DNA from: Clostridium sp.
Lineage (GTDB): Bacteria; Bacillota; Clostridia; Clostridiales; Clostridiaceae
NCBI GenBank assembly: GCA_031292145.1
Contig: JARLHR010000028.1
Location: 94,354-158,353, forward strand
Direction: 5' to 3'
Length of the DNA: 64,000 nt
Below, one piece after another: positions 1-64,000 of this stretch; position 1 is the first letter of the stretch, and every line of letters starts with the position of its first letter. The notes beneath the pieces were generated by a model that was given only the letters and a program-made list of their open reading frames with translations, was not told the DNA's origin and ran no database searches. A program made the position numbers and the translations under genes.

Positions 1-1
1 C

Positions 2-208
2 AAAAAAGCTTGTCCTTATTATAAAACCAAGCACTTTACATTATTTTCATTACAGGATTACCCCCACCCTGAATATAATTTCAATAGTGTGAAATATTCA
101 AATTTCCTAACAGGAACGGAGGAATCCAAAATTGATTCAATTATCTTTTTTTATTTTAATCCATACATTTTTACCGCATACGTTTACATTGATGGTAATT
201 TCTATTAA
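2..208 (+). CDS. Possible 3' end of an unrecognised gene (cut by window edge)
   Basis: This frame is open for 68 codons from the window edge to a TAA, which is unlikely by chance in such AT-rich DNA. It contains no ATG, so if it is real it is the C-terminal tail of a gene starting outside the window. The tail is rich in aromatic residues and ends in YIDGNFY. I recognise no family. It could also be non-coding. The following 180 bases up to the first AraC gene hold no other feature I can support. Confidence 0.25.
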   Translation, partial: KKACPYYKTKHFTLFSLQDYPHPEYNFNSVKYSNFLTGTEESKIDSIIFFYFNPYIFTAYVYIDGNFY

Positions 209-390
209 GTTCTTAGTTTGCATGCAATTTACCAGTGTCTTCTTTGAAAACAATATTTGGCCTCACTTTCAGCCCACTTAACAAAATGTAAATATATTAT
301 TAACTTATTATAAGTTTACTTTAACAATTGAATATGAGTCAATATTATGATATTATTCAATATAAACATATGAAACTAGAGGTAAAAAAT

Positions 391-1212
391 ATGAGTTATT
401 CAATTTATCCAATAAATCCTCCCACCTGCAATCTCCCTGTCGTTGTTTTTGGAATAGGTTACGAGGCTAATCAACCACATGTTTTTCGAAAAGATGGTTT
501 TCCAATGCCTCAAATATTTATTTGTATAAGCGGTGAAGGAACATTAAAGGTTCATGAAAAGGTTTTTATAATAAAAAGAGGCTCTTTCTTTTATTTAATG
601 CCAAATACTCCTCATGAATACTACGCGAATACTGATAAATGGGAGGTTGAATGGATTGCCTTTTCTGGTAATCAAGTAGCTAACATTCTAACTGAGCTTA
701 AATTTGATAGAGCAAAAGTCGGTATCCTAAGTAATTTTGATAAAATACAATCATCTTTTAACAAAATATTTGTCTCCTTGAAATCAGATGATTATTCAGG
801 AAAACTTATTTCCTCCAGCGTATTATATGAAATACTGGTTGAATTCTATACCATGTTACATAGCAACCATGAATTTGAAACCTCAGATGGAAAGTGCATG
901 GTTGACGATGTAAAACTTTATATTGACGATAATTATAATCAATATATAACTATAAACGAGCTTTCGGAACTTGTTAATGTTACACCTCAATATTTATGTA
1001 AAATGTTCAAAAGACATCTAAACTTACGCCCCTTTCAATATATAGCTATGAAAAGAATTCAACATGCAAAAAAACTGTTATCAGATAACAATATGTCTGT
1101 AAATGATATTTCCAATTTAGTTGGATATAATGATTGTAGTTATTTTTGTGCTATTTTTAAAAAATATGAAATGATTTCTCCATCTGAATTTAGAGGACTA
1201 AAATTAAAATAG
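391..1212 (+). CDS. AraC-family transcriptional regulator with cupin sensor domain
   Basis: This is a 273-residue one-component regulator. The N-terminal half is a cupin-like sugar-sensing domain (ICISGEGTL, then MPNTPHEYY), and the last 100 residues hold the two helix-turn-helix units of the AraC family (LVNVTPQYLCKMFKRH and ISNLVGYNDCSYFCAIFKKY, ending SPSEFRG). I chose this ATG because AGAGG lies 8 bases upstream; an in-frame TTG 63 bases upstream and two ATGs between have no comparable site. The gene converges on the GH74 xyloglucanase gene and shares a terminator with it. It is a plausible local activator of xyloglucan genes, but its ligand and targets are inferred only. Confidence 0.85.
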   Translation: MSYSIYPINPPTCNLPVVVFGIGYEANQPHVFRKDGFPMPQIFICISGEGTLKVHEKVFIIKRGSFFYLMPNTPHEYYANTDKWEVEWIAFSGNQVANILTELKFDRAKVGILSNFDKIQSSFNKIFVSLKSDDYSGKLISSSVLYEILVEFYTMLHSNHEFETSDGKCMVDDVKLYIDDNYNQYITINELSELVNVTPQYLCKMFKRHLNLRPFQYIAMKRIQHAKKLLSDNNMSVNDISNLVGYNDCSYFCAIFKKYEMISPSEFRGLKLK

Positions 1213-1239
1213 AATATTTCCTCATATATTGCCCATAAT

Positions 1240-1280
1240 AAAGTGGTATTCTTAAAAAGACTACCACTTTCATTTTATTT
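1240..1280. terminator. Bidirectional terminator between araC and GH74 genes
   Basis: The arms AAAGTGGTA and TACCACTTT form a 9-bp stem with a 13-base loop. T-rich sequence follows on the plus side and A-rich sequence precedes it, so it can serve both convergent genes. Confidence 0.75.
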
Positions 1281-1291
1281 GAATTCCAATC

Positions 1292-3460
1292 TTATTTATC
1301 TCCGTATATAATTCCCCTGCCGCCGGCTCCAATATAAACACGTCCATAAACCTTAGGATCTCCTGTCAAATCAGCTATACTGTTATATTGATGTGCTGAA
1401 TCATTTATAAGAACCCATGATGCCCCCTGATCATCTGATCTGAAGAATCCATAAGTGCCATCGACAATACCATTTAAGAATATTGCCGGATACCCTCCAG
1501 TATAAGCTGCTTTACCAAAGCCTACCTTATATGCCGCAGTTACAGTAGACAATTTTGTAAATGACATACCAGAATCTGTGGAATAATAAAGTCCTCCTGC
1601 TCCGGTAGCCGCCCACAGATTCCCTTCCTTACCGAATACAGCTTTCATATCAGCATCACCAGGTGAATAACTTGGTACTGTAGGCAATCCCGTTGCACCT
1701 ACTGTAAAGGATGCTCCGCCATTAGTGCTTACATACACTTTTCCATTGGAATAATCAAATTGATAGAACTTGCTTGAGTTTACACGGTCAGCTACAGGTT
1801 TTATTCCGATGACTCCTCCAGAACTTGCTGTCCACGATGAACCGTTATTTGTAGAAACATATGGCGCCATATAATTATAGCTTGCATCTCTTGGTGTCCA
1901 GATAATCTTTGATCCATCAGCAGAAATTGCAATATATCCGCCTAATCCTGTATTAGGTGGTGCCGATGCAAATCCTGTCCAAGTCGTTCCTCCATCAGTA
2001 GAATAAGCACCATATGGGTTATTATTATTGCTAAAAGACCTTACAACTTTAGTAGGTACATTTTCTGCAAAATCAATGCTCCAGTTAGTATTATTACCTC
2101 CAGGAGTAAAATCACCGTTTGGTGGTGATACAGTAAGGTCGTCATGTTTGAAGCTTCCTACATCACCCATGGCACTGAATAAATTAGTACCTGATGGAGG
2201 GCTCTTAAGCTCTTCTGTGCAAGTTTCCTCCAGCCCGTTGATTTCATAAGACCATGCTACCGGAGAGCTTGTCAGTGTATCCGTCATATATACTCCTCCA
2301 CCAAATGAAAAGATAGCTTTATTGCTGTTATACGGATCAATCTTGATATCAGATGTCCAACCTCTGGTATTGTTGCTTGCATAGGGTGCCTCGCTATCAT
2401 TATGAGTTCCTGTTAAATTTATTTCAGTCCATGTCCATGTATTTCCTCCGTCAAAGCTCTGGAATATTTCATCATCAGGCCAACGGTTAATAGTTGCTGC
2501 AACTATGTGGTTAGCATTTTGTCTATCTGTCGATATACAGCCAAAGCCCCAGTAGATTCCATCTCCGTTAGGCGTAATATTGGTCCAGGTTCCTGCAGAA
2601 ATGTTATATTTATATATAACACCACTGGACTCACCACTTGGTCCTGGCATATATGATGTATCTGAAAATCCTGAATAAGCTATATATAATGTTCCTGATG
2701 CTATGTCTGCACGCATCGGACAATATCCTGAAGGTTGTCCAGCTATAGTACTCCAGGTGCTTCCCCCATCATTGCTAACATACATACTGTTTGAAGTACC
2801 GTTAGTACCTACTATTATCCTTTTTGTAGCTGTGCCCGGCGAAGAACTTGACGTATCAAGAATTACAAAATTTATATTTGTAGCCGGAAAAGAATTAACT
2901 TTGCTCCAATAAGATCCGCCGTTTGTGCTTTTATATAGACCATCTGTTGTCGTACCCATATATAAAACATTTGTAAGATTACGATCAACCTGAAGACGTT
3001 CTCCTGTATTTCTTCCCTTTTCATTACCTCCAGCTTTAAATGGTAAAGCAGTCTTGGTCCATGTTGTACCTTGATCAGTTGATGCATAAAAATTAGCATT
3101 TGCTGCCCATTGATTAGTATACATGCCTGTCAGCATATAAACCACATTGGCATTGGTAGGATCCGCAGCAATGCTTAAAACTCCCATATCACTTCCATCC
3201 GATCTTCCAACAAAATCCATTAATGATGTCCACGTTTTTGTAGTTGAATTAAAACGGTAAGCGCCTCCTACATCAGTACGTGCGTATAACAAGCCACTTT
3301 GTACAGGACTGTATACTAACCCTGTAACAAAGCCACCGCCACCGATTTTTACATTGCTCCACTTGTATGAATTAGTGGTATACGCTGAACATATGCTTCC
3401 ATTGAAGCTGATTCCAATAAGTAACACTACTGCAAGCGCTACTGAAAATACTTTTCTCAT
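1292..3460 (-). CDS. Secreted GH74 xyloglucanase
   Basis: This 722-residue protein has a signal peptide (basic MRK, hydrophobic core, cleavage likely after SICSA) and a full GH74 double beta-propeller. Sialidase-like turns such as STDQGTTW, STNGGSYW, SNDGGSTW and STNNGSSW recur throughout. Asp63 in RTDVGGAYR and Asp433 in GDVGSF correspond in context to the two catalytic aspartates of GH74 enzymes. GH74 cleaves the beta-1,4-glucan backbone of xyloglucan. No CBM or dockerin follows the catalytic domain, so it should be freely secreted rather than cellulosomal. A perfect AGGAGG precedes the ATG. It is transcribed in the same direction as the AraC gene upstream of it but separated by about 470 bases, so it probably has its own promoter. 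Confidence 0.93.
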   Translation of the reverse strand: MRKVFSVALAVVLLIGISFNGSICSAYTTNSYKWSNVKIGGGGFVTGLVYSPVQSGLLYARTDVGGAYRFNSTTKTWTSLMDFVGRSDGSDMGVLSIAADPTNANVVYMLTGMYTNQWAANANFYASTDQGTTWTKTALPFKAGGNEKGRNTGERLQVDRNLTNVLYMGTTTDGLYKSTNGGSYWSKVNSFPATNINFVILDTSSSSPGTATKRIIVGTNGTSNSMYVSNDGGSTWSTIAGQPSGYCPMRADIASGTLYIAYSGFSDTSYMPGPSGESSGVIYKYNISAGTWTNITPNGDGIYWGFGCISTDRQNANHIVAATINRWPDDEIFQSFDGGNTWTWTEINLTGTHNDSEAPYASNNTRGWTSDIKIDPYNSNKAIFSFGGGVYMTDTLTSSPVAWSYEINGLEETCTEELKSPPSGTNLFSAMGDVGSFKHDDLTVSPPNGDFTPGGNNTNWSIDFAENVPTKVVRSFSNNNNPYGAYSTDGGTTWTGFASAPPNTGLGGYIAISADGSKIIWTPRDASYNYMAPYVSTNNGSSWTASSGGVIGIKPVADRVNSSKFYQFDYSNGKVYVSTNGGASFTVGATGLPTVPSYSPGDADMKAVFGKEGNLWAATGAGGLYYSTDSGMSFTKLSTVTAAYKVGFGKAAYTGGYPAIFLNGIVDGTYGFFRSDDQGASWVLINDSAHQYNSIADLTGDPKVYGRVYIGAGGRGIIYGDK

Positions 3461-3932
3461 AAAAAACCTCCTATAATCTATCTTTCTCTGTCTGACTGGT
3501 AGGTTAATTAGTTTGTAAATAAATTTTGTCCATCTTTTTTTCCTAACCCTGGATATTTTTAATAGTACCTGCGAAACCTCCTTTCTCTTTATTGTTTTTT
3601 ATATCATAATCAATAAGAGACAATCTTTATGATTACCCTTGTTGATTTGATCCGCTCCTATACGTGTATTTTCTCATTATATTGCTTGAAATCAGCATAA
3701 GTATACTAACGCCCATCGCTTTTGCCGTACTAAGGTCGGTTATCTGCATTAAATAATTCCTAAAAAATCATTATTAAACCGTTTACATAGACAGAATAAC
3801 ATGTGTGTTTGTGAAAGAATACCAGAAGAATTAGAGGACTTATACATTAAAATTTCTACATGGATATTTTCTGTAATAAATTTTTTACCTCCAAATGCAA
3901 AAAATTTAGAAAATCCATTATCCACAATATTT
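3461..3932. other. Intergenic region upstream of GH74 with a CRE-like site
   Basis: No recognised gene lies here. On the minus strand a site at 3774-3788 reads ATGTAAACGGTTTAA, one base off the catabolite-responsive element consensus WTGNNARCGNWWWCA, so CcpA repression of the GH74 gene is plausible. About 25 bases downstream of it is a 38-codon open frame (3633-3749, minus). The rest shows no clear structure. Confidence 0.4.
3633..3749 (-). CDS. Candidate small ORF upstream of GH74
   Basis: A 38-codon frame starts with an ATG preceded by TTAGGAATTATTTA, a modest ribosome binding site. It encodes MQITDLSTAKAMG, then a hydrophobic stretch (VSILMLISS) and a basic tail. Its base composition is richer in G and C than the surroundings. 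I recognise no family. It could be a leader peptide, a decayed gene piece or chance. Confidence 0.2.
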   Translation of the reverse strand: MQITDLSTAKAMGVSILMLISSNIMRKYTYRSGSNQQG

Positions 3933-4805
3933 TCATTCGCTTCTGTAAATCTGGTTTAAGTACTCAGAAGGTGAGCAGTCCATTACTCTTCTAAAAACCC
4001 TATTAAAATAAAATTGATTACTAAAACCAAGTTTATCGCTGATTTCAGAGATATTCATATTTGTACTTCTCATTATGTTAACAGCCTTGTAAATGAATAT
4101 TTGTGAGTTATAGGAATGAATGGTGTGCCCTGTTTTGTATTTGAAAATATTACATAGGTAACTGTAATTCATATCTAAACATGATTCTAATTCACTAGAA
4201 TCTAAATTATAGCTTTCTTTTTTTTCAATGTATTGTATTATCTTTTTTACTGTATTATCTGATTTTGTATACTTGTATTCTCCTACAGATTCTTTATAAA
4301 TTGATAATAATAGCTGAAAAGTTTCAATGCTGAGGTTAATTGAACGAAAAGGGCTCATTGAATTATAAATTTCAATAAGCATATTCAAATTTTTTTCAAA
4401 TGCTTTAGGTTGTCTAATTTTCCCTTGCTTTGGTAACTTGACAAATTTGTTATAGTCTTCTCTAGATAACTCAAGCTTTGTAAAAGCATTATCCCAAAGA
4501 CTTAATTCTTCACAAGTGTCGTTTATGGAACAATCATAAAAGTGAATCCAATACCATTTAGTAAAAGCTTGAGTTTTAGGTTCTCCGAAATGATGAAGCC
4601 CGTTTTTAAGGAAAAGATACTGACCTTCCCTAAGAATATATTCAGTTTCTTCCTCCCATACTTCCATCTCACCTGCTGAAATGTATAGAAGAACATTCCA
4701 ATTGAGTCTACGATCTGGGTGAGTATATAAGCTTTTTGTTTCACTAAAACCTAAATCTAGTATTTTAGACATGCTATTAAAACACAAATTTATATAGTTA
4801 TTCAT
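3933..4805 (-). CDS. AraC-family transcriptional regulator
   Basis: About 290 residues. A cupin-like N-terminal domain (VLLYISAGEMEVW, EGQYLFLKNGLHHFG) is followed by an AraC helix-turn-helix pair (LNYSYLCNIFKYKTGH and ISDKLGFSNQFYFNRVFRRV, ending CSPSEYLNQ). The start is chosen at the second in-frame ATG because AAAGG lies 9 bases before it; an ATG nine bases upstream directly abuts that site. The gene is divergent from the GH127 gene across about 190 bases and lies upstream of the GH74 gene in the same direction. It most likely controls one or both, which is an inference from position. Confidence 0.85.
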   Translation of the reverse strand: MNNYINLCFNSMSKILDLGFSETKSLYTHPDRRLNWNVLLYISAGEMEVWEEETEYILREGQYLFLKNGLHHFGEPKTQAFTKWYWIHFYDCSINDTCEELSLWDNAFTKLELSREDYNKFVKLPKQGKIRQPKAFEKNLNMLIEIYNSMSPFRSINLSIETFQLLLSIYKESVGEYKYTKSDNTVKKIIQYIEKKESYNLDSSELESCLDMNYSYLCNIFKYKTGHTIHSYNSQIFIYKAVNIMRSTNMNISEISDKLGFSNQFYFNRVFRRVMDCSPSEYLNQIYRSE

Positions 4806-4993
4806 ATTTATCATCCTTTATAAAACTTAATTATAGCAATATAATAACCTAAATATTAAAAATATCAAATAACTTTTATTAAACACAAAAATTGTATATA
4901 TAAAATAACTTTAGTACATTCAAACAGTGCATTAATTTGTTTATAATAGTTATATATCATTAAATAATAAATGTTAATTTGAGGAGTATAACT

Positions 4994-6802
4994 ATGTTCG
5001 ATAATTTTAGCTTAGATAAAGTAAGTCTTTCTGATAATAGATTTGCATTTCGTCGTAAACTAGTAAAGAAATATATTGAGGATTTTGATGTAAACCGGCT
5101 TATGCATACCTTTAGAATAAATGCAAATATTAAGTCATTTGCAGATCCTTTGGGAGGATGGGAAGCCGAAGATTGCGGTTTAAGGGGACATTTTGTTGGA
5201 CATTATTTATCTGCTTGTTCAAGATTTGCTTTTTCAGATAAATGCACCTACTTAAGAAGTAAAGCAAATGAAATTGTTGATATATTAGAAATGTGTGCAA
5301 AACCAAATGGATACTTGAGCGCTTTTGAAGAAGGTAAGTTAGATACATTAGAATTTGAAGAAAATAGAAATGTTTGGGCTCCATACTATACTCTGCATAA
5401 AATATTGCAGGGATTAATAGATTGTTATACTTATTTAGATAACAATAAAGCACTAACTCTTGCTAATAATTTAGCCCACTATATTAATCAACGTTTTCAG
5501 AAGTTATCTTATTGGAAAATAGATGGTATCCTTCGCTGCACAAAAGTAAATCCTGCTAATGAGTTTGGTGGTATAGGTGATTCACTATATAGCTTATACG
5601 AAATAACAAAAGATATTGAAATTTTAAAGTTAGCACAACTTTTTGACAGGGAATATTTCGTTAATAACCTTAGTTTAGGAAAAGATGTGCTGGAAAATTT
5701 ACATGCTAATACCCATCTTCCAATGATTATTTCGTCGGCTCATAGATATAGCATAACTAGTGAAGAGATTTACAGAAATGCAGTTGTCAATTTTTATAAT
5801 TATTTAGTAGGTAGAACCTTTGTTAACGGTAATAATAGTTCCAAAGCTACAGCTTATATAAAAGGTGGAGTTTCAGAAAAATCTGAGCATTGGGGAGCCT
5901 TTGAAAATCTCAGTGATGGTTTGACTGGTGGTGAAAGTGAAAGTTGCTGTGCGCACAATACAGAGAAAATAGCATTTAAGATGTTTCAATGGTACGGAGA
6001 TATTAAGTATTTAGATCATATTGAAACACTTAAGTATAATGCAATTCTTAATAGTGCAAGCAAGATAACAGGACTTTCACAGTATCACCAACCCATGGGG
6101 TCAAACGTTATTAAAAAATTTAGTGGACCTTATGATACTTTTTGGTGCTGCACTGCTTCTGGAATTGAAGCGATGAGTGAAATACAAAAAAACATTTGGT
6201 TTAAAGGTAAAGATTCTCTTCTACTTAATATGTTTGTATCATCAAAAGTTAGTTGGGATGAGCAGAATTTGACAATAACTCAGGTTACAAATTATCCTGA
6301 CAGCTTATCTTCTAAATTAACTATTTGTACTCACAATCCTACTAAATTTAAACTTTTACTGAAAGAAAGGTCAATAAAATCAGTGAAAGTGAACTCTAAT
6401 ATCATTAATTTTCAAAGAGAAAATGGTTATATAATTATAGATCGAATTTTCTTTGATAATGATATAATTGATATAGAGATTAATGTCTCATTATCTCTAG
6501 TTCCATTACAAGGCTGCCACCATGTATCTGCAATCACATATAATAATATAGTGCTTGCTCAAATTGGAAGCTCTCAATATATAGATAATCTTTCTAATGA
6601 AAATATTGGAGATATGTTAGTTAGAAGCCAAAAGAATAACCTGTCATTTAATTTGCTTGGAAGCAAAAAAGATTCTTTTGAATTAATTCCTTTATTTGAT
6701 GTTGAAGATGAAACCTACAGTGTTTATTTTGATACTAAGAGGGAAGGTACAAATCTAAAAGAGTTTAAATTTGCTATAGATGGCAAAGAAGCCTATGATT
6801 AA
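4994..6802 (+). CDS. GH127/GH146-type beta-L-arabinofuranosidase (DUF1680)
   Basis: This 602-residue protein carries the hallmarks of the DUF1680 family: GGWEAEDCGLRGHFVGHYL near residue 55, HANTHLPMIISSAHRY near 237, and the metal and catalytic set Glu316-x-Cys318 (ESCCAHN) plus Cys385-Cys386 (FWCCTASG). This matches the Glu and three Cys zinc site of characterised GH127 beta-L-arabinofuranosidases. There is no signal peptide, so it should act on imported arabinosides. The start is the ATG 7 bases after GAGGAG; an upstream TTG in frame lies before this site. It probably removes beta-linked arabinofuranose from plant oligosaccharides or glycopeptides; beta-arabinosylation also occurs on some xyloglucans and extensins. 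Confidence 0.85.
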   Translation: MFDNFSLDKVSLSDNRFAFRRKLVKKYIEDFDVNRLMHTFRINANIKSFADPLGGWEAEDCGLRGHFVGHYLSACSRFAFSDKCTYLRSKANEIVDILEMCAKPNGYLSAFEEGKLDTLEFEENRNVWAPYYTLHKILQGLIDCYTYLDNNKALTLANNLAHYINQRFQKLSYWKIDGILRCTKVNPANEFGGIGDSLYSLYEITKDIEILKLAQLFDREYFVNNLSLGKDVLENLHANTHLPMIISSAHRYSITSEEIYRNAVVNFYNYLVGRTFVNGNNSSKATAYIKGGVSEKSEHWGAFENLSDGLTGGESESCCAHNTEKIAFKMFQWYGDIKYLDHIETLKYNAILNSASKITGLSQYHQPMGSNVIKKFSGPYDTFWCCTASGIEAMSEIQKNIWFKGKDSLLLNMFVSSKVSWDEQNLTITQVTNYPDSLSSKLTICTHNPTKFKLLLKERSIKSVKVNSNIINFQRENGYIIIDRIFFDNDIIDIEINVSLSLVPLQGCHHVSAITYNNIVLAQIGSSQYIDNLSNENIGDMLVRSQKNNLSFNLLGSKKDSFELIPLFDVEDETYSVYFDTKREGTNLKEFKFAIDGKEAYD

Positions 6803-6883
6803 AATTAAATATTGTAGAAAATACGTATGTGCGGGCCGTCTCATAATGCATAAAAATGTAATTTGAGCAGCCCTATCTCTATT

Positions 6884-6958
6884 CTATAACCAAATTTGGG
6901 TATACTCCACAGTATAAATGTAAGTTAAAAGGTTCATTTGTTTTGCAACATTTTGCAT
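6884..6958 (-). CDS. Very short ORF with strong ribosome binding site (remnant or microprotein)
   Basis: A 24-codon frame on the minus strand, MQNVAKQMNLLTYIYTVEYT followed by four residues, sits a few bases after AGGAGAGG. It lies just downstream of the GH3 gene in the same direction. The strong site suggests the start of a once longer gene, such as a transporter, now cut off, or a real microprotein. No family can be named. Confidence 0.25.
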   Translation of the reverse strand: MQNVAKQMNLLTYIYTVEYTQIWL

Positions 6959-7001
6959 ATGATCCTCTCCTATCATTTTTTATATTTATTTGAGTAATTA
7001 T

Positions 7002-9134
7002 CTATATTAATTCGATATCTGCTTCTAATGGAGCTATACCTGTAAGTTGCATGCTTCTGTTATCCGGTTGTGATATTCCAACAAATAATTTAAACTTTTT
7101 ACTATCGAGTATTCTTTCCCCTTCATCATTTACAACTTCAAAAGATTTTTTATTTATTATCATTTTTACAACTTTACTTTCTCCCTTATTTAACACAACT
7201 CTCTTAAACGCTGATAAACTATAATTATCCACTGCATATTTTGATTCAGTGTCCTTGATATAGCATTGTAGTACTTCTTCGATGTCAAAATCTCCAATAT
7301 TAGAAATCCTTATACTTACTTCTACACTTTCAAACTCTTTATTAATATCCGATATCGATAAGTCTGACAATTCTACATTGGAATAAGTTAATCCAAATCC
7401 AAATGGATATAAACTTTCCCCTTTCATATAACGATAAGTTCTACCTTTCATAGAATAATCAGTGAATTCTGGTAATTCTTCAGTAGTTCTATAGAAGGTC
7501 ACTGGTAACTTTCCACTTGGTGAACATTTACCAAATATTAAGTCCGCTACTGCTCTGCCTCCATGACTACCTGGATACCATGCATTTAAAACAGCAGCAC
7601 ATTTTTCTTCTTGTCCTTGTAAGGTTAATGCACTTCCTGCTCCAAGAACAACTATAACTGGTTTACCTACTGCTAGTACCTTTTCAAGTAATTCTTGTTG
7701 TTTACCTGGTAAATTTAAGCTTAACTTATCTCCAGCACCATCACTATTACCAGCATCACCTTGTTCTCCTTCAATCATAGAATCTAATCCTAAGCACATA
7801 ACTACAACATCACTATGTTCTGCTACAGCAATAGCTTCAGCCATTCTATCATCTGGTTGTGCCAAACCTTCAATTCTGTCGTTATATAAGTGACAGCCTT
7901 CTGAATAGAATACTCTTATATCCTCTGCATCTACCGCATCATGAATTCCTTGTAACATTGTAGTGTATTTAGAAGCTGTACCAAAATAGTTTCCTTTTAA
8001 CATTAATTCATTATTTGCATTAGGTCCAATAACTCCAATAGATTTTAATTTAGATTTGTCTAATGGAAGTAATCCATTGTTTCTTAGCATTACTATGGAT
8101 TTTCTTGAAGCCATTAAAGAAGCTTCATTATGTTCCTTGCAATCATTCATTTCATAAGGTATTTCGTTATATTCACAATCTTCATCAAACATACCTAATC
8201 TAATTCTAGTTGCCATTAATCTTTCTGCTGCTCTAGTTATATCTTCTTCCGCTACTAAACCTTCCTTATATGCTAATAACAGTTGAAGATATATATGTCC
8301 ACAATTTAAATCACAGCCATTTTTTATTGCAAGGGCTGCTGACTCAGTAGCAGTACTTGTAACATTATGATGTAAATGAAAATCTGCAATAGCCCAGCAA
8401 TCAGATACTACATGTCCTTTAAATTGCCATTTTCCTCTTAGGATATCCTTTAATAAAAGTTCACTTCCGCAGCAAGGTTCATCATTTGTACGATTATAAG
8501 CTCCCATTACAGCTTCGACATCTGCTTCTTTTACACAAGCTTCAAAAGCTGGCAAATAAGTTTCATATAAATCCCTTTTGCTTACAACAGCATTAAATTC
8601 ATGTCTTAGACCTTCTGGCCCACTATGTACTGCAAAATGCTTAGCACATGCTGCTATTTTTAAATATTTTCCGTCTCCTTGCAATCCATTAACAAAGGCA
8701 ACTCCTAATCTGGAAGTTAAGTATGGATCTTCTCCATATGTTTCATGACCGCGTCCCCATCTAGGATCACGGAAAATGTTTACATTGGGTGACCAAAATG
8801 TTAATCCTTTATATATATCTCTATCACCTTTTTTAGAATTCTCATTGTACTTTGCACGTCCTTCGATTGCAATAATTTTAGCAATTTCCTCTAGGAATTC
8901 ATCATCGAACATAGCCGCAAGTCCAATAGCTTGTGGAAATACTGTTGCTGTACCAGCTCTTGCTACACCATGTAGCCCTTCATTCCACCAATTGTATCTT
9001 GGAATATTTAAATGTTTTATGGCTGGTGAGTTGTAAGTCAATTGTTCTGCTTTTTCTTGTAGTGTCATTTTTGAAGCCAATTCTTTTGCTTTTTCTAGTG
9101 CATATTCATGAGTTATTCTTTCACTGTTTTGCAT
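7002..9134 (-). CDS. GH3 beta-xylosidase-like glycosidase
   Basis: About 710 residues with no signal peptide. The GH3 TIM barrel, alpha/beta sandwich and C-terminal fibronectin III-like domain are all present. The nucleophile is Asp245 in HVVSDCWAI. The sequence around WWNEGLHGVARAG and SPNVNIFRDPRWGRGHETYG is typical of the xylosidase branch (plant and bacterial Xyl3/BXL type) rather than the glucosidase branch. It probably removes terminal beta-xylose or alpha-L-arabinofuranose from oligosaccharides in the cytoplasm. The start is set at the ATG that follows GGAGGAA; an ATG 15 bases upstream overlaps that site. It is divergent from the araC fragment across 127 bases. Confidence 0.85.
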   Translation of the reverse strand: MQNSERITHEYALEKAKELASKMTLQEKAEQLTYNSPAIKHLNIPRYNWWNEGLHGVARAGTATVFPQAIGLAAMFDDEFLEEIAKIIAIEGRAKYNENSKKGDRDIYKGLTFWSPNVNIFRDPRWGRGHETYGEDPYLTSRLGVAFVNGLQGDGKYLKIAACAKHFAVHSGPEGLRHEFNAVVSKRDLYETYLPAFEACVKEADVEAVMGAYNRTNDEPCCGSELLLKDILRGKWQFKGHVVSDCWAIADFHLHHNVTSTATESAALAIKNGCDLNCGHIYLQLLLAYKEGLVAEEDITRAAERLMATRIRLGMFDEDCEYNEIPYEMNDCKEHNEASLMASRKSIVMLRNNGLLPLDKSKLKSIGVIGPNANNELMLKGNYFGTASKYTTMLQGIHDAVDAEDIRVFYSEGCHLYNDRIEGLAQPDDRMAEAIAVAEHSDVVVMCLGLDSMIEGEQGDAGNSDGAGDKLSLNLPGKQQELLEKVLAVGKPVIVVLGAGSALTLQGQEEKCAAVLNAWYPGSHGGRAVADLIFGKCSPSGKLPVTFYRTTEELPEFTDYSMKGRTYRYMKGESLYPFGFGLTYSNVELSDLSISDINKEFESVEVSIRISNIGDFDIEEVLQCYIKDTESKYAVDNYSLSAFKRVVLNKGESKVVKMIINKKSFEVVNDEGERILDSKKFKLFVGISQPDNRSMQLTGIAPLEADIELI

Positions 9135-9261
9135 AATGTCTTCCTCCAAATCATATTTAACGTTACATTCCGCTTGAATTAATTATATATAATCTTATGT
9201 TGACCTAACAAGAAATTACTTATATAATTATAGACAGAATTTATCCTTTCGGAGGTATCTT

Positions 9262-9456
9262 ATGTTAAAATATGAGGCATATCATTTTGGCGAAGGCGAT
9301 CTCTTTTCAAATTATTATCCTATAAATCTTAATTATCAAGTTCATCTGCATCGTAGTTTTGAATTTATTTTTGTTAAGGATGGTAATATAGACGTTTCTG
9401 TTAACAATAGGACTTTTAATCTCGAGAGAAATAACTGTATGCTGATATTAACTTAA
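9262..9456 (+). pseudogene. Truncated AraC-family regulator (N-terminal cupin only)
   Basis: The frame starts well (CGGAGG seven bases before ATG) and encodes 64 residues typical of an AraC cupin domain: VHLHRSFEFIFVKDGNIDVS and NNRTFNLERNNCMLILT. It then stops. No helix-turn-helix remnant follows, since the next gene's 3' end lies only 80 bases away and a repeat element fills the gap. It is best read as a regulator whose 3' part was deleted. Its position, divergent from the GH3 gene, suggests it once controlled that gene. Confidence 0.75.
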
Positions 9457-9506
9457 ACCAGATACTATTAATATCAAAACAAGAAAGCTGATAGCAAATA
9501 ATCATG

Positions 9507-9544
9507 GCATTTTGGACTTGTTATTTTCTTTCATGTGCCTAAAG
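9507..9544 (-). repeat. Copy of the AGGCAYATGAAA palindromic repeat (one arm)
   Basis: Read on the minus strand, this begins TTTAGGCACATGAAAGAAA and continues ATAACAAGTCC, closely matching the outer arm of the large inverted repeat downstream of glmM. Its first bases contain the TAG stop codon of the AraC-GH39 gene. Confidence 0.6.
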
Positions 9545-12001
9545 CATTCTTAATTTTATAAAGCAGACATCGTTTTCTCTCATGTCAATACTGTAATTAA
9601 ATTCGTGACTTTTATTAATTTCAATTTCTTCAACTAAAAAAGGTCTTCCGGAATTTGGCTCATACATCTCTTTAACCTGATCTCGGCTTAAATTCATCGG
9701 CGAGCCCATTTTAATATAATCGGTATACACATCATTGCTTCCGTAACCTACTCGGTATAGCTCCAAGCGGTATCTTCCTTCCATCAGCCCTCTAGCCACA
9801 AATACTACGGATTCTTTTTCTTTTGACGGCATGTCCTTGTTGAAAAACTTCCGGTTATCGGCATCCTGTTTAGGCAAGGTTAAATCCCAAAACAATGCCT
9901 GTATTTCATTTTCATCCTTACAAACCCAGCTTTCTTCATCTATATTATTTAGCTCATATTCACCAAGTTCATGGATAAACTTATAAGAAAAATATGCTGC
10001 CTTCTTTAAAGATTGTGCATTTATCAATCCAAAACCACCATGAAAAGGTGTAGGAGGCGGACCCTCTTCTTCAAAAATATCTGTAAATGCCCAGTAGCAC
10101 ATTGAATCTGCCACACCGTCAAGATTCTTAAGAGTGTGCAGAATATATGGAGCTTCTATATAACTGTCATGGATAGGATCCCGGTTGGAGCAGCATGAAC
10201 TCCATTCTGTATAGTGTATGTCTAGGTGCGGCATTGAAGACTTCATAACTTTTTCCTTAACAGCTTTTACACTGTTTATTATCTCATCTTTATCACCTAA
10301 CTGAATGACGTAATTGCCAAATTCATCAAAAAAACCTTCCATCCCATAAGTATGAGTAGAAATAAAATCAATAGGAGTTCCGGAAGCACTGCAGTGGTCT
10401 ATGATCTCATTTATCCATCCATTTCCTGCACTTGCAGGCCCCCCTATGCGGTACCCTCTGCAAACATCTTTCACAGCCTTAACTGTATAATCATATAATT
10501 TAAAGTATTCCTTCATATCTGAATCGAAAAACCCCCAGAAGTTTGGCTCATTCCATACTTCAAAATACCAGGTCAGTATTTCATCCCTACCATATCTATC
10601 TTCAAGATGCAAAACAAAGCTGTTAATAAATTTGTACCACTTATTATAATCCTTTGGATGAGTTATATTACCTTTCCACCATAATACTGTATGATTCCCG
10701 CTTGCTAAAGCTTCTGGCATTAACCCTAGCCCAACAAAGGGCTTCATTCCTTTTTCTAAAATATTATCATATACTTTATCGGTATACTGCCAGTTATAGA
10801 TGGCATTTCCTTCGCTATCTTCACTATAAACGGCCAACTCGTCATGAAAAATTCCATGAAATCTTAGATACTTAAAACCGCATTCTCTTCTGACAATAGC
10901 AAGCTGGCTGTCAAAATCCTTTCTAAGCACTTCCCCCGCACGTCCTGCACCAACGCTGAAAGATGCATACTTATTGTGTTTGCCTTTAATATCGTTTACA
11001 TCGATACAAATAGTCCTTACATTTTCCCTCTCAGGTATACAATTATTAAATATCTCCGTATTTTTAGATATAAGTTCCTTTTTAACTAATTCCTCTTTGA
11101 ATTTATCTGTATAATAAATATACCCCTTAACCAAATCTGATTCATAAACTTTTTTGTTTTTATTTTCTTGTTTCTTGTTATTCCTGTATTCCAGGGGTGA
11201 ACATTTATACACCTCCTTAAAGACCTTATAGAAGTACTTTATGTTTTTAAAGCCGCACGATAAAATAATATTGGTTATAGATTCTTCGCTCCTGACCAGA
11301 AACTCTGTAGCTTTATTCATCCTTATATTGGTTATATATTGACCTATAGATAATCCAGTATGTTCCTTAAAAAAGTGTGCCATATAATATCTGCTTAAAT
11401 GAAGGACTTCAGCCAAAGCATTATTATTTATCTCATTCATGTAGTTTTTTTCAATATATTCAAAGATTATTTTCAACCTTTTAAATACTATATTATTTTC
11501 CTTCAATTCATTTTCACTGTTTATTATATACGGCAAATTACTTATGAGGATGCCAAAGAGCTTGTAGATTAATGAAATCACCTCGTATTCGTAACCCCTC
11601 TTTTTATATACAAGACTATTTATTATTTCACTTGCTAATTTCTTTAAATTTAAAATAATACAGGAATCCATCTCTTTCGAAATATCTGGCAGGTTCTTTT
11701 GAAATCTTATCCGCGATAAATATGGAAAATGATATTCCATAAATTTGGGATTGATTTGAATTATCTGCAACAGGCATTCACTTTCAATGCTCTGGATTTG
11801 ATGTAGCTCCTTAAATCCTATAAGCGCAATATCATCCTTTTGCAGAAAATATGTGTTTTCAGAGATTATTAATTTTAATTTTCCTTCCAGCACATAAACT
11901 ATTTCTAATTCATCATGCCAATGAAGCGAGAAATTATTTAATTTAGCTGTGAACACTTTTACCGGAAGATTCTCATCGTAATCTACCACTTCGTAATTCA
12001 T
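9539..12001 (-). CDS. AraC regulator fused to a complete GH39 glycosidase
   Basis: This 820-residue protein has two parts. Residues 1-275 are a standard AraC regulator: a cupin with HWHDELEIVYVLEGKL, then helix-turn-helix units near 194-216 and 241-263 (SCGFKNIKYFYKVFKEVY, ending CSPLEYRN). A lysine-rich linker follows, and about 340-820 is a full GH39 beta-xylosidase-like domain. The acid/base is Glu485 in EVWNEPNFW and the nucleophile is Glu599 in HYTEWSSCC, so both catalytic residues are kept. AAAGGAGG precedes the ATG. There is no signal peptide. The enzyme domain may act as a sugar sensor, as a working xylosidase, or both. It is divergent from the GH5-CBM gene, its likeliest target. The single continuous frame argues against a sequencing fusion. 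Confidence 0.9.
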   Translation of the reverse strand: MNYEVVDYDENLPVKVFTAKLNNFSLHWHDELEIVYVLEGKLKLIISENTYFLQKDDIALIGFKELHQIQSIESECLLQIIQINPKFMEYHFPYLSRIRFQKNLPDISKEMDSCIILNLKKLASEIINSLVYKKRGYEYEVISLIYKLFGILISNLPYIINSENELKENNIVFKRLKIIFEYIEKNYMNEINNNALAEVLHLSRYYMAHFFKEHTGLSIGQYITNIRMNKATEFLVRSEESITNIILSCGFKNIKYFYKVFKEVYKCSPLEYRNNKKQENKNKKVYESDLVKGYIYYTDKFKEELVKKELISKNTEIFNNCIPERENVRTICIDVNDIKGKHNKYASFSVGAGRAGEVLRKDFDSQLAIVRRECGFKYLRFHGIFHDELAVYSEDSEGNAIYNWQYTDKVYDNILEKGMKPFVGLGLMPEALASGNHTVLWWKGNITHPKDYNKWYKFINSFVLHLEDRYGRDEILTWYFEVWNEPNFWGFFDSDMKEYFKLYDYTVKAVKDVCRGYRIGGPASAGNGWINEIIDHCSASGTPIDFISTHTYGMEGFFDEFGNYVIQLGDKDEIINSVKAVKEKVMKSSMPHLDIHYTEWSSCCSNRDPIHDSYIEAPYILHTLKNLDGVADSMCYWAFTDIFEEEGPPPTPFHGGFGLINAQSLKKAAYFSYKFIHELGEYELNNIDEESWVCKDENEIQALFWDLTLPKQDADNRKFFNKDMPSKEKESVVFVARGLMEGRYRLELYRVGYGSNDVYTDYIKMGSPMNLSRDQVKEMYEPNSGRPFLVEEIEINKSHEFNYSIDMRENDVCFIKLRML

Positions 12002-12408
12002 AATCCCAACCTCCTTTGTAAAGTATTACTCAAGTTTGCTTTTACTTCGGTAACATTCCTTCCAATTGTTAGTTTAATTTCACTCTAACTTATTGGAATT
12101 ATACCATACTCTTTATACATTTTATACACCACACTAACAACACCCTTTTATACATGTTGTACAATTTTCCATAGCACATTGTTAATTTTACACATTTCCA
12201 ATTAATTCAAAACCTCATTTATGTTTTATAGACTATTATAAACCATAATATATAAAATACAAAACAACAATAAACAAGAATACAATAGCAATAATATCCA
12301 TGAATTAGAATCAAATAAAAGGTATATTTATTATATGTATAAATTTAGGTATGCTTAGCATCAAAGAAGTTTATGCTAGAAATTCGGATAATATTAGGAG
12401 GAATTTTA
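12002..12408. promoter_or_regulatory. Divergent regulatory region between AraC-GH39 and GH5 genes
   Basis: An interrupted inverted repeat at 12060-12098 pairs TTCCAATTGTTAG with CTAACTTATTGGAA. It lies about 60 bases upstream of the AraC-GH39 start, where an autoregulatory site would be expected. Further along, TTTATACATTTTATACA and a later TTTATACATG form short direct repeats. The rest is very AT-rich with no gene. Function is inferred from position. Confidence 0.4.
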
Positions 12409-14178
12409 ATGAAAAAAACAAAATTTTTGAGGCAGCTGACAGCTCTCGTAGTAACGTTATCAGTAGTTCTTCCGTTTGGTAGTGCCAATTTGCAGCACGT
12501 ATCGGCAGCAGAAAACAGCCAAACTAGGTCACAGACCTATGTCGAAAATATGGGAAAAGGTTGGAACTTGTGTAATACCTATGATAGCCTTAGAACTGAC
12601 GACTTTTCTAAATCTGATGAGACCTCTTGGGGAATGCCGGTGGTAACTCAAGATTTTATTAAAGCAGTAAAAGCTAAAGGCTTCAACAGTATACGTATAC
12701 CAATGACTGCATATACAAGATATTCATTAGTTGATGGACACTACGTAATAAATCAAGCATGGATAACAAAATATAAGCAAACTGTTGACTGGGCCGTTGC
12801 TGAAGGACTTTATGTTATGATCAACACTCACCACGATTCCTGGACATGGCTTTCAAAGTGGGATGGAAATAAGTCATCAGAGGAATATAAAACATATGTT
12901 GATTTATGGACACAGATTGCCGATACTTTTAAGGACGAACCAGATACAGTGTGCTTTGAGACAATAAATGAGCCTTGTTTTGACAGCGATACAGGTAGCA
13001 TCACTAAACAAGATAAATTAGATATGATTAACCTTGCAGCACATGATATTGTTCGTAAATCAGGTGGAAATAATGCAACAAGAATGATGGTAATTCCTAC
13101 TATGGGTTGTAATAGTGCTGATGGGAATAGCGACAAAACATCTAAATTTATTTCTAGTCTGAATGATCCAAACATTATTGCTACAGTGCATTATTATAGT
13201 GACTGGGTATATAGTGGTAGCCTTGGTATTACAGGCTTTGACGAAAAATTATATCCCGATACTGATAAAACTGAGACACCTAGAACAAACGTAGATCTAT
13301 TTTTCAACACACTATCCGATAGTTTTACCTCTAAAGGTATTGGAGTTGTGATTGGCGAATATGGCTTATTAGGTGCTGATTTCGGTGCTTCAGCTCACCA
13401 GGAAGGTGAAAAACTTAAATATTTTGAATATATGAACTACATGGCATCGCAAAAAGGAGTTTGCCCAATGGTTTGGCAAGGTATAATTAATAGAGATCCT
13501 GCTACAAACTATTCCTATAATCCTCCTTTACTTGGAGCTATGGTTGATGCTTGTATCCATGGAGCACGTTCATCTTATTCAACAGGGTTAAATGAACTAT
13601 ATTTAACAAAGGCTGTTGATGATGGTTTACAGATTCCACTTACCCTAAATGGTAATCAATTCCTAGGAATTGATGGATTAACTAATGGGCAAGATTATAC
13701 CTATGATGAAACAACTGCAACAGTTACTCTTTCAAAGGATTTTGTAAATAGTAAATTCAATGCTTTGGCAGCGAATCAATACGGCAACATTGCTGATTTG
13801 GTTATGAAATTCTCAGCAGGTGCTGATTGGCATCAATATTTAATAAAATATTCAGCAGCTGTACTTAACCCAGCTACAGGCACAACGACATCATTTGATA
13901 TTCCGGTTAACTTTAATGGTGCAAAATTAAGACGTGCTGCAGCCTATGATGCATCCGGAAAAAGAGTAGGTACTTCTAGCTGGTTCACATATGAGCAATG
14001 GGACAGTGGCTTTAAAGCAGACTATGATAAGAGTACAATTACCATCCCAGATACCTTCTTCAAAGACGGTTCCGTAAAGGATGGAACAATAAAGTTCACT
14101 TTTGAATTCTATGACGGTCAAAAAATTAACTATACCATAGAAAAGAATGGAACTACTGTAACAGGTCAGCAAAGCTAA
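12409..14178 (+). CDS. Secreted GH5 endoglucanase/xyloglucanase with CBM_X2-like and CBM46-like modules
   Basis: This 589-residue protein has a signal peptide (cleavage near HVSAA) and a GH5 catalytic domain with acid/base Glu188 (FETINEP) and nucleophile Glu317 (VVIGEYGLLG). After about residue 390 come an Ig-like module (IPLTLNGNQFLGIDGL, typical of CBM_X2) and a beta-sandwich rich in aromatic residues (SSWFTYEQWDSGF). This layout matches GH5_4-Ig-CBM46 enzymes such as Bacillus BhCel5B, in which the CBM46 helps bind xyloglucan. The ATG is chosen because TAGGAGG precedes it; an upstream in-frame ATG lacks a site. It should cut the xyloglucan or beta-glucan backbone outside the cell. It is divergent from the AraC-GH39 gene. 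The subfamily is assigned by resemblance only. Confidence 0.88.
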   Translation: MKKTKFLRQLTALVVTLSVVLPFGSANLQHVSAAENSQTRSQTYVENMGKGWNLCNTYDSLRTDDFSKSDETSWGMPVVTQDFIKAVKAKGFNSIRIPMTAYTRYSLVDGHYVINQAWITKYKQTVDWAVAEGLYVMINTHHDSWTWLSKWDGNKSSEEYKTYVDLWTQIADTFKDEPDTVCFETINEPCFDSDTGSITKQDKLDMINLAAHDIVRKSGGNNATRMMVIPTMGCNSADGNSDKTSKFISSLNDPNIIATVHYYSDWVYSGSLGITGFDEKLYPDTDKTETPRTNVDLFFNTLSDSFTSKGIGVVIGEYGLLGADFGASAHQEGEKLKYFEYMNYMASQKGVCPMVWQGIINRDPATNYSYNPPLLGAMVDACIHGARSSYSTGLNELYLTKAVDDGLQIPLTLNGNQFLGIDGLTNGQDYTYDETTATVTLSKDFVNSKFNALAANQYGNIADLVMKFSAGADWHQYLIKYSAAVLNPATGTTTSFDIPVNFNGAKLRRAAAYDASGKRVGTSSWFTYEQWDSGFKADYDKSTITIPDTFFKDGSVKDGTIKFTFEFYDGQKINYTIEKNGTTVTGQQS

Positions 14179-14300
14179 CTAATTTAATTTTACTTTTGAT
14201 TCCAAAGTTAATACAGTTACTATCCATTTAATTAGAGTAATGATTATTGTATCAGGTTGACTTTTAACTTTCAAAAAGAAAAGAGATATTTAAATTATTA

Positions 14301-14344
14301 GGGAGCATACATAGATTTGATTTACAAAAACTATGTATGCTCCC
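14301..14344. terminator. Strong hairpin between convergent GH5 and DUF6171-like genes
   Basis: GGGAGCATACATAG and CTATGTATGCTCCC form a perfect 14-bp stem with a 16-base loop. The gene ends converge here, so it probably stops transcription both ways, although flanking T tracts are weak. Confidence 0.75.
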
Positions 14345-14353
14345 TTAAAGACA

Positions 14354-14608
14354 TTACCAATATTTTTCTGCATCAGGACAATAATTTTTCTTAATTGCTG
14401 CTCTCATTTCAACAAAGCAACCACAAATTTTGCACATGCCATTAATCAAATTATCGCACTGCATACATAAATCTAATCTTTTTTTATATTCATTATCGTC
14501 TGTTTTTATATTCTTATCTAAATTTTTAATATAATCCTGTAAATGCTGATATTCTTTCTCTTCAAATAACTTATCCAATAAACATTTTTTGCAAAATCTT
14601 TGATTCAT
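14354..14608 (-). CDS. Small cysteine-rich protein (DUF6171-like)
   Basis: This 84-residue protein has an N-terminal CKKC pair, a charged helix, then C-x2-C (LCMQCDN), C-x2-CGCF (GMCKICGCFVEMRAA) and a final CP. The pattern suggests a small zinc- or metal-binding protein and resembles DUF6171, an uncharacterised family of Firmicutes. It starts 6 bases after the GH51 stop codon, so it is the last gene of the six-gene arabinose and galactose operon. Why a protein of this kind should be cotranscribed with glycosidases is unknown. Confidence 0.75.
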   Translation of the reverse strand: MNQRFCKKCLLDKLFEEKEYQHLQDYIKNLDKNIKTDDNEYKKRLDLCMQCDNLINGMCKICGCFVEMRAAIKKNYCPDAEKYW

Positions 14609-14614
14609 AATATT

Positions 14615-16081
14615 CTATTCAATAACTAAGTGAAGTACACTACATCTAGGAATCTTAAAATTAATCCCCTTATCTGTAATTTCAAAATCTGTAAATTCTT
14701 CAGTCTTTACTACTTCTGGTGCCTCGAAAGTATTATGAGCACACATTTCATTAGTCAAAATAGTGGCTTTCACAGCTTTGATTTCCTTCTCTACAAAAAT
14801 ACCTTCAATATCATAATCTTCAGAAATTGACAAGTTATTTATAGTAACATTAATTCTTCCTTCTGCATCTACAGATACTGATTCATGTAAATTTGGCACT
14901 TGTTCTTCTTCAATTCCTATATTTTCTGTTTCTATATAACTTTGAACAAGAGTTGCATCTTGATGATTCTTGTACATATTAAATACATGATAAGTTGGAG
15001 TTAAAATCATCTTTTCTCCTTCTGTCAAAATAACGGATTGAAGTACATTTACTACTTGAGCAAGATTTGCCATCTTAACTCTATCACAGTTTTTATTGAA
15101 TATATTTAAATTTATACCTGCAACTAAAGCATCTCTCATTGTATTTTGTTGGAATAAAAATCCTGGATTAGTTCCAGGCTCAACCTCAAACCAAGTTCCC
15201 CATTCATCAACTATTAACCCAACTCTTTTTTCAGGATCATACTTATCCATAATAGCACCATGTCTATGAATTAGTTCCTCCATTACTAATGTTTTCTTAA
15301 GAGTCATATACCATTGCTTTTCATTAAAATCAGTTGCAGAGTTTTTGGGTGTCCATGCACTCGTATAATAATGAAGAGATAATCCATCCATAAAGATACC
15401 TGCAACCTTCATAAGGTTTTCTGTCCAATTATAATCGTCTGCATTTGGTCCACAAGCAATTTTATATAATTTATTCTGGTCGTAATTTCTACAATATGTT
15501 TGGTATCTCCTAAATTCATTAGCATAATATTCTGGTGTCATATTACCTCCACAACCCCAGTTTTCATTACCAACGCCAAAATATTTTACTTTCCATGGTT
15601 CTGAATGTCCATTTTCTTTTCTTAATTCAGCCATAGGTGAAATACCATTAAAAGTTAAGTACTCAACCCATTCAGACATTTCTTGAACTGTTCCACTTCC
15701 TAAATTTCCATTGATATTTGGTTCACATTCAAGCTGTCTGCATAATTCCATAAATTCGTGGGTACCAAAACTATTATCTTCTACTACTCCACCCCAATGA
15801 GTATTTACCATCTTTTTACGCTTTTCTTTTGGTCCAATTCCATCTTTCCAATGATATTCATCAGCAAAACATCCACCCGGCCAACGAAGTACTGGTATTT
15901 TTATTTCCTTTAGCGCTTGTACCACATCATTCCTCATTCCATTAGTATTTGGAATTTTAGAATTTTCACCTACATATATTCCCTCATATATACACCTTCC
16001 TAAATGCTCTGAAAAATGCCCATAAATTTCTTTATTAATTTTTCCTTTTTTCTCATGTACATTTACAAATAACTTGCTCAT
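14615..16081 (-). CDS. abfA: GH51 alpha-L-arabinofuranosidase
   Basis: About 488 residues and cytoplasmic. The TIM barrel carries acid/base Glu173 (GVGNENWG) and nucleophile Glu293 (VDEWGTWF), with the family signatures [15 protein letters not shown] at the N-terminus and [13 protein letters not shown] near 66. The C-terminal beta-sandwich is complete. The start is set at the ATG after GGAGG; an ATG 12 bases upstream overlaps that site. GH51 enzymes remove alpha-L-arabinofuranose from arabinoxylan, arabinan and arabinosylated xyloglucan. It is the fifth gene of a minus-strand operon that begins with GH43, with about 90 bases to the esterase gene before it. Confidence 0.92.
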
Positions 16082-16171
16082 AATATCCTCCATTCATTAT
16101 TCAATTAAATACTTTAATATTTAATTCATCAATTAATATTAGCTTTAATATACTACATTATAGAATCTAAT

Positions 16172-17353
16172 TTATTTACAACATGAACTTAGAACAATAT
16201 TTCGTAACTTTCTAGTGAGAGTGGTAGTTCCTGCATCGGTCTTTTGCATCATAAATAGGAAGGTTACCTCTTCCTTTGGACAATTACAGAAATATCCACC
16301 AAGCCAACCATCCCATCCATACTCTCCAGCGCTTCCCAAGTCTGCTGCCCTACTGCAATCTTTCATTACACGCATTAAGTTCCCATAACTGTGTCCACAT
16401 AAAGTAAGCCAATTATCAAAGCTTTTCTGCTGCACAGTATTTAAAGTTCCTGATGATAGATATTTGACTGTGTGAGGTCGTAAAATCTGAACACCATCCA
16501 AACTACCTTTATTCATAAGCATCGTAGCGAATCTTGCATAATCATCTATAGTTGAAACTAGACCAGCTCCTCCAGATTCAAATGCCGGCTCCCTATCCAT
16601 CTGATGAACTATTCCCAAATTGTTCCCAGTATATAGTTCTAAATCTCCTTTATTGTTATCCGCATAAGTTTTTACAAAGCGATCTCTTTTTTCTTCTGGT
16701 ACCCAAAATCCAGTATCACTCATACCTAGTGGTCCAAATAATTGTTCTTTTAAAAATTCTCCAAACCTTTTACCACTAACTATTTCAACAATAGCTCCCA
16801 GCACATCAGCTGATGTACCATACTCCCAAGAAGTTCCTGGCTGAAAAGCTAGAGCACATCTTCCTAATTTATTCATAGCTTCTATAGTACTCATTGGTGC
16901 CTCACCTAACAACCTACTATCTATCTCCTGAAATAAAGCTTCTGTATCCTTCCCAGCCTTGTGATTTCCGCCATATACCAAGCCTGATGTCATAGATAGT
17001 AAGTCCTTAATCGTTACTTCCCTTTCTACCGGAACCAAACTATCACCTATATCAACCATCTGCTCTTTAAATCCAGGTAGATATTTACTTACTGACTCAT
17101 ACAAATCAATTTCTCCACGTTCCAAAAGTATCATTATCGCAGTAGCTGTAATAGGTTTACTCATAGAATATAATCTAAAAATAGAATCTCTTTTGATTGG
17201 AACTCCCGCTTCCCTATCGGCTAAACCATCTTCATGATAGAAAATTTCTTTTCCATCTTTTATGATCATTAAATTTCCACCAGCTATGAAATTATTATCT
17301 ATGTTATCTCTTAGTACTTTTTTTATCTGATTCATTTCAGTCTTATTCAACAT
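16172..17353 (-). CDS. Beta-lactamase-fold serine esterase (family VIII-like)
   Basis: This 393-residue protein has a serine beta-lactamase/CubicO fold. The nucleophile and general base sit in S63-x-x-K66 (LYSMSKPITA), the tyrosine motif is probably WEYGTSADVLG, and GWDGWLGGYF lies near the C-terminus where the third motif is expected. There is no signal peptide, so it is not a cell-wall enzyme. Family VIII carboxylesterases share this fold. In an operon with GH42, GH43, GH51 and an SGNH esterase, a role in removing acetyl groups from imported oligosaccharides is a reasonable inference, but the sequence alone does not fix the substrate. GAGGAG precedes the ATG. Confidence 0.8.
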   Translation of the reverse strand: MLNKTEMNQIKKVLRDNIDNNFIAGGNLMIIKDGKEIFYHEDGLADREAGVPIKRDSIFRLYSMSKPITATAIMILLERGEIDLYESVSKYLPGFKEQMVDIGDSLVPVEREVTIKDLLSMTSGLVYGGNHKAGKDTEALFQEIDSRLLGEAPMSTIEAMNKLGRCALAFQPGTSWEYGTSADVLGAIVEIVSGKRFGEFLKEQLFGPLGMSDTGFWVPEEKRDRFVKTYADNNKGDLELYTGNNLGIVHQMDREPAFESGGAGLVSTIDDYARFATMLMNKGSLDGVQILRPHTVKYLSSGTLNTVQQKSFDNWLTLCGHSYGNLMRVMKDCSRAADLGSAGEYGWDGWLGGYFCNCPKEEVTFLFMMQKTDAGTTTLTRKLRNIVLSSCCK

Positions 17354-17404
17354 TTCAATTTTCTCCTCTTTGAAGTTTTACTCTTCCAATAATGGTCTGA
17401 AATC

Positions 17405-19378
17405 CTATAACTTTAATACCTCTACTCCAAATGGTTTAAGATCAAATATCTTTCCTTGGATTTCCTGGTTTAAAATACTCTCACAATTAACCTTAGCCTC
17501 AAAAGTCTTATTCTCATTGCTATTATTAAATACAAATAAATATTCACCATTACTATTCTTACGAACTGATAATTCTAGACCAGTGGAAAGATTATCATAA
17601 TATGCTATGTGATTTTCTTCTAAAATTGAAGTCATGAAATCATAATAGTAATCACTATTAAAGACAGTGCCTAAATAATATACCTTTCCAGCCTTATAGC
17701 TGTTAACTGTCACAGCTGCTTTACCTGCAAAAAAATCATCTCCATAGGTTGATATAATTTTTGCAGTAGTTGGTCTAATTACATCACACCATTCTCTACA
17801 TTCATATATTTTCCCTTTATTGTCTTGAACAGTATGCTTACTTGAACCTATTGGATCATATTCCTCTATAGCAATACCTGCACAATCTTTAAATGGACCA
17901 GGCAATTCTTCCATAATACAAATATTATTTGAATCTTTAACACCTGTTCTATTAGTTAATATAAGTGTTCCACCAGACTCTACAAATGCATATAAGTTTC
18001 TTGTTACAGTTTCATTGCAAATAAACAAAGTTGGAGCAATAACTATCTTATATCCATCTAGATTCTCACTCCAGTTAATAATATCCGCACCAACACCCAA
18101 ACTTAAAAGAGACTTATGGAATAATTGCAATTGCTCAAGATAATACATACCTTCAACCTGAGGTTGTGTTTTAAAAGCATATTCCTGCTCGGAAGAATAC
18201 AATATAGCTACTTCATTGCTAATTACTGAATCCTTAAGCTCATTGCTAATTTTATTAACGTCCTTGCAAAGCTCTTCAAATTCATAAAATCTTCTTCCAG
18301 GAACATTGCTATGATCTATAAGTCCATGCCAAAACATCTCTGCTCCAATAGTAGCATTTCTCCACCTGAAATGAACTATTGCATCTGCACCTCTTGCAAT
18401 GGCTTGGAATGAATAACCCTTGATCATACCTGGTTTAGGCGTTCTCATCATTGGCATCCAACATCCTGGTGTACCACTAAGCTGCTCCATTATCCAAAAA
18501 TTCTGGCGTTTTATACCTCTCATTAAGTCACAATGGAAGGCATGAGTATGCAATTCTTCTTTATCCTCTACAACCTTCGTAGTTGGATAATTATCATAAG
18601 ATACAAAATCAAGTTCCCTAAAAGTATCATGGAAATCAGGTAAATTATATGTGAACCATGTATTAGTAGTTATAAAGTGACCAGGGCAATTATTCCTTAT
18701 GATATCTGCTTGAAATCTAATATATTCAACCATTGAATCTGAAGCATAACGATTAAAATCTTGTAAATAAGACGGGTTAAGATGTAATGAACCTCCTAAT
18801 GGACCAGATACTTGATTCCAAGTAGTATATTCACCACTCCATACCACATTGCCGTGACATTTATTCATATTTTCTAAAGTTCCGTATTTATTTTTAAGCC
18901 ACTGTCTGAATTTCTCTGTACAAAATTCGCAACAGCAATTATTTGCTTCAAGCTCATTATCAATTTGCCAACCAATTACACTCTCATTATTGGCATAATG
19001 TTTTGTCATCTCATCTATAATTTTACCAGCAAATTTCCTTAATGATGGGCTATTATAACATCTATGCCCTCTAACTCCAATAGAAGACCTATCACCATCT
19101 TTATTAATTTGTATAGCATCTGGATATTTTTCGTATAACCAAAGTGGCGGTGTATTGGTAGGGGTGCACAAAACCACCTTAATATCATATTTAGCAAATA
19201 ATTCAACAGCTTCATCTAACCATTGGAAATCATAATTCCCCTCTGTTGGCTCTAGTCTACACCAAGCAAATTCAGCGAGTCTTACAATTTTTACGCCTGT
19301 TTTTTGCATTAAAGCTATATCTTCTTCCCAAAGTTCTCTATCCCAATGCTCTGGATAGTAATCAACACCTATGATCAT
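17405..19378 (-). CDS. GH42 beta-galactosidase
   Basis: This 657-residue cytoplasmic enzyme has the GH42 TIM barrel with YYPEHW at the N-terminus, acid/base Glu142 (WQIDNELEAN) and nucleophile Glu298 (FWIMEQLSG). A cysteine cluster (NNCCCEFC) just after Glu142 is in the place of the GH42 zinc site. The trimerisation domain and C-terminal beta domain are complete. Within a xyloglucan scheme it would remove the beta-1,2-galactose that caps side-chain xylose; it could equally act on galactan fragments. It lies between the SGNH esterase and the serine esterase genes with gaps of about 36 and 51 bases, consistent with one operon. Confidence 0.92.
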   Translation of the reverse strand: MIIGVDYYPEHWDRELWEEDIALMQKTGVKIVRLAEFAWCRLEPTEGNYDFQWLDEAVELFAKYDIKVVLCTPTNTPPLWLYEKYPDAIQINKDGDRSSIGVRGHRCYNSPSLRKFAGKIIDEMTKHYANNESVIGWQIDNELEANNCCCEFCTEKFRQWLKNKYGTLENMNKCHGNVVWSGEYTTWNQVSGPLGGSLHLNPSYLQDFNRYASDSMVEYIRFQADIIRNNCPGHFITTNTWFTYNLPDFHDTFRELDFVSYDNYPTTKVVEDKEELHTHAFHCDLMRGIKRQNFWIMEQLSGTPGCWMPMMRTPKPGMIKGYSFQAIARGADAIVHFRWRNATIGAEMFWHGLIDHSNVPGRRFYEFEELCKDVNKISNELKDSVISNEVAILYSSEQEYAFKTQPQVEGMYYLEQLQLFHKSLLSLGVGADIINWSENLDGYKIVIAPTLFICNETVTRNLYAFVESGGTLILTNRTGVKDSNNICIMEELPGPFKDCAGIAIEEYDPIGSSKHTVQDNKGKIYECREWCDVIRPTTAKIISTYGDDFFAGKAAVTVNSYKAGKVYYLGTVFNSDYYYDFMTSILEENHIAYYDNLSTGLELSVRKNSNGEYLFVFNNSNENKTFEAKVNCESILNQEIQGKIFDLKPFGVEVLKL

Positions 19379-19414
19379 TGTTTAGCCTCCATTATATCAA
19401 TATTTATTATTCAT

Positions 19415-20629
19415 CTATAAATACCACTTCAAAAATGCCTCAGCAACTGCAGTTCCAGCTAAACCATTGGGATGTGGATCATCTACTCCGCTTTTAAATT
19501 CCGGTCTAATCATGTTGTCATTTGGTGCTGGCAGTGACAGTACATCTGCAATGTCAAAAACCCTATCCACTCCCTTTGGCGGATTCTTTTTGATTGTATT
19601 ATTAATAGTTCTCCATACTTTTTCTTGTTCACCAATAAAATCAAAAGTTGGCACTGTGAACATTATTATTTTGCATGAAGGATTATTTTCCTTTAGTTTT
19701 TTTACTATTGTGGTTAAGTCCGTTAGAAGTTCCTCATAACTTCTATTAGTAGTACCAATATCATTTACTCCAAGACATATAATAACTTCTTCACTTTGCT
19801 TTGCCTTAAATAACCATCCACCATCACTTGCAGCATCGTAGGCTCTGGCCCATCCACTACCTATATTCCAAACCCCGATCTGACTACCTAGACCATCTGC
19901 AATTTTAGAAACCCAATATTCATATTTGTCCATCTCAGTTCTAACTCCCTGGGTGATTGAATCGCCTATAAAGCACAGCTTTTTTAATACAGACCTTTCA
20001 TATGCAATTAGGTCTGGCAGAACCGTACAGCTCTCTGATAATTTAAAATTAGTGTTTTGTTCTTCTTCTGAACAATTTCCTGAAGCAATATAAGACGACA
20101 TTAAAAGCGTTTCTGTATTATAAGGGAGCATCTTTCCTGTTGATGTTGTGCTAATTGTCCAAGTAAATGCAATATAATGCTCCTCAGGAATATTTAATAA
20201 GACTGAATCACTCCAGAATTTCTCACCTGGTCGAACCTCCTTAGAAGAACTTCCATTGAATGTAATCTGAACAGATGTTCCAGGTTCTATACTTCCATCT
20301 AATTCTCTACCTCCATCAGCTATAGATGCAGCCTCTATAACCCAATTTCCACCAATATCATTAGCAGCAGAGTTGGACCCATCATCCCAAGTAGAATCAA
20401 CCGCATTACAGTGCCAAAAGCTCCATTTAAAGTTTCCGTATTCCCTTGGTTTTACATATGTCCTATAAGTACTTGTAAAAGGCTTATCGAGTCTCATTAT
20501 ATAATTTGAAGCAGTAGAAGCAATCGTAGCAGAAGTACTATTTTCCCACATACTATTAAAAGCTTCTGTGTCAGAAATTTGAGCGTTACTAAGTGCTTTT
20601 TTCTCATTCTCTAGCAAATTCATTTTCAT
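19415..20629 (-). CDS. SGNH/GDSL-type esterase with N-terminal beta-sandwich domain
   Basis: 404 residues. Residues 1-205 form an uncharacterised beta-rich domain. Residues 217-404 are an SGNH hydrolase: nucleophile Ser224 in GDSITQG, a block III LGVNDIG, and the Asp383-x-x-His386 pair in DDPHPNG. There is no signal peptide. SGNH enzymes in polysaccharide loci are often acetyl esterases. Plant xyloglucan galactose is commonly O-acetylated, and this gene lies beside the beta-galactosidase, so removing acetyl groups before galactose removal is a reasonable inference. AGAAGGG lies 8 bases before the ATG. It is the second gene of the GH43 operon. Confidence 0.82.
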   Translation of the reverse strand: MKMNLLENEKKALSNAQISDTEAFNSMWENSTSATIASTASNYIMRLDKPFTSTYRTYVKPREYGNFKWSFWHCNAVDSTWDDGSNSAANDIGGNWVIEAASIADGGRELDGSIEPGTSVQITFNGSSSKEVRPGEKFWSDSVLLNIPEEHYIAFTWTISTTSTGKMLPYNTETLLMSSYIASGNCSEEEQNTNFKLSESCTVLPDLIAYERSVLKKLCFIGDSITQGVRTEMDKYEYWVSKIADGLGSQIGVWNIGSGWARAYDAASDGGWLFKAKQSEEVIICLGVNDIGTTNRSYEELLTDLTTIVKKLKENNPSCKIIMFTVPTFDFIGEQEKVWRTINNTIKKNPPKGVDRVFDIADVLSLPAPNDNMIRPEFKSGVDDPHPNGLAGTAVAEAFLKWYL

Positions 20630-20675
20630 TAATTAACAACCCTTCTTTATTTATCATTCCGTATACCTATATTCT

Positions 20676-22193
20676 CTATTCTATTACTTTGTATTTAAAG
20701 TATTCAAAATCTGCAGGAGTACTATTTCTACTGCCATTGCCAGTAGCATAAAGTCCAAAATATACGCCGATAAAACCACCAGCTACTTCAGAAGATAAGT
20801 ATTTTGTTTCACCATCTGCTATCTCTTTAACAGAATTCTCGCCAATAGCATATTTGAAATGATATTCTCCCTTATCTGCGCTGATTTCCAGCTTGACAGA
20901 ACCATCCCCTATTACTTCCTCAGCGACAATACCTGATAGCTTGCCGATAGTTCTTCGTACGATTATCTTTCTGTTTTGGCTATCTCCTATAACTGCTATT
21001 TCATAATGGTGCTTCTCGTCCATTATAACAGTAAGACCTGCTTCTTCATTTATCTTCCCAGGCTTAAAATCCAGTAAAGTTTCCACTCTGCAGTTTAAAT
21101 GCTGCTGACGCTTTCCAATAAAGGAAGGAGAGTCTACATCATTCAAGGTTATTTCTGAACCATAGATCCTCAAATAGCCTTTCCTCTCTGTCAACGAATA
21201 CATATTTTCATAAGGATTTCTAAGAAAGTTCCATTGATAATCTAATGTGCTTCCATCAAAATTATCTTCAAAAGCATCAGTTAAGGTCTGTTTTGTGCTT
21301 ATTTTATCACTTTCCATTGTTAACCCAACAGTACCATTACCATTTACAACCGGCCACCCTTCTTCATTCCATTCAACAGGTGCTAAAAAGGTTTCTCTCC
21401 CTAAATGATGATATCCATAGACACTTCTAAATCCGAGAAATACCATCCACCAGTTTCCGTTGATATCTTCAACAATGTCTGCGTGTCCAGTTCCTTGTAT
21501 TTCAGAAAATGAGTTATTTCTATGAGTAAGTATAGGATTATTTGAATATGATTCAAAAGGTCCCCATGGATTCTTACTGCGTGCAATAGTTACCATATGA
21601 CCAAATTCAGTTCCACCTTCTGCAATCATTAAATAGTAGTAATCGTTTATTTTGTACAAGTGAGGTGCCTCAGGATGCTTTCCACCAGTGCCAGCCCATA
21701 TGTATTTTACTTCTGTCAATCTCTTTCCAGTCTTTATATCAATTTCAGATAAACAAATTCCTGGAGCTGAAGTTCCAGATTCTGTTGTGCTGGTAAAATA
21801 AACTCTACCATCCTCATCAAATAATAATGAAGGATCTATCCCTCCCTGGTTAACCCAAACAGGTTCAGACCATTTTCCAGCTGGATTATCAGTATATACG
21901 TAAAAATTTCCACCACTTGATACATTTGTTGTAACCATATAAAATAGTCCTTCATGGTATCTTATAGTTGGAGCGAATATCCCCCCTGATCTCCATGTTT
22001 TACCCAGCGGAAGTTGTGAAGCTGTGTTAAGACAATGTCCAATTTGTTTCCAATTCACCAAGTCAGTGCTATGGAATATTGGTACTCCTGGAAAGTAACT
22101 AAATGAACTTGTTACCAGATAGTAATCCTCTCCTACTCTGCAAATACTAGGATCAGGATAAAATCCAGATATAATAGGGTTTTGATATTTCAT
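20676..22193 (-). CDS. GH43 alpha-L-arabinofuranosidase or beta-xylosidase
   Basis: This 505-residue protein has a five-bladed GH43 propeller with the catalytic triad Asp14 (FYPDPS), Asp120 (GGIDPS) and Glu175 (KHPEAPH), followed from about residue 310 by a concanavalin-like C-terminal domain. The fold and the FYPDPSICRVGEDYYLVTSS start resemble GH43 subfamilies 11 and 12, which include arabinofuranosidases of Bacteroides xyloglucan loci. There is no signal peptide. It is the first gene of a six-gene operon (GH43, SGNH, GH42, esterase, GH51, DUF6171-like). A palindrome sits just upstream of its ribosome binding site, and the AraC gene at 22,319 is divergent from it. Confidence 0.88.
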   Translation of the reverse strand: MKYQNPIISGFYPDPSICRVGEDYYLVTSSFSYFPGVPIFHSTDLVNWKQIGHCLNTASQLPLGKTWRSGGIFAPTIRYHEGLFYMVTTNVSSGGNFYVYTDNPAGKWSEPVWVNQGGIDPSLLFDEDGRVYFTSTTESGTSAPGICLSEIDIKTGKRLTEVKYIWAGTGGKHPEAPHLYKINDYYYLMIAEGGTEFGHMVTIARSKNPWGPFESYSNNPILTHRNNSFSEIQGTGHADIVEDINGNWWMVFLGFRSVYGYHHLGRETFLAPVEWNEEGWPVVNGNGTVGLTMESDKISTKQTLTDAFEDNFDGSTLDYQWNFLRNPYENMYSLTERKGYLRIYGSEITLNDVDSPSFIGKRQQHLNCRVETLLDFKPGKINEEAGLTVIMDEKHHYEIAVIGDSQNRKIIVRRTIGKLSGIVAEEVIGDGSVKLEISADKGEYHFKYAIGENSVKEIADGETKYLSSEVAGGFIGVYFGLYATGNGSRNSTPADFEYFKYKVIE

Positions 22194-22211
22194 ACTTATT
22201 CCTCCTCGTTT

Positions 22212-22235
22212 ACAACATTTATGTTATAATGTTGT
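22212..22235. promoter_or_regulatory. Palindromic operator candidate before the GH43 operon
   Basis: ACAACAT and ATGTTGT form a perfect 7-bp inverted repeat with a 10-base AT-rich centre. It ends less than 10 bases upstream of the GH43 ribosome binding site, in the 125-base divergent region with the AraC gene. A bound protein here would block transcription or translation initiation. The binding protein is unknown. Confidence 0.45.
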
Positions 22236-22318
22236 ATAATAGCACATTTAATTATTAAATTCTATGATTATCACACCATTTTATAGCATAAAACAGACAA
22301 ACTTAAAGGAGGATATAT

Positions 22319-23179
22319 ATGACCGAAATGAAACTTAGTTACTTCACAAATGATGAAAGCTTTCCGCTTTTCATTCAGTATGGTAATCATAATGAAGACC
22401 TTTTGATTCATACACATAAGGATTTTTCCGAGCTAGTTATTGTAATGAATGGTAGTGCAAAGCATATTGTTAATGATGAGAATTTTCATATTAAAAAAGG
22501 AGATGTTTTTGTTATCAGTAATAATACCGCTCACGGATATGAAGATACTGAGAATTTTCGCATTTGTAACATAATGTATCGCTCTGAAAATATACTTTCA
22601 GCCGATTATGACATTAAGAAGAATGCAGGATTTCATGCACTATTTGTATTGGAGCCGTATTTTGCTAAAGAACATAACTTTAAAAGCAGGCTAATGCTCA
22701 AACCAAAAGATTTTGAGAAAATTCATATTCTAACGGATATTATGCTTTCTGAGTACCAATCTAAAGCTGAAGGATGGCAGACATTGCTAAAAGGAAGCTT
22801 TATGACTTTAGCTGTAATGCTTTCTAGATTATACAGCTTTGGAAACAGCTCTGATAAAATAGATATAATCAACATTGCCATGTCTATTTCATATATCGAA
22901 AGTCATTATACTGAAGATATCTCCATAGATGTACTTGCTAAAATTTCGCATTACTCTCCAAGACATTTTACAAGAATTTTTATTGCGACTTACCATACCA
23001 CACCATTAAACTACATTATTTCACTCAGAATAAACCATGCCTGTAGTTTACTTAAAGAGAGTCGACTTCTTATATCCGATATAGCACTTCAATGCGGATT
23101 TAGTGACAGTAATTATTTCTGTCGTATTTTTAAAAAGAGAACAGGGCTTGCGCCAAAACAATTTCGAGCTTCCGAATAA
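22319..23179 (+). CDS. AraC-family regulator (RhaS-like)
   Basis: 286 residues. An N-terminal cupin with THKDFSELVIVMNGSAKH and ISNNTAHGYE is followed by AraC helix-turn-helix units (KISHYSPRHFTRIFIATY and ALQCGFSDSNYFCRIFKKRTG, ending APKQFRAS). AAAGGAGG lies 6 bases before the ATG. It is divergent from the GH43 operon across 125 bases and is its obvious candidate regulator. The domain order and motifs resemble RhaS/RhaR-type proteins, but nothing here identifies the sugar sensed. Confidence 0.87.
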   Translation: MTEMKLSYFTNDESFPLFIQYGNHNEDLLIHTHKDFSELVIVMNGSAKHIVNDENFHIKKGDVFVISNNTAHGYEDTENFRICNIMYRSENILSADYDIKKNAGFHALFVLEPYFAKEHNFKSRLMLKPKDFEKIHILTDIMLSEYQSKAEGWQTLLKGSFMTLAVMLSRLYSFGNSSDKIDIINIAMSISYIESHYTEDISIDVLAKISHYSPRHFTRIFIATYHTTPLNYIISLRINHACSLLKESRLLISDIALQCGFSDSNYFCRIFKKRTGLAPKQFRASE

Positions 23180-23262
23180 TTAAAGAAGTAAATATTCATC
23201 ATATGCTAAAATATGTACCCAATCTTTGTAGTTTAATTTATATTTGGCGGATGAAAAAATAA

Positions 23263-23290
23263 AGCTAGAGAGTTTTTATTGCTCCCTAGC
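23263..23290. terminator. Hairpin downstream of the AraC gene
   Basis: GCTAGAGAG and CTCCCTAGC pair with one mismatch around a short loop of T-rich sequence. It lies between the convergent AraC and GH5 genes. About 110 further bases up to the GH5 stop codon hold nothing I can identify. Confidence 0.5.
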
Positions 23291-23400
23291 CTATCTTATA
23301 TATTATTTTGTCGCCTTTAAATGTGGTATGTCATTTCAATTCTTCGATGTTACTGACTCCATAGCATTTAAATTTTTTTACGCATCATCAATTCTATTTA

Positions 23401-24885
23401 CTATATCATTCTACCATCTGAACCTAATGTATAAGAATCTATTGTAGTGTTTGCTAACATAACTCCTGAATCATCTAAGTAATACCAGTCTCCATCTTTT
23501 TGGATCCATCCTTTTAACATTATCCCATTAGATGAAAGATAGTACCAGTTACCACCATCATTTAACCAACCAGTAGCTTTAGAACCATCTTGGCTGATAT
23601 ATGTCCAGTTAGTTCCCTCTTTTACCCAACCTAAAGCCGTAGTAGCAGTATCATTAGCAGTAGTAGTAACATTAGTAGTAGTAGTAGCAGTATCATTAGT
23701 ATTATTATTAGTTACCCCAGCAATCGCGTCCATCTCTTTCAATAGTTCTGGATCTTTAAATTTGCAGGTAGTTCGGTCGTAATAACCACCAGTATCCCAT
23801 AACATAGGACATATGCCTAAATCGTATGCAGCTTTGCATACGGAGGTTGTCCACAAACGTGCCATCTCAGCTGTTCTATCTGCACACATGGCATATTCTC
23901 CAATTATTACAGGAATGCCCTTATCAATAAAAGTTGTTTTCAACTTATTCATATCATCAGAAAGCTGTTTACGGTCTTTATCCGAACCCCAGGTAGTTTG
24001 CATCTTACCCCAGTCAGCATCTTTCGTCATCATTACAAAAGTATATGGCGTGTAATAGTGTACTGAAACAGCACAACGGTTTTGCGGATCATTTGGCATT
24101 TTGTATAAAGGGTCGCAAGTCTTATCAATATCCGTTGCATAGCCTGCAATAAGCAGATGACGTTTTGCATTGTTTCCACCTGAGTTTCTGATTAAATCCA
24201 CAAACGCCTGATTGACACTATTTAGTATTTGGTATGCTTTCGGTTTTCCACTTGTATCACTTTTATAAGTATCCCAGATATCAGGATAATTCCCCTCCTC
24301 ATTTTGTGATTCAAAAATAAGATGATCACCATACTTGGCAAAGCGTGTGCTTATCTGAGTCCATATTGACTTATATCTCTTCATAGTGCCATCATAATCC
24401 GTAGAAAATTTTTGAGTCCATCCTCCATCCCAGTGAATGTTTATAACTACATACATATTATCATCAAGTGCATAGTTCATAACCTCTTCCACACGATCAA
24501 ACAGTTGAGGGCTGATTGTATAGTCAGCCGCCATAAGATTTGACCACGCCACAGGAATACGCAATGAATTGAAACCAGAGTTATGAAGACCGTCTATCAT
24601 AGCCTTTGTGGTAACAGGAGCCCCCCATTCGGTTTCATAATCCTTAACTAATTTACTTTTATTGTAGTCACCACCGTACGCGTCAAGTGTGTTTCCCAAA
24701 TTAGATCCAAGACCCATATCTTTAACTATTTGAGCCGTTGTCATATCATCACGCATAGTGTACTTATCAACACTGGTACTATTTGTATTAGCATCTGCTG
24801 CAGCTACTTGGATATTTAATGATGTAACCATACAAATTGTCATAATACTTGCAGTGATAAATGACATAATTTTATTCATTTTCAT
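23401..24885 (-). CDS. Secreted GH5 endoglucanase with C-terminal cell-wall-binding repeats
   Basis: This 494-residue protein has a signal peptide (cleavage near VAAA), a GH5 catalytic domain (acid/base Glu196 in FESQNEEGN, nucleophile Glu330 in PVIIGEYAM), a Thr/Asn-rich linker at about 393-420, and three to four cell-wall-binding repeats of the choline-binding type (GWLNDGGNWYYLSSNG, GWIQKDGDWYYLDDSG). The repeats should hold the enzyme on the cell surface. The start NLGNTLDAYG and the NEE variant of the NEP motif are common in clostridial GH5 cellulases. It probably cuts beta-1,4-glucan. It shares its C-terminal repeat type with the next two genes upstream, which suggests joint display on the surface. 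Confidence 0.9.
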   Translation of the reverse strand: MKMNKIMSFITASIMTICMVTSLNIQVAAADANTNSTSVDKYTMRDDMTTAQIVKDMGLGSNLGNTLDAYGGDYNKSKLVKDYETEWGAPVTTKAMIDGLHNSGFNSLRIPVAWSNLMAADYTISPQLFDRVEEVMNYALDDNMYVVINIHWDGGWTQKFSTDYDGTMKRYKSIWTQISTRFAKYGDHLIFESQNEEGNYPDIWDTYKSDTSGKPKAYQILNSVNQAFVDLIRNSGGNNAKRHLLIAGYATDIDKTCDPLYKMPNDPQNRCAVSVHYYTPYTFVMMTKDADWGKMQTTWGSDKDRKQLSDDMNKLKTTFIDKGIPVIIGEYAMCADRTAEMARLWTTSVCKAAYDLGICPMLWDTGGYYDRTTCKFKDPELLKEMDAIAGVTNNNTNDTATTTTNVTTTANDTATTALGWVKEGTNWTYISQDGSKATGWLNDGGNWYYLSSNGIMLKGWIQKDGDWYYLDDSGVMLANTTIDSYTLGSDGRMI

Positions 24886-24978
24886 TTTTTATCCTCCTTG
24901 CATCAATTGAAATCTTTGCAAATTTTTTCTTAGTATCTAGCATAATTCGAAAATTATATTTCTATGTATTGATGGAAA

Positions 24979-25040
24979 TATATAAGTTGCATTAAAGATA
25001 TTACAAATCATAATGTAATGTTATTATTGCAACTTATATA
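24979..25040. terminator. Nested hairpin between surface-protein and GH5 genes
   Basis: TATATAAGTTGCA and TGCAACTTATATA form a perfect 13-bp outer stem, and ATTACA with TGTAAT forms an inner stem. It lies between two genes of the same direction. With no good T tract it could be a terminator, a processing site or an mRNA-stabilising structure. Confidence 0.5.
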
Positions 25041-25136
25041 CATTTAATTCATTCCATTTTATTAACTTTGAACTATAGCTAATGTTTTATTAAGTTGACG
25101 CTATTTATTACTTAACCCTAATCATGTATTATTTTG

Positions 25137-25817
25137 TTACTGAATCCAAACTCCATTAGAATCTAATGAATAGCCATCAATAATTGTATTTGATTGCATA
25201 ACACCTGATTCATCTAAATAATACCAATTTCCATTTACATTTAGCCAGCCAGTTTGCATAACTCCCTTATCATTCATGTAATACCATGCTGATCCAACCA
25301 TAGTCCATCCCTTTACTTCGTTTCCTGCTCCATCATATAAATGCCATGTTCCATCATTTAGTTTTTGCCATCCAGTTTTAGTTGCTGTTGCAGTAGTAGT
25401 TGTTGCTGCTGGTGCTGGTGTTGCTGCTGCTACTGTAGTTCCAGTTGCATCTGCAACTGAAACATCAGCATAGCCACTTGTCCAATCAAGCCCTTTAGTG
25501 AATCCTGCTGGTGCTGATGATAGTTTGCCAGATGCAATAAATGTTGCCGTTACTGCTTTTCCATCTGATGTCGCTGATTCAAGTGTATATCCTGAGAATG
25601 AAGCGGCTTTAATATCGGCAGCTAAAGATGCCATTAAATCACTTCCCCACTTTGGACTAAACTTTACTCCTGCTATTGAAATATCTCCCCACAAATTAGT
25701 AACTTTTACCGTTATTCTTGTTTGTGCACTTGTATCTGCTTGAACATTTGATGTTGTAGCTAAACAAATCGCCATAACACCTGCAGTAAAAAATGCCGAA
25801 CTTCTACTTATTTTCAT
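25137..25817 (-). CDS. Secreted surface protein: one copy of an unrecognised ~90-residue module plus cell-wall-binding repeats
   Basis: 226 residues. A signal peptide (cleavage near NVQA) is followed at 33-123 by a module that I cannot assign to a known family: TRITVKVTNLWGDISIAGV, then KWGSDLMASLAADIKAASF, then FTKGLDWTSGYADVSV. An Ala/Thr-rich linker and cell-wall-binding repeats (GWTMVGSAWYYMNDKG, GWLNVNGNWYYLDESG) finish the protein. The module is almost identical to the last of several copies in the neighbouring 1247-residue protein, pointing to recent duplication. It contains no obvious catalytic residues, so binding or adhesion is likelier than catalysis. It lies between a surface GH5 gene and the large multi-module protein gene. 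Confidence 0.8.
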   Translation of the reverse strand: MKISRSSAFFTAGVMAICLATTSNVQADTSAQTRITVKVTNLWGDISIAGVKFSPKWGSDLMASLAADIKAASFSGYTLESATSDGKAVTATFIASGKLSSAPAGFTKGLDWTSGYADVSVADATGTTVAAATPAPAATTTTATATKTGWQKLNDGTWHLYDGAGNEVKGWTMVGSAWYYMNDKGVMQTGWLNVNGNWYYLDESGVMQSNTIIDGYSLDSNGVWIQ

Positions 25818-25922
25818 TTCCCCATCCTCCTAATTATCGATTATAAAAATAACTGAATTTATTTTTCTGCAATTTTTTCTTACTCATTTGTTAAGCTAAT
25901 AATATTAATTTATCACCTACAA

Positions 25923-28900
25923 TCATACATTGCTTAAATACTGAATCCAAACCCCGTTAGAATCTAATGAATAACCATCAACAATTGTATTTGCTTGCAT
26001 AGTACCTGATTGATCTAAGTAATACCAGTTTCCATCCACCTTTATCCAACCAGTTTTCATCACCCCCTTATCATCCATGTAATTCCATGTACCATTATCC
26101 GTTTTTTGCCACCCAGTTTTAGTTACTGCTCCAGCATCAGTATTAGTATTAGTTGCTGCAGCTCCTATTGTAGTTCCAGTTGCATCTGCAACTGAAACAT
26201 CAGCATAACCACTTGACCAATCAAGTCCTTTAGTGAATCCTGCTGGTGCTGCTGATAGTTTGCCAGGTGCAATAAATGTTACCGTTACTGCTTTTCCATC
26301 TGATGTTGCTGATTCAAGTGTATAGCCTGAGAATGAAGCTGCTTTAATATCTGCAGCTAGAGATGCCATTAAGTCACCACCCCACTTTGGACTAAACTTT
26401 ACTCCTGCTATTGTAATATCTCCCCACAAATTAGTAACTTTCACTGTTATTCTTGTTTTTGAATTTGCATCTGAACTTGCATCTGAACTTGTAGCTGCAG
26501 TTTCTCCATCTTTAACTGTTATATATTTATTTGAATTACTAGACCATCCTATTAAGTTAGTATCATCATATACATCAAGGTTATCTATTGATTTATCACA
26601 ACTATACATATCCTGGAAGCTATTTGCTTGCGCTGATTTCTTTATTACTCCATCATCAATAGCCCATACATTCCCATTACTATCCATAGTCCAAGGACAC
26701 AATTCTATACTGGCAGACGTCGGGTTAGTTACTAATGGTACTGTTACTTTATGCTTATTAGCATCATCATATGAACCTATTCTGTCGCTTTTACTTAATG
26801 TTAATTTTGCAACCTCAACTATATCGTTTTTATTACTATCCTGACTCTTATACGCAACATAAATAGCTCCATCAATAATTTTTATTTTTCTTGAAGAATC
26901 ATCTGGCACAACTGCAGAGTAAGCATCCCCATACGACCAGTTATTGTCAATATATCCATCATAATTATCTAGTTCATATGATTCTACTGTATTTGGTAGA
27001 TATGCACCATCTTCTCTTTTTCCTCTAGCCTTAGAAATTTTTTGAACATAATACACTGTTGCTGTAGCAGTATCTGTATAATTAGTACCATTAACTGTTT
27101 GATATCCAGTCACAGGAACGCTAATTACACTATATATATAATCTTTATCTTGTCCTAACGTTCTTACTAATGTTGGTAGCCCTAGTTTAACTGTTTTTCC
27201 ATCTGCTGATGTTTCTTCGTTAAAATTATCTATCTTAACCACATGTGTTCCATCATATACACTAATATTAGCTATTTTTGAGCAATCAATATAGTTTCCG
27301 TTATCATCTGTATATCCATAATACACCACACTATCACTCGTTGTAGTAACCGCTGCATAAACATCTCCATTTAAGTTCTGAATAATAGTTTCTGTTGCAT
27401 TATTTGTATTTTCAGCGTTTACAACTCCTGATGTAGTTACACTTGCTGCTGCACCTGTAGTTGTATCTGTAGTTGTACTTATGCTTGTTGTTATTGGTTC
27501 AATAGAAACATTAGCATAACCATTTGACCAGTCAAGCCCTTTAGTGAATCCTGCTGGTACTGATGATAGTTCGTCAGTAGTAGTAAAGATTGCCGTTACT
27601 GTTGCTCCATCAGATGTTACTGATTCAAGCGTATAGCCTGTGAATGATGCAGCTTTAATATCTGCAGCTAGAGATGTCATTAAATTACTACTTCCCCACC
27701 TTGCACTAAAATTTATTCCTGCTATTGAAATATTTCCCCACAAACTAGTAACATTTACTGTTATTCTTGTTTTTGGGCTAACTAAACCATTTACCGCATC
27801 ATTTAAATTCGTCTTTGATGTATCTACTTGATTTTGTGTTGCAGCGTTATTATTAATTACTGTTTCTGCATTATTTAACGCTGTTGTAAATGTACTCCAG
27901 CTTGCATTTGTATAGCTTCCTTGAGTATCATTTTTATGACTATCATATAATGCTTTCAACGCACTTTTATCGACACTTACTGCTGCTCCTGTAGTTGTAC
28001 TTGAATTAACTAATCCACTTACTGCATTATTTAAATCCGTCTTTGCTGTATCTACTTCATCTTGTGTAGCAGCGTTATCATTAATTACTGTTTCTGCATT
28101 ATTTAACGCTGTTGTAAATGTACTCCAGCTTGCATTTGTATAACTTCCTTGAGTATCATTTTTATGAGAATCATATAATGTTTGTAATCCACTTTTATCA
28201 ACACTTGCTGCAACTGTATTTATTTTTTCAAGTGAAACATCAGCATGGCCATTTGACCAGTCAAGCCCTGTAGTGAATCCGGCTGGTACTGATGATAGTT
28301 CGTCAGTAGTAGTAAAGATTGCCGTTACTGTTTTTTCATCAGATGTTACTGATTCAAGTGTATAGCCTGAAAATGTAGCAGCTTGAATATCTGAAGCTAG
28401 AGATGTCATTAAATTGCTACTTCCCCACTTTGCACTAAAATTCACTCCTGCTATTGAAATAGTTCCCCATATACTATCAATTTTTACTGTTATTCTTGTT
28501 TGTGCTTGTTTTGTTCCTGCTGCTTCAGCAGTGTTAAATGCTGTAGTTGCTGCTGCAAGTGCTTCTACTGCATTATCTCCTTCTGTTTTAGTACACTCTG
28601 TTTTATCAGCTATTGCTTGAGCTGCTGCAATTGCATCTGTGTAAGTCTTCTTAACTGCTGCAGTTACCCATTTGCTAGCTACTAATACATCAGAACCATC
28701 TGTGCTTACTTCTACTGAGTTACTGTTTGTAGTTGCTGCTGTTATCGCATCTATTAATGCGCTTTTCTTTGGAGTAACAGTAAATCCCCAAGTTGGTTTT
28801 GTCCATTTTTTTCCACTACCCGTGGTAATAAAATCATCTGGCAAACTCGTAGGGATTGTCACACCTACCTTAGGTAATAATGTAAATTTTATATGATAGC

Positions 28901-29666
28901 TTCCATCTGTATTTGCTAACCGAGCTACTTGTCCTACTTCATAATTATCAAAGTTAGCACTTAATAATTTATCCTTAATTTTACTAACGTTTATCCAAGT
29001 ATTTGGAACACCTTGATCAAATTCTTTACCATCTATTTTAAAATTACTCCAAAGAGACGTTATATCAATTTCAATTCTTGATTCATAATCGAATTCATTA
29101 CTCCAAGTATCTTCTACGTATACACTAGCGTCTGTGGTACCTGTGTTATCTGTTGTAATATTGGCATGTGCTGGATCACCTGTTGCTGTATACTCGTACC
29201 AGTCATCTCCAAATTGGCCATCCGATACTCTATTAAAACTTTTAATTTCTGTATTACTACCATATCTCGCAGTACCTTCTAATTTAGTTCCTAATTTACT
29301 TTTTGCAGCAGATTCTAAATCATCTTTATTAGCATCATCACTCACTGTTCCATCTGATAAATTAACTTCATATTCATTACTACCATGTGAAACTGAAGCG
29401 TAACTACTTCCAAACTTTGGACTTGAATCAATATCTTCTACATTATCTAATAATTTATCATTTGTTCCATCATTGTAATATACTCCAGTAGCATTATCAT
29501 CCTTAGATCCTTCATAAAGATATTTTCCATCTTTAAATGCAACTGCATTTGTAATTGATCCATCTTTTGCGTCTAATCTATCTGTTGCCATCGCCGGTGA
29601 CACTGATGAAATAACAGATGTAGCTGCTATCAATAATGCTGTAACTTTATTTGCTCTTTTAATCAT
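25923..29666 (-). CDS. Large multi-module cell-surface protein with repeated unrecognised module and FIVAR-like repeats
   Basis: This 1247-residue protein has a signal peptide (cleavage near AMA) and an N-terminal region common in clostridial surface proteins (DGKYLYEG, GVYYNDGT). The unrecognised module of its neighbour then appears three times, at about 390-483, 632-725 and 1070-1162, with a divergent copy at 196-297. Helical FIVAR-like repeats lie at 488-553 and 564-629, with a divergent one at about 299-387. A beta-rich region spans 740-1060, and cell-wall-binding repeats end the protein (1183-1242). It appears to be an adhesin or substrate-binding scaffold tethered to the wall. There is no dockerin, cohesin or catalytic motif. 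Its function is not known. Confidence 0.82.
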   Translation of the reverse strand: MIKRANKVTALLIAATSVISSVSPAMATDRLDAKDGSITNAVAFKDGKYLYEGSKDDNATGVYYNDGTNDKLLDNVEDIDSSPKFGSSYASVSHGSNEYEVNLSDGTVSDDANKDDLESAAKSKLGTKLEGTARYGSNTEIKSFNRVSDGQFGDDWYEYTATGDPAHANITTDNTGTTDASVYVEDTWSNEFDYESRIEIDITSLWSNFKIDGKEFDQGVPNTWINVSKIKDKLLSANFDNYEVGQVARLANTDGSYHIKFTLLPKVGVTIPTSLPDDFITTGSGKKWTKPTWGFTVTPKKSALIDAITAATTNSNSVEVSTDGSDVLVASKWVTAAVKKTYTDAIAAAQAIADKTECTKTEGDNAVEALAAATTAFNTAEAAGTKQAQTRITVKIDSIWGTISIAGVNFSAKWGSSNLMTSLASDIQAATFSGYTLESVTSDEKTVTAIFTTTDELSSVPAGFTTGLDWSNGHADVSLEKINTVAASVDKSGLQTLYDSHKNDTQGSYTNASWSTFTTALNNAETVINDNAATQDEVDTAKTDLNNAVSGLVNSSTTTGAAVSVDKSALKALYDSHKNDTQGSYTNASWSTFTTALNNAETVINNNAATQNQVDTSKTNLNDAVNGLVSPKTRITVNVTSLWGNISIAGINFSARWGSSNLMTSLAADIKAASFTGYTLESVTSDGATVTAIFTTTDELSSVPAGFTKGLDWSNGYANVSIEPITTSISTTTDTTTGAAASVTTSGVVNAENTNNATETIIQNLNGDVYAAVTTTSDSVVYYGYTDDNGNYIDCSKIANISVYDGTHVVKIDNFNEETSADGKTVKLGLPTLVRTLGQDKDYIYSVISVPVTGYQTVNGTNYTDTATATVYYVQKISKARGKREDGAYLPNTVESYELDNYDGYIDNNWSYGDAYSAVVPDDSSRKIKIIDGAIYVAYKSQDSNKNDIVEVAKLTLSKSDRIGSYDDANKHKVTVPLVTNPTSASIELCPWTMDSNGNVWAIDDGVIKKSAQANSFQDMYSCDKSIDNLDVYDDTNLIGWSSNSNKYITVKDGETAATSSDASSDANSKTRITVKVTNLWGDITIAGVKFSPKWGGDLMASLAADIKAASFSGYTLESATSDGKAVTVTFIAPGKLSAAPAGFTKGLDWSSGYADVSVADATGTTIGAAATNTNTDAGAVTKTGWQKTDNGTWNYMDDKGVMKTGWIKVDGNWYYLDQSGTMQANTIVDGYSLDSNGVWIQYLSNV
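26184..28496 (-). repeat. Three close DNA copies of the unrecognised surface module
   Basis: The module is encoded at 26184-26456, 27492-27770 and 28218-28496, with a diverged copy at about 28776-29081 and a further near-identical copy in the neighbouring gene at about 25449-25721. Shared residues are TRITV, a LWG turn, IAGxxFSxxWG, the IxAAxFxGYTLES stretch and the GLDWSxGxAxVS end. Close similarity at DNA level suggests duplication and gene conversion within the locus. Confidence 0.75.
27780..28205 (-). repeat. Tandem FIVAR-like coding repeats
   Basis: Two copies of about 66 codons (28008-28205 and 27780-27977) encode SHKNDTQGSYTNASWSTF and continue through ALNNAETVI in almost identical DNA, split by a Thr-rich spacer. 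They would recombine easily, so repeat number may vary among strains. Confidence 0.75.
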
Positions 29667-29887
29667 AAATATTTCTCCCCCTCTAGTTCACTTTTTTACA
29701 CTTTGTTATATTGTTTTTATTAACATCTTTAATGTACTTCTTTACATAATCATTTATTATATGGAACTAAATTTTTTTAATATTGTATATAAATACTCTT
29801 CCAATTAATGGTACATAATTTTTATTGAGTATACATTAAATGCATGTACTTTATTAACTTGCTTTGATATATCTAATACTCTGAAAA

Positions 29888-31675
29888 TTAATTAATTGCT
29901 TTTAATTCAAAATGTTTTAATATTTCAATCAGTGATTCTGCCTGTGCCGCTAATTCCTCACTAGCTGCTGCACTCTGCTCAGCTGTAGTTGAATTTGATT
30001 TAACCACATCTGATATCTGCACTATTCCTTCACTCATCTGTTCAATATACCTTGCTTGTTCTTCTGATGCTGCTGCAATTTCACTTATTACCTCAGTAGA
30101 TTTTTTTACTTCACTAACTACTTGAAGCAGATTATTTGCAGTATTATCTGCTAAACTTCTTCCATTTTCTACTGCCATTATTGAATCTTTAATAAGTCTA
30201 TTAGTCTTCTGAGCGGCTTCTGCACTTTGAGCTGATAACTTTCTTACTTCTTCTGCAACAACTGCAAATCCCTTACCTGCTTCACCTGCTCTAGCAGCCT
30301 CAATTGCTGCATTTAAGGCTAAAAGGTTAGTCTGTTCTGCTATTTCATCAATATCATTAATAATTTTGCTAATATCATCTGAACATCGATATATATTATC
30401 CATTGCTTTTAACATATCTCTCATTTGTGAATTGCTATTCTCAACAGTCTTAACAAAATTATTAGAAATATGATTAGCCATATTTGCATTTTTTGCATTT
30501 GCATGCACTTGTTCATTAACTTCTTGAATAAATGCTGAAAGCTGATCTACTGAATTGGTCTGACTAAAAGCACCTTCTGATAATGTTTGTGAAGTTGCTG
30601 ATACTTGTTCTGCTCCTCCATTAACTTGTTCTGAAGCTTCCCTGATTTCCTGAAAAATCGAATTAAGCGATATTATGATGTTATCAACGGAATCTTTCAT
30701 CTCAATAAAATTTCCTTCATATTTATAGGTTGTTGAAATATCTAAATTTCCTTTTTCAATACTTCCCAAAACCCTAGATAGATCTTTAATATAACCCTTA
30801 AGAGAAATTATCATTTCAGAAAATGAAATTGATAATTCTCCAAATTCATCTTGAGATTTTGTTTCAACTGAAACTTCTAAATTTCCTTTTGCTATTTCCT
30901 TTGAAAGATCAACAATATCTTTTATAGGTTTAGAAATTCTATCTGAAAGATACTTAGCCATGCTAACTGTAAGTCCAATAGCAATTCCTAGAGCTACAAT
31001 TATTATTATAATTGAAATAACTTTTAGACTATCTAATTTTTTACCTAAATCATTTCCCATTTCTATTTTTGTTTCCATCATAGCACTTATATTTCTCATA
31101 GTTTCATCTGCACAAACATTTCCTTTTGCCCTAAATATATATAAAGCATCTTCCTTTTTGTCCTGATCCGCTAACTTAACCACTTGATCTACTATTGCTT
31201 TATATTTATCCACACTTTCTTTAACTTTATTAAAATTATCAATTTCATTTTTTGAAATACAATTCTTTTCTATAATTGGCAAATTTTCATCTATCCCCTT
31301 AAAACTCACCTCAAGTTTCTTTTCTGCCACTTTTAATTCATTTGAATCTTCTAATGTTAAAATATCTCTCACTATCGCATTTATATTCTCGATTTCCATT
31401 CCAAACTTTCCGATATCTCCCTGTGAAAAGCCATAATTTATTAATGTATTCTTATAATCACTATTAGTTTTTTGCAAAAGTGCTAATCCTAGAAAACTAG
31501 CAAAATTAGAAATCGCTAAGATAATTACAAATGAAGTAAATAACTTTTTCTTTATACGCATTTTATTGAATATTTCAAAAAATTTCAGCCTATTATTTAA
31601 ATTATTAAATGTTAACTTGAATACTTTGTAAGATTTTAGCCTATTATTTAGATTGTTAAATGTTACCTTATTCAT
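29888..31675 (-). CDS. Methyl-accepting chemotaxis protein
   Basis: 595 residues. A first membrane segment lies at about 45-67, an extracellular four-helix-bundle-like sensor at about 68-210, a second membrane segment at about 213-235, then HAMP and a signalling domain with the highly conserved tip [19 protein letters not shown]. The N-terminus is unusual: the cytoplasmic stretch before the first membrane segment contains a near-duplicate [10 protein letters not shown] unit (residues 5-14 and 22-31). The ATG is preceded by GGGGG at suitable spacing; starting at the later Met before RIKKKL would lose the duplication but has no ribosome binding site. It lies downstream of the GH2 gene and may couple sugar sensing to motility, by inference from context. 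Confidence 0.9.
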
Positions 31676-31861
31676 CTTAAGTCCCCCCTTACATTTTATA
31701 TTCAGTGCTTTTGAATAATTGTACTTATACTAAATGTAAATTCCACAAAATATTTATAACAACAAAAATTTAAATATCTAAAATATTGTTTAATTTTAAA
31801 TGCCTATTAACGTCCTGTTCTTTTATATTTCTCAGATAAATAAGAAATTTTGCAATTACAA

Positions 31862-33541
31862 TCATTTATAATTCGATATTGTCATAAATATATTTCTTAC
31901 AATATCATAGGATAATTTCCTACGTCTAAACTCATCTACAATTCCTTTATTGTTCATAGTTCTTGGTCTCATGGAAAACCACTCTTCACTAACTCTTATA
32001 TCACAGAACTGCCAAATAAATGCTCCCACAATTTCTTGTTGAGAAAATACAGCTTCAAGTTGTTTTTTTAGAATTGATGCTTGCCTCTCTTCAGACCACT
32101 TTACAGATGTAGGCGTTCTGTATCCATAAATAGCCCCTGCACCTATTTCGCTTATTATAAAAGGTTTGCAATTGCCTTCTGTATCTTTCTGAACCCAGTC
32201 ATAAATTTCTTTGATATATTCACTTTCTGAAGCGTCTTCATACCATCCTGGATAAGCATTAAATGATATTACATCTGGCAAACCCAGGCTAATATCATTT
32301 TTAATCTTACAGCTTGCAAATGTAGTTGGTCTAGATTTATCAAGTTGTTTAATCTGATCAAATTGTTTAGCATAGCACTTTTTACCGTACTCTGTTTCAC
32401 TTGCACATTCATTTAAAATACCCCAAATTAAAATTGATGGATGGTTATAATGATTAACTATCATTTCTCTTATACAGTTTTCACTTTGTATATCAAAATT
32501 CTTGTTTTTCATACTTTCCTCAGTTAATCCACGTGCATGACTTTCTTCCCAAACAAGCAATCCTTTTTCATCACATAAATCAAGAAAAAGTTCATCATTG
32601 GGATAATGAGATGTTCTTACTGCATTTGCTCCCATATCAAGCATAAGATTTATGTCGTAATCTAATGCTTGATATGGTAATGAGCACCCAAATAAAGGAT
32701 GATCTTCATGCCTGCAAAAACCTTTTATATTTAGTTTCTTACCATTAAAAAGTATATCTTTGCCTTGAATTAAAACTTCCCTAAATCCTATTCTTTCAAT
32801 TAAATCATCTAGTGCTTGTTCTATTCCATCCATGTATAACTTTGTTTTCAGCATATATAATTTAGGAGATTCTAACTCATAGGCTTCTACATTTTCAAAT
32901 TTAAACTTCTCAGATAGCTTTATAGTTTCTAAACCTTGTATATTTGTTATAGGAAATACATATTTATTATCATTTAATTCAATCATAATTTTTGCATCAT
33001 GTGCTTTATGACTTAAATTCTCTATTTCTACAGTTACATTTCCAAACCAACCCCTGTCCTCATATGTTGGTGTAAAATGAACATATTTTATAAAAATATC
33101 TGGAAGAAATTCAACAATAACTGGTCTTGAAATTCCGCCATAACTTTGATAATCATTAGGAATATGGAGAGCTGAATCTTCATTAAATGAATTATCAACT
33201 TCAACTTCAATGCTATGAAGTCCACATCCAACATTCTTTATAATTGTTTCAAATTGTGTATATGCGTTATAATGTTCCACAGCTATTCTATTGTCAAATA
33301 TCACTTTAGCGGTATGGCTTACACCTTTAAAAACAAGTCTTATATTTCCTTCTGCTTCAAGGGAATTTCTATACAGTGCTTTTCCTCTATAATTCGAAAA
33401 TTTAGGATGACTTTCCCAACAACTTGGAACCGTTATTTTATATACTTCATCTTTATGATCTCCTGCACAAGTAGAAAATTCCCATAAACCATCTAATTCT
33501 AGTTGTTTTCTTATTTTATGTGCTTCAAATCCTCTTATCAT
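31862..33541 (-). CDS. GH2 glycosidase with beta-glucuronidase-like NxK motif
   Basis: This 559-residue cytoplasmic enzyme has the jelly-roll, Ig-like and TIM-barrel domains of GH2. The acid/base is Glu378 (WGILNECASE) and the nucleophile Glu465 (IISEIGAGAIYG). Near the C-terminus, Asn530-Asn531-Lys532-Gly533 (RPRTMNNKGIVD) lines up with the N-x-K motif that binds the carboxylate in beta-glucuronidases. That favours a uronide such as glucuronic or galacturonic acid over plain galactose. Some plant xyloglucans carry galacturonic acid, so a role here is possible. A promoter with the shared A/T-rich element lies 77 bases upstream of the ATG. The exact substrate is unproven. Confidence 0.85.
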   Translation of the reverse strand: MIRGFEAHKIRKQLELDGLWEFSTCAGDHKDEVYKITVPSCWESHPKFSNYRGKALYRNSLEAEGNIRLVFKGVSHTAKVIFDNRIAVEHYNAYTQFETIIKNVGCGLHSIEVEVDNSFNEDSALHIPNDYQSYGGISRPVIVEFLPDIFIKYVHFTPTYEDRGWFGNVTVEIENLSHKAHDAKIMIELNDNKYVFPITNIQGLETIKLSEKFKFENVEAYELESPKLYMLKTKLYMDGIEQALDDLIERIGFREVLIQGKDILFNGKKLNIKGFCRHEDHPLFGCSLPYQALDYDINLMLDMGANAVRTSHYPNDELFLDLCDEKGLLVWEESHARGLTEESMKNKNFDIQSENCIREMIVNHYNHPSILIWGILNECASETEYGKKCYAKQFDQIKQLDKSRPTTFASCKIKNDISLGLPDVISFNAYPGWYEDASESEYIKEIYDWVQKDTEGNCKPFIISEIGAGAIYGYRTPTSVKWSEERQASILKKQLEAVFSQQEIVGAFIWQFCDIRVSEEWFSMRPRTMNNKGIVDEFRRRKLSYDIVRNIFMTISNYK

Positions 33542-33617
33542 ACTATTGCTGCACCTTTCATAGTTGGATATACATCTTCTTACAGCTTTATAAATTCTTA
33601 TGCAATTTTATAACTAA

Positions 33618-33671
33618 ATTATACTCACCTTCACTGTAACCGTATACCTAAAAAATTTAATATACTTTACC
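33618..33671 (-). promoter_or_regulatory. Shared activator element and promoter of the GH2 gene
   Basis: On the minus strand an A/T-rich block ending in GTAT is followed 20 bases later by TATAAT, the -10 box. No good -35 box is present. About 45 of 54 bases match the element before the GH31 gene. The layout suggests an activator bound over the -35 region. Confidence 0.65.
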
Positions 33672-33708
33672 TCAATTATTAGTGTTTTTTAAGAATCCTT
33701 TCTATTCA

Positions 33709-35856
33709 TTATTGAAATTTATAACTTGACGTTAAATTAATTTCGCCTTTTAATCTCATATCTTCAGAAGAACTACCCACAAGAATTTCAAAAGTTCCTT
33801 CCTCAACTGTCCATTTTTTATCTGCTACGCTATAGAATGCTAAGGCTTTTCTATCCAACATAATTTCAACTTCCTTAGTTTCACCAGCTTTTAGATAAAC
33901 CTTATTGAAGCCTTTTAATTCTATATTAGGTCTTTCCACAGATGCTTCTATATCTCTTACGTAAATTTGAGGAACTTCTGCTCCATCTCTGTTTCCTGTG
34001 TTGGTTAATTTAAATCTTACGGATATGTTTGCATTTTCTGCGCCTTCATTAACTGATAATTTTAAATCTTCATACTTAAATTTCGTATATGAAAGTCCAT
34101 GACCAAAACAGAATAGTGGTTCAACATTATAAGTAGTGAAATATCTATATCCAACAAAAATACCTTCGGTATATTTCACTGTTTTGCCACCTGGGAATTC
34201 TCCTATCTTATGTGCAGGGGAATCATCTAATGATTTCGGGAACGTCACTGGCAATTTACCAGAAGGATTAATATCTCCAAATAGTACTTCTGCTAATGCA
34301 TTTCCACCTTCCATTCCGTTATACCAAGTTTGAACTACGGTAGCTGCATTATCTATCCATTCAGTCATTTTTATTGGTGCTCCGCTGAGCATTACTACAA
34401 CTGCATTTTTATTAACTTCCAAGACTCTTTTAATAAGTTCATCTTGATCATATGGAAGGTCAATATCTGTTTTATCATATCCTTCACTATCAACATAATG
34501 CTTTATTTCTTTGTCCTTTGATACCGTAAGTGCATTGTTTTCCAATTCTAAATCTTCAGCAGTATGCTTTAATCCACCTATTATAATCACTGCATCAGAT
34601 GTCTTTGCTAACTCAACAGCCTCTTCTATTAATTTTTCTTTCTTTGATTTATCAGCACTATATCCTTTAGCATATTTAACTTCTGTTTGTCCACCTAATC
34701 TTGTTTTAATTCCTAACAACGGCGTAACTTCATATAGAGCTTTTATTTCAGCACTTCCACCACCATTAGAGTGTGTTATATTTGCATTTTCTCCGATTAC
34801 CGCCAAAGTCTTTATTTTATTATCCTTTAATGGTAATATGTTATTTTCATTCTTAAGAAGAACTATTGATTCTCTAGCAATATCTAATGTTTTTTGTCTA
34901 TGTGCTGGTGAATTATAAATTCCCCTTTTTCTATCATCAGAAAATACATTTATCTTATACATTAATCTTAAAATTCTTCTGATTTTTTCATTAATAATTT
35001 CTTCTGTTACTCTTCCTTCTTTTACAACCTTCTCCAATGGCTTTGCAAAAAAATATTCATCGAAATTATTCGTTACATTCATTTCTATATCCATACCAGC
35101 TATAGCTGCCTCTACAGTATCATGTACTGCCCCCCAGTCTGATACGACAACTCCATCAAAGTCCCATTCATCTTCTAATATATCTCTTATTAAATATTCA
35201 CTATGTGAACAATAGTACCCAAAGAGCTTATTATATGCAGTCATCATAGAATAAGCATTACCTTCCTTTACTGCTGCTTCAAATGCGGGCAAGTATATTT
35301 CCCTTAGGGTTCTTTCATCTACCTCTACTTCAACATTCAATCTTTCTGTTTCTTGGTTATTTACTGCAAAATGCTTTACACATGCTGCAACATCATTATT
35401 TTCTTGAACTCCTCTTATGAAAGGCACTGTTAACTTACTTGTTAAATATGGATCTTCAGACATATACTCAAAATTTCTACCACATAAAGGGCTTCGTACA
35501 ATGTTAATTCCAGGCCCAAGTATAATATCTTTTCCTCTTCCTCTTGCTTCATTTCCTAAAACTCTACCTGCTTCATGAGCTAAGTTAGTATTCCAAGTTG
35601 AAGCTAATGCTGTATTACATGGAAGATATGTAACATAATCATCTGAATTTCCTACTGGAACCCAGCTATCATCCGGAAACTCAGCCCTTACTCCCATTGG
35701 TCCATCAGACATTTTTATTGGAGGTATATTAAGTCTTTTAACTCCTTCTGTTCTAAACAGCCCATTTCCATGGCACATAGCAACTTTTTCTTCAAGGGTT
35801 AATTCCGAAATTATTTCTTCTATTCTTTCGTCATTTATTGATATATTTTTATTCAT
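33709..35856 (-). CDS. GH3 beta-glucosidase
   Basis: About 715 residues, cytoplasmic. The GH3 barrel, alpha/beta sandwich and C-terminal fibronectin-like domain are complete. The nucleophile Asp (about residue 240) lies in VVVSDWGAVH. The substrate-side sequence (MSDGPMGVRAE, GPGINIVRSPLCGRNFEYMSEDPYL) is typical of bacterial GH3 beta-glucosidases. In xyloglucan breakdown it would remove glucose exposed after the alpha-xylosidase acts. The gene follows GH31 after about 130 bases in the same direction, which fits that alternation. The start is set at the ATG with AAGGAG 10 bases upstream; a GTG codon directly before it is also open. Confidence 0.9.
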   Translation of the reverse strand: MNKNISINDERIEEIISELTLEEKVAMCHGNGLFRTEGVKRLNIPPIKMSDGPMGVRAEFPDDSWVPVGNSDDYVTYLPCNTALASTWNTNLAHEAGRVLGNEARGRGKDIILGPGINIVRSPLCGRNFEYMSEDPYLTSKLTVPFIRGVQENNDVAACVKHFAVNNQETERLNVEVEVDERTLREIYLPAFEAAVKEGNAYSMMTAYNKLFGYYCSHSEYLIRDILEDEWDFDGVVVSDWGAVHDTVEAAIAGMDIEMNVTNNFDEYFFAKPLEKVVKEGRVTEEIINEKIRRILRLMYKINVFSDDRKRGIYNSPAHRQKTLDIARESIVLLKNENNILPLKDNKIKTLAVIGENANITHSNGGGSAEIKALYEVTPLLGIKTRLGGQTEVKYAKGYSADKSKKEKLIEEAVELAKTSDAVIIIGGLKHTAEDLELENNALTVSKDKEIKHYVDSEGYDKTDIDLPYDQDELIKRVLEVNKNAVVVMLSGAPIKMTEWIDNAATVVQTWYNGMEGGNALAEVLFGDINPSGKLPVTFPKSLDDSPAHKIGEFPGGKTVKYTEGIFVGYRYFTTYNVEPLFCFGHGLSYTKFKYEDLKLSVNEGAENANISVRFKLTNTGNRDGAEVPQIYVRDIEASVERPNIELKGFNKVYLKAGETKEVEIMLDRKALAFYSVADKKWTVEEGTFEILVGSSSEDMRLKGEINLTSSYKFQ

Positions 35857-35986
35857 CACTTATTCTCTCCTTATATAATCTAGTTATAAAAGTTAACAAA
35901 TTATATTTTTTTGTTTTTTTGCAATTAGATTATTATATTTATATTGGATAGGAATACATATCCCTATCCAATATATTCATCTATTT

Positions 35987-38338
35987 TTATTTTTGCAAAT
36001 TACATACAACACTGCTGTTTCCTGATTGAACTATTATTTTTGTATCATTTCCTTCTATCTTAAATTCTGCTCCACATACCTCAGTTACATTTACTACATT
36101 CTTTAGAACAATAGTCCAAGGTTTATCAGTTCCTGTTGATTCTATATTAACTGTATTTTCATGCTTCACTACTTCAACTTGAAGACTTTCATTTCTGCTC
36201 ATATCTAAAACTTTTGTTGTAGCTTTAACATTTTCTTTTAATTCATAAGCCAGTATTGTAACATCTTCTCTGTAATCATAATCTGGTACATTATTCTCAC
36301 ATCCTAGTGCTATAAGGCTATTTTCCTTTACCATCATAGGTATACTTAAATAATCATGATCCTCTTTAATCCATCTTCCACCATCATATTTCTTACCTGT
36401 TATAAAGCTAGTCCATTTTCCTTCTGGCAGATAATAATTAGCTTGTCCACCTTCATTAAATATAGGGGCTACCAAAATTGAGTCGCCTAACATATATTGT
36501 TTATCCAAATAAGTACATGCTGGATCATCTTGGAATTCTAATATCATAGATCTCATTACTGGAATCCCTTTTATATTAGCCGTGTTAGCTGTATTATATA
36601 AATATGGCATTAAACTGCATTTTAATCTACTAAAGAACTTTACTACCTCTGAAGCATCTTCATCATACGCCCATGGAACTCTATATGATGTACTACCATG
36701 TAATCTGCTATGTGAAGATAACAAACCAAATGCAACCCATCTCTTGTATACATCAGCTGTAGATGTACTTTCAAATCCACCTATATCATGACTCCAGAAA
36801 CCAAACCCAGACATACATAATGACAATCCACCTCTTAAGCTTTCGGCCATTGATTCATAATCTGATTCACAATCTCCACCCCAATGTACAGGGAATTGTT
36901 GTCCACCAGCTGTAGCTGATCTTGCAAATACTATTGCATCATCTTCGCCTTTAACTTCTTTTATTGTTTCAAACACAACTTTATTGTACATTTGAGTATA
37001 ATAATTATGCATCTTATATGGATCTGAACCATCGAAATAAACTACATCTGTTGGTATACGCTCACCGAAATCAGTTTTGAAACAGTCAACTCCCATTGCC
37101 ATTAATTCTTTTAATTTATCTGAATACCATTTACATGCATCTGGATTTGTAAAATCTACTATGGCCATTCCTGGCTGCCACATATCCCATTGCCATACAT
37201 CTCCATTAGCTTTCTTTATAAAATATCCATTTTCTTTTCCTTCTTCAAATAATTTAGATTCTTGAGCTATATATGGATTAATCCAAACACAAATATTTAA
37301 GTCTTTTTCTTTTAATCTTTTTAACATTCCTTTTGGATCTGGGAATACTCTGCTATCCCATTCAAAATCACACCAGTTAAATTCCTTCATCCAGAAACAA
37401 TCAAAATGGAATACTCTTAATGGAATATCTCTTTTTCTCATTCCATCTACAAATTCATTTACTGTTGCTTCATCATAATTTGTAGTAAATGATGTAGATA
37501 ACCACAATCCAAATGACCATGCTGGCGGCATTGCTGGTTTTCCTGTCAGATTTGTATAATTTTCAATTACTTCTTTCATTGAATTTCCACCTATGATAAA
37601 GTAATCTAAACATTCTCCTGGCACACTAAATTGAACTTTAGTAACTTTTTCTGATCCTACTTCAAAAGAAACTTTTTCTGGATGATTTACAAATACGCCA
37701 TAACCTTTATTAGTAAGATAGAATGGAATATTTTTATAAGACTGTTCTGTACTTGTTCCACCATCTTCATTCCACACATCTACTGTCTGTCCATTCTTTA
37801 CAAATGGTGTAAATCTTTCACCTAAACCATATACCAATTCACCTACAGATAATTGTAACTGCTCTCTCATATAGATCCCTTGGTCGGATGATTCTAAGAA
37901 AGTTGTTTCTGGTTCAGTTTTTACATAAGCCAAGCCTCTATATTTACTTGAAGTCAGCTTTTTATTTCCTCTATAAAAACTCATTTCTACTGTGTTTTTA
38001 TCATATTCCATTTTAAGATTTCCCGATGTGAATGAAACCTTATTTTCATTTTCTTCTATTAAAACTTTGGTATTTTCATTTTCATAAATTTCAAAACTCG
38101 GACTTTTTCCTTGCTGCCCCATATAATGATAAGCTCTTACTCTTATAACATTTTCCATTGGAGATGAAATCTTATATGTTATAACAGGCCCTCCAAGAGT
38201 ACATCCCCTATTATATATTTTGCTACAAGGTGTATATATTGATAAAATATTTTCTTCACTTTTAGTGTTATAAATCTCTTGCGGACTAAATGTTTGAACT
38301 CCAGGCTTATTTAACCAACATCCATTGCTAAATTTCAT
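35987..38338 (-). CDS. yicI: GH31 alpha-xylosidase (YicI-like)
   Basis: This 783-residue cytoplasmic enzyme is very close in length and motifs to E. coli YicI. The nucleophile is Asp423 in CFKTDFGERIPTDVVYFDG, and the acid/base is Asp489 in HWGGDCESDYESMAESLRGG. HFDCFWM near residue 311 is the aglycone-specificity loop of alpha-xylosidases rather than alpha-glucosidases. It removes alpha-1,6-xylose from the non-reducing end of xyloglucan oligosaccharides, the signature cytoplasmic step of this pathway. AAGGAG precedes the ATG. The promoter upstream carries the shared A/T-rich element 84 bases from the start, and the GH3 beta-glucosidase follows. Confidence 0.95.
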   Translation of the reverse strand: MKFSNGCWLNKPGVQTFSPQEIYNTKSEENILSIYTPCSKIYNRGCTLGGPVITYKISSPMENVIRVRAYHYMGQQGKSPSFEIYENENTKVLIEENENKVSFTSGNLKMEYDKNTVEMSFYRGNKKLTSSKYRGLAYVKTEPETTFLESSDQGIYMREQLQLSVGELVYGLGERFTPFVKNGQTVDVWNEDGGTSTEQSYKNIPFYLTNKGYGVFVNHPEKVSFEVGSEKVTKVQFSVPGECLDYFIIGGNSMKEVIENYTNLTGKPAMPPAWSFGLWLSTSFTTNYDEATVNEFVDGMRKRDIPLRVFHFDCFWMKEFNWCDFEWDSRVFPDPKGMLKRLKEKDLNICVWINPYIAQESKLFEEGKENGYFIKKANGDVWQWDMWQPGMAIVDFTNPDACKWYSDKLKELMAMGVDCFKTDFGERIPTDVVYFDGSDPYKMHNYYTQMYNKVVFETIKEVKGEDDAIVFARSATAGGQQFPVHWGGDCESDYESMAESLRGGLSLCMSGFGFWSHDIGGFESTSTADVYKRWVAFGLLSSHSRLHGSTSYRVPWAYDEDASEVVKFFSRLKCSLMPYLYNTANTANIKGIPVMRSMILEFQDDPACTYLDKQYMLGDSILVAPIFNEGGQANYYLPEGKWTSFITGKKYDGGRWIKEDHDYLSIPMMVKENSLIALGCENNVPDYDYREDVTILAYELKENVKATTKVLDMSRNESLQVEVVKHENTVNIESTGTDKPWTIVLKNVVNVTEVCGAEFKIEGNDTKIIVQSGNSSVVCNLQK

Positions 38339-38421
38339 ATTAACACTCCTTATTTATGTAAATTATTTTAATTCATATTACATTTATAGATTTATAAATT
38401 TTCATATGACTTTATACATTG

Positions 38422-38475
38422 ATTATACTCGCCTTTACTGTAACCTTATACTCCAAAAATTTGATATATTTTATC
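38422..38475 (-). promoter_or_regulatory. Shared activator element and promoter of the GH31-GH3 unit
   Basis: On the minus strand TAAAATATATCAAATTT is followed by a spacer, then GTAT, then 20 bases and TATAAT. The same order and exact 30-base GTAT-to-TATAAT span occurs before the GH2, the permease and the YesL-like genes. It lies in a 377-base gap that also contains the hairpin after the first binding-protein gene. Confidence 0.7.
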
Positions 38476-38563
38476 CTAACAATTAGAGAATTAACTTATT
38501 AATCCTGCTTGTATACCCAAGACACCTTAAAAAGTTTATATAATCAAAAATAAATTAGCAAAA

Positions 38564-38650
38564 GCAATTAATAGAAGACTGCATCCACCTCTGCTTATCA
38601 AAATAAATATTGAAATACTTAAAAGCGGATACAGTCTTCTATTTAATTGC
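38564..38650 (-). terminator. Long hairpin after the first binding-protein gene
   Basis: AGAAGACTG, then ATCC, pairs with GGAT, then CAGTCTTCT, with an outer GCAATTA stem and a loop of about 40 bases. A similar structure follows the paralogous gene at 40631-40702, so it was copied with it. It may stop transcription or protect the binding-protein mRNA. Confidence 0.55.
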
Positions 38651-38715
38651 TTCAGTTAAACTTTCATAGTTCTGTGGAATAAACTTTCGCTTGATTCCCA
38701 CATTAATCTAATTTA

Positions 38716-40386
38716 TTAATTCCAAAGTTTAATCTTTTCAGCTACCATTTTGCTCATACCTTCATCTAGTTTATCTATATTCATAGCTTTAAGATCTTGT
38801 TGAATTTTGTCCCAAGCTGCATCAAAATCTGATTCATTGCCAAGAATTGCTTGAGTTATAGCTTTCATAGTATAATCATCAGCCTTCTTTTCAATTATAA
38901 CCATATCATTTGGTATAGTATATTGCCATACTTGTCCATGCTTAGATATCGGAAACTCCTTTGATGATGGAAAAAAATCCACAAAAGATTTCTTTCCATA
39001 TGCTTCCAAGGTAGCTTTTTCAGCCTCACTATAATTTTGGATAACATTATCTAAAGTGTTAGTTGTATAAAGATTTCCAGTTGAATCCAAAACTCCATCA
39101 CCTCTTTGTGGAAATGGATATACATATTTTCCAATACCAGTTTTCATTACAAAATTCTTATCTGTATTTTTTTGTTGTTGTATCTCTGGTAATACAACTC
39201 TCTTGCCATTTTCAACTTTATAATCTTTTCCTTCTATTCCCCAGTTTAATAAAACTTGCGCTTCATCTGATGCTAACCAATTTAAAAATTCAAAAGCTCT
39301 ATCTTTGTTTTTGCTTGTTGAGGATATTGCTACACCATAACCTCCACTATATCCCCAATCTTTCATAGTTTGGTCTTTGCATTTATCATTTAATGTAACT
39401 GAAAGTGGTGCAAAAGTTCTTTCATCCATGCCTGATGCGCGTAATGCCTTTGTTGCACTATCATAATCCCACCATACATCTGTTACACCTAAAACATTAC
39501 CTTGTACTATTTTTGCAACATACGCATCATGTTTTTGAGTAAATGATTCTGGATCTAATAATCCTTCTGCACTCATATGATTTAACCATTTAAAGTATTC
39601 TTTAACTTCCGGTAATTCAAATTTATAAGTAGCTTTTTGAGTTTGATCATTAACATTAAATTGTCCATCACCATCTATTCCTGCTACTGCATCAGCTGTA
39701 TCTCCACAATCTATCATCCATGTATAGTCACTTGCCATTAAACTCATTCCTATAGTTTTCTTTCCATTTATCTCAGGATATTTTGCTATATAAGCTTTTA
39801 TTGCATTTTCATAATCTTGTAATGTTTTAATCTGTGGATATCCTAATTCTTTTAAAACAGCATGTTGTAATTGCATAGTTCCACCTGGATTTAAGTTTTC
39901 TGTATGAACCCCATATGCTCCAACAGTATATATTGATGGATCTTCTGCACTACATCTCAATTTTTTTAATTGATCTCCATAAAGCGCTTTTAAATTATCT
40001 CCCTTCTTTTCAATATAATCATCAAGTTTAATAATAGCACCTGCATCTATTAACTTACCAGTATCACCTTTAGCATAAATTAAATCTGGATAATCACCAC
40101 TTGCTATCATTAACGGAATAGCTTGAGCGTCTCCTGCTACTGGATGAGTAAACTTTAAGGTTACTCCTGTAATCTCAGTTATTTTCTTTGCTACATCATC
40201 GTCAAAAGTCATGTCTCCTGACAAATCCGAGGTAAACATAGTTAATGTTATGGGGCTCTTATCCATAGTTGCACTACTTGAAACTAATCCTCCATTATCT
40301 CCCTTTGAGCTTCCACCACAGCCTACAAGCAAAGTAGTTGCTAAAGCAAATAAAATTATTACTGATATAATTTTACGTTTTTTCAT
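38716..40386 (-). CDS. ABC sugar-binding lipoprotein, copy 1
   Basis: This 556-residue protein has a lipoprotein signal (LLVGC, lipid attachment at the Cys) and the fold of family 1 extracellular solute-binding proteins of the LplA/YtcQ type, with GDYPDLIYAKGD and the C-terminal DDYTMKAITQAILG. It should capture oligosaccharides for the permease pair upstream in the same direction. It is about 90 percent identical by eye to the next gene upstream, a recent tandem duplicate. Differences cluster in several loops (for example VVWWDYDSA here versus DADWDYDSA there), which could tune ligand range. The gap to copy 2 holds a mobile-element remnant. Confidence 0.88.
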   Translation of the reverse strand: MKKRKIISVIILFALATTLLVGCGGSSKGDNGGLVSSSATMDKSPITLTMFTSDLSGDMTFDDDVAKKITEITGVTLKFTHPVAGDAQAIPLMIASGDYPDLIYAKGDTGKLIDAGAIIKLDDYIEKKGDNLKALYGDQLKKLRCSAEDPSIYTVGAYGVHTENLNPGGTMQLQHAVLKELGYPQIKTLQDYENAIKAYIAKYPEINGKKTIGMSLMASDYTWMIDCGDTADAVAGIDGDGQFNVNDQTQKATYKFELPEVKEYFKWLNHMSAEGLLDPESFTQKHDAYVAKIVQGNVLGVTDVWWDYDSATKALRASGMDERTFAPLSVTLNDKCKDQTMKDWGYSGGYGVAISSTSKNKDRAFEFLNWLASDEAQVLLNWGIEGKDYKVENGKRVVLPEIQQQKNTDKNFVMKTGIGKYVYPFPQRGDGVLDSTGNLYTTNTLDNVIQNYSEAEKATLEAYGKKSFVDFFPSSKEFPISKHGQVWQYTIPNDMVIIEKKADDYTMKAITQAILGNESDFDAAWDKIQQDLKAMNIDKLDEGMSKMVAEKIKLWN

Positions 40387-40458
40387 AACTTCCCCCTCTT
40401 TCTTAGTTACCTAAGTTTCGTACAAAGAAAACTATAGTATTTTCCCAAAAATAAATAA

Positions 40459-40632
40459 AGGATAATACCACGCTTTAACGTATAATTTTCTTTGCAACCA
40501 AAAATTAAGAAAGGCAGGTATTATCCTATGAATAATTTTACCTTTACTAATCATGAGTGTAAAGAAGAAACTACTCCCACTTTGGTAATTTCAGTAATAC
40601 AATTTGAACTAGAACCTAATAAACGCAACTAA
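40459..40632 (+). mobile_element. Probable insertion-sequence remnant between the duplicated binding-protein genes
   Basis: AGGATAATACC and GGTATTATCCT form a perfect 11-bp inverted repeat (40459-40469 and 40517-40527). The second arm abuts an ATG opening a 34-codon frame that starts MNNFTFTNHECKEE and stops at 40632. The layout of a hairpin directly before a start codon, followed by a very short frame, looks like the 5' end of a transposase gene whose remainder is lost. I cannot name the IS family. The 390-base gap otherwise holds only the hairpin after copy 2. Confidence 0.4.
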
Positions 40633-40702
40633 TAAAAGACTGCATCCACCTCTGCTTATCCAAATAAATATTGAAATACGCAAAAGTGGATACAATCTTC
40701 TA
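40631..40702 (-). terminator. Hairpin after the second binding-protein gene
   Basis: AAGACTGCATCCAC pairs imperfectly with GTGGATACAATCTT. It matches the structure after copy 1 in position and most of its sequence, and it has drifted more. Confidence 0.5.
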
Positions 40703-40776
40703 TTCAATTCCTTCAATTAACTTTTCATAGTAATGCGGAATAAACTTTCGTTTGCTTACCACATACATCTAATTTA

Positions 40777-42453
40777 TTAATTCCAAAGTTTAATCTTTTC
40801 AGCTACCATTTGGCTCATACCTTCATCTAGTTTATCTATATTCATAGCTTTAAGATCTTGTTGAATTTTGTCCCAAGCTGCATCAAAATTTGATTCACTG
40901 CCAAGAATTGCTTGAGTTATAGCTTTCATAGTATAATCATCAGCCTTCTTTTCAATTATAGCCATGTCACTATCACTTGGTATAGTATATTGCCATACTT
41001 GTCCATGCTTAGATATCGGGAACTCATTTGCTGGTGGGAAAAAATCTACAAAAGATTTCTTTCCATAACCCGCCAAGGTATCTTTTTGAGCCTGAGAATA
41101 ATTTTGAATAACATTATCTAAAGTGTTAGTTGTATAAGGATTTCCAGTTGAATCTAAAACACCATCACCTCTTTCTGGGAATGGATATACATATTTTCCA
41201 ATACCAGTTTTCGTTGCAAAATCCTTATCTGTATTTTTTTGTTGTTGTATCTCTGGTAATACAACTCTCTTGCCATTTTCAACTTTGTAATCTTTTCCTT
41301 CTATTCCCCAGTTTAATAGAACTTGCGCTTCATCTGATGCTAACCAATTTAAAAATTCAAATGCTCTATCTTTGTTTTTGCTTGTTGAAGATATTGCTAC
41401 CCCCCAACCGCCACTATATCCCCAATCTCTCATAGTTTTGTCTTTGCATTTATCATTTAATGTAACTGAAAGTGGTGCATAAGTTCTTTCATCCATGCCT
41501 GATGAGCGTAATGACTTTGTTGCACTATCATAATCCCAATCTGCATCTGTTACACCTAAAACATTACCTTGTGCTATTTTTGCAACATACGCATCATGTT
41601 TTTGAGTAAATGATTCTGGATCTAATAATCCTTCTGCGTTCATATGATTTAACCATTTAAAGTATTCTTTAACTTCCGGCAATTCAAATTTATAAGTAGC
41701 CTTTTGAGTGTCATCATTAATATTAAATTGTCCATCACCATCTATTCCTGCTACAGCATCAGCTGTATCTCCACAATCTATCATCCATGTATAGTCACTT
41801 GCCATTAAACTCATTCCTATAGTTTTCTTTCCATTTATCTCAGGATGTTTTGCTATATAAGTTTTTATTGCATTTTCATAATCTTGTAATGTTTTAATTT
41901 GTGGATATCCTAATTCTTTTAAAACAGCATGTTGTAATTGCATAGTTCCATTTGGAGTTAATTTTTCTGTATGAACCCCATATGTTCCAACAGTATATAT
42001 CGATGGATCTTCTGCACTACATTTTAATTTCTTTAATTGATCTCCATAAAGCGCTTTTATATTATCTCCCTTCTTTTCAATATAATCATCAAGTTTAATA
42101 ATAGCGCCTGCATCTATTAACTTACCAGTATCACCTTTAGCATAAATTAAATCTGGATAATCACCACTTGCTATCATTAACGGAACAGCTTGAGAGTCTC
42201 CTGCTACTGGATGAGTAAACTTTAAGGTCACCCCTGTAAGCTCAGTTATTTTCTTTGCTACATCATCATCAAAAGTCATGTCTTCTGACAAATCCGAGGT
42301 AAACATAGTTAATGTTATGGGTGTCTTATCCATAGTCGTACTACTTGAAACTGTTCCTCCATTATCTCCCTTTGAGCTTCCACCACAGCCTACAAGCAAA
42401 GTAGTCGCTAAAGCAAATGAAATTATTACTGATATAAGTTTACGTTTTTTCAT
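40777..42453 (-). CDS. ABC sugar-binding lipoprotein, copy 2
   Basis: This 558-residue lipoprotein has the same signal, lipobox (LLVGC) and fold as copy 1. Its gene lies 43 bases after the inner-membrane permease gene, so it is the member in direct operon contact with the transporter and probably the original copy. It differs from copy 1 by scattered substitutions and a two-residue insertion near the C-terminus (PSDSDMAI). Two similar binding proteins served by one permease pair suggest either a dose effect or different oligosaccharide preferences. Confidence 0.88.
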   Translation of the reverse strand: MKKRKLISVIISFALATTLLVGCGGSSKGDNGGTVSSSTTMDKTPITLTMFTSDLSEDMTFDDDVAKKITELTGVTLKFTHPVAGDSQAVPLMIASGDYPDLIYAKGDTGKLIDAGAIIKLDDYIEKKGDNIKALYGDQLKKLKCSAEDPSIYTVGTYGVHTEKLTPNGTMQLQHAVLKELGYPQIKTLQDYENAIKTYIAKHPEINGKKTIGMSLMASDYTWMIDCGDTADAVAGIDGDGQFNINDDTQKATYKFELPEVKEYFKWLNHMNAEGLLDPESFTQKHDAYVAKIAQGNVLGVTDADWDYDSATKSLRSSGMDERTYAPLSVTLNDKCKDKTMRDWGYSGGWGVAISSTSKNKDRAFEFLNWLASDEAQVLLNWGIEGKDYKVENGKRVVLPEIQQQKNTDKDFATKTGIGKYVYPFPERGDGVLDSTGNPYTTNTLDNVIQNYSQAQKDTLAGYGKKSFVDFFPPANEFPISKHGQVWQYTIPSDSDMAIIEKKADDYTMKAITQAILGSESNFDAAWDKIQQDLKAMNIDKLDEGMSQMVAEKIKLWN

Positions 42454-42496
42454 AACTTTCCCCTCTTTCTTAATTAAAACAGCTTTATATTATTTA

Positions 42497-43384
42497 TTAA
42501 CTTTTAACTGCCCCTAATGTCATTCCTGTAAGAAAATATTTTTGTACAAATGGATACACAAATAATATTGGACCTGTTGCAATCATTGTTATTGCCATCT
42601 TTATTGACTCTGGATTAACAGCTGCAGCTTGCATTGCTGGATCATTAGGATTCATCTGTGCTGCACTTGCACTTGCACTTGCAGCCCCCAAAACCTTCAT
42701 AAGTTCATATTGCAGTGTTGTTAAAGCGTCATTTTGTCCTGCATAAAGATAAGTATCAAACCAGCTATTCCATTGACCAACAGCTAAAAATAATGCTACT
42801 GTTGCAATTACTGGCAAACATAATGGCATAACTATTTTTGTAAATATTACAAAATAATTCGCACCATCTATCATAGCTGATTCATTTAAAGCTGGCGGTA
42901 ATCCATCAATAAATGACCTTATAAGAATAACATTAAAAGTACCAATTAAACCTGGTATTATATATACTGCAAAATGATTTACTAATCCTAAATTTCTTAT
43001 AAGCATATAACTAGGAATTAATCCTCCACCTACATACATTGTTACAACAAATAAGATTGTAACAATTTTATTAAATATAAATTCTCTTCTACTTAATACA
43101 AATGCCACCATTGCAGTAGCTAAAACTCCTGTTACTGTACCTATTACAGTTCTAAGTATTGATATCAAAAATCCATGAGGCAACTTGCTACTTCCCGCAA
43201 ATATTTCCTTGTAATTTTGTAATGTAAATACTCTTGGCCATATATGGATTCCACCTTTAACAGTATCTGTTGCATCATTAAATGAAACTGCCAATACATT
43301 TAAAAATGGATATATAGTTACTATTGAAACAATTATCATGAAAATAGTTAATACTATATCAAACATTGTAAATCTTTTCTTCAT
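42497..43384 (-). CDS. ABC sugar transporter permease (LplC/YtcP-like)
   Basis: This 295-residue membrane protein has about six hydrophobic segments and the EAA loop of importer permeases (ESAMIDGANYFVIFTKIVMP). The start KKRFTMFDIVLTIF and end FVQKYFLTGMTLGAVKS are typical of the LplC/YtcP branch of MalG-type permeases. It pairs with the permease gene 23 bases upstream, and a binding-protein gene follows 43 bases downstream. GAGGAGG precedes the ATG. No ATP-binding subunit gene lies in the operon. Confidence 0.9.
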   Translation of the reverse strand: MKKRFTMFDIVLTIFMIIVSIVTIYPFLNVLAVSFNDATDTVKGGIHIWPRVFTLQNYKEIFAGSSKLPHGFLISILRTVIGTVTGVLATAMVAFVLSRREFIFNKIVTILFVVTMYVGGGLIPSYMLIRNLGLVNHFAVYIIPGLIGTFNVILIRSFIDGLPPALNESAMIDGANYFVIFTKIVMPLCLPVIATVALFLAVGQWNSWFDTYLYAGQNDALTTLQYELMKVLGAASASASAAQMNPNDPAMQAAAVNPESIKMAITMIATGPILFVYPFVQKYFLTGMTLGAVKS

Positions 43385-43407
43385 TAGACATCCTCCTCAA
43401 ATAAATT

Positions 43408-44388
43408 TTAGTTGAATAACGCTAGTCCTTCCCCAGATTTTTTAGCTAATCTATTTGCACCAAATATCAAAATAATACTAACAACAGATTTAAATATACC
43501 TATAGCAGTACCATATGAATATCTAAACATTCCAATACCATAATCTAATGCATATTTATCTATTACTAAAGATTTATCTGCAACTATAGGATTTCCAAGT
43601 AGCATTTGTTTTTCAAATCCTATATTTAACAAATTTCCTATGCTCATTATTAGTAATACTACGATTGTTGGTTTTATTGATGGCAACGTTATACTAATCA
43701 TCTGCCTTAATCTTCCTGCTCCATCAACTTTTGCAGCATCATATAATTCTGGATCTATAGACGTTATAGCCGCCAAATATATTATAGCCCCCCAGCCCAC
43801 TTCCTTCCATATATCTGAAGCTGTAAGTATTCCCCAGAAAAGATTTGGGTCAGACATAAAACTTTTTGGAGTGCTTAAAATATGAAATTTTAATAATAAT
43901 TCATTAACTATTCCACTTGGTGAAAGCATACTTGTAATTATACTTGCTGCTACTACCCACGAAATAAAATGTGGTAAATACGATATAGTTTGTACGCATT
44001 TTTTAAACTTAACATTTCTCACTTCATTTAATAATAAGGCAAATCCTATTGCGCATGTTGTTCCAAACACCAACCCTAACAAACTCATAGCAATAGTATT
44101 TTGCATTGATTGATAAAATTGAGGTTCAGCGAATAATTCCTTAAAATATTTTAATCCAACCCATTTTTGGTCTAAAAATCCTTTTTCAGGTCTATAATCT
44201 TGAAATGCCGTCACCCATCCAATTAATGGTATATACGCGAATATGATTAACCACACCACAAATGGCATTGACATAAACATTAGAAATTTTTGTTTCTTTA
44301 TTAATTTCCATGTAATTTTCTTTTCTTTTTTTATTTTTTCTTCCACCAGTATTTCTGATATTTCTGCATTATTTTTTGAAATTTGCAT
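43408..44388 (-). CDS. ABC sugar transporter permease (LplB/YteP-like)
   Basis: This 326-residue membrane protein has a charged N-terminal cytoplasmic stretch, about six membrane segments and the EAA loop (DAAKVDGAGRLRQMISITLP). It belongs to the MalF-like LplB/YteP branch. It is the first gene of the transporter operon, with AAGGAGG before its ATG and the shared A/T-rich promoter element 65 bases upstream. With its partner it should form the importer channel for xyloglucan oligosaccharides, an inference from the surrounding enzymes. Confidence 0.9.
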   Translation of the reverse strand: MQISKNNAEISEILVEEKIKKEKKITWKLIKKQKFLMFMSMPFVVWLIIFAYIPLIGWVTAFQDYRPEKGFLDQKWVGLKYFKELFAEPQFYQSMQNTIAMSLLGLVFGTTCAIGFALLLNEVRNVKFKKCVQTISYLPHFISWVVAASIITSMLSPSGIVNELLLKFHILSTPKSFMSDPNLFWGILTASDIWKEVGWGAIIYLAAITSIDPELYDAAKVDGAGRLRQMISITLPSIKPTIVVLLIMSIGNLLNIGFEKQMLLGNPIVADKSLVIDKYALDYGIGMFRYSYGTAIGIFKSVVSIILIFGANRLAKKSGEGLALFN

Positions 44389-44452
44389 CTGTGTACCTCC
44401 TTATTTTTTCTCTAACTTATATATTAATTCTAATCTCAATTTTAAATTTGAA

Positions 44453-44480
44453 ATACCCAAAAAACTGTATATGTTTTCAT
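44453..44480 (-). promoter_or_regulatory. Shared activator element before the transporter operon
   Basis: A diverged copy of the A/T-rich block (ATACCCAAAAAACTG on the plus strand). The minus-strand GTAT to -10 span is again 30 bases, here with TAGAAT as the -10 box. Confidence 0.5.
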
Positions 44481-44565
44481 ATAAAAATTAGAGTTATTTT
44501 ATTAAATAACCTATAAGTTTTAATATTATAAATTCTATTATATATATTTTTTTAAAAAAATAAGT

Positions 44566-44605
44566 ATAGGCTTATGATTCTTATCACTTGAAATCATAAG
44601 CCTAT
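44566..44605 (-). terminator. Terminator of the YesL-like gene
   Basis: ATAGGCTTATGATT and AATCATAAGCCTAT form a perfect 14-bp stem with a 12-base loop, followed on the minus strand by a T run. It separates the YesL-like gene from the transporter operon. Confidence 0.85.
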
Positions 44606-44615
44606 GTTTACTTTA

Positions 44616-45314
44616 TTATGCATCACAATTATCTCTATATTGTTCTTTTATTTCATCCTCTAATTCATCAATTGCTTTTCTTTCTATTTTCATTATTAAA
44701 TAACATATTATACTTGCACCAAACAAAAGTCCAATTAAAGATGTTCCCGTAATCCTGATAAGTGCTAGTACAATAATAATCATTGATATACAACTCAAAC
44801 TTATGTACATCTTTTTAACTAGCAATTTTGTTGAAATTTTTATTAAATGTACAGTTTTTACATTATATCTAGATATTATAGGATAAATATAAAATCCTAG
44901 CATAATGAATATTACTATTAAAAATAAAAATAAGTATGAAAGATATGTATCTCCTATTAAACTAAAGTAATTCATATCGAAATATAACATACCAATGAAA
45001 CTATTCAATATTATTCCTATTAACAAGCCCTGGAAAAAGTTTAATTTGTAAAAATGAAAAAAATCTTTTGTAGGAGACACTTCACCATCTCTAACTAACC
45101 TTCCATTTACTGAAAAAAGTGTTGCTAATGCTGGCCCAATTACTATTGAGATTAGTAATAGTATTGGAATGGAAATACTCCCCTGAAAATTATACAGATA
45201 AAACAAAAATGGTGCTATCATTACTAAAAACCAGAAATTAATTACAAAAAAGTTACATATATATGTTGTAATAATATATAGCCTATTATTAAGTACGTCA
45301 TTTTTCTCTTTCAT
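44616..45314 (-). CDS. YesL-like membrane protein (DUF624)
   Basis: This 232-residue protein has about five membrane segments and the DUF624/YesL pattern: an N-terminal hydrophobic pair (FFVINFWFLVMIAPFLF), GPALATLFSVNGRLVRDGE in the first loop, and a central helix DFFHFYKLNFFQG. YesL proteins lie beside LplABC-type sugar transporters in many Firmicutes, but their role is not established. The start is set at the ATG with GGAGGAG 9 bases upstream; an upstream in-frame GTG overlaps that site. The shared A/T-rich promoter element lies 78 bases upstream, which ties this gene to the regulon. Confidence 0.82.
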   Translation of the reverse strand: MKEKNDVLNNRLYIITTYICNFFVINFWFLVMIAPFLFYLYNFQGSISIPILLLISIVIGPALATLFSVNGRLVRDGEVSPTKDFFHFYKLNFFQGLLIGIILNSFIGMLYFDMNYFSLIGDTYLSYLFLFLIVIFIMLGFYIYPIISRYNVKTVHLIKISTKLLVKKMYISLSCISMIIIVLALIRITGTSLIGLLFGASIICYLIMKIERKAIDELEDEIKEQYRDNCDA

Positions 45315-45391
45315 ACTTTTTCTCTCCTCCACCGATAAAAAAAATTAATAATATGCCTTTATAGAATTATATCTTTTAATTTCATAGCAGA

Positions 45392-45418
45392 ATACCATAT
45401 AAATTTGATATATTTTAC
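45392..45418 (-). promoter_or_regulatory. Shared activator element before the YesL-like gene
   Basis: The A/T-rich block (AAATTTGATATATTTTA on the plus strand) is close to the copy before the GH31 gene. On the minus strand the GTAT-to-TATAAT span is again 30 bases. The intervening 20 bases differ, so only the block and spacing are kept. Confidence 0.6.
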
Positions 45419-45505
45419 TTAAAATATTATATATTTATCTCTATAGCTCCTTAATAAAGGATTTTACTATATCCCAAGTTTTAATCATTAATTTGCATAT
45501 CAATG

Positions 45506-46333
45506 CTAGGAATTTAATTTCCTGTAATTCGAAGGAGAGATACCAGTGGAATCCTTAAACAGTTTAGATAGGTAGTAAATATCAGCAACGCCAACCATAT
45601 CGCAAATCTCTGTCAGCGTAAGATTGGAAAAAATTAGCAACCTCTTAGCCTCCTCGATTCTCCTTTTGTTGATATAGTGAATTGGTGAGGCACCAAAGTG
45701 CTTTTTAAATATGCGTATAAAATAATTGGGGTGCAGATGTGCCATTCCCGAAAGTTCTTCGATAGTTAAGCTTTTAGCTATATTTTTCTCTATATACTGA
45801 ATTATAGTATTAAGCTTTTCTACAATCTCCGAGTTAGATATATTAATGCATTGGTCAGCCGAGTTATTTATATAGTACGAAATTAACCTAAGCATGCTAG
45901 CTTTTAGCATTAGCGATGCAGACATTTCCATGCTGCTATTATGAGTAAGAAGCTCGTTAAAGATACTTTCTAATTCCCCATCGTCTTTAACTTCAATAAA
46001 GTGCGGAAGCTTTATTATATCAAATATATTCATTTCTCCAATTTTGGCTGTAAAGTGGCACCAATACTTGGTGAATGTATTCTCGCTGATAATTGAATAA
46101 GACTGTTTTATGCCCTGAGGCATTAGAAATATCTGACTAGGCTTTGGAAAGTACTCTTTATCCCCAATTTTAAGCCGCCCTTCACCTGAGCAAATAAAAT
46201 AAAACTTATTATAGTCAGGAGTATAATCTAAGTCTCTCCAATCTGTACCAACTTTGTTGAATCCGGCAAAACTTACGTTTACTTGTATATTTGAAAGATA
46301 ACTTTTAATTAGCTGTTTTTCACTATAGTTCAT
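45506..46333 (-). CDS. AraC-family regulator next to the transporter genes
   Basis: 275 residues. The cupin sensor (FYFICSGEGRLKIGDKEY, FLMPQGIKQSY) is followed by AraC helix-turn-helix units (MAHLHPNYFIRIFKKHFG and CDMVGVADIYYLSKLFKDSTG, ending SPSNYRKL). AAGGTGAT precedes the ATG. It lies directly upstream of the YesL-like and transporter genes and is the nearest regulator to all four copies of the shared promoter element, so it is the leading candidate for the activator that binds them. That link is inferred from position only. Confidence 0.86.
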   Translation of the reverse strand: MNYSEKQLIKSYLSNIQVNVSFAGFNKVGTDWRDLDYTPDYNKFYFICSGEGRLKIGDKEYFPKPSQIFLMPQGIKQSYSIISENTFTKYWCHFTAKIGEMNIFDIIKLPHFIEVKDDGELESIFNELLTHNSSMEMSASLMLKASMLRLISYYINNSADQCINISNSEIVEKLNTIIQYIEKNIAKSLTIEELSGMAHLHPNYFIRIFKKHFGASPIHYINKRRIEEAKRLLIFSNLTLTEICDMVGVADIYYLSKLFKDSTGISPSNYRKLNS

Positions 46334-46373
46334 AATTTCATCACCTTAAATAATCAATTTTATATATTTAATT

Positions 46374-46476
46374 ATAGGAAAACACTACAAAATATTAATT
46401 TATACATGTCCGAAAATTGCAGCTTCACGCGATTTTCGAGTATGTATAAATTACTAATAGAAGTTAGTTTCCTATA
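46374..46476. repeat. Nested inverted repeat upstream of the AraC gene
   Basis: Inner arms AATTTATACAT plus CGAAAAT pair with ATTTTCG plus ATGTATAAATT; outer arms TATAGGAAAAC and GTTTCCTATA also pair. The whole element is about 100 bases and could fold into one long hairpin. It resembles a small miniature transposable element or a regulatory stem-loop. It fills much of a 317-base gap, along with the terminator of the GH95 gene. A degenerate piece at about 46528-46550 (TTTTTTCATGTGGCTAAA) resembles the AGGCAYATGAAA repeat end. Confidence 0.55.
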
Positions 46477-46554
46477 GTTTTATATATCAAAATTATATAT
46501 TAGAATTGGTAAAATTAATATATGGGATATTATTTTTTCATGTGGCTAAAATAA

Positions 46555-46583
46555 AAAACTCGGGATTAATCTCCCGAGTTTTA
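46555..46583 (-). terminator. Terminator of the GH95 gene
   Basis: AAAACTCGGGA and TCCCGAGTTTT form an 11-bp stem with a short loop. On the minus strand it is followed by a run of T, giving a classic intrinsic terminator. Confidence 0.85.
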
Positions 46584-46650
46584 ACTGTTGAATAAATAAC
46601 TTGAAAATCAAATATATACTCATAACAAAGTCTTATGTCAACTTTAAGTG

Positions 46651-49005
46651 CTATTTCCTTTCAATTATATATTGTTCCCCACTACTCACCTCAAATGTTA
46701 ATATACCATTATCCAATAAGGTGAACGGTACATTCCTATCATTACATTTCACAATATAGGAATTACTATTTTTGCATCTAACTTTTATCATATTTTTTAT
46801 TGAATCTTTACAATCTGTGTTCAATGCTGAGGCTGCACAAATATTTATTACAGCTTTTGTAAGCTGTCCATTACTCCATTCCAAATCTAACTCATAATTT
46901 CCTCTTGCTCGAATTCCCCTTATATATCCTTCTGACCATTGTTCCGGAAGTGCAGGAAGAATATTTAGTACACCGTCATTACTCTGCAAAAGCATTTCTG
47001 TTATTCCTGCAGTTGCACCGAAGTTTCCGTCAATTTGGAAAGGTGGATGAGCATCGAACATGTTAGGATAGGTTGATTTTGCAAGTATAGTGTGAACATA
47101 CTTGTGTGCATTTTCTGCATCCCATAATCGTGCCCACATATTAATTATCCATGCACAGCTCCAACCGGTATGCCCACCACCATGAGAAAGTCTTCTTTCA
47201 AGAGTCTTTCTTGCTGCCTCCGCCAGTTCCGTTGTACCGTCAACCGTGATTTCTCCTGCTGGGTGCAGTGCAAAGAGTTGGGAAATATGTCTGTGTCCTA
47301 TTTCAACCTCTTCGTAATCTTCAGCCCATTCCATTATTGTGCCATAACGTCCTATTTTAAGTTCCGGAATCCGACTTTTTATTCCTTTCAGTTCATTAAC
47401 GAATTCACCATCTAATCCAAGTATATTTGCTGATTCGATTGTAGAATCAAAAAGTTTGCGCAGTATACTATTATCCATTGTAGGTCCTGCACAAATAGAA
47501 GTAGTGTATCCATCTGCAGTTTTATATACATTCTCCGCAGATAAGCTTGGACAAGTGACAAGCCTTCCTTCACTGTCTTCTACAAGAAAATCAACAAAAA
47601 ATTCACAAGCTTCTTTCATTGTCGGATAAGCCTGTTGAAGAAACTCCTTATCCATTGTAAATTCGTATCTATCCCATATATGAAGACAAAGCCAGGCAAC
47701 TCCCATAGGCCAATATGTAGCAGATGGCCAAGAATCTTGCGGAGATACATCCCCCCATATATTTGTGTTGTGATGAGACATAAACCCCTTACAACCATAC
47801 ATTTCTCTAGCCATAATACGGCCCTTTTCCTTTAACTTTTCAATAAGTCTGAACAATGGATCATGACATTCTGAAAGGTTACATTGCTCAGCTATCCAAT
47901 AATTCATTTCAGTATTTATATTTATAGTATATCTGCTTCCCCATGGGCCGAAGGTCATGTCATTCCATATCCCCTGAAGATTTGCCGGCAACTCACTATC
48001 CTTTCTACTGCTTGAAATAAGAAGATACCTTCCATACTGATAATAAAGAGCAACAAGAGAATTATCAATGCCACCATCAGCTATTCTCATGAGCCTTTCA
48101 TTTGTAGGAATAAATTCGTAAAGCTTATCTTCACCAAGTGAAATATTCATTCTCGTAAAAATTTGGGCATATTCAGCAATATGATCACTTTTTATAGCCT
48201 CAAATCCTTTTTCTTCTGCCTTTTGAATACGCTCTATACATGTTTTTTCAGAATCATCGTTATTAAAGTTCGTGGCCGCTGCAAAAAGGATAAGTAGGTT
48301 CGATCCATTTTCAATTATTAACTTTCCATCTTCACAAACAGCACGCCCTATCTTTCCCCAGCCATTAAAATCAGGTATTATTTTTAGCATAGCACAATAT
48401 TGTATTGAATTATCAGCACAGTGCCCCTTCATCACTAGGGAAAGAGGAAGTTTTCCTGAAGAAACATTATAGTTCTCAGGTCTATCCAATACAGCCTCCA
48501 GTTGTATTGTAAGACCTCCATTAGCTTTCATTGACATTGCAAAAACATTATCTACAGCACTTATTAGACTTTCAAGTCGATAATTAATTCCACCTATGGT
48601 GTATCTCACTCTTGATACGGCTGTTTCAAGATCCAGTTCTCTTCTATATGAATGCACTGTTTCCTTACCTTCACCATAACTGAAATTAAGCAGGATATTA
48701 CCTAAAGTCTGATATGAGCCCTGATAATTCCCTACATACGCCTCCTTAGCTAGTACGTCCGCCTGTTCCAGATTGCCTTCAAGAATGCATTTTTGCACCT
48801 CCTTAAGCAATTCCCTTGCACCGGAATTTTCATTATTGTTATCCCCTGCACTCCACACTGTTTCTTCATTAACCTGTATATTTTCATGAAAAGGATCTCC
48901 ATAGACCATTGCTCCTAGTCTTCCATTTCCCAATGGAAGTGCTTCAATCCACTCTGAGGCAGGTTTGTCGTACCAAAGTTTCAGCTTATTATTATCCAAA
49001 TTCAT
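46651..49005 (-). CDS. GH95 alpha-L-fucosidase / alpha-L-galactosidase
   Basis: This 784-residue cytoplasmic enzyme starts with the family pattern [27 protein letters not shown]. The (alpha/alpha)6 barrel contains NINTEMNYW (the Asn pair of the active site), PSLSAENVY (position of the general acid Glu) and [16 protein letters not shown] (Asp). GH95 enzymes are inverting and remove terminal alpha-1,2-L-fucose, or alpha-L-galactose, from galactose; fucosylated galactose is a normal xyloglucan side chain. It has no signal peptide, so the substrate must be imported. The gene stands alone between a terminator and the glmM gene and marks the right edge of the polysaccharide island. Confidence 0.92.
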
Positions 49006-49190
49006 AACTTCATCTACCTTCCATAAAAAATAATAGTTTCATTATAATGTAAGTAGATTATAAAGTAGGCACGATATAATAACAATCTATATTTCTAACT
49101 TTAATTTGCAAAAAACTAACCATTTTAACTCAATATAACTGATCCTTCTATCCGCAATTAGCTCTGCAATTCACATAATCTTCACAATAA

Positions 49191-49238
49191 AAAACAGCAG
49201 ATATTTTTGTTTTACTCCAAAAACTATCTACTGCTTTT
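49191..49238. terminator. Terminator downstream of glmM
   Basis: ACAGCAGATA pairs with TATCTACTGCT (one bulge) around a T- and A-rich loop, close to the glmM stop codon. T-rich sequence flanks it on both strands. Confidence 0.55.
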
Positions 49239-49257
49239 CCTATTATAAATAAATTAT

Positions 49258-50604
49258 TTAATTATATTTTTTCTCGATTAAATTTGCTAAATTATGAGCC
49301 AACTTATCTATTTCTGCTTGATCTTCACCTTCAAGCATTACTCTAACTAATGGTTCTGTTCCTGAAGGTCTTATAAGAACTCTTCCAACACCATTTAAAG
49401 CATCTTCTATTTTCTTTATTTCACCTTGTATTTCATCATCTGTTAAATATAAATCTTTTTTATCATTTGGTACTGTTGCATTAGCTAATACTTGTGGTAA
49501 CTCCTTCATTATTGAACATAGCTCTGATAATGGTGTTTCCTTTTTCTTAACTATGCTTGCAATTTGAAGAGCTGTAACTAGGCCATCTCCAGTTGAATTG
49601 TAGTCTAAAAATATAACATGTCCTGATTGTTCTCCACCTAAAACATATTTATCCTTAACCATTTCTTCTAAAACGTATCTATCTCCAACGCTAGTTTTAA
49701 CAAGGTTTATTCCTTCTTTTTTACATGCGATATCTAATCCAAGATTACTCATTACAGTTACTACTAAAGTATCATCCTTTAACTTTCCTAGCTCTTTTAA
49801 ATACTTTGCACATAACATTAATACAAAATCACCATTAATTAAATTACCTTTTTCATCAACAGCTAAACATCTATCTGCATCCCCATCAAATGCAAATCCT
49901 AAATCACATTTTTTCTTAACTACATATTCCATTAATTCTTCTGGATGTGTTGATCCACAATTTTCATTTATATTTGTTCCATCTGGGTTATCATTAATTA
50001 CAAATACATCTGCTCCCAACTCTCTAAACGCTTTTACTGATGATTTGTATGCTGCTCCATTGGCACAATCTAAAGCTATCTTTAATCCCTTTAGACTATA
50101 CGGTATTGTGTTTTTAGCAAAATCTATATACTCATCTAGCGCTGATAATTCAATAGTTTCTCTTCCTAAATCAGTTCCTGTTGGGCTCGGTACCCCTTCA
50201 AAATCACTTTCAATAACTCTTTGGATTTCATCTTCTAATTCATCCGAAAGCTTGTACCCTTTATCGTTAAAAAATTTAATGCCATTGTACTCTACTGGAT
50301 TATGAGATGCTGAAATCATAACTCCTGCATCTGCACCATATTTTCTTGTTAAATATGCAACAGCTGGTGTTGGTACCACCCCAAGTACTATTGCTTCAGC
50401 TCCAACTGATAATATTCCTGATATCAAAGCTGATTCCAACATATCACCTGAAATTCTTGTATCTTTTGCAACTAATATCTTAGGTTTATGAGCTCCTTCA
50501 GTTAATACATATGCTCCTGCTCTTCCAAGATTATATGCTGTTATTGCTGTTAATTCTGTATTTGCAACACCTCTAACACCATCTGTTCCAAACATTCTAC
50601 CCAT
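49258..50604 (-). CDS. glmM: Phosphoglucosamine mutase
   Basis: This 448-residue enzyme converts glucosamine-6-phosphate to glucosamine-1-phosphate for cell-wall precursor synthesis. The N-terminal [11 protein letters not shown], the phosphoserine loop [12 protein letters not shown], the metal loop DGDADRC and the C-terminal [12 protein letters not shown] are all intact. It is the first clearly core gene after the island. In many Firmicutes glmM follows cdaA and cdaR; here those genes lie about 8 kb away on the same strand. Confidence 0.97.
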
Positions 50605-50642
50605 AATTTTACCTCACTTTTTTATTCTGTTATAACTATTAC

Positions 50643-50806
50643 TTTAGGCATATTCAAAAAATAATAAGTCAGCATGCTAGTCTATTTCTCGTCATACTTC
50701 GTCAGTATGTTTCCCTAATAGGCCCACTATGAGATAAACATACTTCCTCGTCTGACGAGAAATATACATCGCATCATGGACTTATTATTTTCTTTCATAT
50801 GCCTTA
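50643..50806. repeat. Large inverted repeat of the AGGCAYATGAAA family
   Basis: Two arms of about 72 bases pair along most of their length: TTTAGGCATAT, AAAATAATAAGTC, TATTTCTCGTCA and AGTATGTTT recur in inverted order around a short centre containing ATAGGCCCACTAT. It is the largest copy of a repeat seen also at 9507-9544, 50979-51040 and 63183-63218. It contains no gene. The size and pairing fit a miniature transposable element or a REP-like element. Together with the small copy it fills the 438-base gap upstream of glmM. Confidence 0.7.
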
Positions 50807-50978
50807 ATATCATATTTTCCAACACTTATAAAAGTCAATATTATTTTATTGAGTCATACACGACTCACCTTAAATAGTATAATATTTTTAATAACTATTT
50901 ACAATCTTGTCTTTACTTTAATATTTACCATTTCTAATTTTATGTGCTAGTTTATGATATTAAGATGTCAATTTATAT

Positions 50979-51040
50979 GAGGCACAATCAAAAAATAATA
51001 AAACAGTATGCTCGTTTATTATTTTTTTTCATGTGCCTTA
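50979..51040. repeat. Small hairpin copy of the AGGCAYATGAAA repeat
   Basis: GAGGCACAATCAAAAAATAA pairs with TTATTATTTTTTTTCATGTG plus CCT around a loop of about 11 bases. It starts two bases after the yerC-like stop codon, so it probably acts as that gene's terminator. Confidence 0.65.
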
Positions 51041-51042
51041 AT

Positions 51043-51345
51043 CTATTTTTCATCTCTTAGTCTTTCTAATACAATATTATATCCATCACTGCCATAATTT
51101 AAACATCTATTAACCCTACTGATAGTTGCCGTACTTGCACCTGTTATTTCAGCTATTTCTGAATAAGTCTTTTTATTTTTAAGCAATTCTGCTACGTGCA
51201 ATCTTTGTGCTAATGCTTTAATTTCATTTATAGTTGCTACATCTTCAAAAAATTTATAACACTCATCTATATCCTTAAGTTCTAAAATTGCTCTAAAAAA
51301 TATATCTAATTCTCGGCTTTTAATTTTTGATTCAAAAGAACTCAC
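51043..51345 (-). CDS. YerC/YecD family TrpR-like regulator
   Basis: This 100-residue protein has a single TrpR-type helix-turn-helix (TYSEIAEITGASTATISRVNRCL) after a helical start (FESKIKSRELDIFFRAIL, LAQRLHVAELL). It is a small DNA-binding protein conserved in Firmicutes; its target is unknown. I chose the GTG start since AGGTGG lies four bases upstream; an ATG 24 bases earlier lacks a site. The family N-terminus usually begins SSFESKIKS, which agrees. Confidence 0.85.
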   Translation of the reverse strand: MSSFESKIKSRELDIFFRAILELKDIDECYKFFEDVATINEIKALAQRLHVAELLKNKKTYSEIAEITGASTATISRVNRCLNYGSDGYNIVLERLRDEK

Positions 51346-51477
51346 TTTACCACCTCGTTGTATAACCATTTATCTCTAATTATACTAATCTAAAATTCAC
51401 TTTACAACTTTAATATATAAAAGTATTATATAATTTTTCACTTTATGATTTAGTATATTAATAACTAAATAATTTTG

Positions 51478-52311
51478 TTAAATATCATCTTCAATTTCAG
51501 ATTGGAATTCATTTATTTTATTTTTCCCTTCCATCTTTAAAGTATTATATACACTTTTAGTTGGCACTAACCAAACTTCGCCTGTACCTCTATATACATT
51601 AACCATTCCCTCTCCACTAACAGCCGTCCCTATAAAAGACTTGGATGATTTTTCCACTGAAAATTCAATATTTCCTGTTCTTAATATTGCTAAATTTCCA
51701 TCTACTTTTAATGTATCATTAATTAATATACACTTAAATATTTCACTCTCCGGAACTGGCACCTTAATTGCAACTATTCCACTTCCTTCTAATCTAGTTT
51801 GATATAAACCCTCGTTCCCTAAAAAAGCTGCTGAAACATTCTTTTGCATTGCTGCATTAACCTCTATCCCATCTTCACATGCATAAAGCATGGTATCACT
51901 TAAAATTATTTCATCATCTTCTAATTCTATTAATGCAAAATGTCCGAAAGAAGGTTCTAAAAATATTTCTCCAGTCCCACTATAAGTAGGCTTAAATGCA
52001 GTCTCTCCTGTTAATTTACTTGCTATTATCTTTTTACCAAATCCTATTAACCCACCTGACTTGCTTCTTATTTCTATGCTACCTTTCATATAACTTAAAG
52101 CTCCAGGTTCAAGTTTCACTGAACTATTCTCCAATATTATTCTTATTTGTTTTAATTTTATACCACTTTGCCTAATTATATTAAGTCCAAAAGCAGTTTG
52201 TACATCAGCAGCTCCATCTAAATTTTCATATTCTAATATTTGAAACCTAGACTCGCACTCCATTTCAGATAACATCTTTAATTTATTTGTAAATTTAAGT
52301 GAACTTCTCAT
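51478..52311 (-). CDS. AIM24 family protein
   Basis: This 277-residue beta-rich protein has the AIM24/TerB-associated double-psi-like pattern: VKLEPGALSYMKGSIEIRSKSGGL, TGETAFKPTYSGTGEIFLEP, and VYRGTGEVWLVPTKSV at the end. It has no signal peptide or membrane segment. The family is widespread, and in bacteria its biochemical role is not established. TAGGAG precedes the ATG. It lies 23 bases after the folate gene stop-to-start junction in the same direction, so it may be cotranscribed with the folate genes. Confidence 0.8.
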   Translation of the reverse strand: MRSSLKFTNKLKMLSEMECESRFQILEYENLDGAADVQTAFGLNIIRQSGIKLKQIRIILENSSVKLEPGALSYMKGSIEIRSKSGGLIGFGKKIIASKLTGETAFKPTYSGTGEIFLEPSFGHFALIELEDDEIILSDTMLYACEDGIEVNAAMQKNVSAAFLGNEGLYQTRLEGSGIVAIKVPVPESEIFKCILINDTLKVDGNLAILRTGNIEFSVEKSSKSFIGTAVSGEGMVNVYRGTGEVWLVPTKSVYNTLKMEGKNKINEFQSEIEDDI

Positions 52312-52334
52312 AAAACTCCTACCTTTTTGCCTAG

Positions 52335-53156
52335 TTAATTATTTAAGTTTAACTCCTCCAGTAATGTAAATATTCTCTTATTAAGCACAGGATGCATAAG
52401 ATACGGCGCTATTTCGTTTAATGGCTTCAGCACAAATTCTCTTTGATGCATTCTCGGGTGAGGAAGAATTACCTTTTCATTAGATGAAATTACTTGATCA
52501 TACATTATAATATCTAAATCAATAGTTCTAGGTCCCCATTTTATTATTCTTTCCCTATCTAATTGTTCTTCAATTTCTAATAATAATTCCATCAGTTCCT
52601 CTGCTTCTAAAGTCGTTTCTATTTCTATAACAGCATTTAAGAAATCCTCCTGCTCTAAATATCCCCATGGTTTTGTTGTAATAAATGAAGACTTCTTTAT
52701 TAATTCAACATTGTCTTCTTCTGATATTTTATTAATTGCGTCTATTAAATACTTCTCTTTGTCTCCCATATTAGACCCTAAGCCTATATAAGCTTTATGC
52801 CTTCTTCTTTCGATCATTATTTCAACAGTATCTATATGCTTTTTTATAGGTGCCCAAGGCTTTTTTAAAAATACTTTAACACCATCTATTGCTTTATACT
52901 CTTTAAGTATACAATCAGCTACCTTCAAGGTCACTGTTTCAATAAGATCATATTTTTCTTTATTAAATTCTTTTTCTATTAATTCGCATAATTCACCGTA
53001 ATGCACAGATTTAGTTAAATCTCCACTTTTACCTGCTGATTTTAAATTTAAATCCAACTCTAGAGACAATATAAATTTCTGTCCTAAGTTTTTCTCTTCT
53101 TCAAAAACACCATGAAACCCAAAAAGTTCCAGATCCTTAATATACATTTTATCCAA
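52335..53156 (-). CDS. folBK: Bifunctional dihydroneopterin aldolase / HPPK
   Basis: This 273-residue fusion has FolB in residues 1-118 (ELFGFHGVFEEEKNLGQKF) and FolK in 120-273 (AYIGLGSNMGDKE, then RWGPRTIDLDI-like KWGPRTIDLDIIMYD, and LPHPRMHQREFVLKPL). It makes and pyrophosphorylates 6-hydroxymethyl-dihydropterin in folate synthesis. The start is a TTG with AGGATGG about 7 bases upstream; an ATG three codons later is less well placed. FolP lies 12 bases upstream in the same operon. Confidence 0.93.
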   Translation of the reverse strand: MDKMYIKDLELFGFHGVFEEEKNLGQKFILSLELDLNLKSAGKSGDLTKSVHYGELCELIEKEFNKEKYDLIETVTLKVADCILKEYKAIDGVKVFLKKPWAPIKKHIDTVEIMIERRRHKAYIGLGSNMGDKEKYLIDAINKISEEDNVELIKKSSFITTKPWGYLEQEDFLNAVIEIETTLEAEELMELLLEIEEQLDRERIIKWGPRTIDLDIIMYDQVISSNEKVILPHPRMHQREFVLKPLNEIAPYLMHPVLNKRIFTLLEELNLNN

Positions 53157-53168
53157 GTTTCATCCATC

Positions 53169-53978
53169 CTATTCTCTAACTATTGCATCTGTCATTTTTG
53201 CTGCCCTATAATTTTCTAAAACATCATGAACTCTTACGAAATCACAGGCATCCTTCATTATTCCAATGACTGTTGTAGCAACAGTCCCTTCAACTCTTTC
53301 TTCTACTGGTAAATCTAACGTTAATCCTATCATAGATTTTCTTGATGTTCCTAATAATATAGGATAACCTAATTCCTTAAGTCTTTGTAAATTATTCATA
53401 GTTTCTAAATTTTGCTCATAAGTTTTTCCGAATCCTATTCCAGGATCTAATATTATATTCTCATCTTTAACTCCAGCGTCTTTAGCTATTTTAATACTTT
53501 CCTTTAAATCTTCTAATATTTCATCAATCAAATCGTTATAGTCTGTATTATTTCTATTATGCATAAGGCAGCAAGGCACGTTATATTTAGCTGCAACTTT
53601 TGCTATTTCCCTTTCCATTTTAAATCCCCATACATCATTTATAAGATTTGCCCCAGCCTCCACTGCTTTTTCAGCTACTTTAGCTTTGTATGTATCTATA
53701 GATATTGGAATATCAAACTTTTCCCTTATGGCCTTTATAATAGGGACTACTCTATTTATTTCTTCCGCTTCTCCAACTGGTGTATGGTTTGGTCTTGTAG
53801 ATTCACCCCCTACATCTATTATGTCAGCTCCATCCTCTATCATTTTCTTTACATGTTCTATGGCTATATCTATATTATCGAATTTACCTCCATCAGAAAA
53901 AGAATCCGGGGTGAAATTTAAGATTCCCATTATATATGTTCTTTCTCCAATTTTAAATTCTTTATTTCCTATTTTCAT
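53169..53978 (-). CDS. folP: Dihydropteroate synthase
   Basis: This 269-residue TIM-barrel enzyme joins dihydropterin pyrophosphate to p-aminobenzoate, the sulfonamide target. The two signatures are present: ILNFTPDSFSDGGKF at the N-terminus and IDVGGESTRPNHTPV after it, with DPGIGFGKT and GTSRKSMIG further on. AGGAGG precedes the ATG. It lies between the HD-domain gene and folBK in one minus-strand operon. Confidence 0.95.
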   Translation of the reverse strand: MKIGNKEFKIGERTYIMGILNFTPDSFSDGGKFDNIDIAIEHVKKMIEDGADIIDVGGESTRPNHTPVGEAEEINRVVPIIKAIREKFDIPISIDTYKAKVAEKAVEAGANLINDVWGFKMEREIAKVAAKYNVPCCLMHNRNNTDYNDLIDEILEDLKESIKIAKDAGVKDENIILDPGIGFGKTYEQNLETMNNLQRLKELGYPILLGTSRKSMIGLTLDLPVEERVEGTVATTVIGIMKDACDFVRVHDVLENYRAAKMTDAIVRE

Positions 53979-53993
53979 TTTATATAAAGCCTC

Positions 53994-54467
53994 CTAATAA
54001 TATATTTCTAAGTTTTTCTTTTCATCGCTCCAGTTGCATTCATCTTTAGCCTTACATGTTATACATAGCCTTGAACGTTTATCAGCTATATAAATTAGCT
54101 TTGAGAACCCTTCACTTTTTTTATTTCTATGCCCTAATATTCCTTGTTTTATGCATTCAATTTCATTTTTGTTAAACTTATAGCATACTAATAAATCTTT
54201 TGCAATTTCCCATGAAGCTATTTCATGTGGTGTACCATTTTCATACTGAACCCATTTTCCTATGTCATGTAAAATTGCAGTTGTATATATTATTTCTTTT
54301 TCAAACCCCAAGTTTTCTTCTAAATTTATTAACTCTGCAATTCTTGCTACATCTAAAAAATGCTTTAAATTATGTTTACAAAATTTTCTACCCTTTTCAA
54401 GTTTCTTGTTTATCTTTAAACAAGATATGTATTTTTCATCATTTAAAATTGAATTAAATCTGTTCAT
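53994..54467 (-). CDS. HD-domain phosphohydrolase in the folate operon
   Basis: This 157-residue protein has an HD fold: H38 of FLDVARIAEL region, the HD pair in ILHDIGKW, and a later GHRNKK with YIADKRSR. Metal-dependent phosphatase activity on a nucleotide or pterin is expected. Its C-terminal Cys cluster (CITCKAKDECNW) is unusual for a plain HD protein and resembles a metal site. In several clostridia such a gene sits beside folP, and a role in the missing dephosphorylation of dihydroneopterin triphosphate is possible but unproven. Confidence 0.75.
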   Translation of the reverse strand: MNRFNSILNDEKYISCLKINKKLEKGRKFCKHNLKHFLDVARIAELINLEENLGFEKEIIYTTAILHDIGKWVQYENGTPHEIASWEIAKDLLVCYKFNKNEIECIKQGILGHRNKKSEGFSKLIYIADKRSRLCITCKAKDECNWSDEKKNLEIYY

Positions 54468-54649
54468 ATCTTACCCCAATTGCTTTTAATATTATATAAC
54501 TTATTATGTGGTTATACTTTTTTATTATTATATCATTTACATATAGTTTTAAGTATAAGTCCTTTATATTTATTTTATATTTCTTGCTTTAATTATAATG
54601 TAAGATAAGTCCTTATAATTAATAGCTTATTTAAAATATCATTAATTAA

Positions 54650-54693
54650 AAAAAGTATTTTAAAATAATTTAATAATTATTTCAAAATACTTT
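54650..54693 (-). terminator. Terminator of the ptb-buk operon
   Basis: AAAAGTATTTT and AAAATACTTTT close a long AT stem with an AATAATT/AATTATT core. On the minus strand the stem is followed by T-rich sequence. Confidence 0.75.
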
Positions 54694-54701
54694 TTTATTA
54701 A

Positions 54702-55769
54702 TTAGTATATTTTAGCTTCTTCTTCTCCATCAAGTACTCTTATAGCTCCTTGAGCTAGAGCTAACAATTCATCTTCTCCTGGGTAAACTGTAACTGGAGC
54801 TATCCATTCAACTTTTGCTTTAAGGTCTGGAACAAGAGTTGGTGAATATGCAATTCCTCCAGTAAATACGATCTGATCTACTTTACCTTCTAATACAACT
54901 GACATTTCTCCAATTGCTTTTGCAATTTGATAAACAAATGCTTTATATATTGCTTCGCATTCCTTATCTCCTTCTTCCATCTTATCTATAACACCTTTTA
55001 CATCATTTGTGTTTAGATATCCAACGAATCCACCTTTTCCTACTGTTTTGCCATATACTTCTGCTTCGCTATATTTTCCACTAAAACACATTTTAATTAA
55101 ATCACCAATTGGAACTGAACCTGCTCTTTCTGGTGAAAATGGACCATCTCCATCTAATGCATTATTTACGTCAACAACCTTTCCGTGCTTATGAGCTCCA
55201 ACAGAAACGCCTCCACCCATATGTACAACTACAAGGTTTAAATTTTCGTATCCTTGTCCACTTTCTTTTCCATATCTCTTAGCAACTGCTTTTTGGTTTA
55301 AAGCATGGAATTTGCTTTTTCTTGGAAGTTCAGGTACACCTGATAGTCTTGCTACATCTGCTAATTCATCTGTAACAACTGGATCTACTATAAATGAAGG
55401 TATATTTAATCCATCTCCAATAGATTTAGCAATAATTCCGCCAAGATTTGAAGCATGTGGCCCTTGAACTCCAACTTTTAAATCTTCTATCATGGCATCG
55501 TTAACTGCATATGTTCCGCCCTCTACTGGCTTAAGCATCCCACCTCTACCAACAACAGCACTTAAAGTCTTTATATCAAAATTCTTTTCTTTAAGAACAT
55601 TTAATATAACTTCTTTTCTAAAACCAAATTGATCATATATTGTATCATATCTTTTTATTTCTTCATTTGTGTGTCTTAATGTTTCTTCAAATAGTTCTTT
55701 TTCATTTTCATAAACACCAATCTTTGTTGATGTTGATCCTGGATTGATTATTAATAGCTTATATGACAT
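54702..55769 (-). CDS. buk: Butyrate kinase
   Basis: This 355-residue enzyme converts butyryl phosphate and ADP to butyrate and ATP. The acetokinase-family start ([16 protein letters not shown]), the phosphate loop GGGVSVGAH, and the end [10 protein letters not shown] are intact. It follows ptb in one operon, the usual clostridial order. Butyrate formation is thus a main fermentative outlet, matching a saccharolytic, solventogenic or butyric clostridium. The ATG has AAGGGGGA upstream. Confidence 0.97.
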
Positions 55770-55838
55770 TGTAAATCCCCCTTAAATTTAATGTTACTAC
55801 CTGATATGAAGTAACCCATGCTCAATCGTTGAACAAAC

Positions 55839-55866
55839 TCCTATAGAATTAAAAAATTCTATAGGA
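55839..55866. other. Hairpin in the ptb-buk gap
   Basis: TCCTATAGAATT and AATTCTATAGGA form a perfect 12-bp stem with a 4-base loop, between two genes of one operon. A T tract follows only on the plus side, so it may be an mRNA processing or stability element rather than a stop for ptb. Confidence 0.5.
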
Positions 55867-55881
55867 ATTTTTATGCTAATC

Positions 55882-56790
55882 CTATTTATTTTTAGCTGCA
55901 ACTAGTGCTGCTAAAGCAATTGAATTAACTTTTGTTTCAAAAGAATCTGCTCTTGAAGTTAAAATTACTGGTGCCGATGTTCCTACTAGAAGTCCACCAT
56001 TTCTTGATTTTGAGAAATATGTTAATGTCTTATACATAACATTTGCTGTTTCTATATTTGGTAATAATAATACATCTGCTTTACCTGCTACATTTCCTGT
56101 AACACCTTTATGATGAGCTGCTTCTTCTGATATTGCATTATCTAAAGCAAAAGGTCCATCAACTATACAACCTTTAAATTGTCCTCTATCACTCATTTTT
56201 GCTAATAATGCTGCATCAACTGTTGATGGCATACTTGTATTTACAACTTCTACTGGACATATAGGAGCTACTTTAGGAACATCTATTCCACATGCATGTG
56301 CAACTACTACTGCATTATTAATCATTCCAACTTTATCTTTTAATTCTGGATATGTATTAAAGGCTGCATCAGTTAAAAATAATAGTCTATCCCATCCTTC
56401 TATATCGAATACTGCAACGTGTGACATTAATTTTCCTGTTCTTAATCCAACTTCTTTATTTAATACGCTTCTTAAGAATGTAGCAGTATCAACTAATCCT
56501 TTCATCAACATATCTGCATGACCACTAGAAACTAATTTTACTGCTTCTAAAGTGGCCTTCTTTGGATCTGCAATATCCATTATTTCATAGTTTGACAAAT
56601 CTAAATCAATTTTTTTAGCTATTTCTTGAATCTTTTGCTTATCTCCAACTAATATAGCTTGAGCTATATTTTTTTCTGTAGCTTCTTTTATAGCTTCTAA
56701 TACTGGTTCATCTTGTGCTACAGCTACAGCTACTTTCTTTGTTGGAACTTCCTTTAATCTTACTAATAAATCGTCGAAGTTTTTACTCAT
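55882..56790 (-). CDS. ptb: Phosphate butyryltransferase
   Basis: This 302-residue enzyme transfers butyryl from CoA to phosphate. The acetyl/butaryl transferase pattern is complete: ALKEVPTKK-like start, GLVDTATFLRSVLNKEVGLRTG, LSHVAVFDIEG-type core and LLLPNIETANVMYKTLTYF, ending GTSAPVILTSRADS. AAGAGGTG precedes the ATG. It is the first gene of the ptb-buk operon. Confidence 0.97.
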   Translation of the reverse strand: MSKNFDDLLVRLKEVPTKKVAVAVAQDEPVLEAIKEATEKNIAQAILVGDKQKIQEIAKKIDLDLSNYEIMDIADPKKATLEAVKLVSSGHADMLMKGLVDTATFLRSVLNKEVGLRTGKLMSHVAVFDIEGWDRLLFLTDAAFNTYPELKDKVGMINNAVVVAHACGIDVPKVAPICPVEVVNTSMPSTVDAALLAKMSDRGQFKGCIVDGPFALDNAISEEAAHHKGVTGNVAGKADVLLLPNIETANVMYKTLTYFSKSRNGGLLVGTSAPVILTSRADSFETKVNSIALAALVAAKNK

Positions 56791-57020
56791 TTTTACACCT
56801 CTTACTTTAATATTTATTTTTTATTTGTTATAATTAATTTGATTTTTTTGTTAAATTTATATCAATCTAAATTAAAAAATTTTCCTCATCTCCTATTTTA
56901 ACAAAAAATAACTGGAAATGTTAAGTTTTCAGAAAATTTTTTTTACTTTTTAATCAAATTTGAATATTATGAGGTACATAAAAGAAAATTTCATCAATAA
57001 TTATACTATTGGAGTATGTA

Positions 57021-57041
57021 CTGCTATAGAAAATATAGCAG
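57021..57041. other. Short hairpin after the FAD-dehydrogenase gene
   Basis: CTGCTATA and TATAGCAG form an 8-bp stem with a 5-base loop, just past the stop codon. It may be a weak terminator. No T tract follows on the minus strand. Confidence 0.35.
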
Positions 57042-57075
57042 CGTCATCTAAATATTATAAACATTAATATTTTGT

Positions 57076-58683
57076 TTATACTTCCTTTGGTAAATCAAAC
57101 TTTTCAATTATATGCTCAGCAACCTTTATTCCATCAACTGCGGCTGAAATTATACCTCCTGCAAATCCTGCTCCTTCTCCCGTTGGGTACATTCCACATA
57201 CATTTACACTTTCAAGTGTTGAATTTCTATTAAGAGTAACTGGTGCTGATGTTCTGGTTTCTATACCTGTCAAAACTGCATCCTCCAAAGCATATCCTTT
57301 TATCTTTTTATCAAAATTATAAATTCCCTCTTTTAGTGCTTCTATAACATAGTTAGGTAAACAATTCTTTAATTCCTTAAACTCATATCCAGCAGTATAA
57401 CTTGGAGTGACACTTCCTAATTCAGTTGATTTTCTATCATTTAAAAAATCTCCGACAAGTTGCACTGGCGCCTTATAACTGCCTCCACCTAATTTAAAAG
57501 CTAGTTCTTCATAATGTCTTTGAAATTCCATTCCTCTGAGAGGAGAATCTCCTTCAAAATCTTCTGGAGATACAGTTACTACTAAAGCTGAATTAGCATT
57601 TTCCAAATTCCTTGAATGATAACTCATACCATTAGATACAAGTCTTCCTTCTTCTGATGCAGCTGCAACAACCACTCCGCCAGGACACATGCAAAATGAA
57701 TATACACCTCTTTTTAGTCTTTCACTTTGATAAGTCAATCTATAATCAGCTGCCTGCAATTTAGCATTTTTATAATTATCCCCATATTGACTAATATTTA
57801 TTAATTCTTGAGGATGCTCAATTCTTACTCCTACAGCAAATGCTTTTGCATCCATGGAAACTTTCTCTTTATGTAACATTTCATATGTATCTCTTGAACT
57901 ATGACCTATAGCAAGCACTAAAACCTTGCAGGGAATTTCTTTTCCATTTATAATTATACTTTTTAGTTCCCCCTGTTCCTGACATATTTTCTCTAACTTT
58001 GAGCTGAAATTAACTTCCCCTCCAAGTTTCTTTATTTCCTCTCTTATGTTCTTGACTACACCTTTTAAAAGATCTGTTCCAACATGTGCCTTACTCTCAT
58101 ATTTAATTTCTGATGGTGCTCCTGCTTTTATTAGCTCATCTAACACAAATGTGCATCTATGATCTTTAATTCTAGTAGTTAACTTCCCATCCGAAAATGT
58201 GCCAGCTCCTCCTTCACCAAATTGGACATTTGATTCAAGATTTAATTTTCCGCTTCTCCAAAATTCTTCCACAGTTTCTGTTCTTTTATCCACAGATTCA
58301 CCGCGTTCATAAACAATTGGTTTATAACCTTGTCTAGCTAAAGTTAATGCTGCAAAAATTCCTGCTGGACCAAATCCTATTACTACTGGCCTGCACTTAA
58401 GTTCCTCTATTCCAGCTTGTATTTCCTTAACTTCTTCGACTTCTTCAAATCTCACATCCTTATCATGAACTTTAGAAAGTATCTTTTTTTCCCCATCACA
58501 AAGTATATCTATACTATAATTAAATTTTATATCATTCTTTTTTCTTGCATCTATGCTTTTCTTTATTATATTTAATTTATTTATCCTATCTTTTGATATA
58601 TTTAGTTTTTTACATACTTTTTTTTCTAAAATACTAAAATCATCATCTATACTTAAATTTATATTATTTATTCTTATCGCCAC
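57076..58683 (-). CDS. FAD-dependent dehydrogenase (COG2509-like)
   Basis: 535 residues. The FAD-binding Rossmann motif is at GFGPAGIFAALTLARQGY, after an N-terminal small alpha/beta domain. FGEGGAGTFSDGKLTTR, YSFCMCPGGVVVAAASE and the closing MYPTGEGAGFAGGIISAAVDG are typical of a conserved uncharacterised flavoprotein family in Firmicutes and others. The likely start is GTG with GGTG upstream, giving the family start AIRINNINL; a TTG 24 bases earlier is possible. The reaction is unknown. Confidence 0.82.
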   Translation of the reverse strand: MAIRINNINLSIDDDFSILEKKVCKKLNISKDRINKLNIIKKSIDARKKNDIKFNYSIDILCDGEKKILSKVHDKDVRFEEVEEVKEIQAGIEELKCRPVVIGFGPAGIFAALTLARQGYKPIVYERGESVDKRTETVEEFWRSGKLNLESNVQFGEGGAGTFSDGKLTTRIKDHRCTFVLDELIKAGAPSEIKYESKAHVGTDLLKGVVKNIREEIKKLGGEVNFSSKLEKICQEQGELKSIIINGKEIPCKVLVLAIGHSSRDTYEMLHKEKVSMDAKAFAVGVRIEHPQELINISQYGDNYKNAKLQAADYRLTYQSERLKRGVYSFCMCPGGVVVAAASEEGRLVSNGMSYHSRNLENANSALVVTVSPEDFEGDSPLRGMEFQRHYEELAFKLGGGSYKAPVQLVGDFLNDRKSTELGSVTPSYTAGYEFKELKNCLPNYVIEALKEGIYNFDKKIKGYALEDAVLTGIETRTSAPVTLNRNSTLESVNVCGMYPTGEGAGFAGGIISAAVDGIKVAEHIIEKFDLPKEV

Positions 58684-58810
58684 GGCTTTTTCACCATATC
58701 CTTTCAAACTTTACTAGTCATAACTTATAACATATCTTACTTAATTTATTTTCAAATTTATTATAATCATTATTCTGTTATTTCAAACTTATTAAAAGAA
58801 TTATAACACA

Positions 58811-58844
58811 AAAAGGTCACAGCATTAATACTGTGACCTTTTTA
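58811..58844 (-). terminator. Terminator of the cdaA-cdaR operon
   Basis: AAAAAGGTCACAG and CTGTGACCTTTTT form a perfect 13-bp stem with an 8-base loop and T runs on both sides. Confidence 0.9.
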
Positions 58845-60065
58845 TTATCCCTTTTTCTTCACCACTATTTTAACACTTCCAACATCTGATATGGTCACAT
58901 CATTTCCATTAACAAGTGTTGCCTGCGGCGTATAGTTAAAAGTTCCTTGTTCATTTAAATTAGATAAATCTAATATTACATTTATATTTTCAGTATTTAT
59001 TTTATCTAATGCTGCTTGAGTCCCTGTTAATGTTACATTGGTTGTTAAATTTTCACTTTCCATTGAAAAAGCTTCATTTAAATTTTTAACTTGTACATTA
59101 CATGTTATATTTTTAGTTGCACTTTCTTCTTTTTTTACCTTAAATTTAACTTTGACAACATTATCTCCATCTTCAACATTAATACCTTCTGGTAAACTAA
59201 GTTTAACATTGATTTCACTATCTTCTTGTAATGATGATATATCTACAGCTTCGGTATCTATTGCTTGTACTTTGCTTAAATTTCCACTATCTCCCAATAT
59301 ATTTACACTGTCTTTGTCAAGTTCATAGCCATCTAAAACAAAGCCATTTGGCACGTTTCCGCTAGTTTTTAAGTTTATAGGAACTACTTTCCCATTAGTA
59401 ATTGCAATTGATAATTTTGCAGTCTTATTATCCGGTTCAATATTATTAACTGCGTTGCCATATGAATCCACAAACTTAATATCATAATCATTCTGCGTAT
59501 TCTTATCTACATCTTTTTCTTCTCCACTCAAAATGGCATCAGCAATTTTTTCTATAGAACTTTTCCCTCCTGTTACTGTCACAGTTTTTGGACTTATCGT
59601 TTGTTCTTTTTCATATATGTTTTCTTTATATGTAACCTTTACCTTTGATTTTATTGTAAACTCTTTTTTTACTAGCTCCTCCAAATTAATCTTTATCCCT
59701 AAAAATCCATCATTCTTAATAGTAATATTTTGAGGCGCACTTATTATTTGAACTGGTATAGTGTTTTCCCCGGCTTTTAATGCATAAGCCGACATATCCG
59801 CTACAATCTTAAAATCTTCCTTTTTAGCTTTTAATACTTCATTTGATGGCCCCTCTAGCTTTAAGTCCACTGTAAATTGTTGTTTATTTTCTATTGCAAA
59901 TTTTGAATCCGCTAAAGAACTTTCATTAATTAACTCTACCGGAATATTATTTAATTCACGAGTTCTTGATGGGTTTTCAACATTTGATACATACAGCCAT
60001 AATCCAAATGATAAAAGTAAACAAACAACCTTAACCATTAGCGTTCTGTTTTCACTCTTATCCAT
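58845..60065 (-). CDS. cdaR: CdaR (YbbR-domain) regulator of diadenylate cyclase
   Basis: This 406-residue protein has one N-terminal membrane segment (VVCLLLSFGLWLYVSNV) and about four extracellular YbbR domains, seen as recurring NIPVxL and VxLxG strands. It binds and modulates the cyclase CdaA. Its start overlaps the 3' end of cdaA by 28 bases, consistent with translational coupling. GGAGAAGG lies before the ATG. Confidence 0.9.
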   Translation of the reverse strand: MDKSENRTLMVKVVCLLLSFGLWLYVSNVENPSRTRELNNIPVELINESSLADSKFAIENKQQFTVDLKLEGPSNEVLKAKKEDFKIVADMSAYALKAGENTIPVQIISAPQNITIKNDGFLGIKINLEELVKKEFTIKSKVKVTYKENIYEKEQTISPKTVTVTGGKSSIEKIADAILSGEEKDVDKNTQNDYDIKFVDSYGNAVNNIEPDNKTAKLSIAITNGKVVPINLKTSGNVPNGFVLDGYELDKDSVNILGDSGNLSKVQAIDTEAVDISSLQEDSEINVKLSLPEGINVEDGDNVVKVKFKVKKEESATKNITCNVQVKNLNEAFSMESENLTTNVTLTGTQAALDKINTENINVILDLSNLNEQGTFNYTPQATLVNGNDVTISDVGSVKIVVKKKG

Positions 60066-60898
60066 GAGTTCACCTTCTCCCCAGCTGTTTTCACTTTTTT
60101 CTCAGTTCTATTTTCTATTACTTTTGTTAAAATAAGTTTTAATCTTTCTTTATCATAACCTCTTGTAATTCTACCATTAATAGCTAGTGATATCACTCCA
60201 GTTTCCTCTGATACAATTATAATCAATGCATCCGATACTTCTGATAAACCAATTGCAGCCCTATGTCTCGTTCCTAACTTTTTATTAATTGTATTATTAT
60301 CAGTTAGTGGAAGAACACATCCCGATACTAAAATTCTATTATTTCTTATTATAGTTGCCCCATCATGAAGAGGCGTATTCACCACAAATATATTTTCTAA
60401 AAGATTCGAGGTTACATTTGCATCTAGTAACGTACCTGCACCAATTAACTCATTAAGTCCTGTGCTCTGTTCCATTACAATTAATGCACCAGTTTTTGTT
60501 TCTGATAAATTTTGTACCGCGACTGAAATTTCATTAATAGTTCTAATTAATGCTTCCTTATCATTCACATAATGTTTATCATCAAAAGCACTTCTTCCTA
60601 AATGCTCCAAAGCTCTTCTAATTTCAGGCTGAAAAATTATAATTACTGATAATACCCCAATAGTTAATGTTTTATTTAATATAAAATACAACATATCTAA
60701 TTTTAATAAATAACTAATTGGAATCAAAGCTATGATTAATATTATACCTTTTAATAATTGTTCTGCTCGTGTCTCTTTTATTAGCATATAAGCCTTATAG
60801 AATATAAAAGAGACTACTAATATATCCATTACAGACCATACGGTCATATTTGAAAAGCTTTTTTCTAACATTGATAATAATTCTTGCAAACTTCTCAC
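60038..60898 (-). CDS. cdaA: Diadenylate cyclase CdaA
   Basis: This 286-residue membrane enzyme makes c-di-AMP from two ATP. Three N-terminal membrane segments precede the DAC domain with the DGA motif (LHDGATII) and the RHR motif (GTRHRAAIG). c-di-AMP governs potassium, osmotic and cell-wall balance. It is the first gene of the cdaA-cdaR pair; glmM, often third in this cluster, lies about 8 kb downstream past ptb-buk and the folate genes. Confidence 0.96.
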   Translation of the reverse strand: MRSLQELLSMLEKSFSNMTVWSVMDILVVSFIFYKAYMLIKETRAEQLLKGIILIIALIPISYLLKLDMLYFILNKTLTIGVLSVIIIFQPEIRRALEHLGRSAFDDKHYVNDKEALIRTINEISVAVQNLSETKTGALIVMEQSTGLNELIGAGTLLDANVTSNLLENIFVVNTPLHDGATIIRNNRILVSGCVLPLTDNNTINKKLGTRHRAAIGLSEVSDALIIIVSEETGVISLAINGRITRGYDKERLKLILTKVIENRTEKKVKTAGEKVNSWIRVKTER

Positions 60899-61129
60899 CT
60901 CTATTCTCTCTTAACTAAAATTATACAACAAATATGATACTTGTTGATATAATGAGAATTATAATTTTCTTACATTTTAATTATTTTTATAATAATTTTT
61001 TCTTAATTCACACTTAACTAATCTCTATCGTTATAAAAACCTATATATGATTATAAAAATAAATAGTGTATATAATTACTTTCTTTGGTAATAATATTAT
61101 TTGTTGCACTATACCGAAGGAGGTTTTTT

Positions 61130-61726
61130 ATGAAAAAGACATGTAGTATTTTTGTAACTGCTTTAATACTATATCTTTCCGTTATTAACATTAATCCAGT
61201 TTTTGCTTCAACTTTAACCGAAACTAATAATACACTAATTAATCAAAGAATGCATGAAAATTATTTAAATACTAATATAAATCATGATTTACAATCAAAC
61301 GAAAAACATGACGAGGTTTTGGAAGTTTTTAATCATAACTCTCAACAATTATATATAACGGGTGAAGATATAGAATTAATGGCAAAGCTTGTTTCTGCTG
61401 AAAGCGGTGGTGAACCATATACAGGAAAAGTAGCTGTAGCTTCTGTAGTATTGAATCGTACTATCGATCCACACTTTCCCAATACCATAAAAGGAGTTAT
61501 ATTTCAAAAGAATGCCTTTTCTTGTGTAAAAAACGGTAAAATAAATGCTGTTGCAGATCAAGATTGTTATAATGCAGTATACGATGCAATTAAAGGTGCT
61601 GATCCAACAAATGATGCCTTATTTTTCTACAATCCAGCTATAGCAACGTGTCACTGGATGAAAGAAACAGAAAAAATTAATGAAACAACTATAGGACATC
61701 ATACATTTTTCAAAATAAAAGCATAA
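61130..61726 (+). CDS. SleB-type cell-wall hydrolase
   Basis: 198 residues. A signal peptide (basic KK, hydrophobic core, cleavage near VFA) precedes the Hydrolase_2 domain at about 80-198: LMAKLVSAESGGEPYTGKVAVASVVLNR, then FSCVKNGKI and YNPAIATCHWM. The start EDIxLMAKLV with the conserved Glu is the family's catalytic region. Such enzymes cut spore cortex or vegetative peptidoglycan; without the usual peptidoglycan-binding domain, this one may act in vegetative or spore wall turnover. AAGGAGG precedes the ATG; an upstream ATG lacks a site. Confidence 0.88.
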   Translation: MKKTCSIFVTALILYLSVININPVFASTLTETNNTLINQRMHENYLNTNINHDLQSNEKHDEVLEVFNHNSQQLYITGEDIELMAKLVSAESGGEPYTGKVAVASVVLNRTIDPHFPNTIKGVIFQKNAFSCVKNGKINAVADQDCYNAVYDAIKGADPTNDALFFYNPAIATCHWMKETEKINETTIGHHTFFKIKA

Positions 61727-61751
61727 TTTTCAACACTAATTACGTAAAAAT

Positions 61752-61789
61752 AGGGTAAGCTATAACAATTTAAATATATGGCTTACCCT
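61752..61789. terminator. Bidirectional terminator between sleB-like and TPR genes
   Basis: AGGGTAAGC and GCTTACCCT pair with a 20-base loop, followed on the plus strand by a T run. It lies between convergent genes. Confidence 0.85.
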
Positions 61790-61802
61790 TTTCTTATTAA
61801 CT

Positions 61803-63092
61803 TTAACTCCCTGCTATACTTCGGATATTATTATTTGCATAAATTGAATTAGGAAAATTCTTAATTAATATATTTGCGTATTTTTTACTCTTTTCATGGT
61901 CTACCTGATTATTTAGTAATGTTAAATCATATAATGATTCTTGTATGTATACTCCATTTGGATATTGGCTATAGTATTCTTCAAACTGTCCTATGGCAAC
62001 ATTATCATCTGATAGTTTATATGAATTGCTTGCTCTATAAAACAAAATATGTTCCTTTAAACCATTTCCTTCACAATATGCATATGCCTTATCTAGCTCA
62101 ATTCTGGCACTTGAATAATTACTTTGATTAAAATACCCCAATCCATATTCATAAAATTTAGGTAGCCCTTCATTTTCCATTATAGTTACAGCCTTTTTAT
62201 ATAATTCATTATCTTCAGCACTGAGTGAATCTTCTTTAACATTTTTTAGTTGTTCATATATTTCATTTAAATCATTATTATTTATTAATGTTTTAAATTT
62301 TTCCTTATCAAAACCAGTATTTTGTACCTGTTCAATTGTCTTTTCATCTGATTTATTATTTGAATTTGACGATGTTTTTTCTTGTACATCTAACTCTTTA
62401 TTTTCATTACTTGTATTATCTTCTGATTCAATTCTATTATTTTTTATTTCCTCTATATTATTTGCTGAATTTGTATTCCCAAACTTTAGCATTATTGAAT
62501 ATCCACTAGTACCTATTGCAATTACTACAAATATAATCGTTATGGCTATTAAAATACCTTTTGAAGATTTTTTTGAATCCCTATATATTCCATTACTTCT
62601 TAATTCTTTTTCAATAATTTTAGCTGTAGTTGCCTCTTCGTCTATACTTAAGGCCTTATCTACATATTCCTTAGCTCTGTAAAGATCTCCTTTCTTTTGG
62701 TAACATAGCGCAATCCCAGTGCTTACTTTAATACAATTAAAATCGCTTTCTGCACATTCCTTCAATAATTCTAATGCCATGTCAACTTTTAATTGTTTTA
62801 ACGCATATTCAGCTTGCTTATATAATTCCACTCTTTTTTCGTCCATAGCAGAAGCTTTTATGTAATTGTCTGCAATATTATTATTATTTATTTCCTTATT
62901 TATTTTCCATACTGTAATCGCTTCATTTAAGTTACCCTTTTGATATAACAAAAGCCCCTTAAAATTTAATACAGCTGGATTATCTAATCCCTCCGATAAT
63001 ATCTCTTCACACAGATTTAATGCTTTATTTATTTTACCTTTTTCATAGAAATCCATAGCTTTTTCATAAGCTTTCTTAGCCATTTTATCCAT
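61803..63092 (-). CDS. TPR-repeat membrane protein
   Basis: About 429 residues. Cytoplasmic TPR repeats (KAYEKAMDFYEKGKINKAL, KGLLLYQKGNLNEAI, CYQKKGDLYRAKEYVDKAL) lead to one membrane segment (ILIAITIIFVVIAIGTSG), then an Asn/Ser/Glu-rich linker and C-terminal extracellular TPR-like repeats (YGLGYFNQSNYSSARIELD, FEEYYSQYPNG). It should be a protein-interaction scaffold. I use the ATG with AAGGGG eight bases upstream; an ATG 45 bases earlier lacks a site. The partner is unknown. Confidence 0.8.
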   Translation of the reverse strand: MDKMAKKAYEKAMDFYEKGKINKALNLCEEILSEGLDNPAVLNFKGLLLYQKGNLNEAITVWKINKEINNNNIADNYIKASAMDEKRVELYKQAEYALKQLKVDMALELLKECAESDFNCIKVSTGIALCYQKKGDLYRAKEYVDKALSIDEEATTAKIIEKELRSNGIYRDSKKSSKGILIAITIIFVVIAIGTSGYSIMLKFGNTNSANNIEEIKNNRIESEDNTSNENKELDVQEKTSSNSNNKSDEKTIEQVQNTGFDKEKFKTLINNNDLNEIYEQLKNVKEDSLSAEDNELYKKAVTIMENEGLPKFYEYGLGYFNQSNYSSARIELDKAYAYCEGNGLKEHILFYRASNSYKLSDDNVAIGQFEEYYSQYPNGVYIQESLYDLTLLNNQVDHEKSKKYANILIKNFPNSIYANNNIRSIAGS

Positions 63093-63182
63093 AAATATCC
63101 CCTTACCACTATTAATCTTCAATTCGTCTCTCTTCATAGTATATTATATGGCATGCAATGATTACAATTAAATATTAAAGTC

Positions 63183-63218
63183 AGGCACATGAAATGAAAT
63201 AACACGTCCGACATGCCT
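63183..63218. repeat. Copy of the AGGCAYATGAAA repeat
   Basis: AGGCACATGAAATGAAATAA, then ACGTCCGACATGCCT, matches the outer arm of the large inverted repeat; the ends AGGCA and TGCCT are inverted. It sits between the ptsI terminator and the TPR gene. Confidence 0.6.
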
Positions 63219-63250
63219 AAAGGCTACCTCAATTATATGAGATAGCCTTT
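63219..63250 (-). terminator. Terminator of ptsI
   Basis: AAAGGCTA and TAGCCTTT form an 8-bp stem, with CTC and GAG pairing inside the loop, about 20 bases past the ptsI stop codon. Confidence 0.7.
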
Positions 63251-63272
63251 AATTTTTATATAAATTTATATA

Positions 63273-64000
63273 TTATTCTTGTTCAATCATTATTTTCTTA
63301 GCATTTAAGATTGATGTAGCACTCATTGAGAATTCATCTAATCCATATTCAACTAGTGTAGGAATAGCAGTTTCATCTCCAGCCATTTCTCCACACATTC
63401 CAACCCACTTACCATGTTTATGAGCTCCATCTATAGTCATCTTTATTAATCTAAGTACTGCTGGGTGCATTGGATTATAAAGATATGAAACTTTTTCACT
63501 CATTCTGTCAGCAGCTAAAGTATATTGGATTAAATCATTTGTGCCTATTGAGAAGAAATCAACATGTTTAGCTAATTCGTCAGCATAAACTGCTGCAGCA
63601 GGAATCTCAACCATTATACCCCATTGAATATCTTCTGAGTATTCTTTTCCTTCTGCTTTTAACTCTGCCTTACATTCATCAACAACTTCTTTTGCTTGTT
63701 CAAATTCTTGTAATCCTGAAATCATTGGGAACATAACTGCAAGCTTGCCATAAACAGAAGCTCTAAGTAATGCTCTTAATTGAACCTTAAATATTTCTTT
63801 TCTATCTAAACAAAGTCTTATTGCTCTATAACCTAAGAATGGATTCATTTCTTCTGGTAATGGTAAATATGGAAGAGTCTTATCTCCACCAATGTCTAAA
63901 GTTCTTATAACAACTTGTTTACCTTCCATCTTTTCAAGAACAAATTTATAACTTTCAAATTGTTCATCTTCAGTTGGAGCACTATCTCTATCCATATATA
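63273..64000 (-). CDS. ptsI: PTS enzyme I, C-terminal part (cut by window edge)
   Basis: The 242 or so residues visible are the PEP-binding C-terminal domain of enzyme I, which starts the sugar phosphotransferase relay. [78 protein letters not shown] and [13 protein letters not shown] are all hallmarks; the active-site Cys is in GMCGEMAGD. The frame continues past the right edge (LYMDRDSAP), so the N-terminal half with the phosphorylated His is outside. Confidence 0.97.

Follow-up and report, generated by a model that had tools for sequence, protein, structure and literature searches.

The window analysed here, a stretch of 64,000 nucleotides from a Clostridium sp. contig, carries a xyloglucan island whose features, as described below, all lie on the minus strand. 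A GH95 alpha-fucosidase gene (46651..49005) adjoins the gene of an AraC-family protein (45506..46333), and a YesL-like DUF624 membrane protein (44616..45314), of which each of the eight relatives' islands encodes a homolog (43-65%), is encoded on its other side; the ATG start of the latter was picked by its Shine-Dalgarno sequence, while the open reading frame list gives GTG 45332. These are followed by ABC importer permeases B (43408..44388; at least 73% identity in 9 of 68 genus genomes, this one included, among the matches listed) and C (42497..43384), solute-binding protein a (40777..42453), and its tandem copy, solute-binding protein b (38716..40386; 509 of 558 aligned positions identical). 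Side-chain removal is represented by a GH31 alpha-xylosidase (35987..38338; NF007940, 1299 bits against a cut-off of 606) and a GH2 glycosidase (31862..33541), the latter unmatched at E <= 1e-60 across the 67 other genomes of the genus. Between them lies a GH3 glycosidase gene (33709..35859) that, from its place behind GH31, is likely read from the GH31 promoter.

A shared element at four promoters

An A/T-rich block followed by GTAT had been noted in the initial annotation at four minus-strand promoters, with exactly 30 bases from GTAT to the end of the -10 box. A pattern search of the window bore out both observations: GTAT-N20-TA(T/G)AAT follows an A/T-rich block at all four promoters, with the G of the exact pattern at minus-strand positions 33647 (GH2), 38451 (GH31), 44456 (permease), and 45395 (YesL), and the 30-base spacing holds in every case. 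The exact pattern GTAT-N20-TA[TG]AAT occurs seven times in the window, and, judged by eye, only these four occurrences have the A/T block ahead of them. The element extends about 15 bases further upstream than first described, giving a shared control site of 41 bp with a consensus of approximately CTCTAATTTTTATATGAAAACATATACATTTTTATGGGTAT. The predicted operators span 44453..44493 (permease; CTCTAATTTTTATATGAAAACATATACAGTTTTTTGGGTAT), 38448..38488 (GH31), 33644..33684 (GH2), and 45392..45432 (YesL); the corresponding -10 boxes are TAGAAT at 44427..44432, 20 bases past GTAT, and TATAAT at 38422..38427, 33618..33623, and 45366..45371. Measured from one landmark, the reported distance of 65-84 bases does not hold: the end of GTAT lies 103, 110, 65, and 78 bases from the start codon for GH2, GH31, permease, and YesL, respectively (taking ATG 45314 for YesL); the coordinates given earlier mixed -10 ends (33618, 38422) with GTAT ends (44453, 45392).

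The 41-bp site has the layout of a tandem pair of half-sites with a spacing of 21-23 bp. In Bacilli, lag 21 was the best of 23 (26 sites, z 3.7, 0 of 500 column shuffles), and in the Clostridium set the period was 23 (18 sites, z 2.5, p 0.002). The best match to TTGACA at the four promoters is 2-3 of 6; however, among 201 TATAAT words in the window, 50 have at most two matches and 104 exactly three, so a poor -35 box by itself says little. When a 60-bp matrix was built from any three of the sites, the fourth ranked 4th of 127,882 positions, just behind the training sites, in all four leave-one-out tests; with the upstream 36 bp only, the permease site dropped to rank 71. The view that four units share one element stands insofar as the element is real at all four, but the promoters of GH2 and GH31 do not count as separate cases, the former being a copy of the latter (alignment z 10.9).

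CcpA was also considered as a regulator acting within the N20 spacer. Scored against the cre consensus, words matching at 9 of 10 positions occur in the permease sites of L090, L124, and L160 and in the GH31 sites of three relatives. The sites of this genome reach 6-8 of 10 (p 0.04 for GH2 alone), so a cre box is not claimed for it.

Conservation and spacing in other genomes

The motif-model scan proposed in the initial annotation was run on this genome (6.34 Mb) and recovered the four sites at E <= 5.1e-7, with the next match at 0.057 (among the matches listed). A second model (R3), composed of 12 sites all from other species, gave 7.7e-13 for the permease, 2.7e-9 for GH31, and 4.7e-4 for GH2 among the matches listed; YesL, its weakest site, reached just 0.685 genome-wide and 0.0042 in 318 kb. 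A fifth match to R3 in this genome (C172, E 2.0e-4) lies inside a coding frame and was rejected as a target. With the matrix of the four sites, the element was also located upstream of the permease ortholog in all eight same-genus relatives. A further model (R2) was built from the sites of the nine carriers of the permease, so its hits within these genomes arise by construction and are no independent proof; at the level of sequence, the independent proof is the R3 result together with the held-out GH31 site of G102 (E 1.7e-10, spacing 30, among the matches listed). In the genome-wide site scans, 150 of the first-look candidates per genome were scored, or 74 in the R2 scan of the 59 non-carriers. 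Matches at G000 C258 and G020 C197, as well as a pair at G055 C73, were inspected without being accepted as members. Of that pair, the match at C73:85179 is site-like and has plausible spacing.

The position of the -10 box relative to the site is conserved as well. At the relatives' permease promoters, a -10-like word stands at the same offset as in the sites of this genome. Across 22 sites, the mean -10 score is +4.8 bits at offset 24 and negative at every other offset; 21 of the 22 score above 0 there, and 16 have their best -10 there. The remaining six, including four of the eight relatives' permease sites, have the best -10 elsewhere; in the GH31 site of G038 it is seven bases closer, and L071 GH31 is the clear exception. 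Among 73 further permease loci of other Bacillota, mostly Bacilli, 35 score above 8 bits for the site, and 31 of these have the best -10 at the same offset (24). The matrix used here held no -10, and four of the 35 loci had been in it; in the loci kept out of it, the count is 28 of 31. None of the paralogous importers (L050-L070, permease identity 38-58%) scores above 10 bits for the site. Thus, the earlier proposal of a class II activator site joining import (permeases and solute-binding proteins) to side-chain removal (GH31 and GH2) gains from the spacing kept across species, and, as a prediction from sequence comparison, such a class II-like site is well supported.

A two-component system as the candidate regulator

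The window's own contig (C116) encodes, at ~63.4-66.7 kb and ~28 kb left of the window, a sensor kinase of 592 aa with Cache, HAMP, and His_kinase domains (Pfam) and a response regulator of 512 aa with a receiver and an AraC-type helix-turn-helix (Pfam). Some 71 kb separate this system from the importer. Of 68 genus genomes, nine have an orthologous permease, and exactly these nine have the kinase at E <= 4.4e-115; the next-best kinase match outside them is 1.1e-56 (all among the matches listed). In the eight relatives the system lies inside the same island; in G102, it is on the contig with GH31 and not on that with the permease. The kinase is 48-74% identical to those of the seven fully read relatives, and the regulator 48-82% identical to those of all eight. 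In Bacilli, an ortholog of the carriers' YesM-type kinase adjoins this importer. Among the 35 site-bearing loci of other Bacillota, 34 have a kinase in reach; a related kinase also occurs in 30 of 38 further loci that have no recognisable site. The recognition helices of the carriers agree with those of site-bearing Bacilli, with no sharp separation from Bacilli lacking the site. In the protein searches, the best candidates were scored in each genome: up to 32 for the permease, 25 for AraC 45506, 19 for the kinase, and 22 in a further search on the two-component system.

With the R2 model, the other 59 genus genomes yielded no site at E < 3.8e-6 among the matches listed. At that value stands a GH31-GH3 operon of G021 with a weaker copy of the element (spacing 30), in a genome where neither the orthologous permease nor the two-component system was found among the matches listed. 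A site-like match at 7.4e-5 in G020 is an exception to the co-occurrence of site and system (among the matches listed). As an independent case, G058 encodes a regulator homolog (43% to that of this genome) whose frame is broken by one stop; ~6 kb away, before a different importer operon, stands a weak element (E 0.0119) with GTAT-N20-TAGAAT, and the orthologous permease and kinase ortholog are absent among the matches listed. The co-occurrence of site and system could reflect a single inherited island.

On this evidence, the shared element is very probably the operator of the YesM/YesN-type two-component system, resembling XygSR and AxuRS, which would activate the import and side-chain-removal genes of the island. 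The observations cover the element with its spacing and conservation and the way it co-occurs with the system; binding, phosphorylation, signal, and activation belong to the model. A xyloglucan-oligosaccharide signal would be sensed by the membrane kinase, and the phosphorylated regulator would bind the tandem half-sites, which lie two turns of DNA from each other. Since the downstream half-site ends in GGTAT over the -35 region, the regulator may substitute for the missing -35 contact and set the polymerase on the -10 box 20 bases on, in a class II-like manner.

An activator encoded elsewhere, unlinked but conserved in the carriers, might instead read the site. The comparison covered part of the nine carriers' regulators, and G021 has a site but not the system, both of which leave room for such a protein; however, site and two-component system share their distribution, the same linkage recurs in Bacilli, and the regulator homolog of G058 stands near a site-like sequence, which together make an unlinked activator improbable.

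The initial annotation assigned the activator role to the AraC protein at 45506, which belongs to the AraC family, has an AraC-type ligand-binding domain, and adjoins the YesL promoter. Tandem binding sites that cover the -35 region are common among AraC proteins. This assignment does not agree with the distribution of the protein: no match at E <= 1e-30 was found in 67 other genus genomes (58 among the matches listed, nine in a separate search), and the eight other carriers, which keep the element, have no ortholog. With all candidates in these eight scored, the best match has E 7.2e-23 and 30% identity, and the helix-turn-helix part alone reaches up to 41%; its helices differ from those common to the carriers' regulators. 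Moreover, the PGM and YesL genes are neighbours, with neither AraC nor GH95 between them, in three of the eight relatives (L072, L073, L075), so AraC 45506 looks like an insert; in L071 one other gene separates them, and in the other four PGM lies outside the stretch examined. Judged from these comparisons, the AraC protein at 45506 is very unlikely to be the activator, and it was rejected as the conserved regulator. Its only strong relative among the matches listed (48%, G080) comes from a genome of another family and stands beside what is presumably a GH29-like fucosidase gene, so named from its sequence; the adjoining GH95 gene is a possible real target of AraC 45506. The AraC gene at 22319 gains no support as the regulator either, as relatives (48-51%) occur in just two of the eight islands examined (G050, G032).

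A binding site for a repressor, or a UP element rich in A/T that works with no specific activator, would fit the base composition, the place upstream of the promoter, and the poor -35 box, but is scarcely to be expected given the specific bases at both ends of the site (CTAAT, GGTAT) and a spacing to -10 that stays fixed while N20 drifts; a repressor site would need no fixed spacing. Recent duplication of promoter DNA inside the island as the sole source of the similarity fits the GH2 promoter, but the chance is negligible overall and, by sequence comparison, the idea is largely refuted for the permease, GH31, and YesL sites, which also occur in other species. Beyond operator and -10, moreover, the GH2 promoter shows no alignment with those of the permease and YesL (z 1.8 and 1.0).

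Relation to known systems and implications

Class II promoters of the MelR, RhaS, and XylS type have tandem half-sites, with the proximal one over -35 at a fixed distance from -10, and the arrangement described here is alike in all three respects. Unlike these ligand-binding AraC proteins, the regulator proposed for the predicted operator is a response regulator. A close counterpart, XygS/XygR of Ruminiclostridium cellulolyticum, was reportedly described by Kampik in 2020. By description it resembles the system of this genome in being a two-component system whose regulator is of the AraC type, set among genes for GH31, GH3, and an ABC importer of xyloglucan oligosaccharides; it is reported to activate the importer and cytosolic enzymes (PMC8576529, PMC8579813, PMC4780118). 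An XygSR-type regulon holds the importer, GH31, and GH3, and here too sites stand upstream of the permease unit and of the GH31-GH3 unit; GH3 counts as a member solely because it follows GH31. XygSR is also reported to be self-activating (PMC8576529), whereas no element was found before the kinase gene of this genome (L231, R3 at E <= 0.5); the distance of the system from the importer is a further difference.

A second likeness, again by description, is with AxuRS and axuABC of Caldicellulosiruptor bescii, where an ABC importer for alpha-xylosides, encoded next to an alpha-xylosidase, has a predicted two-component regulator (PMC8579813). The same paper reports 21-bp tandem-repeat sites upstream of promoters for AraC-type regulators, which the tandem lag of 21 resembles (PMC8579813). 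Two-component control of hemicellulose genes is likewise described for XuaDSR (PMC12175519) and XydSR (PMC3572039) of R. cellulolyticum; XydR has an AraC-type helix-turn-helix (PMC3572039). For XuaDSR, conserved binding sites reportedly could not be identified (PMC12175519), whereas here the site becomes visible by comparison. A literature search for this site or for YesM/YesN sites found nothing on it among the results listed.

YesM/YesN-type systems are numerous in Bacillota. For the one considered here, comparison defines the site precisely, with its geometry and targets, and points to a likely regulator, and it corrects the natural mistake of taking the nearest AraC gene for the regulator. 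We lean towards the view that the operator-promoter geometry (a 41-bp tandem site, GGTAT on -35, and 20 bases to -10) predates the split of Clostridia and Bacilli and has stayed with the xyloglucan importer and its two-component system ever since, while the regulon gains genes by whole-promoter copying, a route for which the GH2 promoter provides the example. If this is true, a system 70 kb from its targets would still be findable by its site, offering a handle on two-component regulators with elusive sites.

The element and its conservation

The four minus-strand units described in the initial annotation, in which an A/T-rich block ending in GTAT is followed after 20 bases by a TATAAT or TAGAAT -10 box, are present exactly as stated before the GH2, GH31, permease and YesL genes, and that observation was mostly right. 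In the window, a motif model made from any three sites places the fourth directly behind them among 127,882 positions; scanned over the whole 6.34-Mb genome, in which the window occupies positions 94,354-158,353 of contig C116, the model finds nothing near the four (next match, E 0.057). The distance of 65-84 bases to the start codon fails on one landmark, the end of GTAT lying 103, 110, 65 and 78 bases away, and the poor -35 box, though real, is common in A/T-rich DNA like this.

The relatives of this genome place it among Clostridium species. An orthologous permease, 73-81% identical, is found in eight of 67 other genus genomes within a conserved island ordered YesL, permeases, solute-binding protein (SBP), GH31, GH3 and GH95; GH31 was not found in the island of G032 or GH95 in that of G038, and the island of G102 is spread over separate contigs. 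The site precedes the permease gene in all eight and is far more conserved than the 20 bases 3' of it, and conservation moved the upstream limit of the element to CTCTAAT. GH31 sites were found in loci L071 (from G038), L072, L073, L078 and L088 and in G102, which was held out; outside our genome the YesL site was seen in L071. Across 22 sites, the mean -10 score is +4.8 bits at offset 24, the offset of our own -10 boxes, and negative at all others; the score at offset 24 is positive in 21 sites, and the best -10 word lies there in 16. A clear exception is the GH31 promoter of G038, whose TATAAT is seven bases closer. The proposed class II activation is supported, as the spacing between site and -10 box is kept across species.

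Beyond the genus, a single scan across named genomes retained the top 80 permease loci, and the 73 loci L090-L162 were surveyed. A 41-bp matrix applied upstream of the permease (threshold 8 bits; 100 shuffles per locus) placed a site above threshold in 35 of these 73, each at p ≤ 0.01; many are from close species, leaving 26 distinct sequences (L092 and L134 omitted). The best -10 box falls at offset 24 in 31 of the 35, at offset 25 in two and elsewhere in two; without L090, L091, L092 and L095, already in the matrix, it falls at offset 24 in 28 of 31.

In Bacilli, column similarity within the site is highest at a lag of 21, and in the Clostridium set at 23, as would be expected if a pair of half-sites were separated by two turns of DNA. 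PMC8579813 reports comparable tandem repeats, searched with a 21- or 32-bp period: for regulators of the AraC type and of two-component systems they lie upstream of promoters, and the regulators are read there as activators. For a similar system, PMC12175519 reports that no sites could be located.

A cre-like word, matching nine of ten consensus positions, occurs upstream of the permease in L090, L124 and L160 and of GH31 in L072, L073 and L078. In these six promoters it lies between activator site and -10 box, an arrangement that would make catabolite repression an integral part of the promoter; the word is weak in our genome.

The predicted regulator

The AraC protein at 45506, initially named as the probable activator, is very probably the wrong candidate: none of the candidates scored in the 67 other genus genomes matches it at E ≤ 1e-30. 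With the Lederbergia kinase (L090) as query, orthologs were found in nine of 68 genus genomes (E 3.4e-131 to 4.4e-115; next best 1.1e-56, in G021), exactly those with the orthologous permease. A model built from the sites of these nine carriers, which match it by construction, gave no site at E < 3.8e-6 in the other 59. Searching with the regulator recovers these nine genomes within its first ten matches, G058 being the remaining one. Our own YesM-type kinase and AraC-type response regulator are encoded on C116 at about 63.4-66.7 kb; both reading frames are intact, and the proteins have the domains expected of them. A YesM-like kinase is in reach at 34 of the 35 site-bearing loci beyond the genus and also at 30 of the 38 without a recognisable site, which suggests that the site there has diverged or is different.

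Several observations weigh against control by this two-component system. G021, without the orthologous importer and without this system, keeps a weaker site, with spacing 30, before its GH31-GH3 operon (locus L242, about 1487-1553; C15:177.8 kb), either an orphan or read by a paralogue. No site was seen before our own kinase gene. Matches also turn up in G020, at E 7.4e-5, and twice in G055 outside its island, at E 6-7e-4. That linked genes occur together does not prove binding. Overall, the element is a well-supported predicted operator for a system of a known type.

One G055 sequence (C73:85.2 kb; L272, about 1680-1745; E 6.7e-4), well away from the island, resembles the site and has a -10 box at a plausible distance. 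G058 lacks a permease of this type and the kinase ortholog. Its contig C147 carries a regulator homolog (L277, about 13386-14984), 43% identical to ours, whose frame is interrupted by one stop. A weak GTAT-N20-TAGAAT site (about 7162-7226; E 0.0119), spaced as in our sites, lies about 6 kb from it and precedes the operon of an importer of a different type. The system may have been reused in G058 and then decayed.

As for AraC 45506, it lies with a GH95 fucosidase (window 45506-49005) between PGM and YesL, which adjoin each other in three of eight relatives. The gene for its only strong relative (48%; L010, from G080) lies opposite one for a GH29-like fucosidase. Fucosidase genes may be the targets of AraC 45506.

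Composition of the island and the proposed regulon

By Pfam, the minus-strand cluster comprises GH95, AraC (45506), DUF624/YesL, two ABC permeases, two SBPs, GH31, GH3 and GH2. With 1299 bits, the GH31 far exceeds the cut-off of 606 for the NCBIfam alpha-xylosidase model, which makes xyloglucan or some other alpha-xyloside a reasonable guess for the substrate. The two SBPs (window 38716-42453) are identical at 509 of 558 aligned positions and, judged by their sequences, are a recent tandem copy; the seven relatives whose islands extend to the SBP have one match each.

Kinase and permease are about 9-15 kb apart in seven relatives versus about 71 kb here, apparently because our island has swollen. 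Genes at window 12373-29666 sit between the two-component system and its predicted targets; they include GH5, GH51, GH42, GH43, an AraC at 22319 and choline-binding-repeat proteins, and for most of them the stretches retrieved from the relatives contain no close match.

A model made without our own sequences, run on the complete genome, gives the YesL site an E value of just 0.685, making YesL the least certain putative regulon member. The GH2 gene has no match at E ≤ 1e-60 in other genus genomes. Aligned from GTAT onward, its promoter resembles that of our GH31 (z 10.9 against shuffles), versus z 0.5-3.9 for six other GH31 promoters. Read most simply, a GH2 gene was added and entered the regulon through a copy of the GH31 promoter; the four sites would thus represent three independent sites and one copy.
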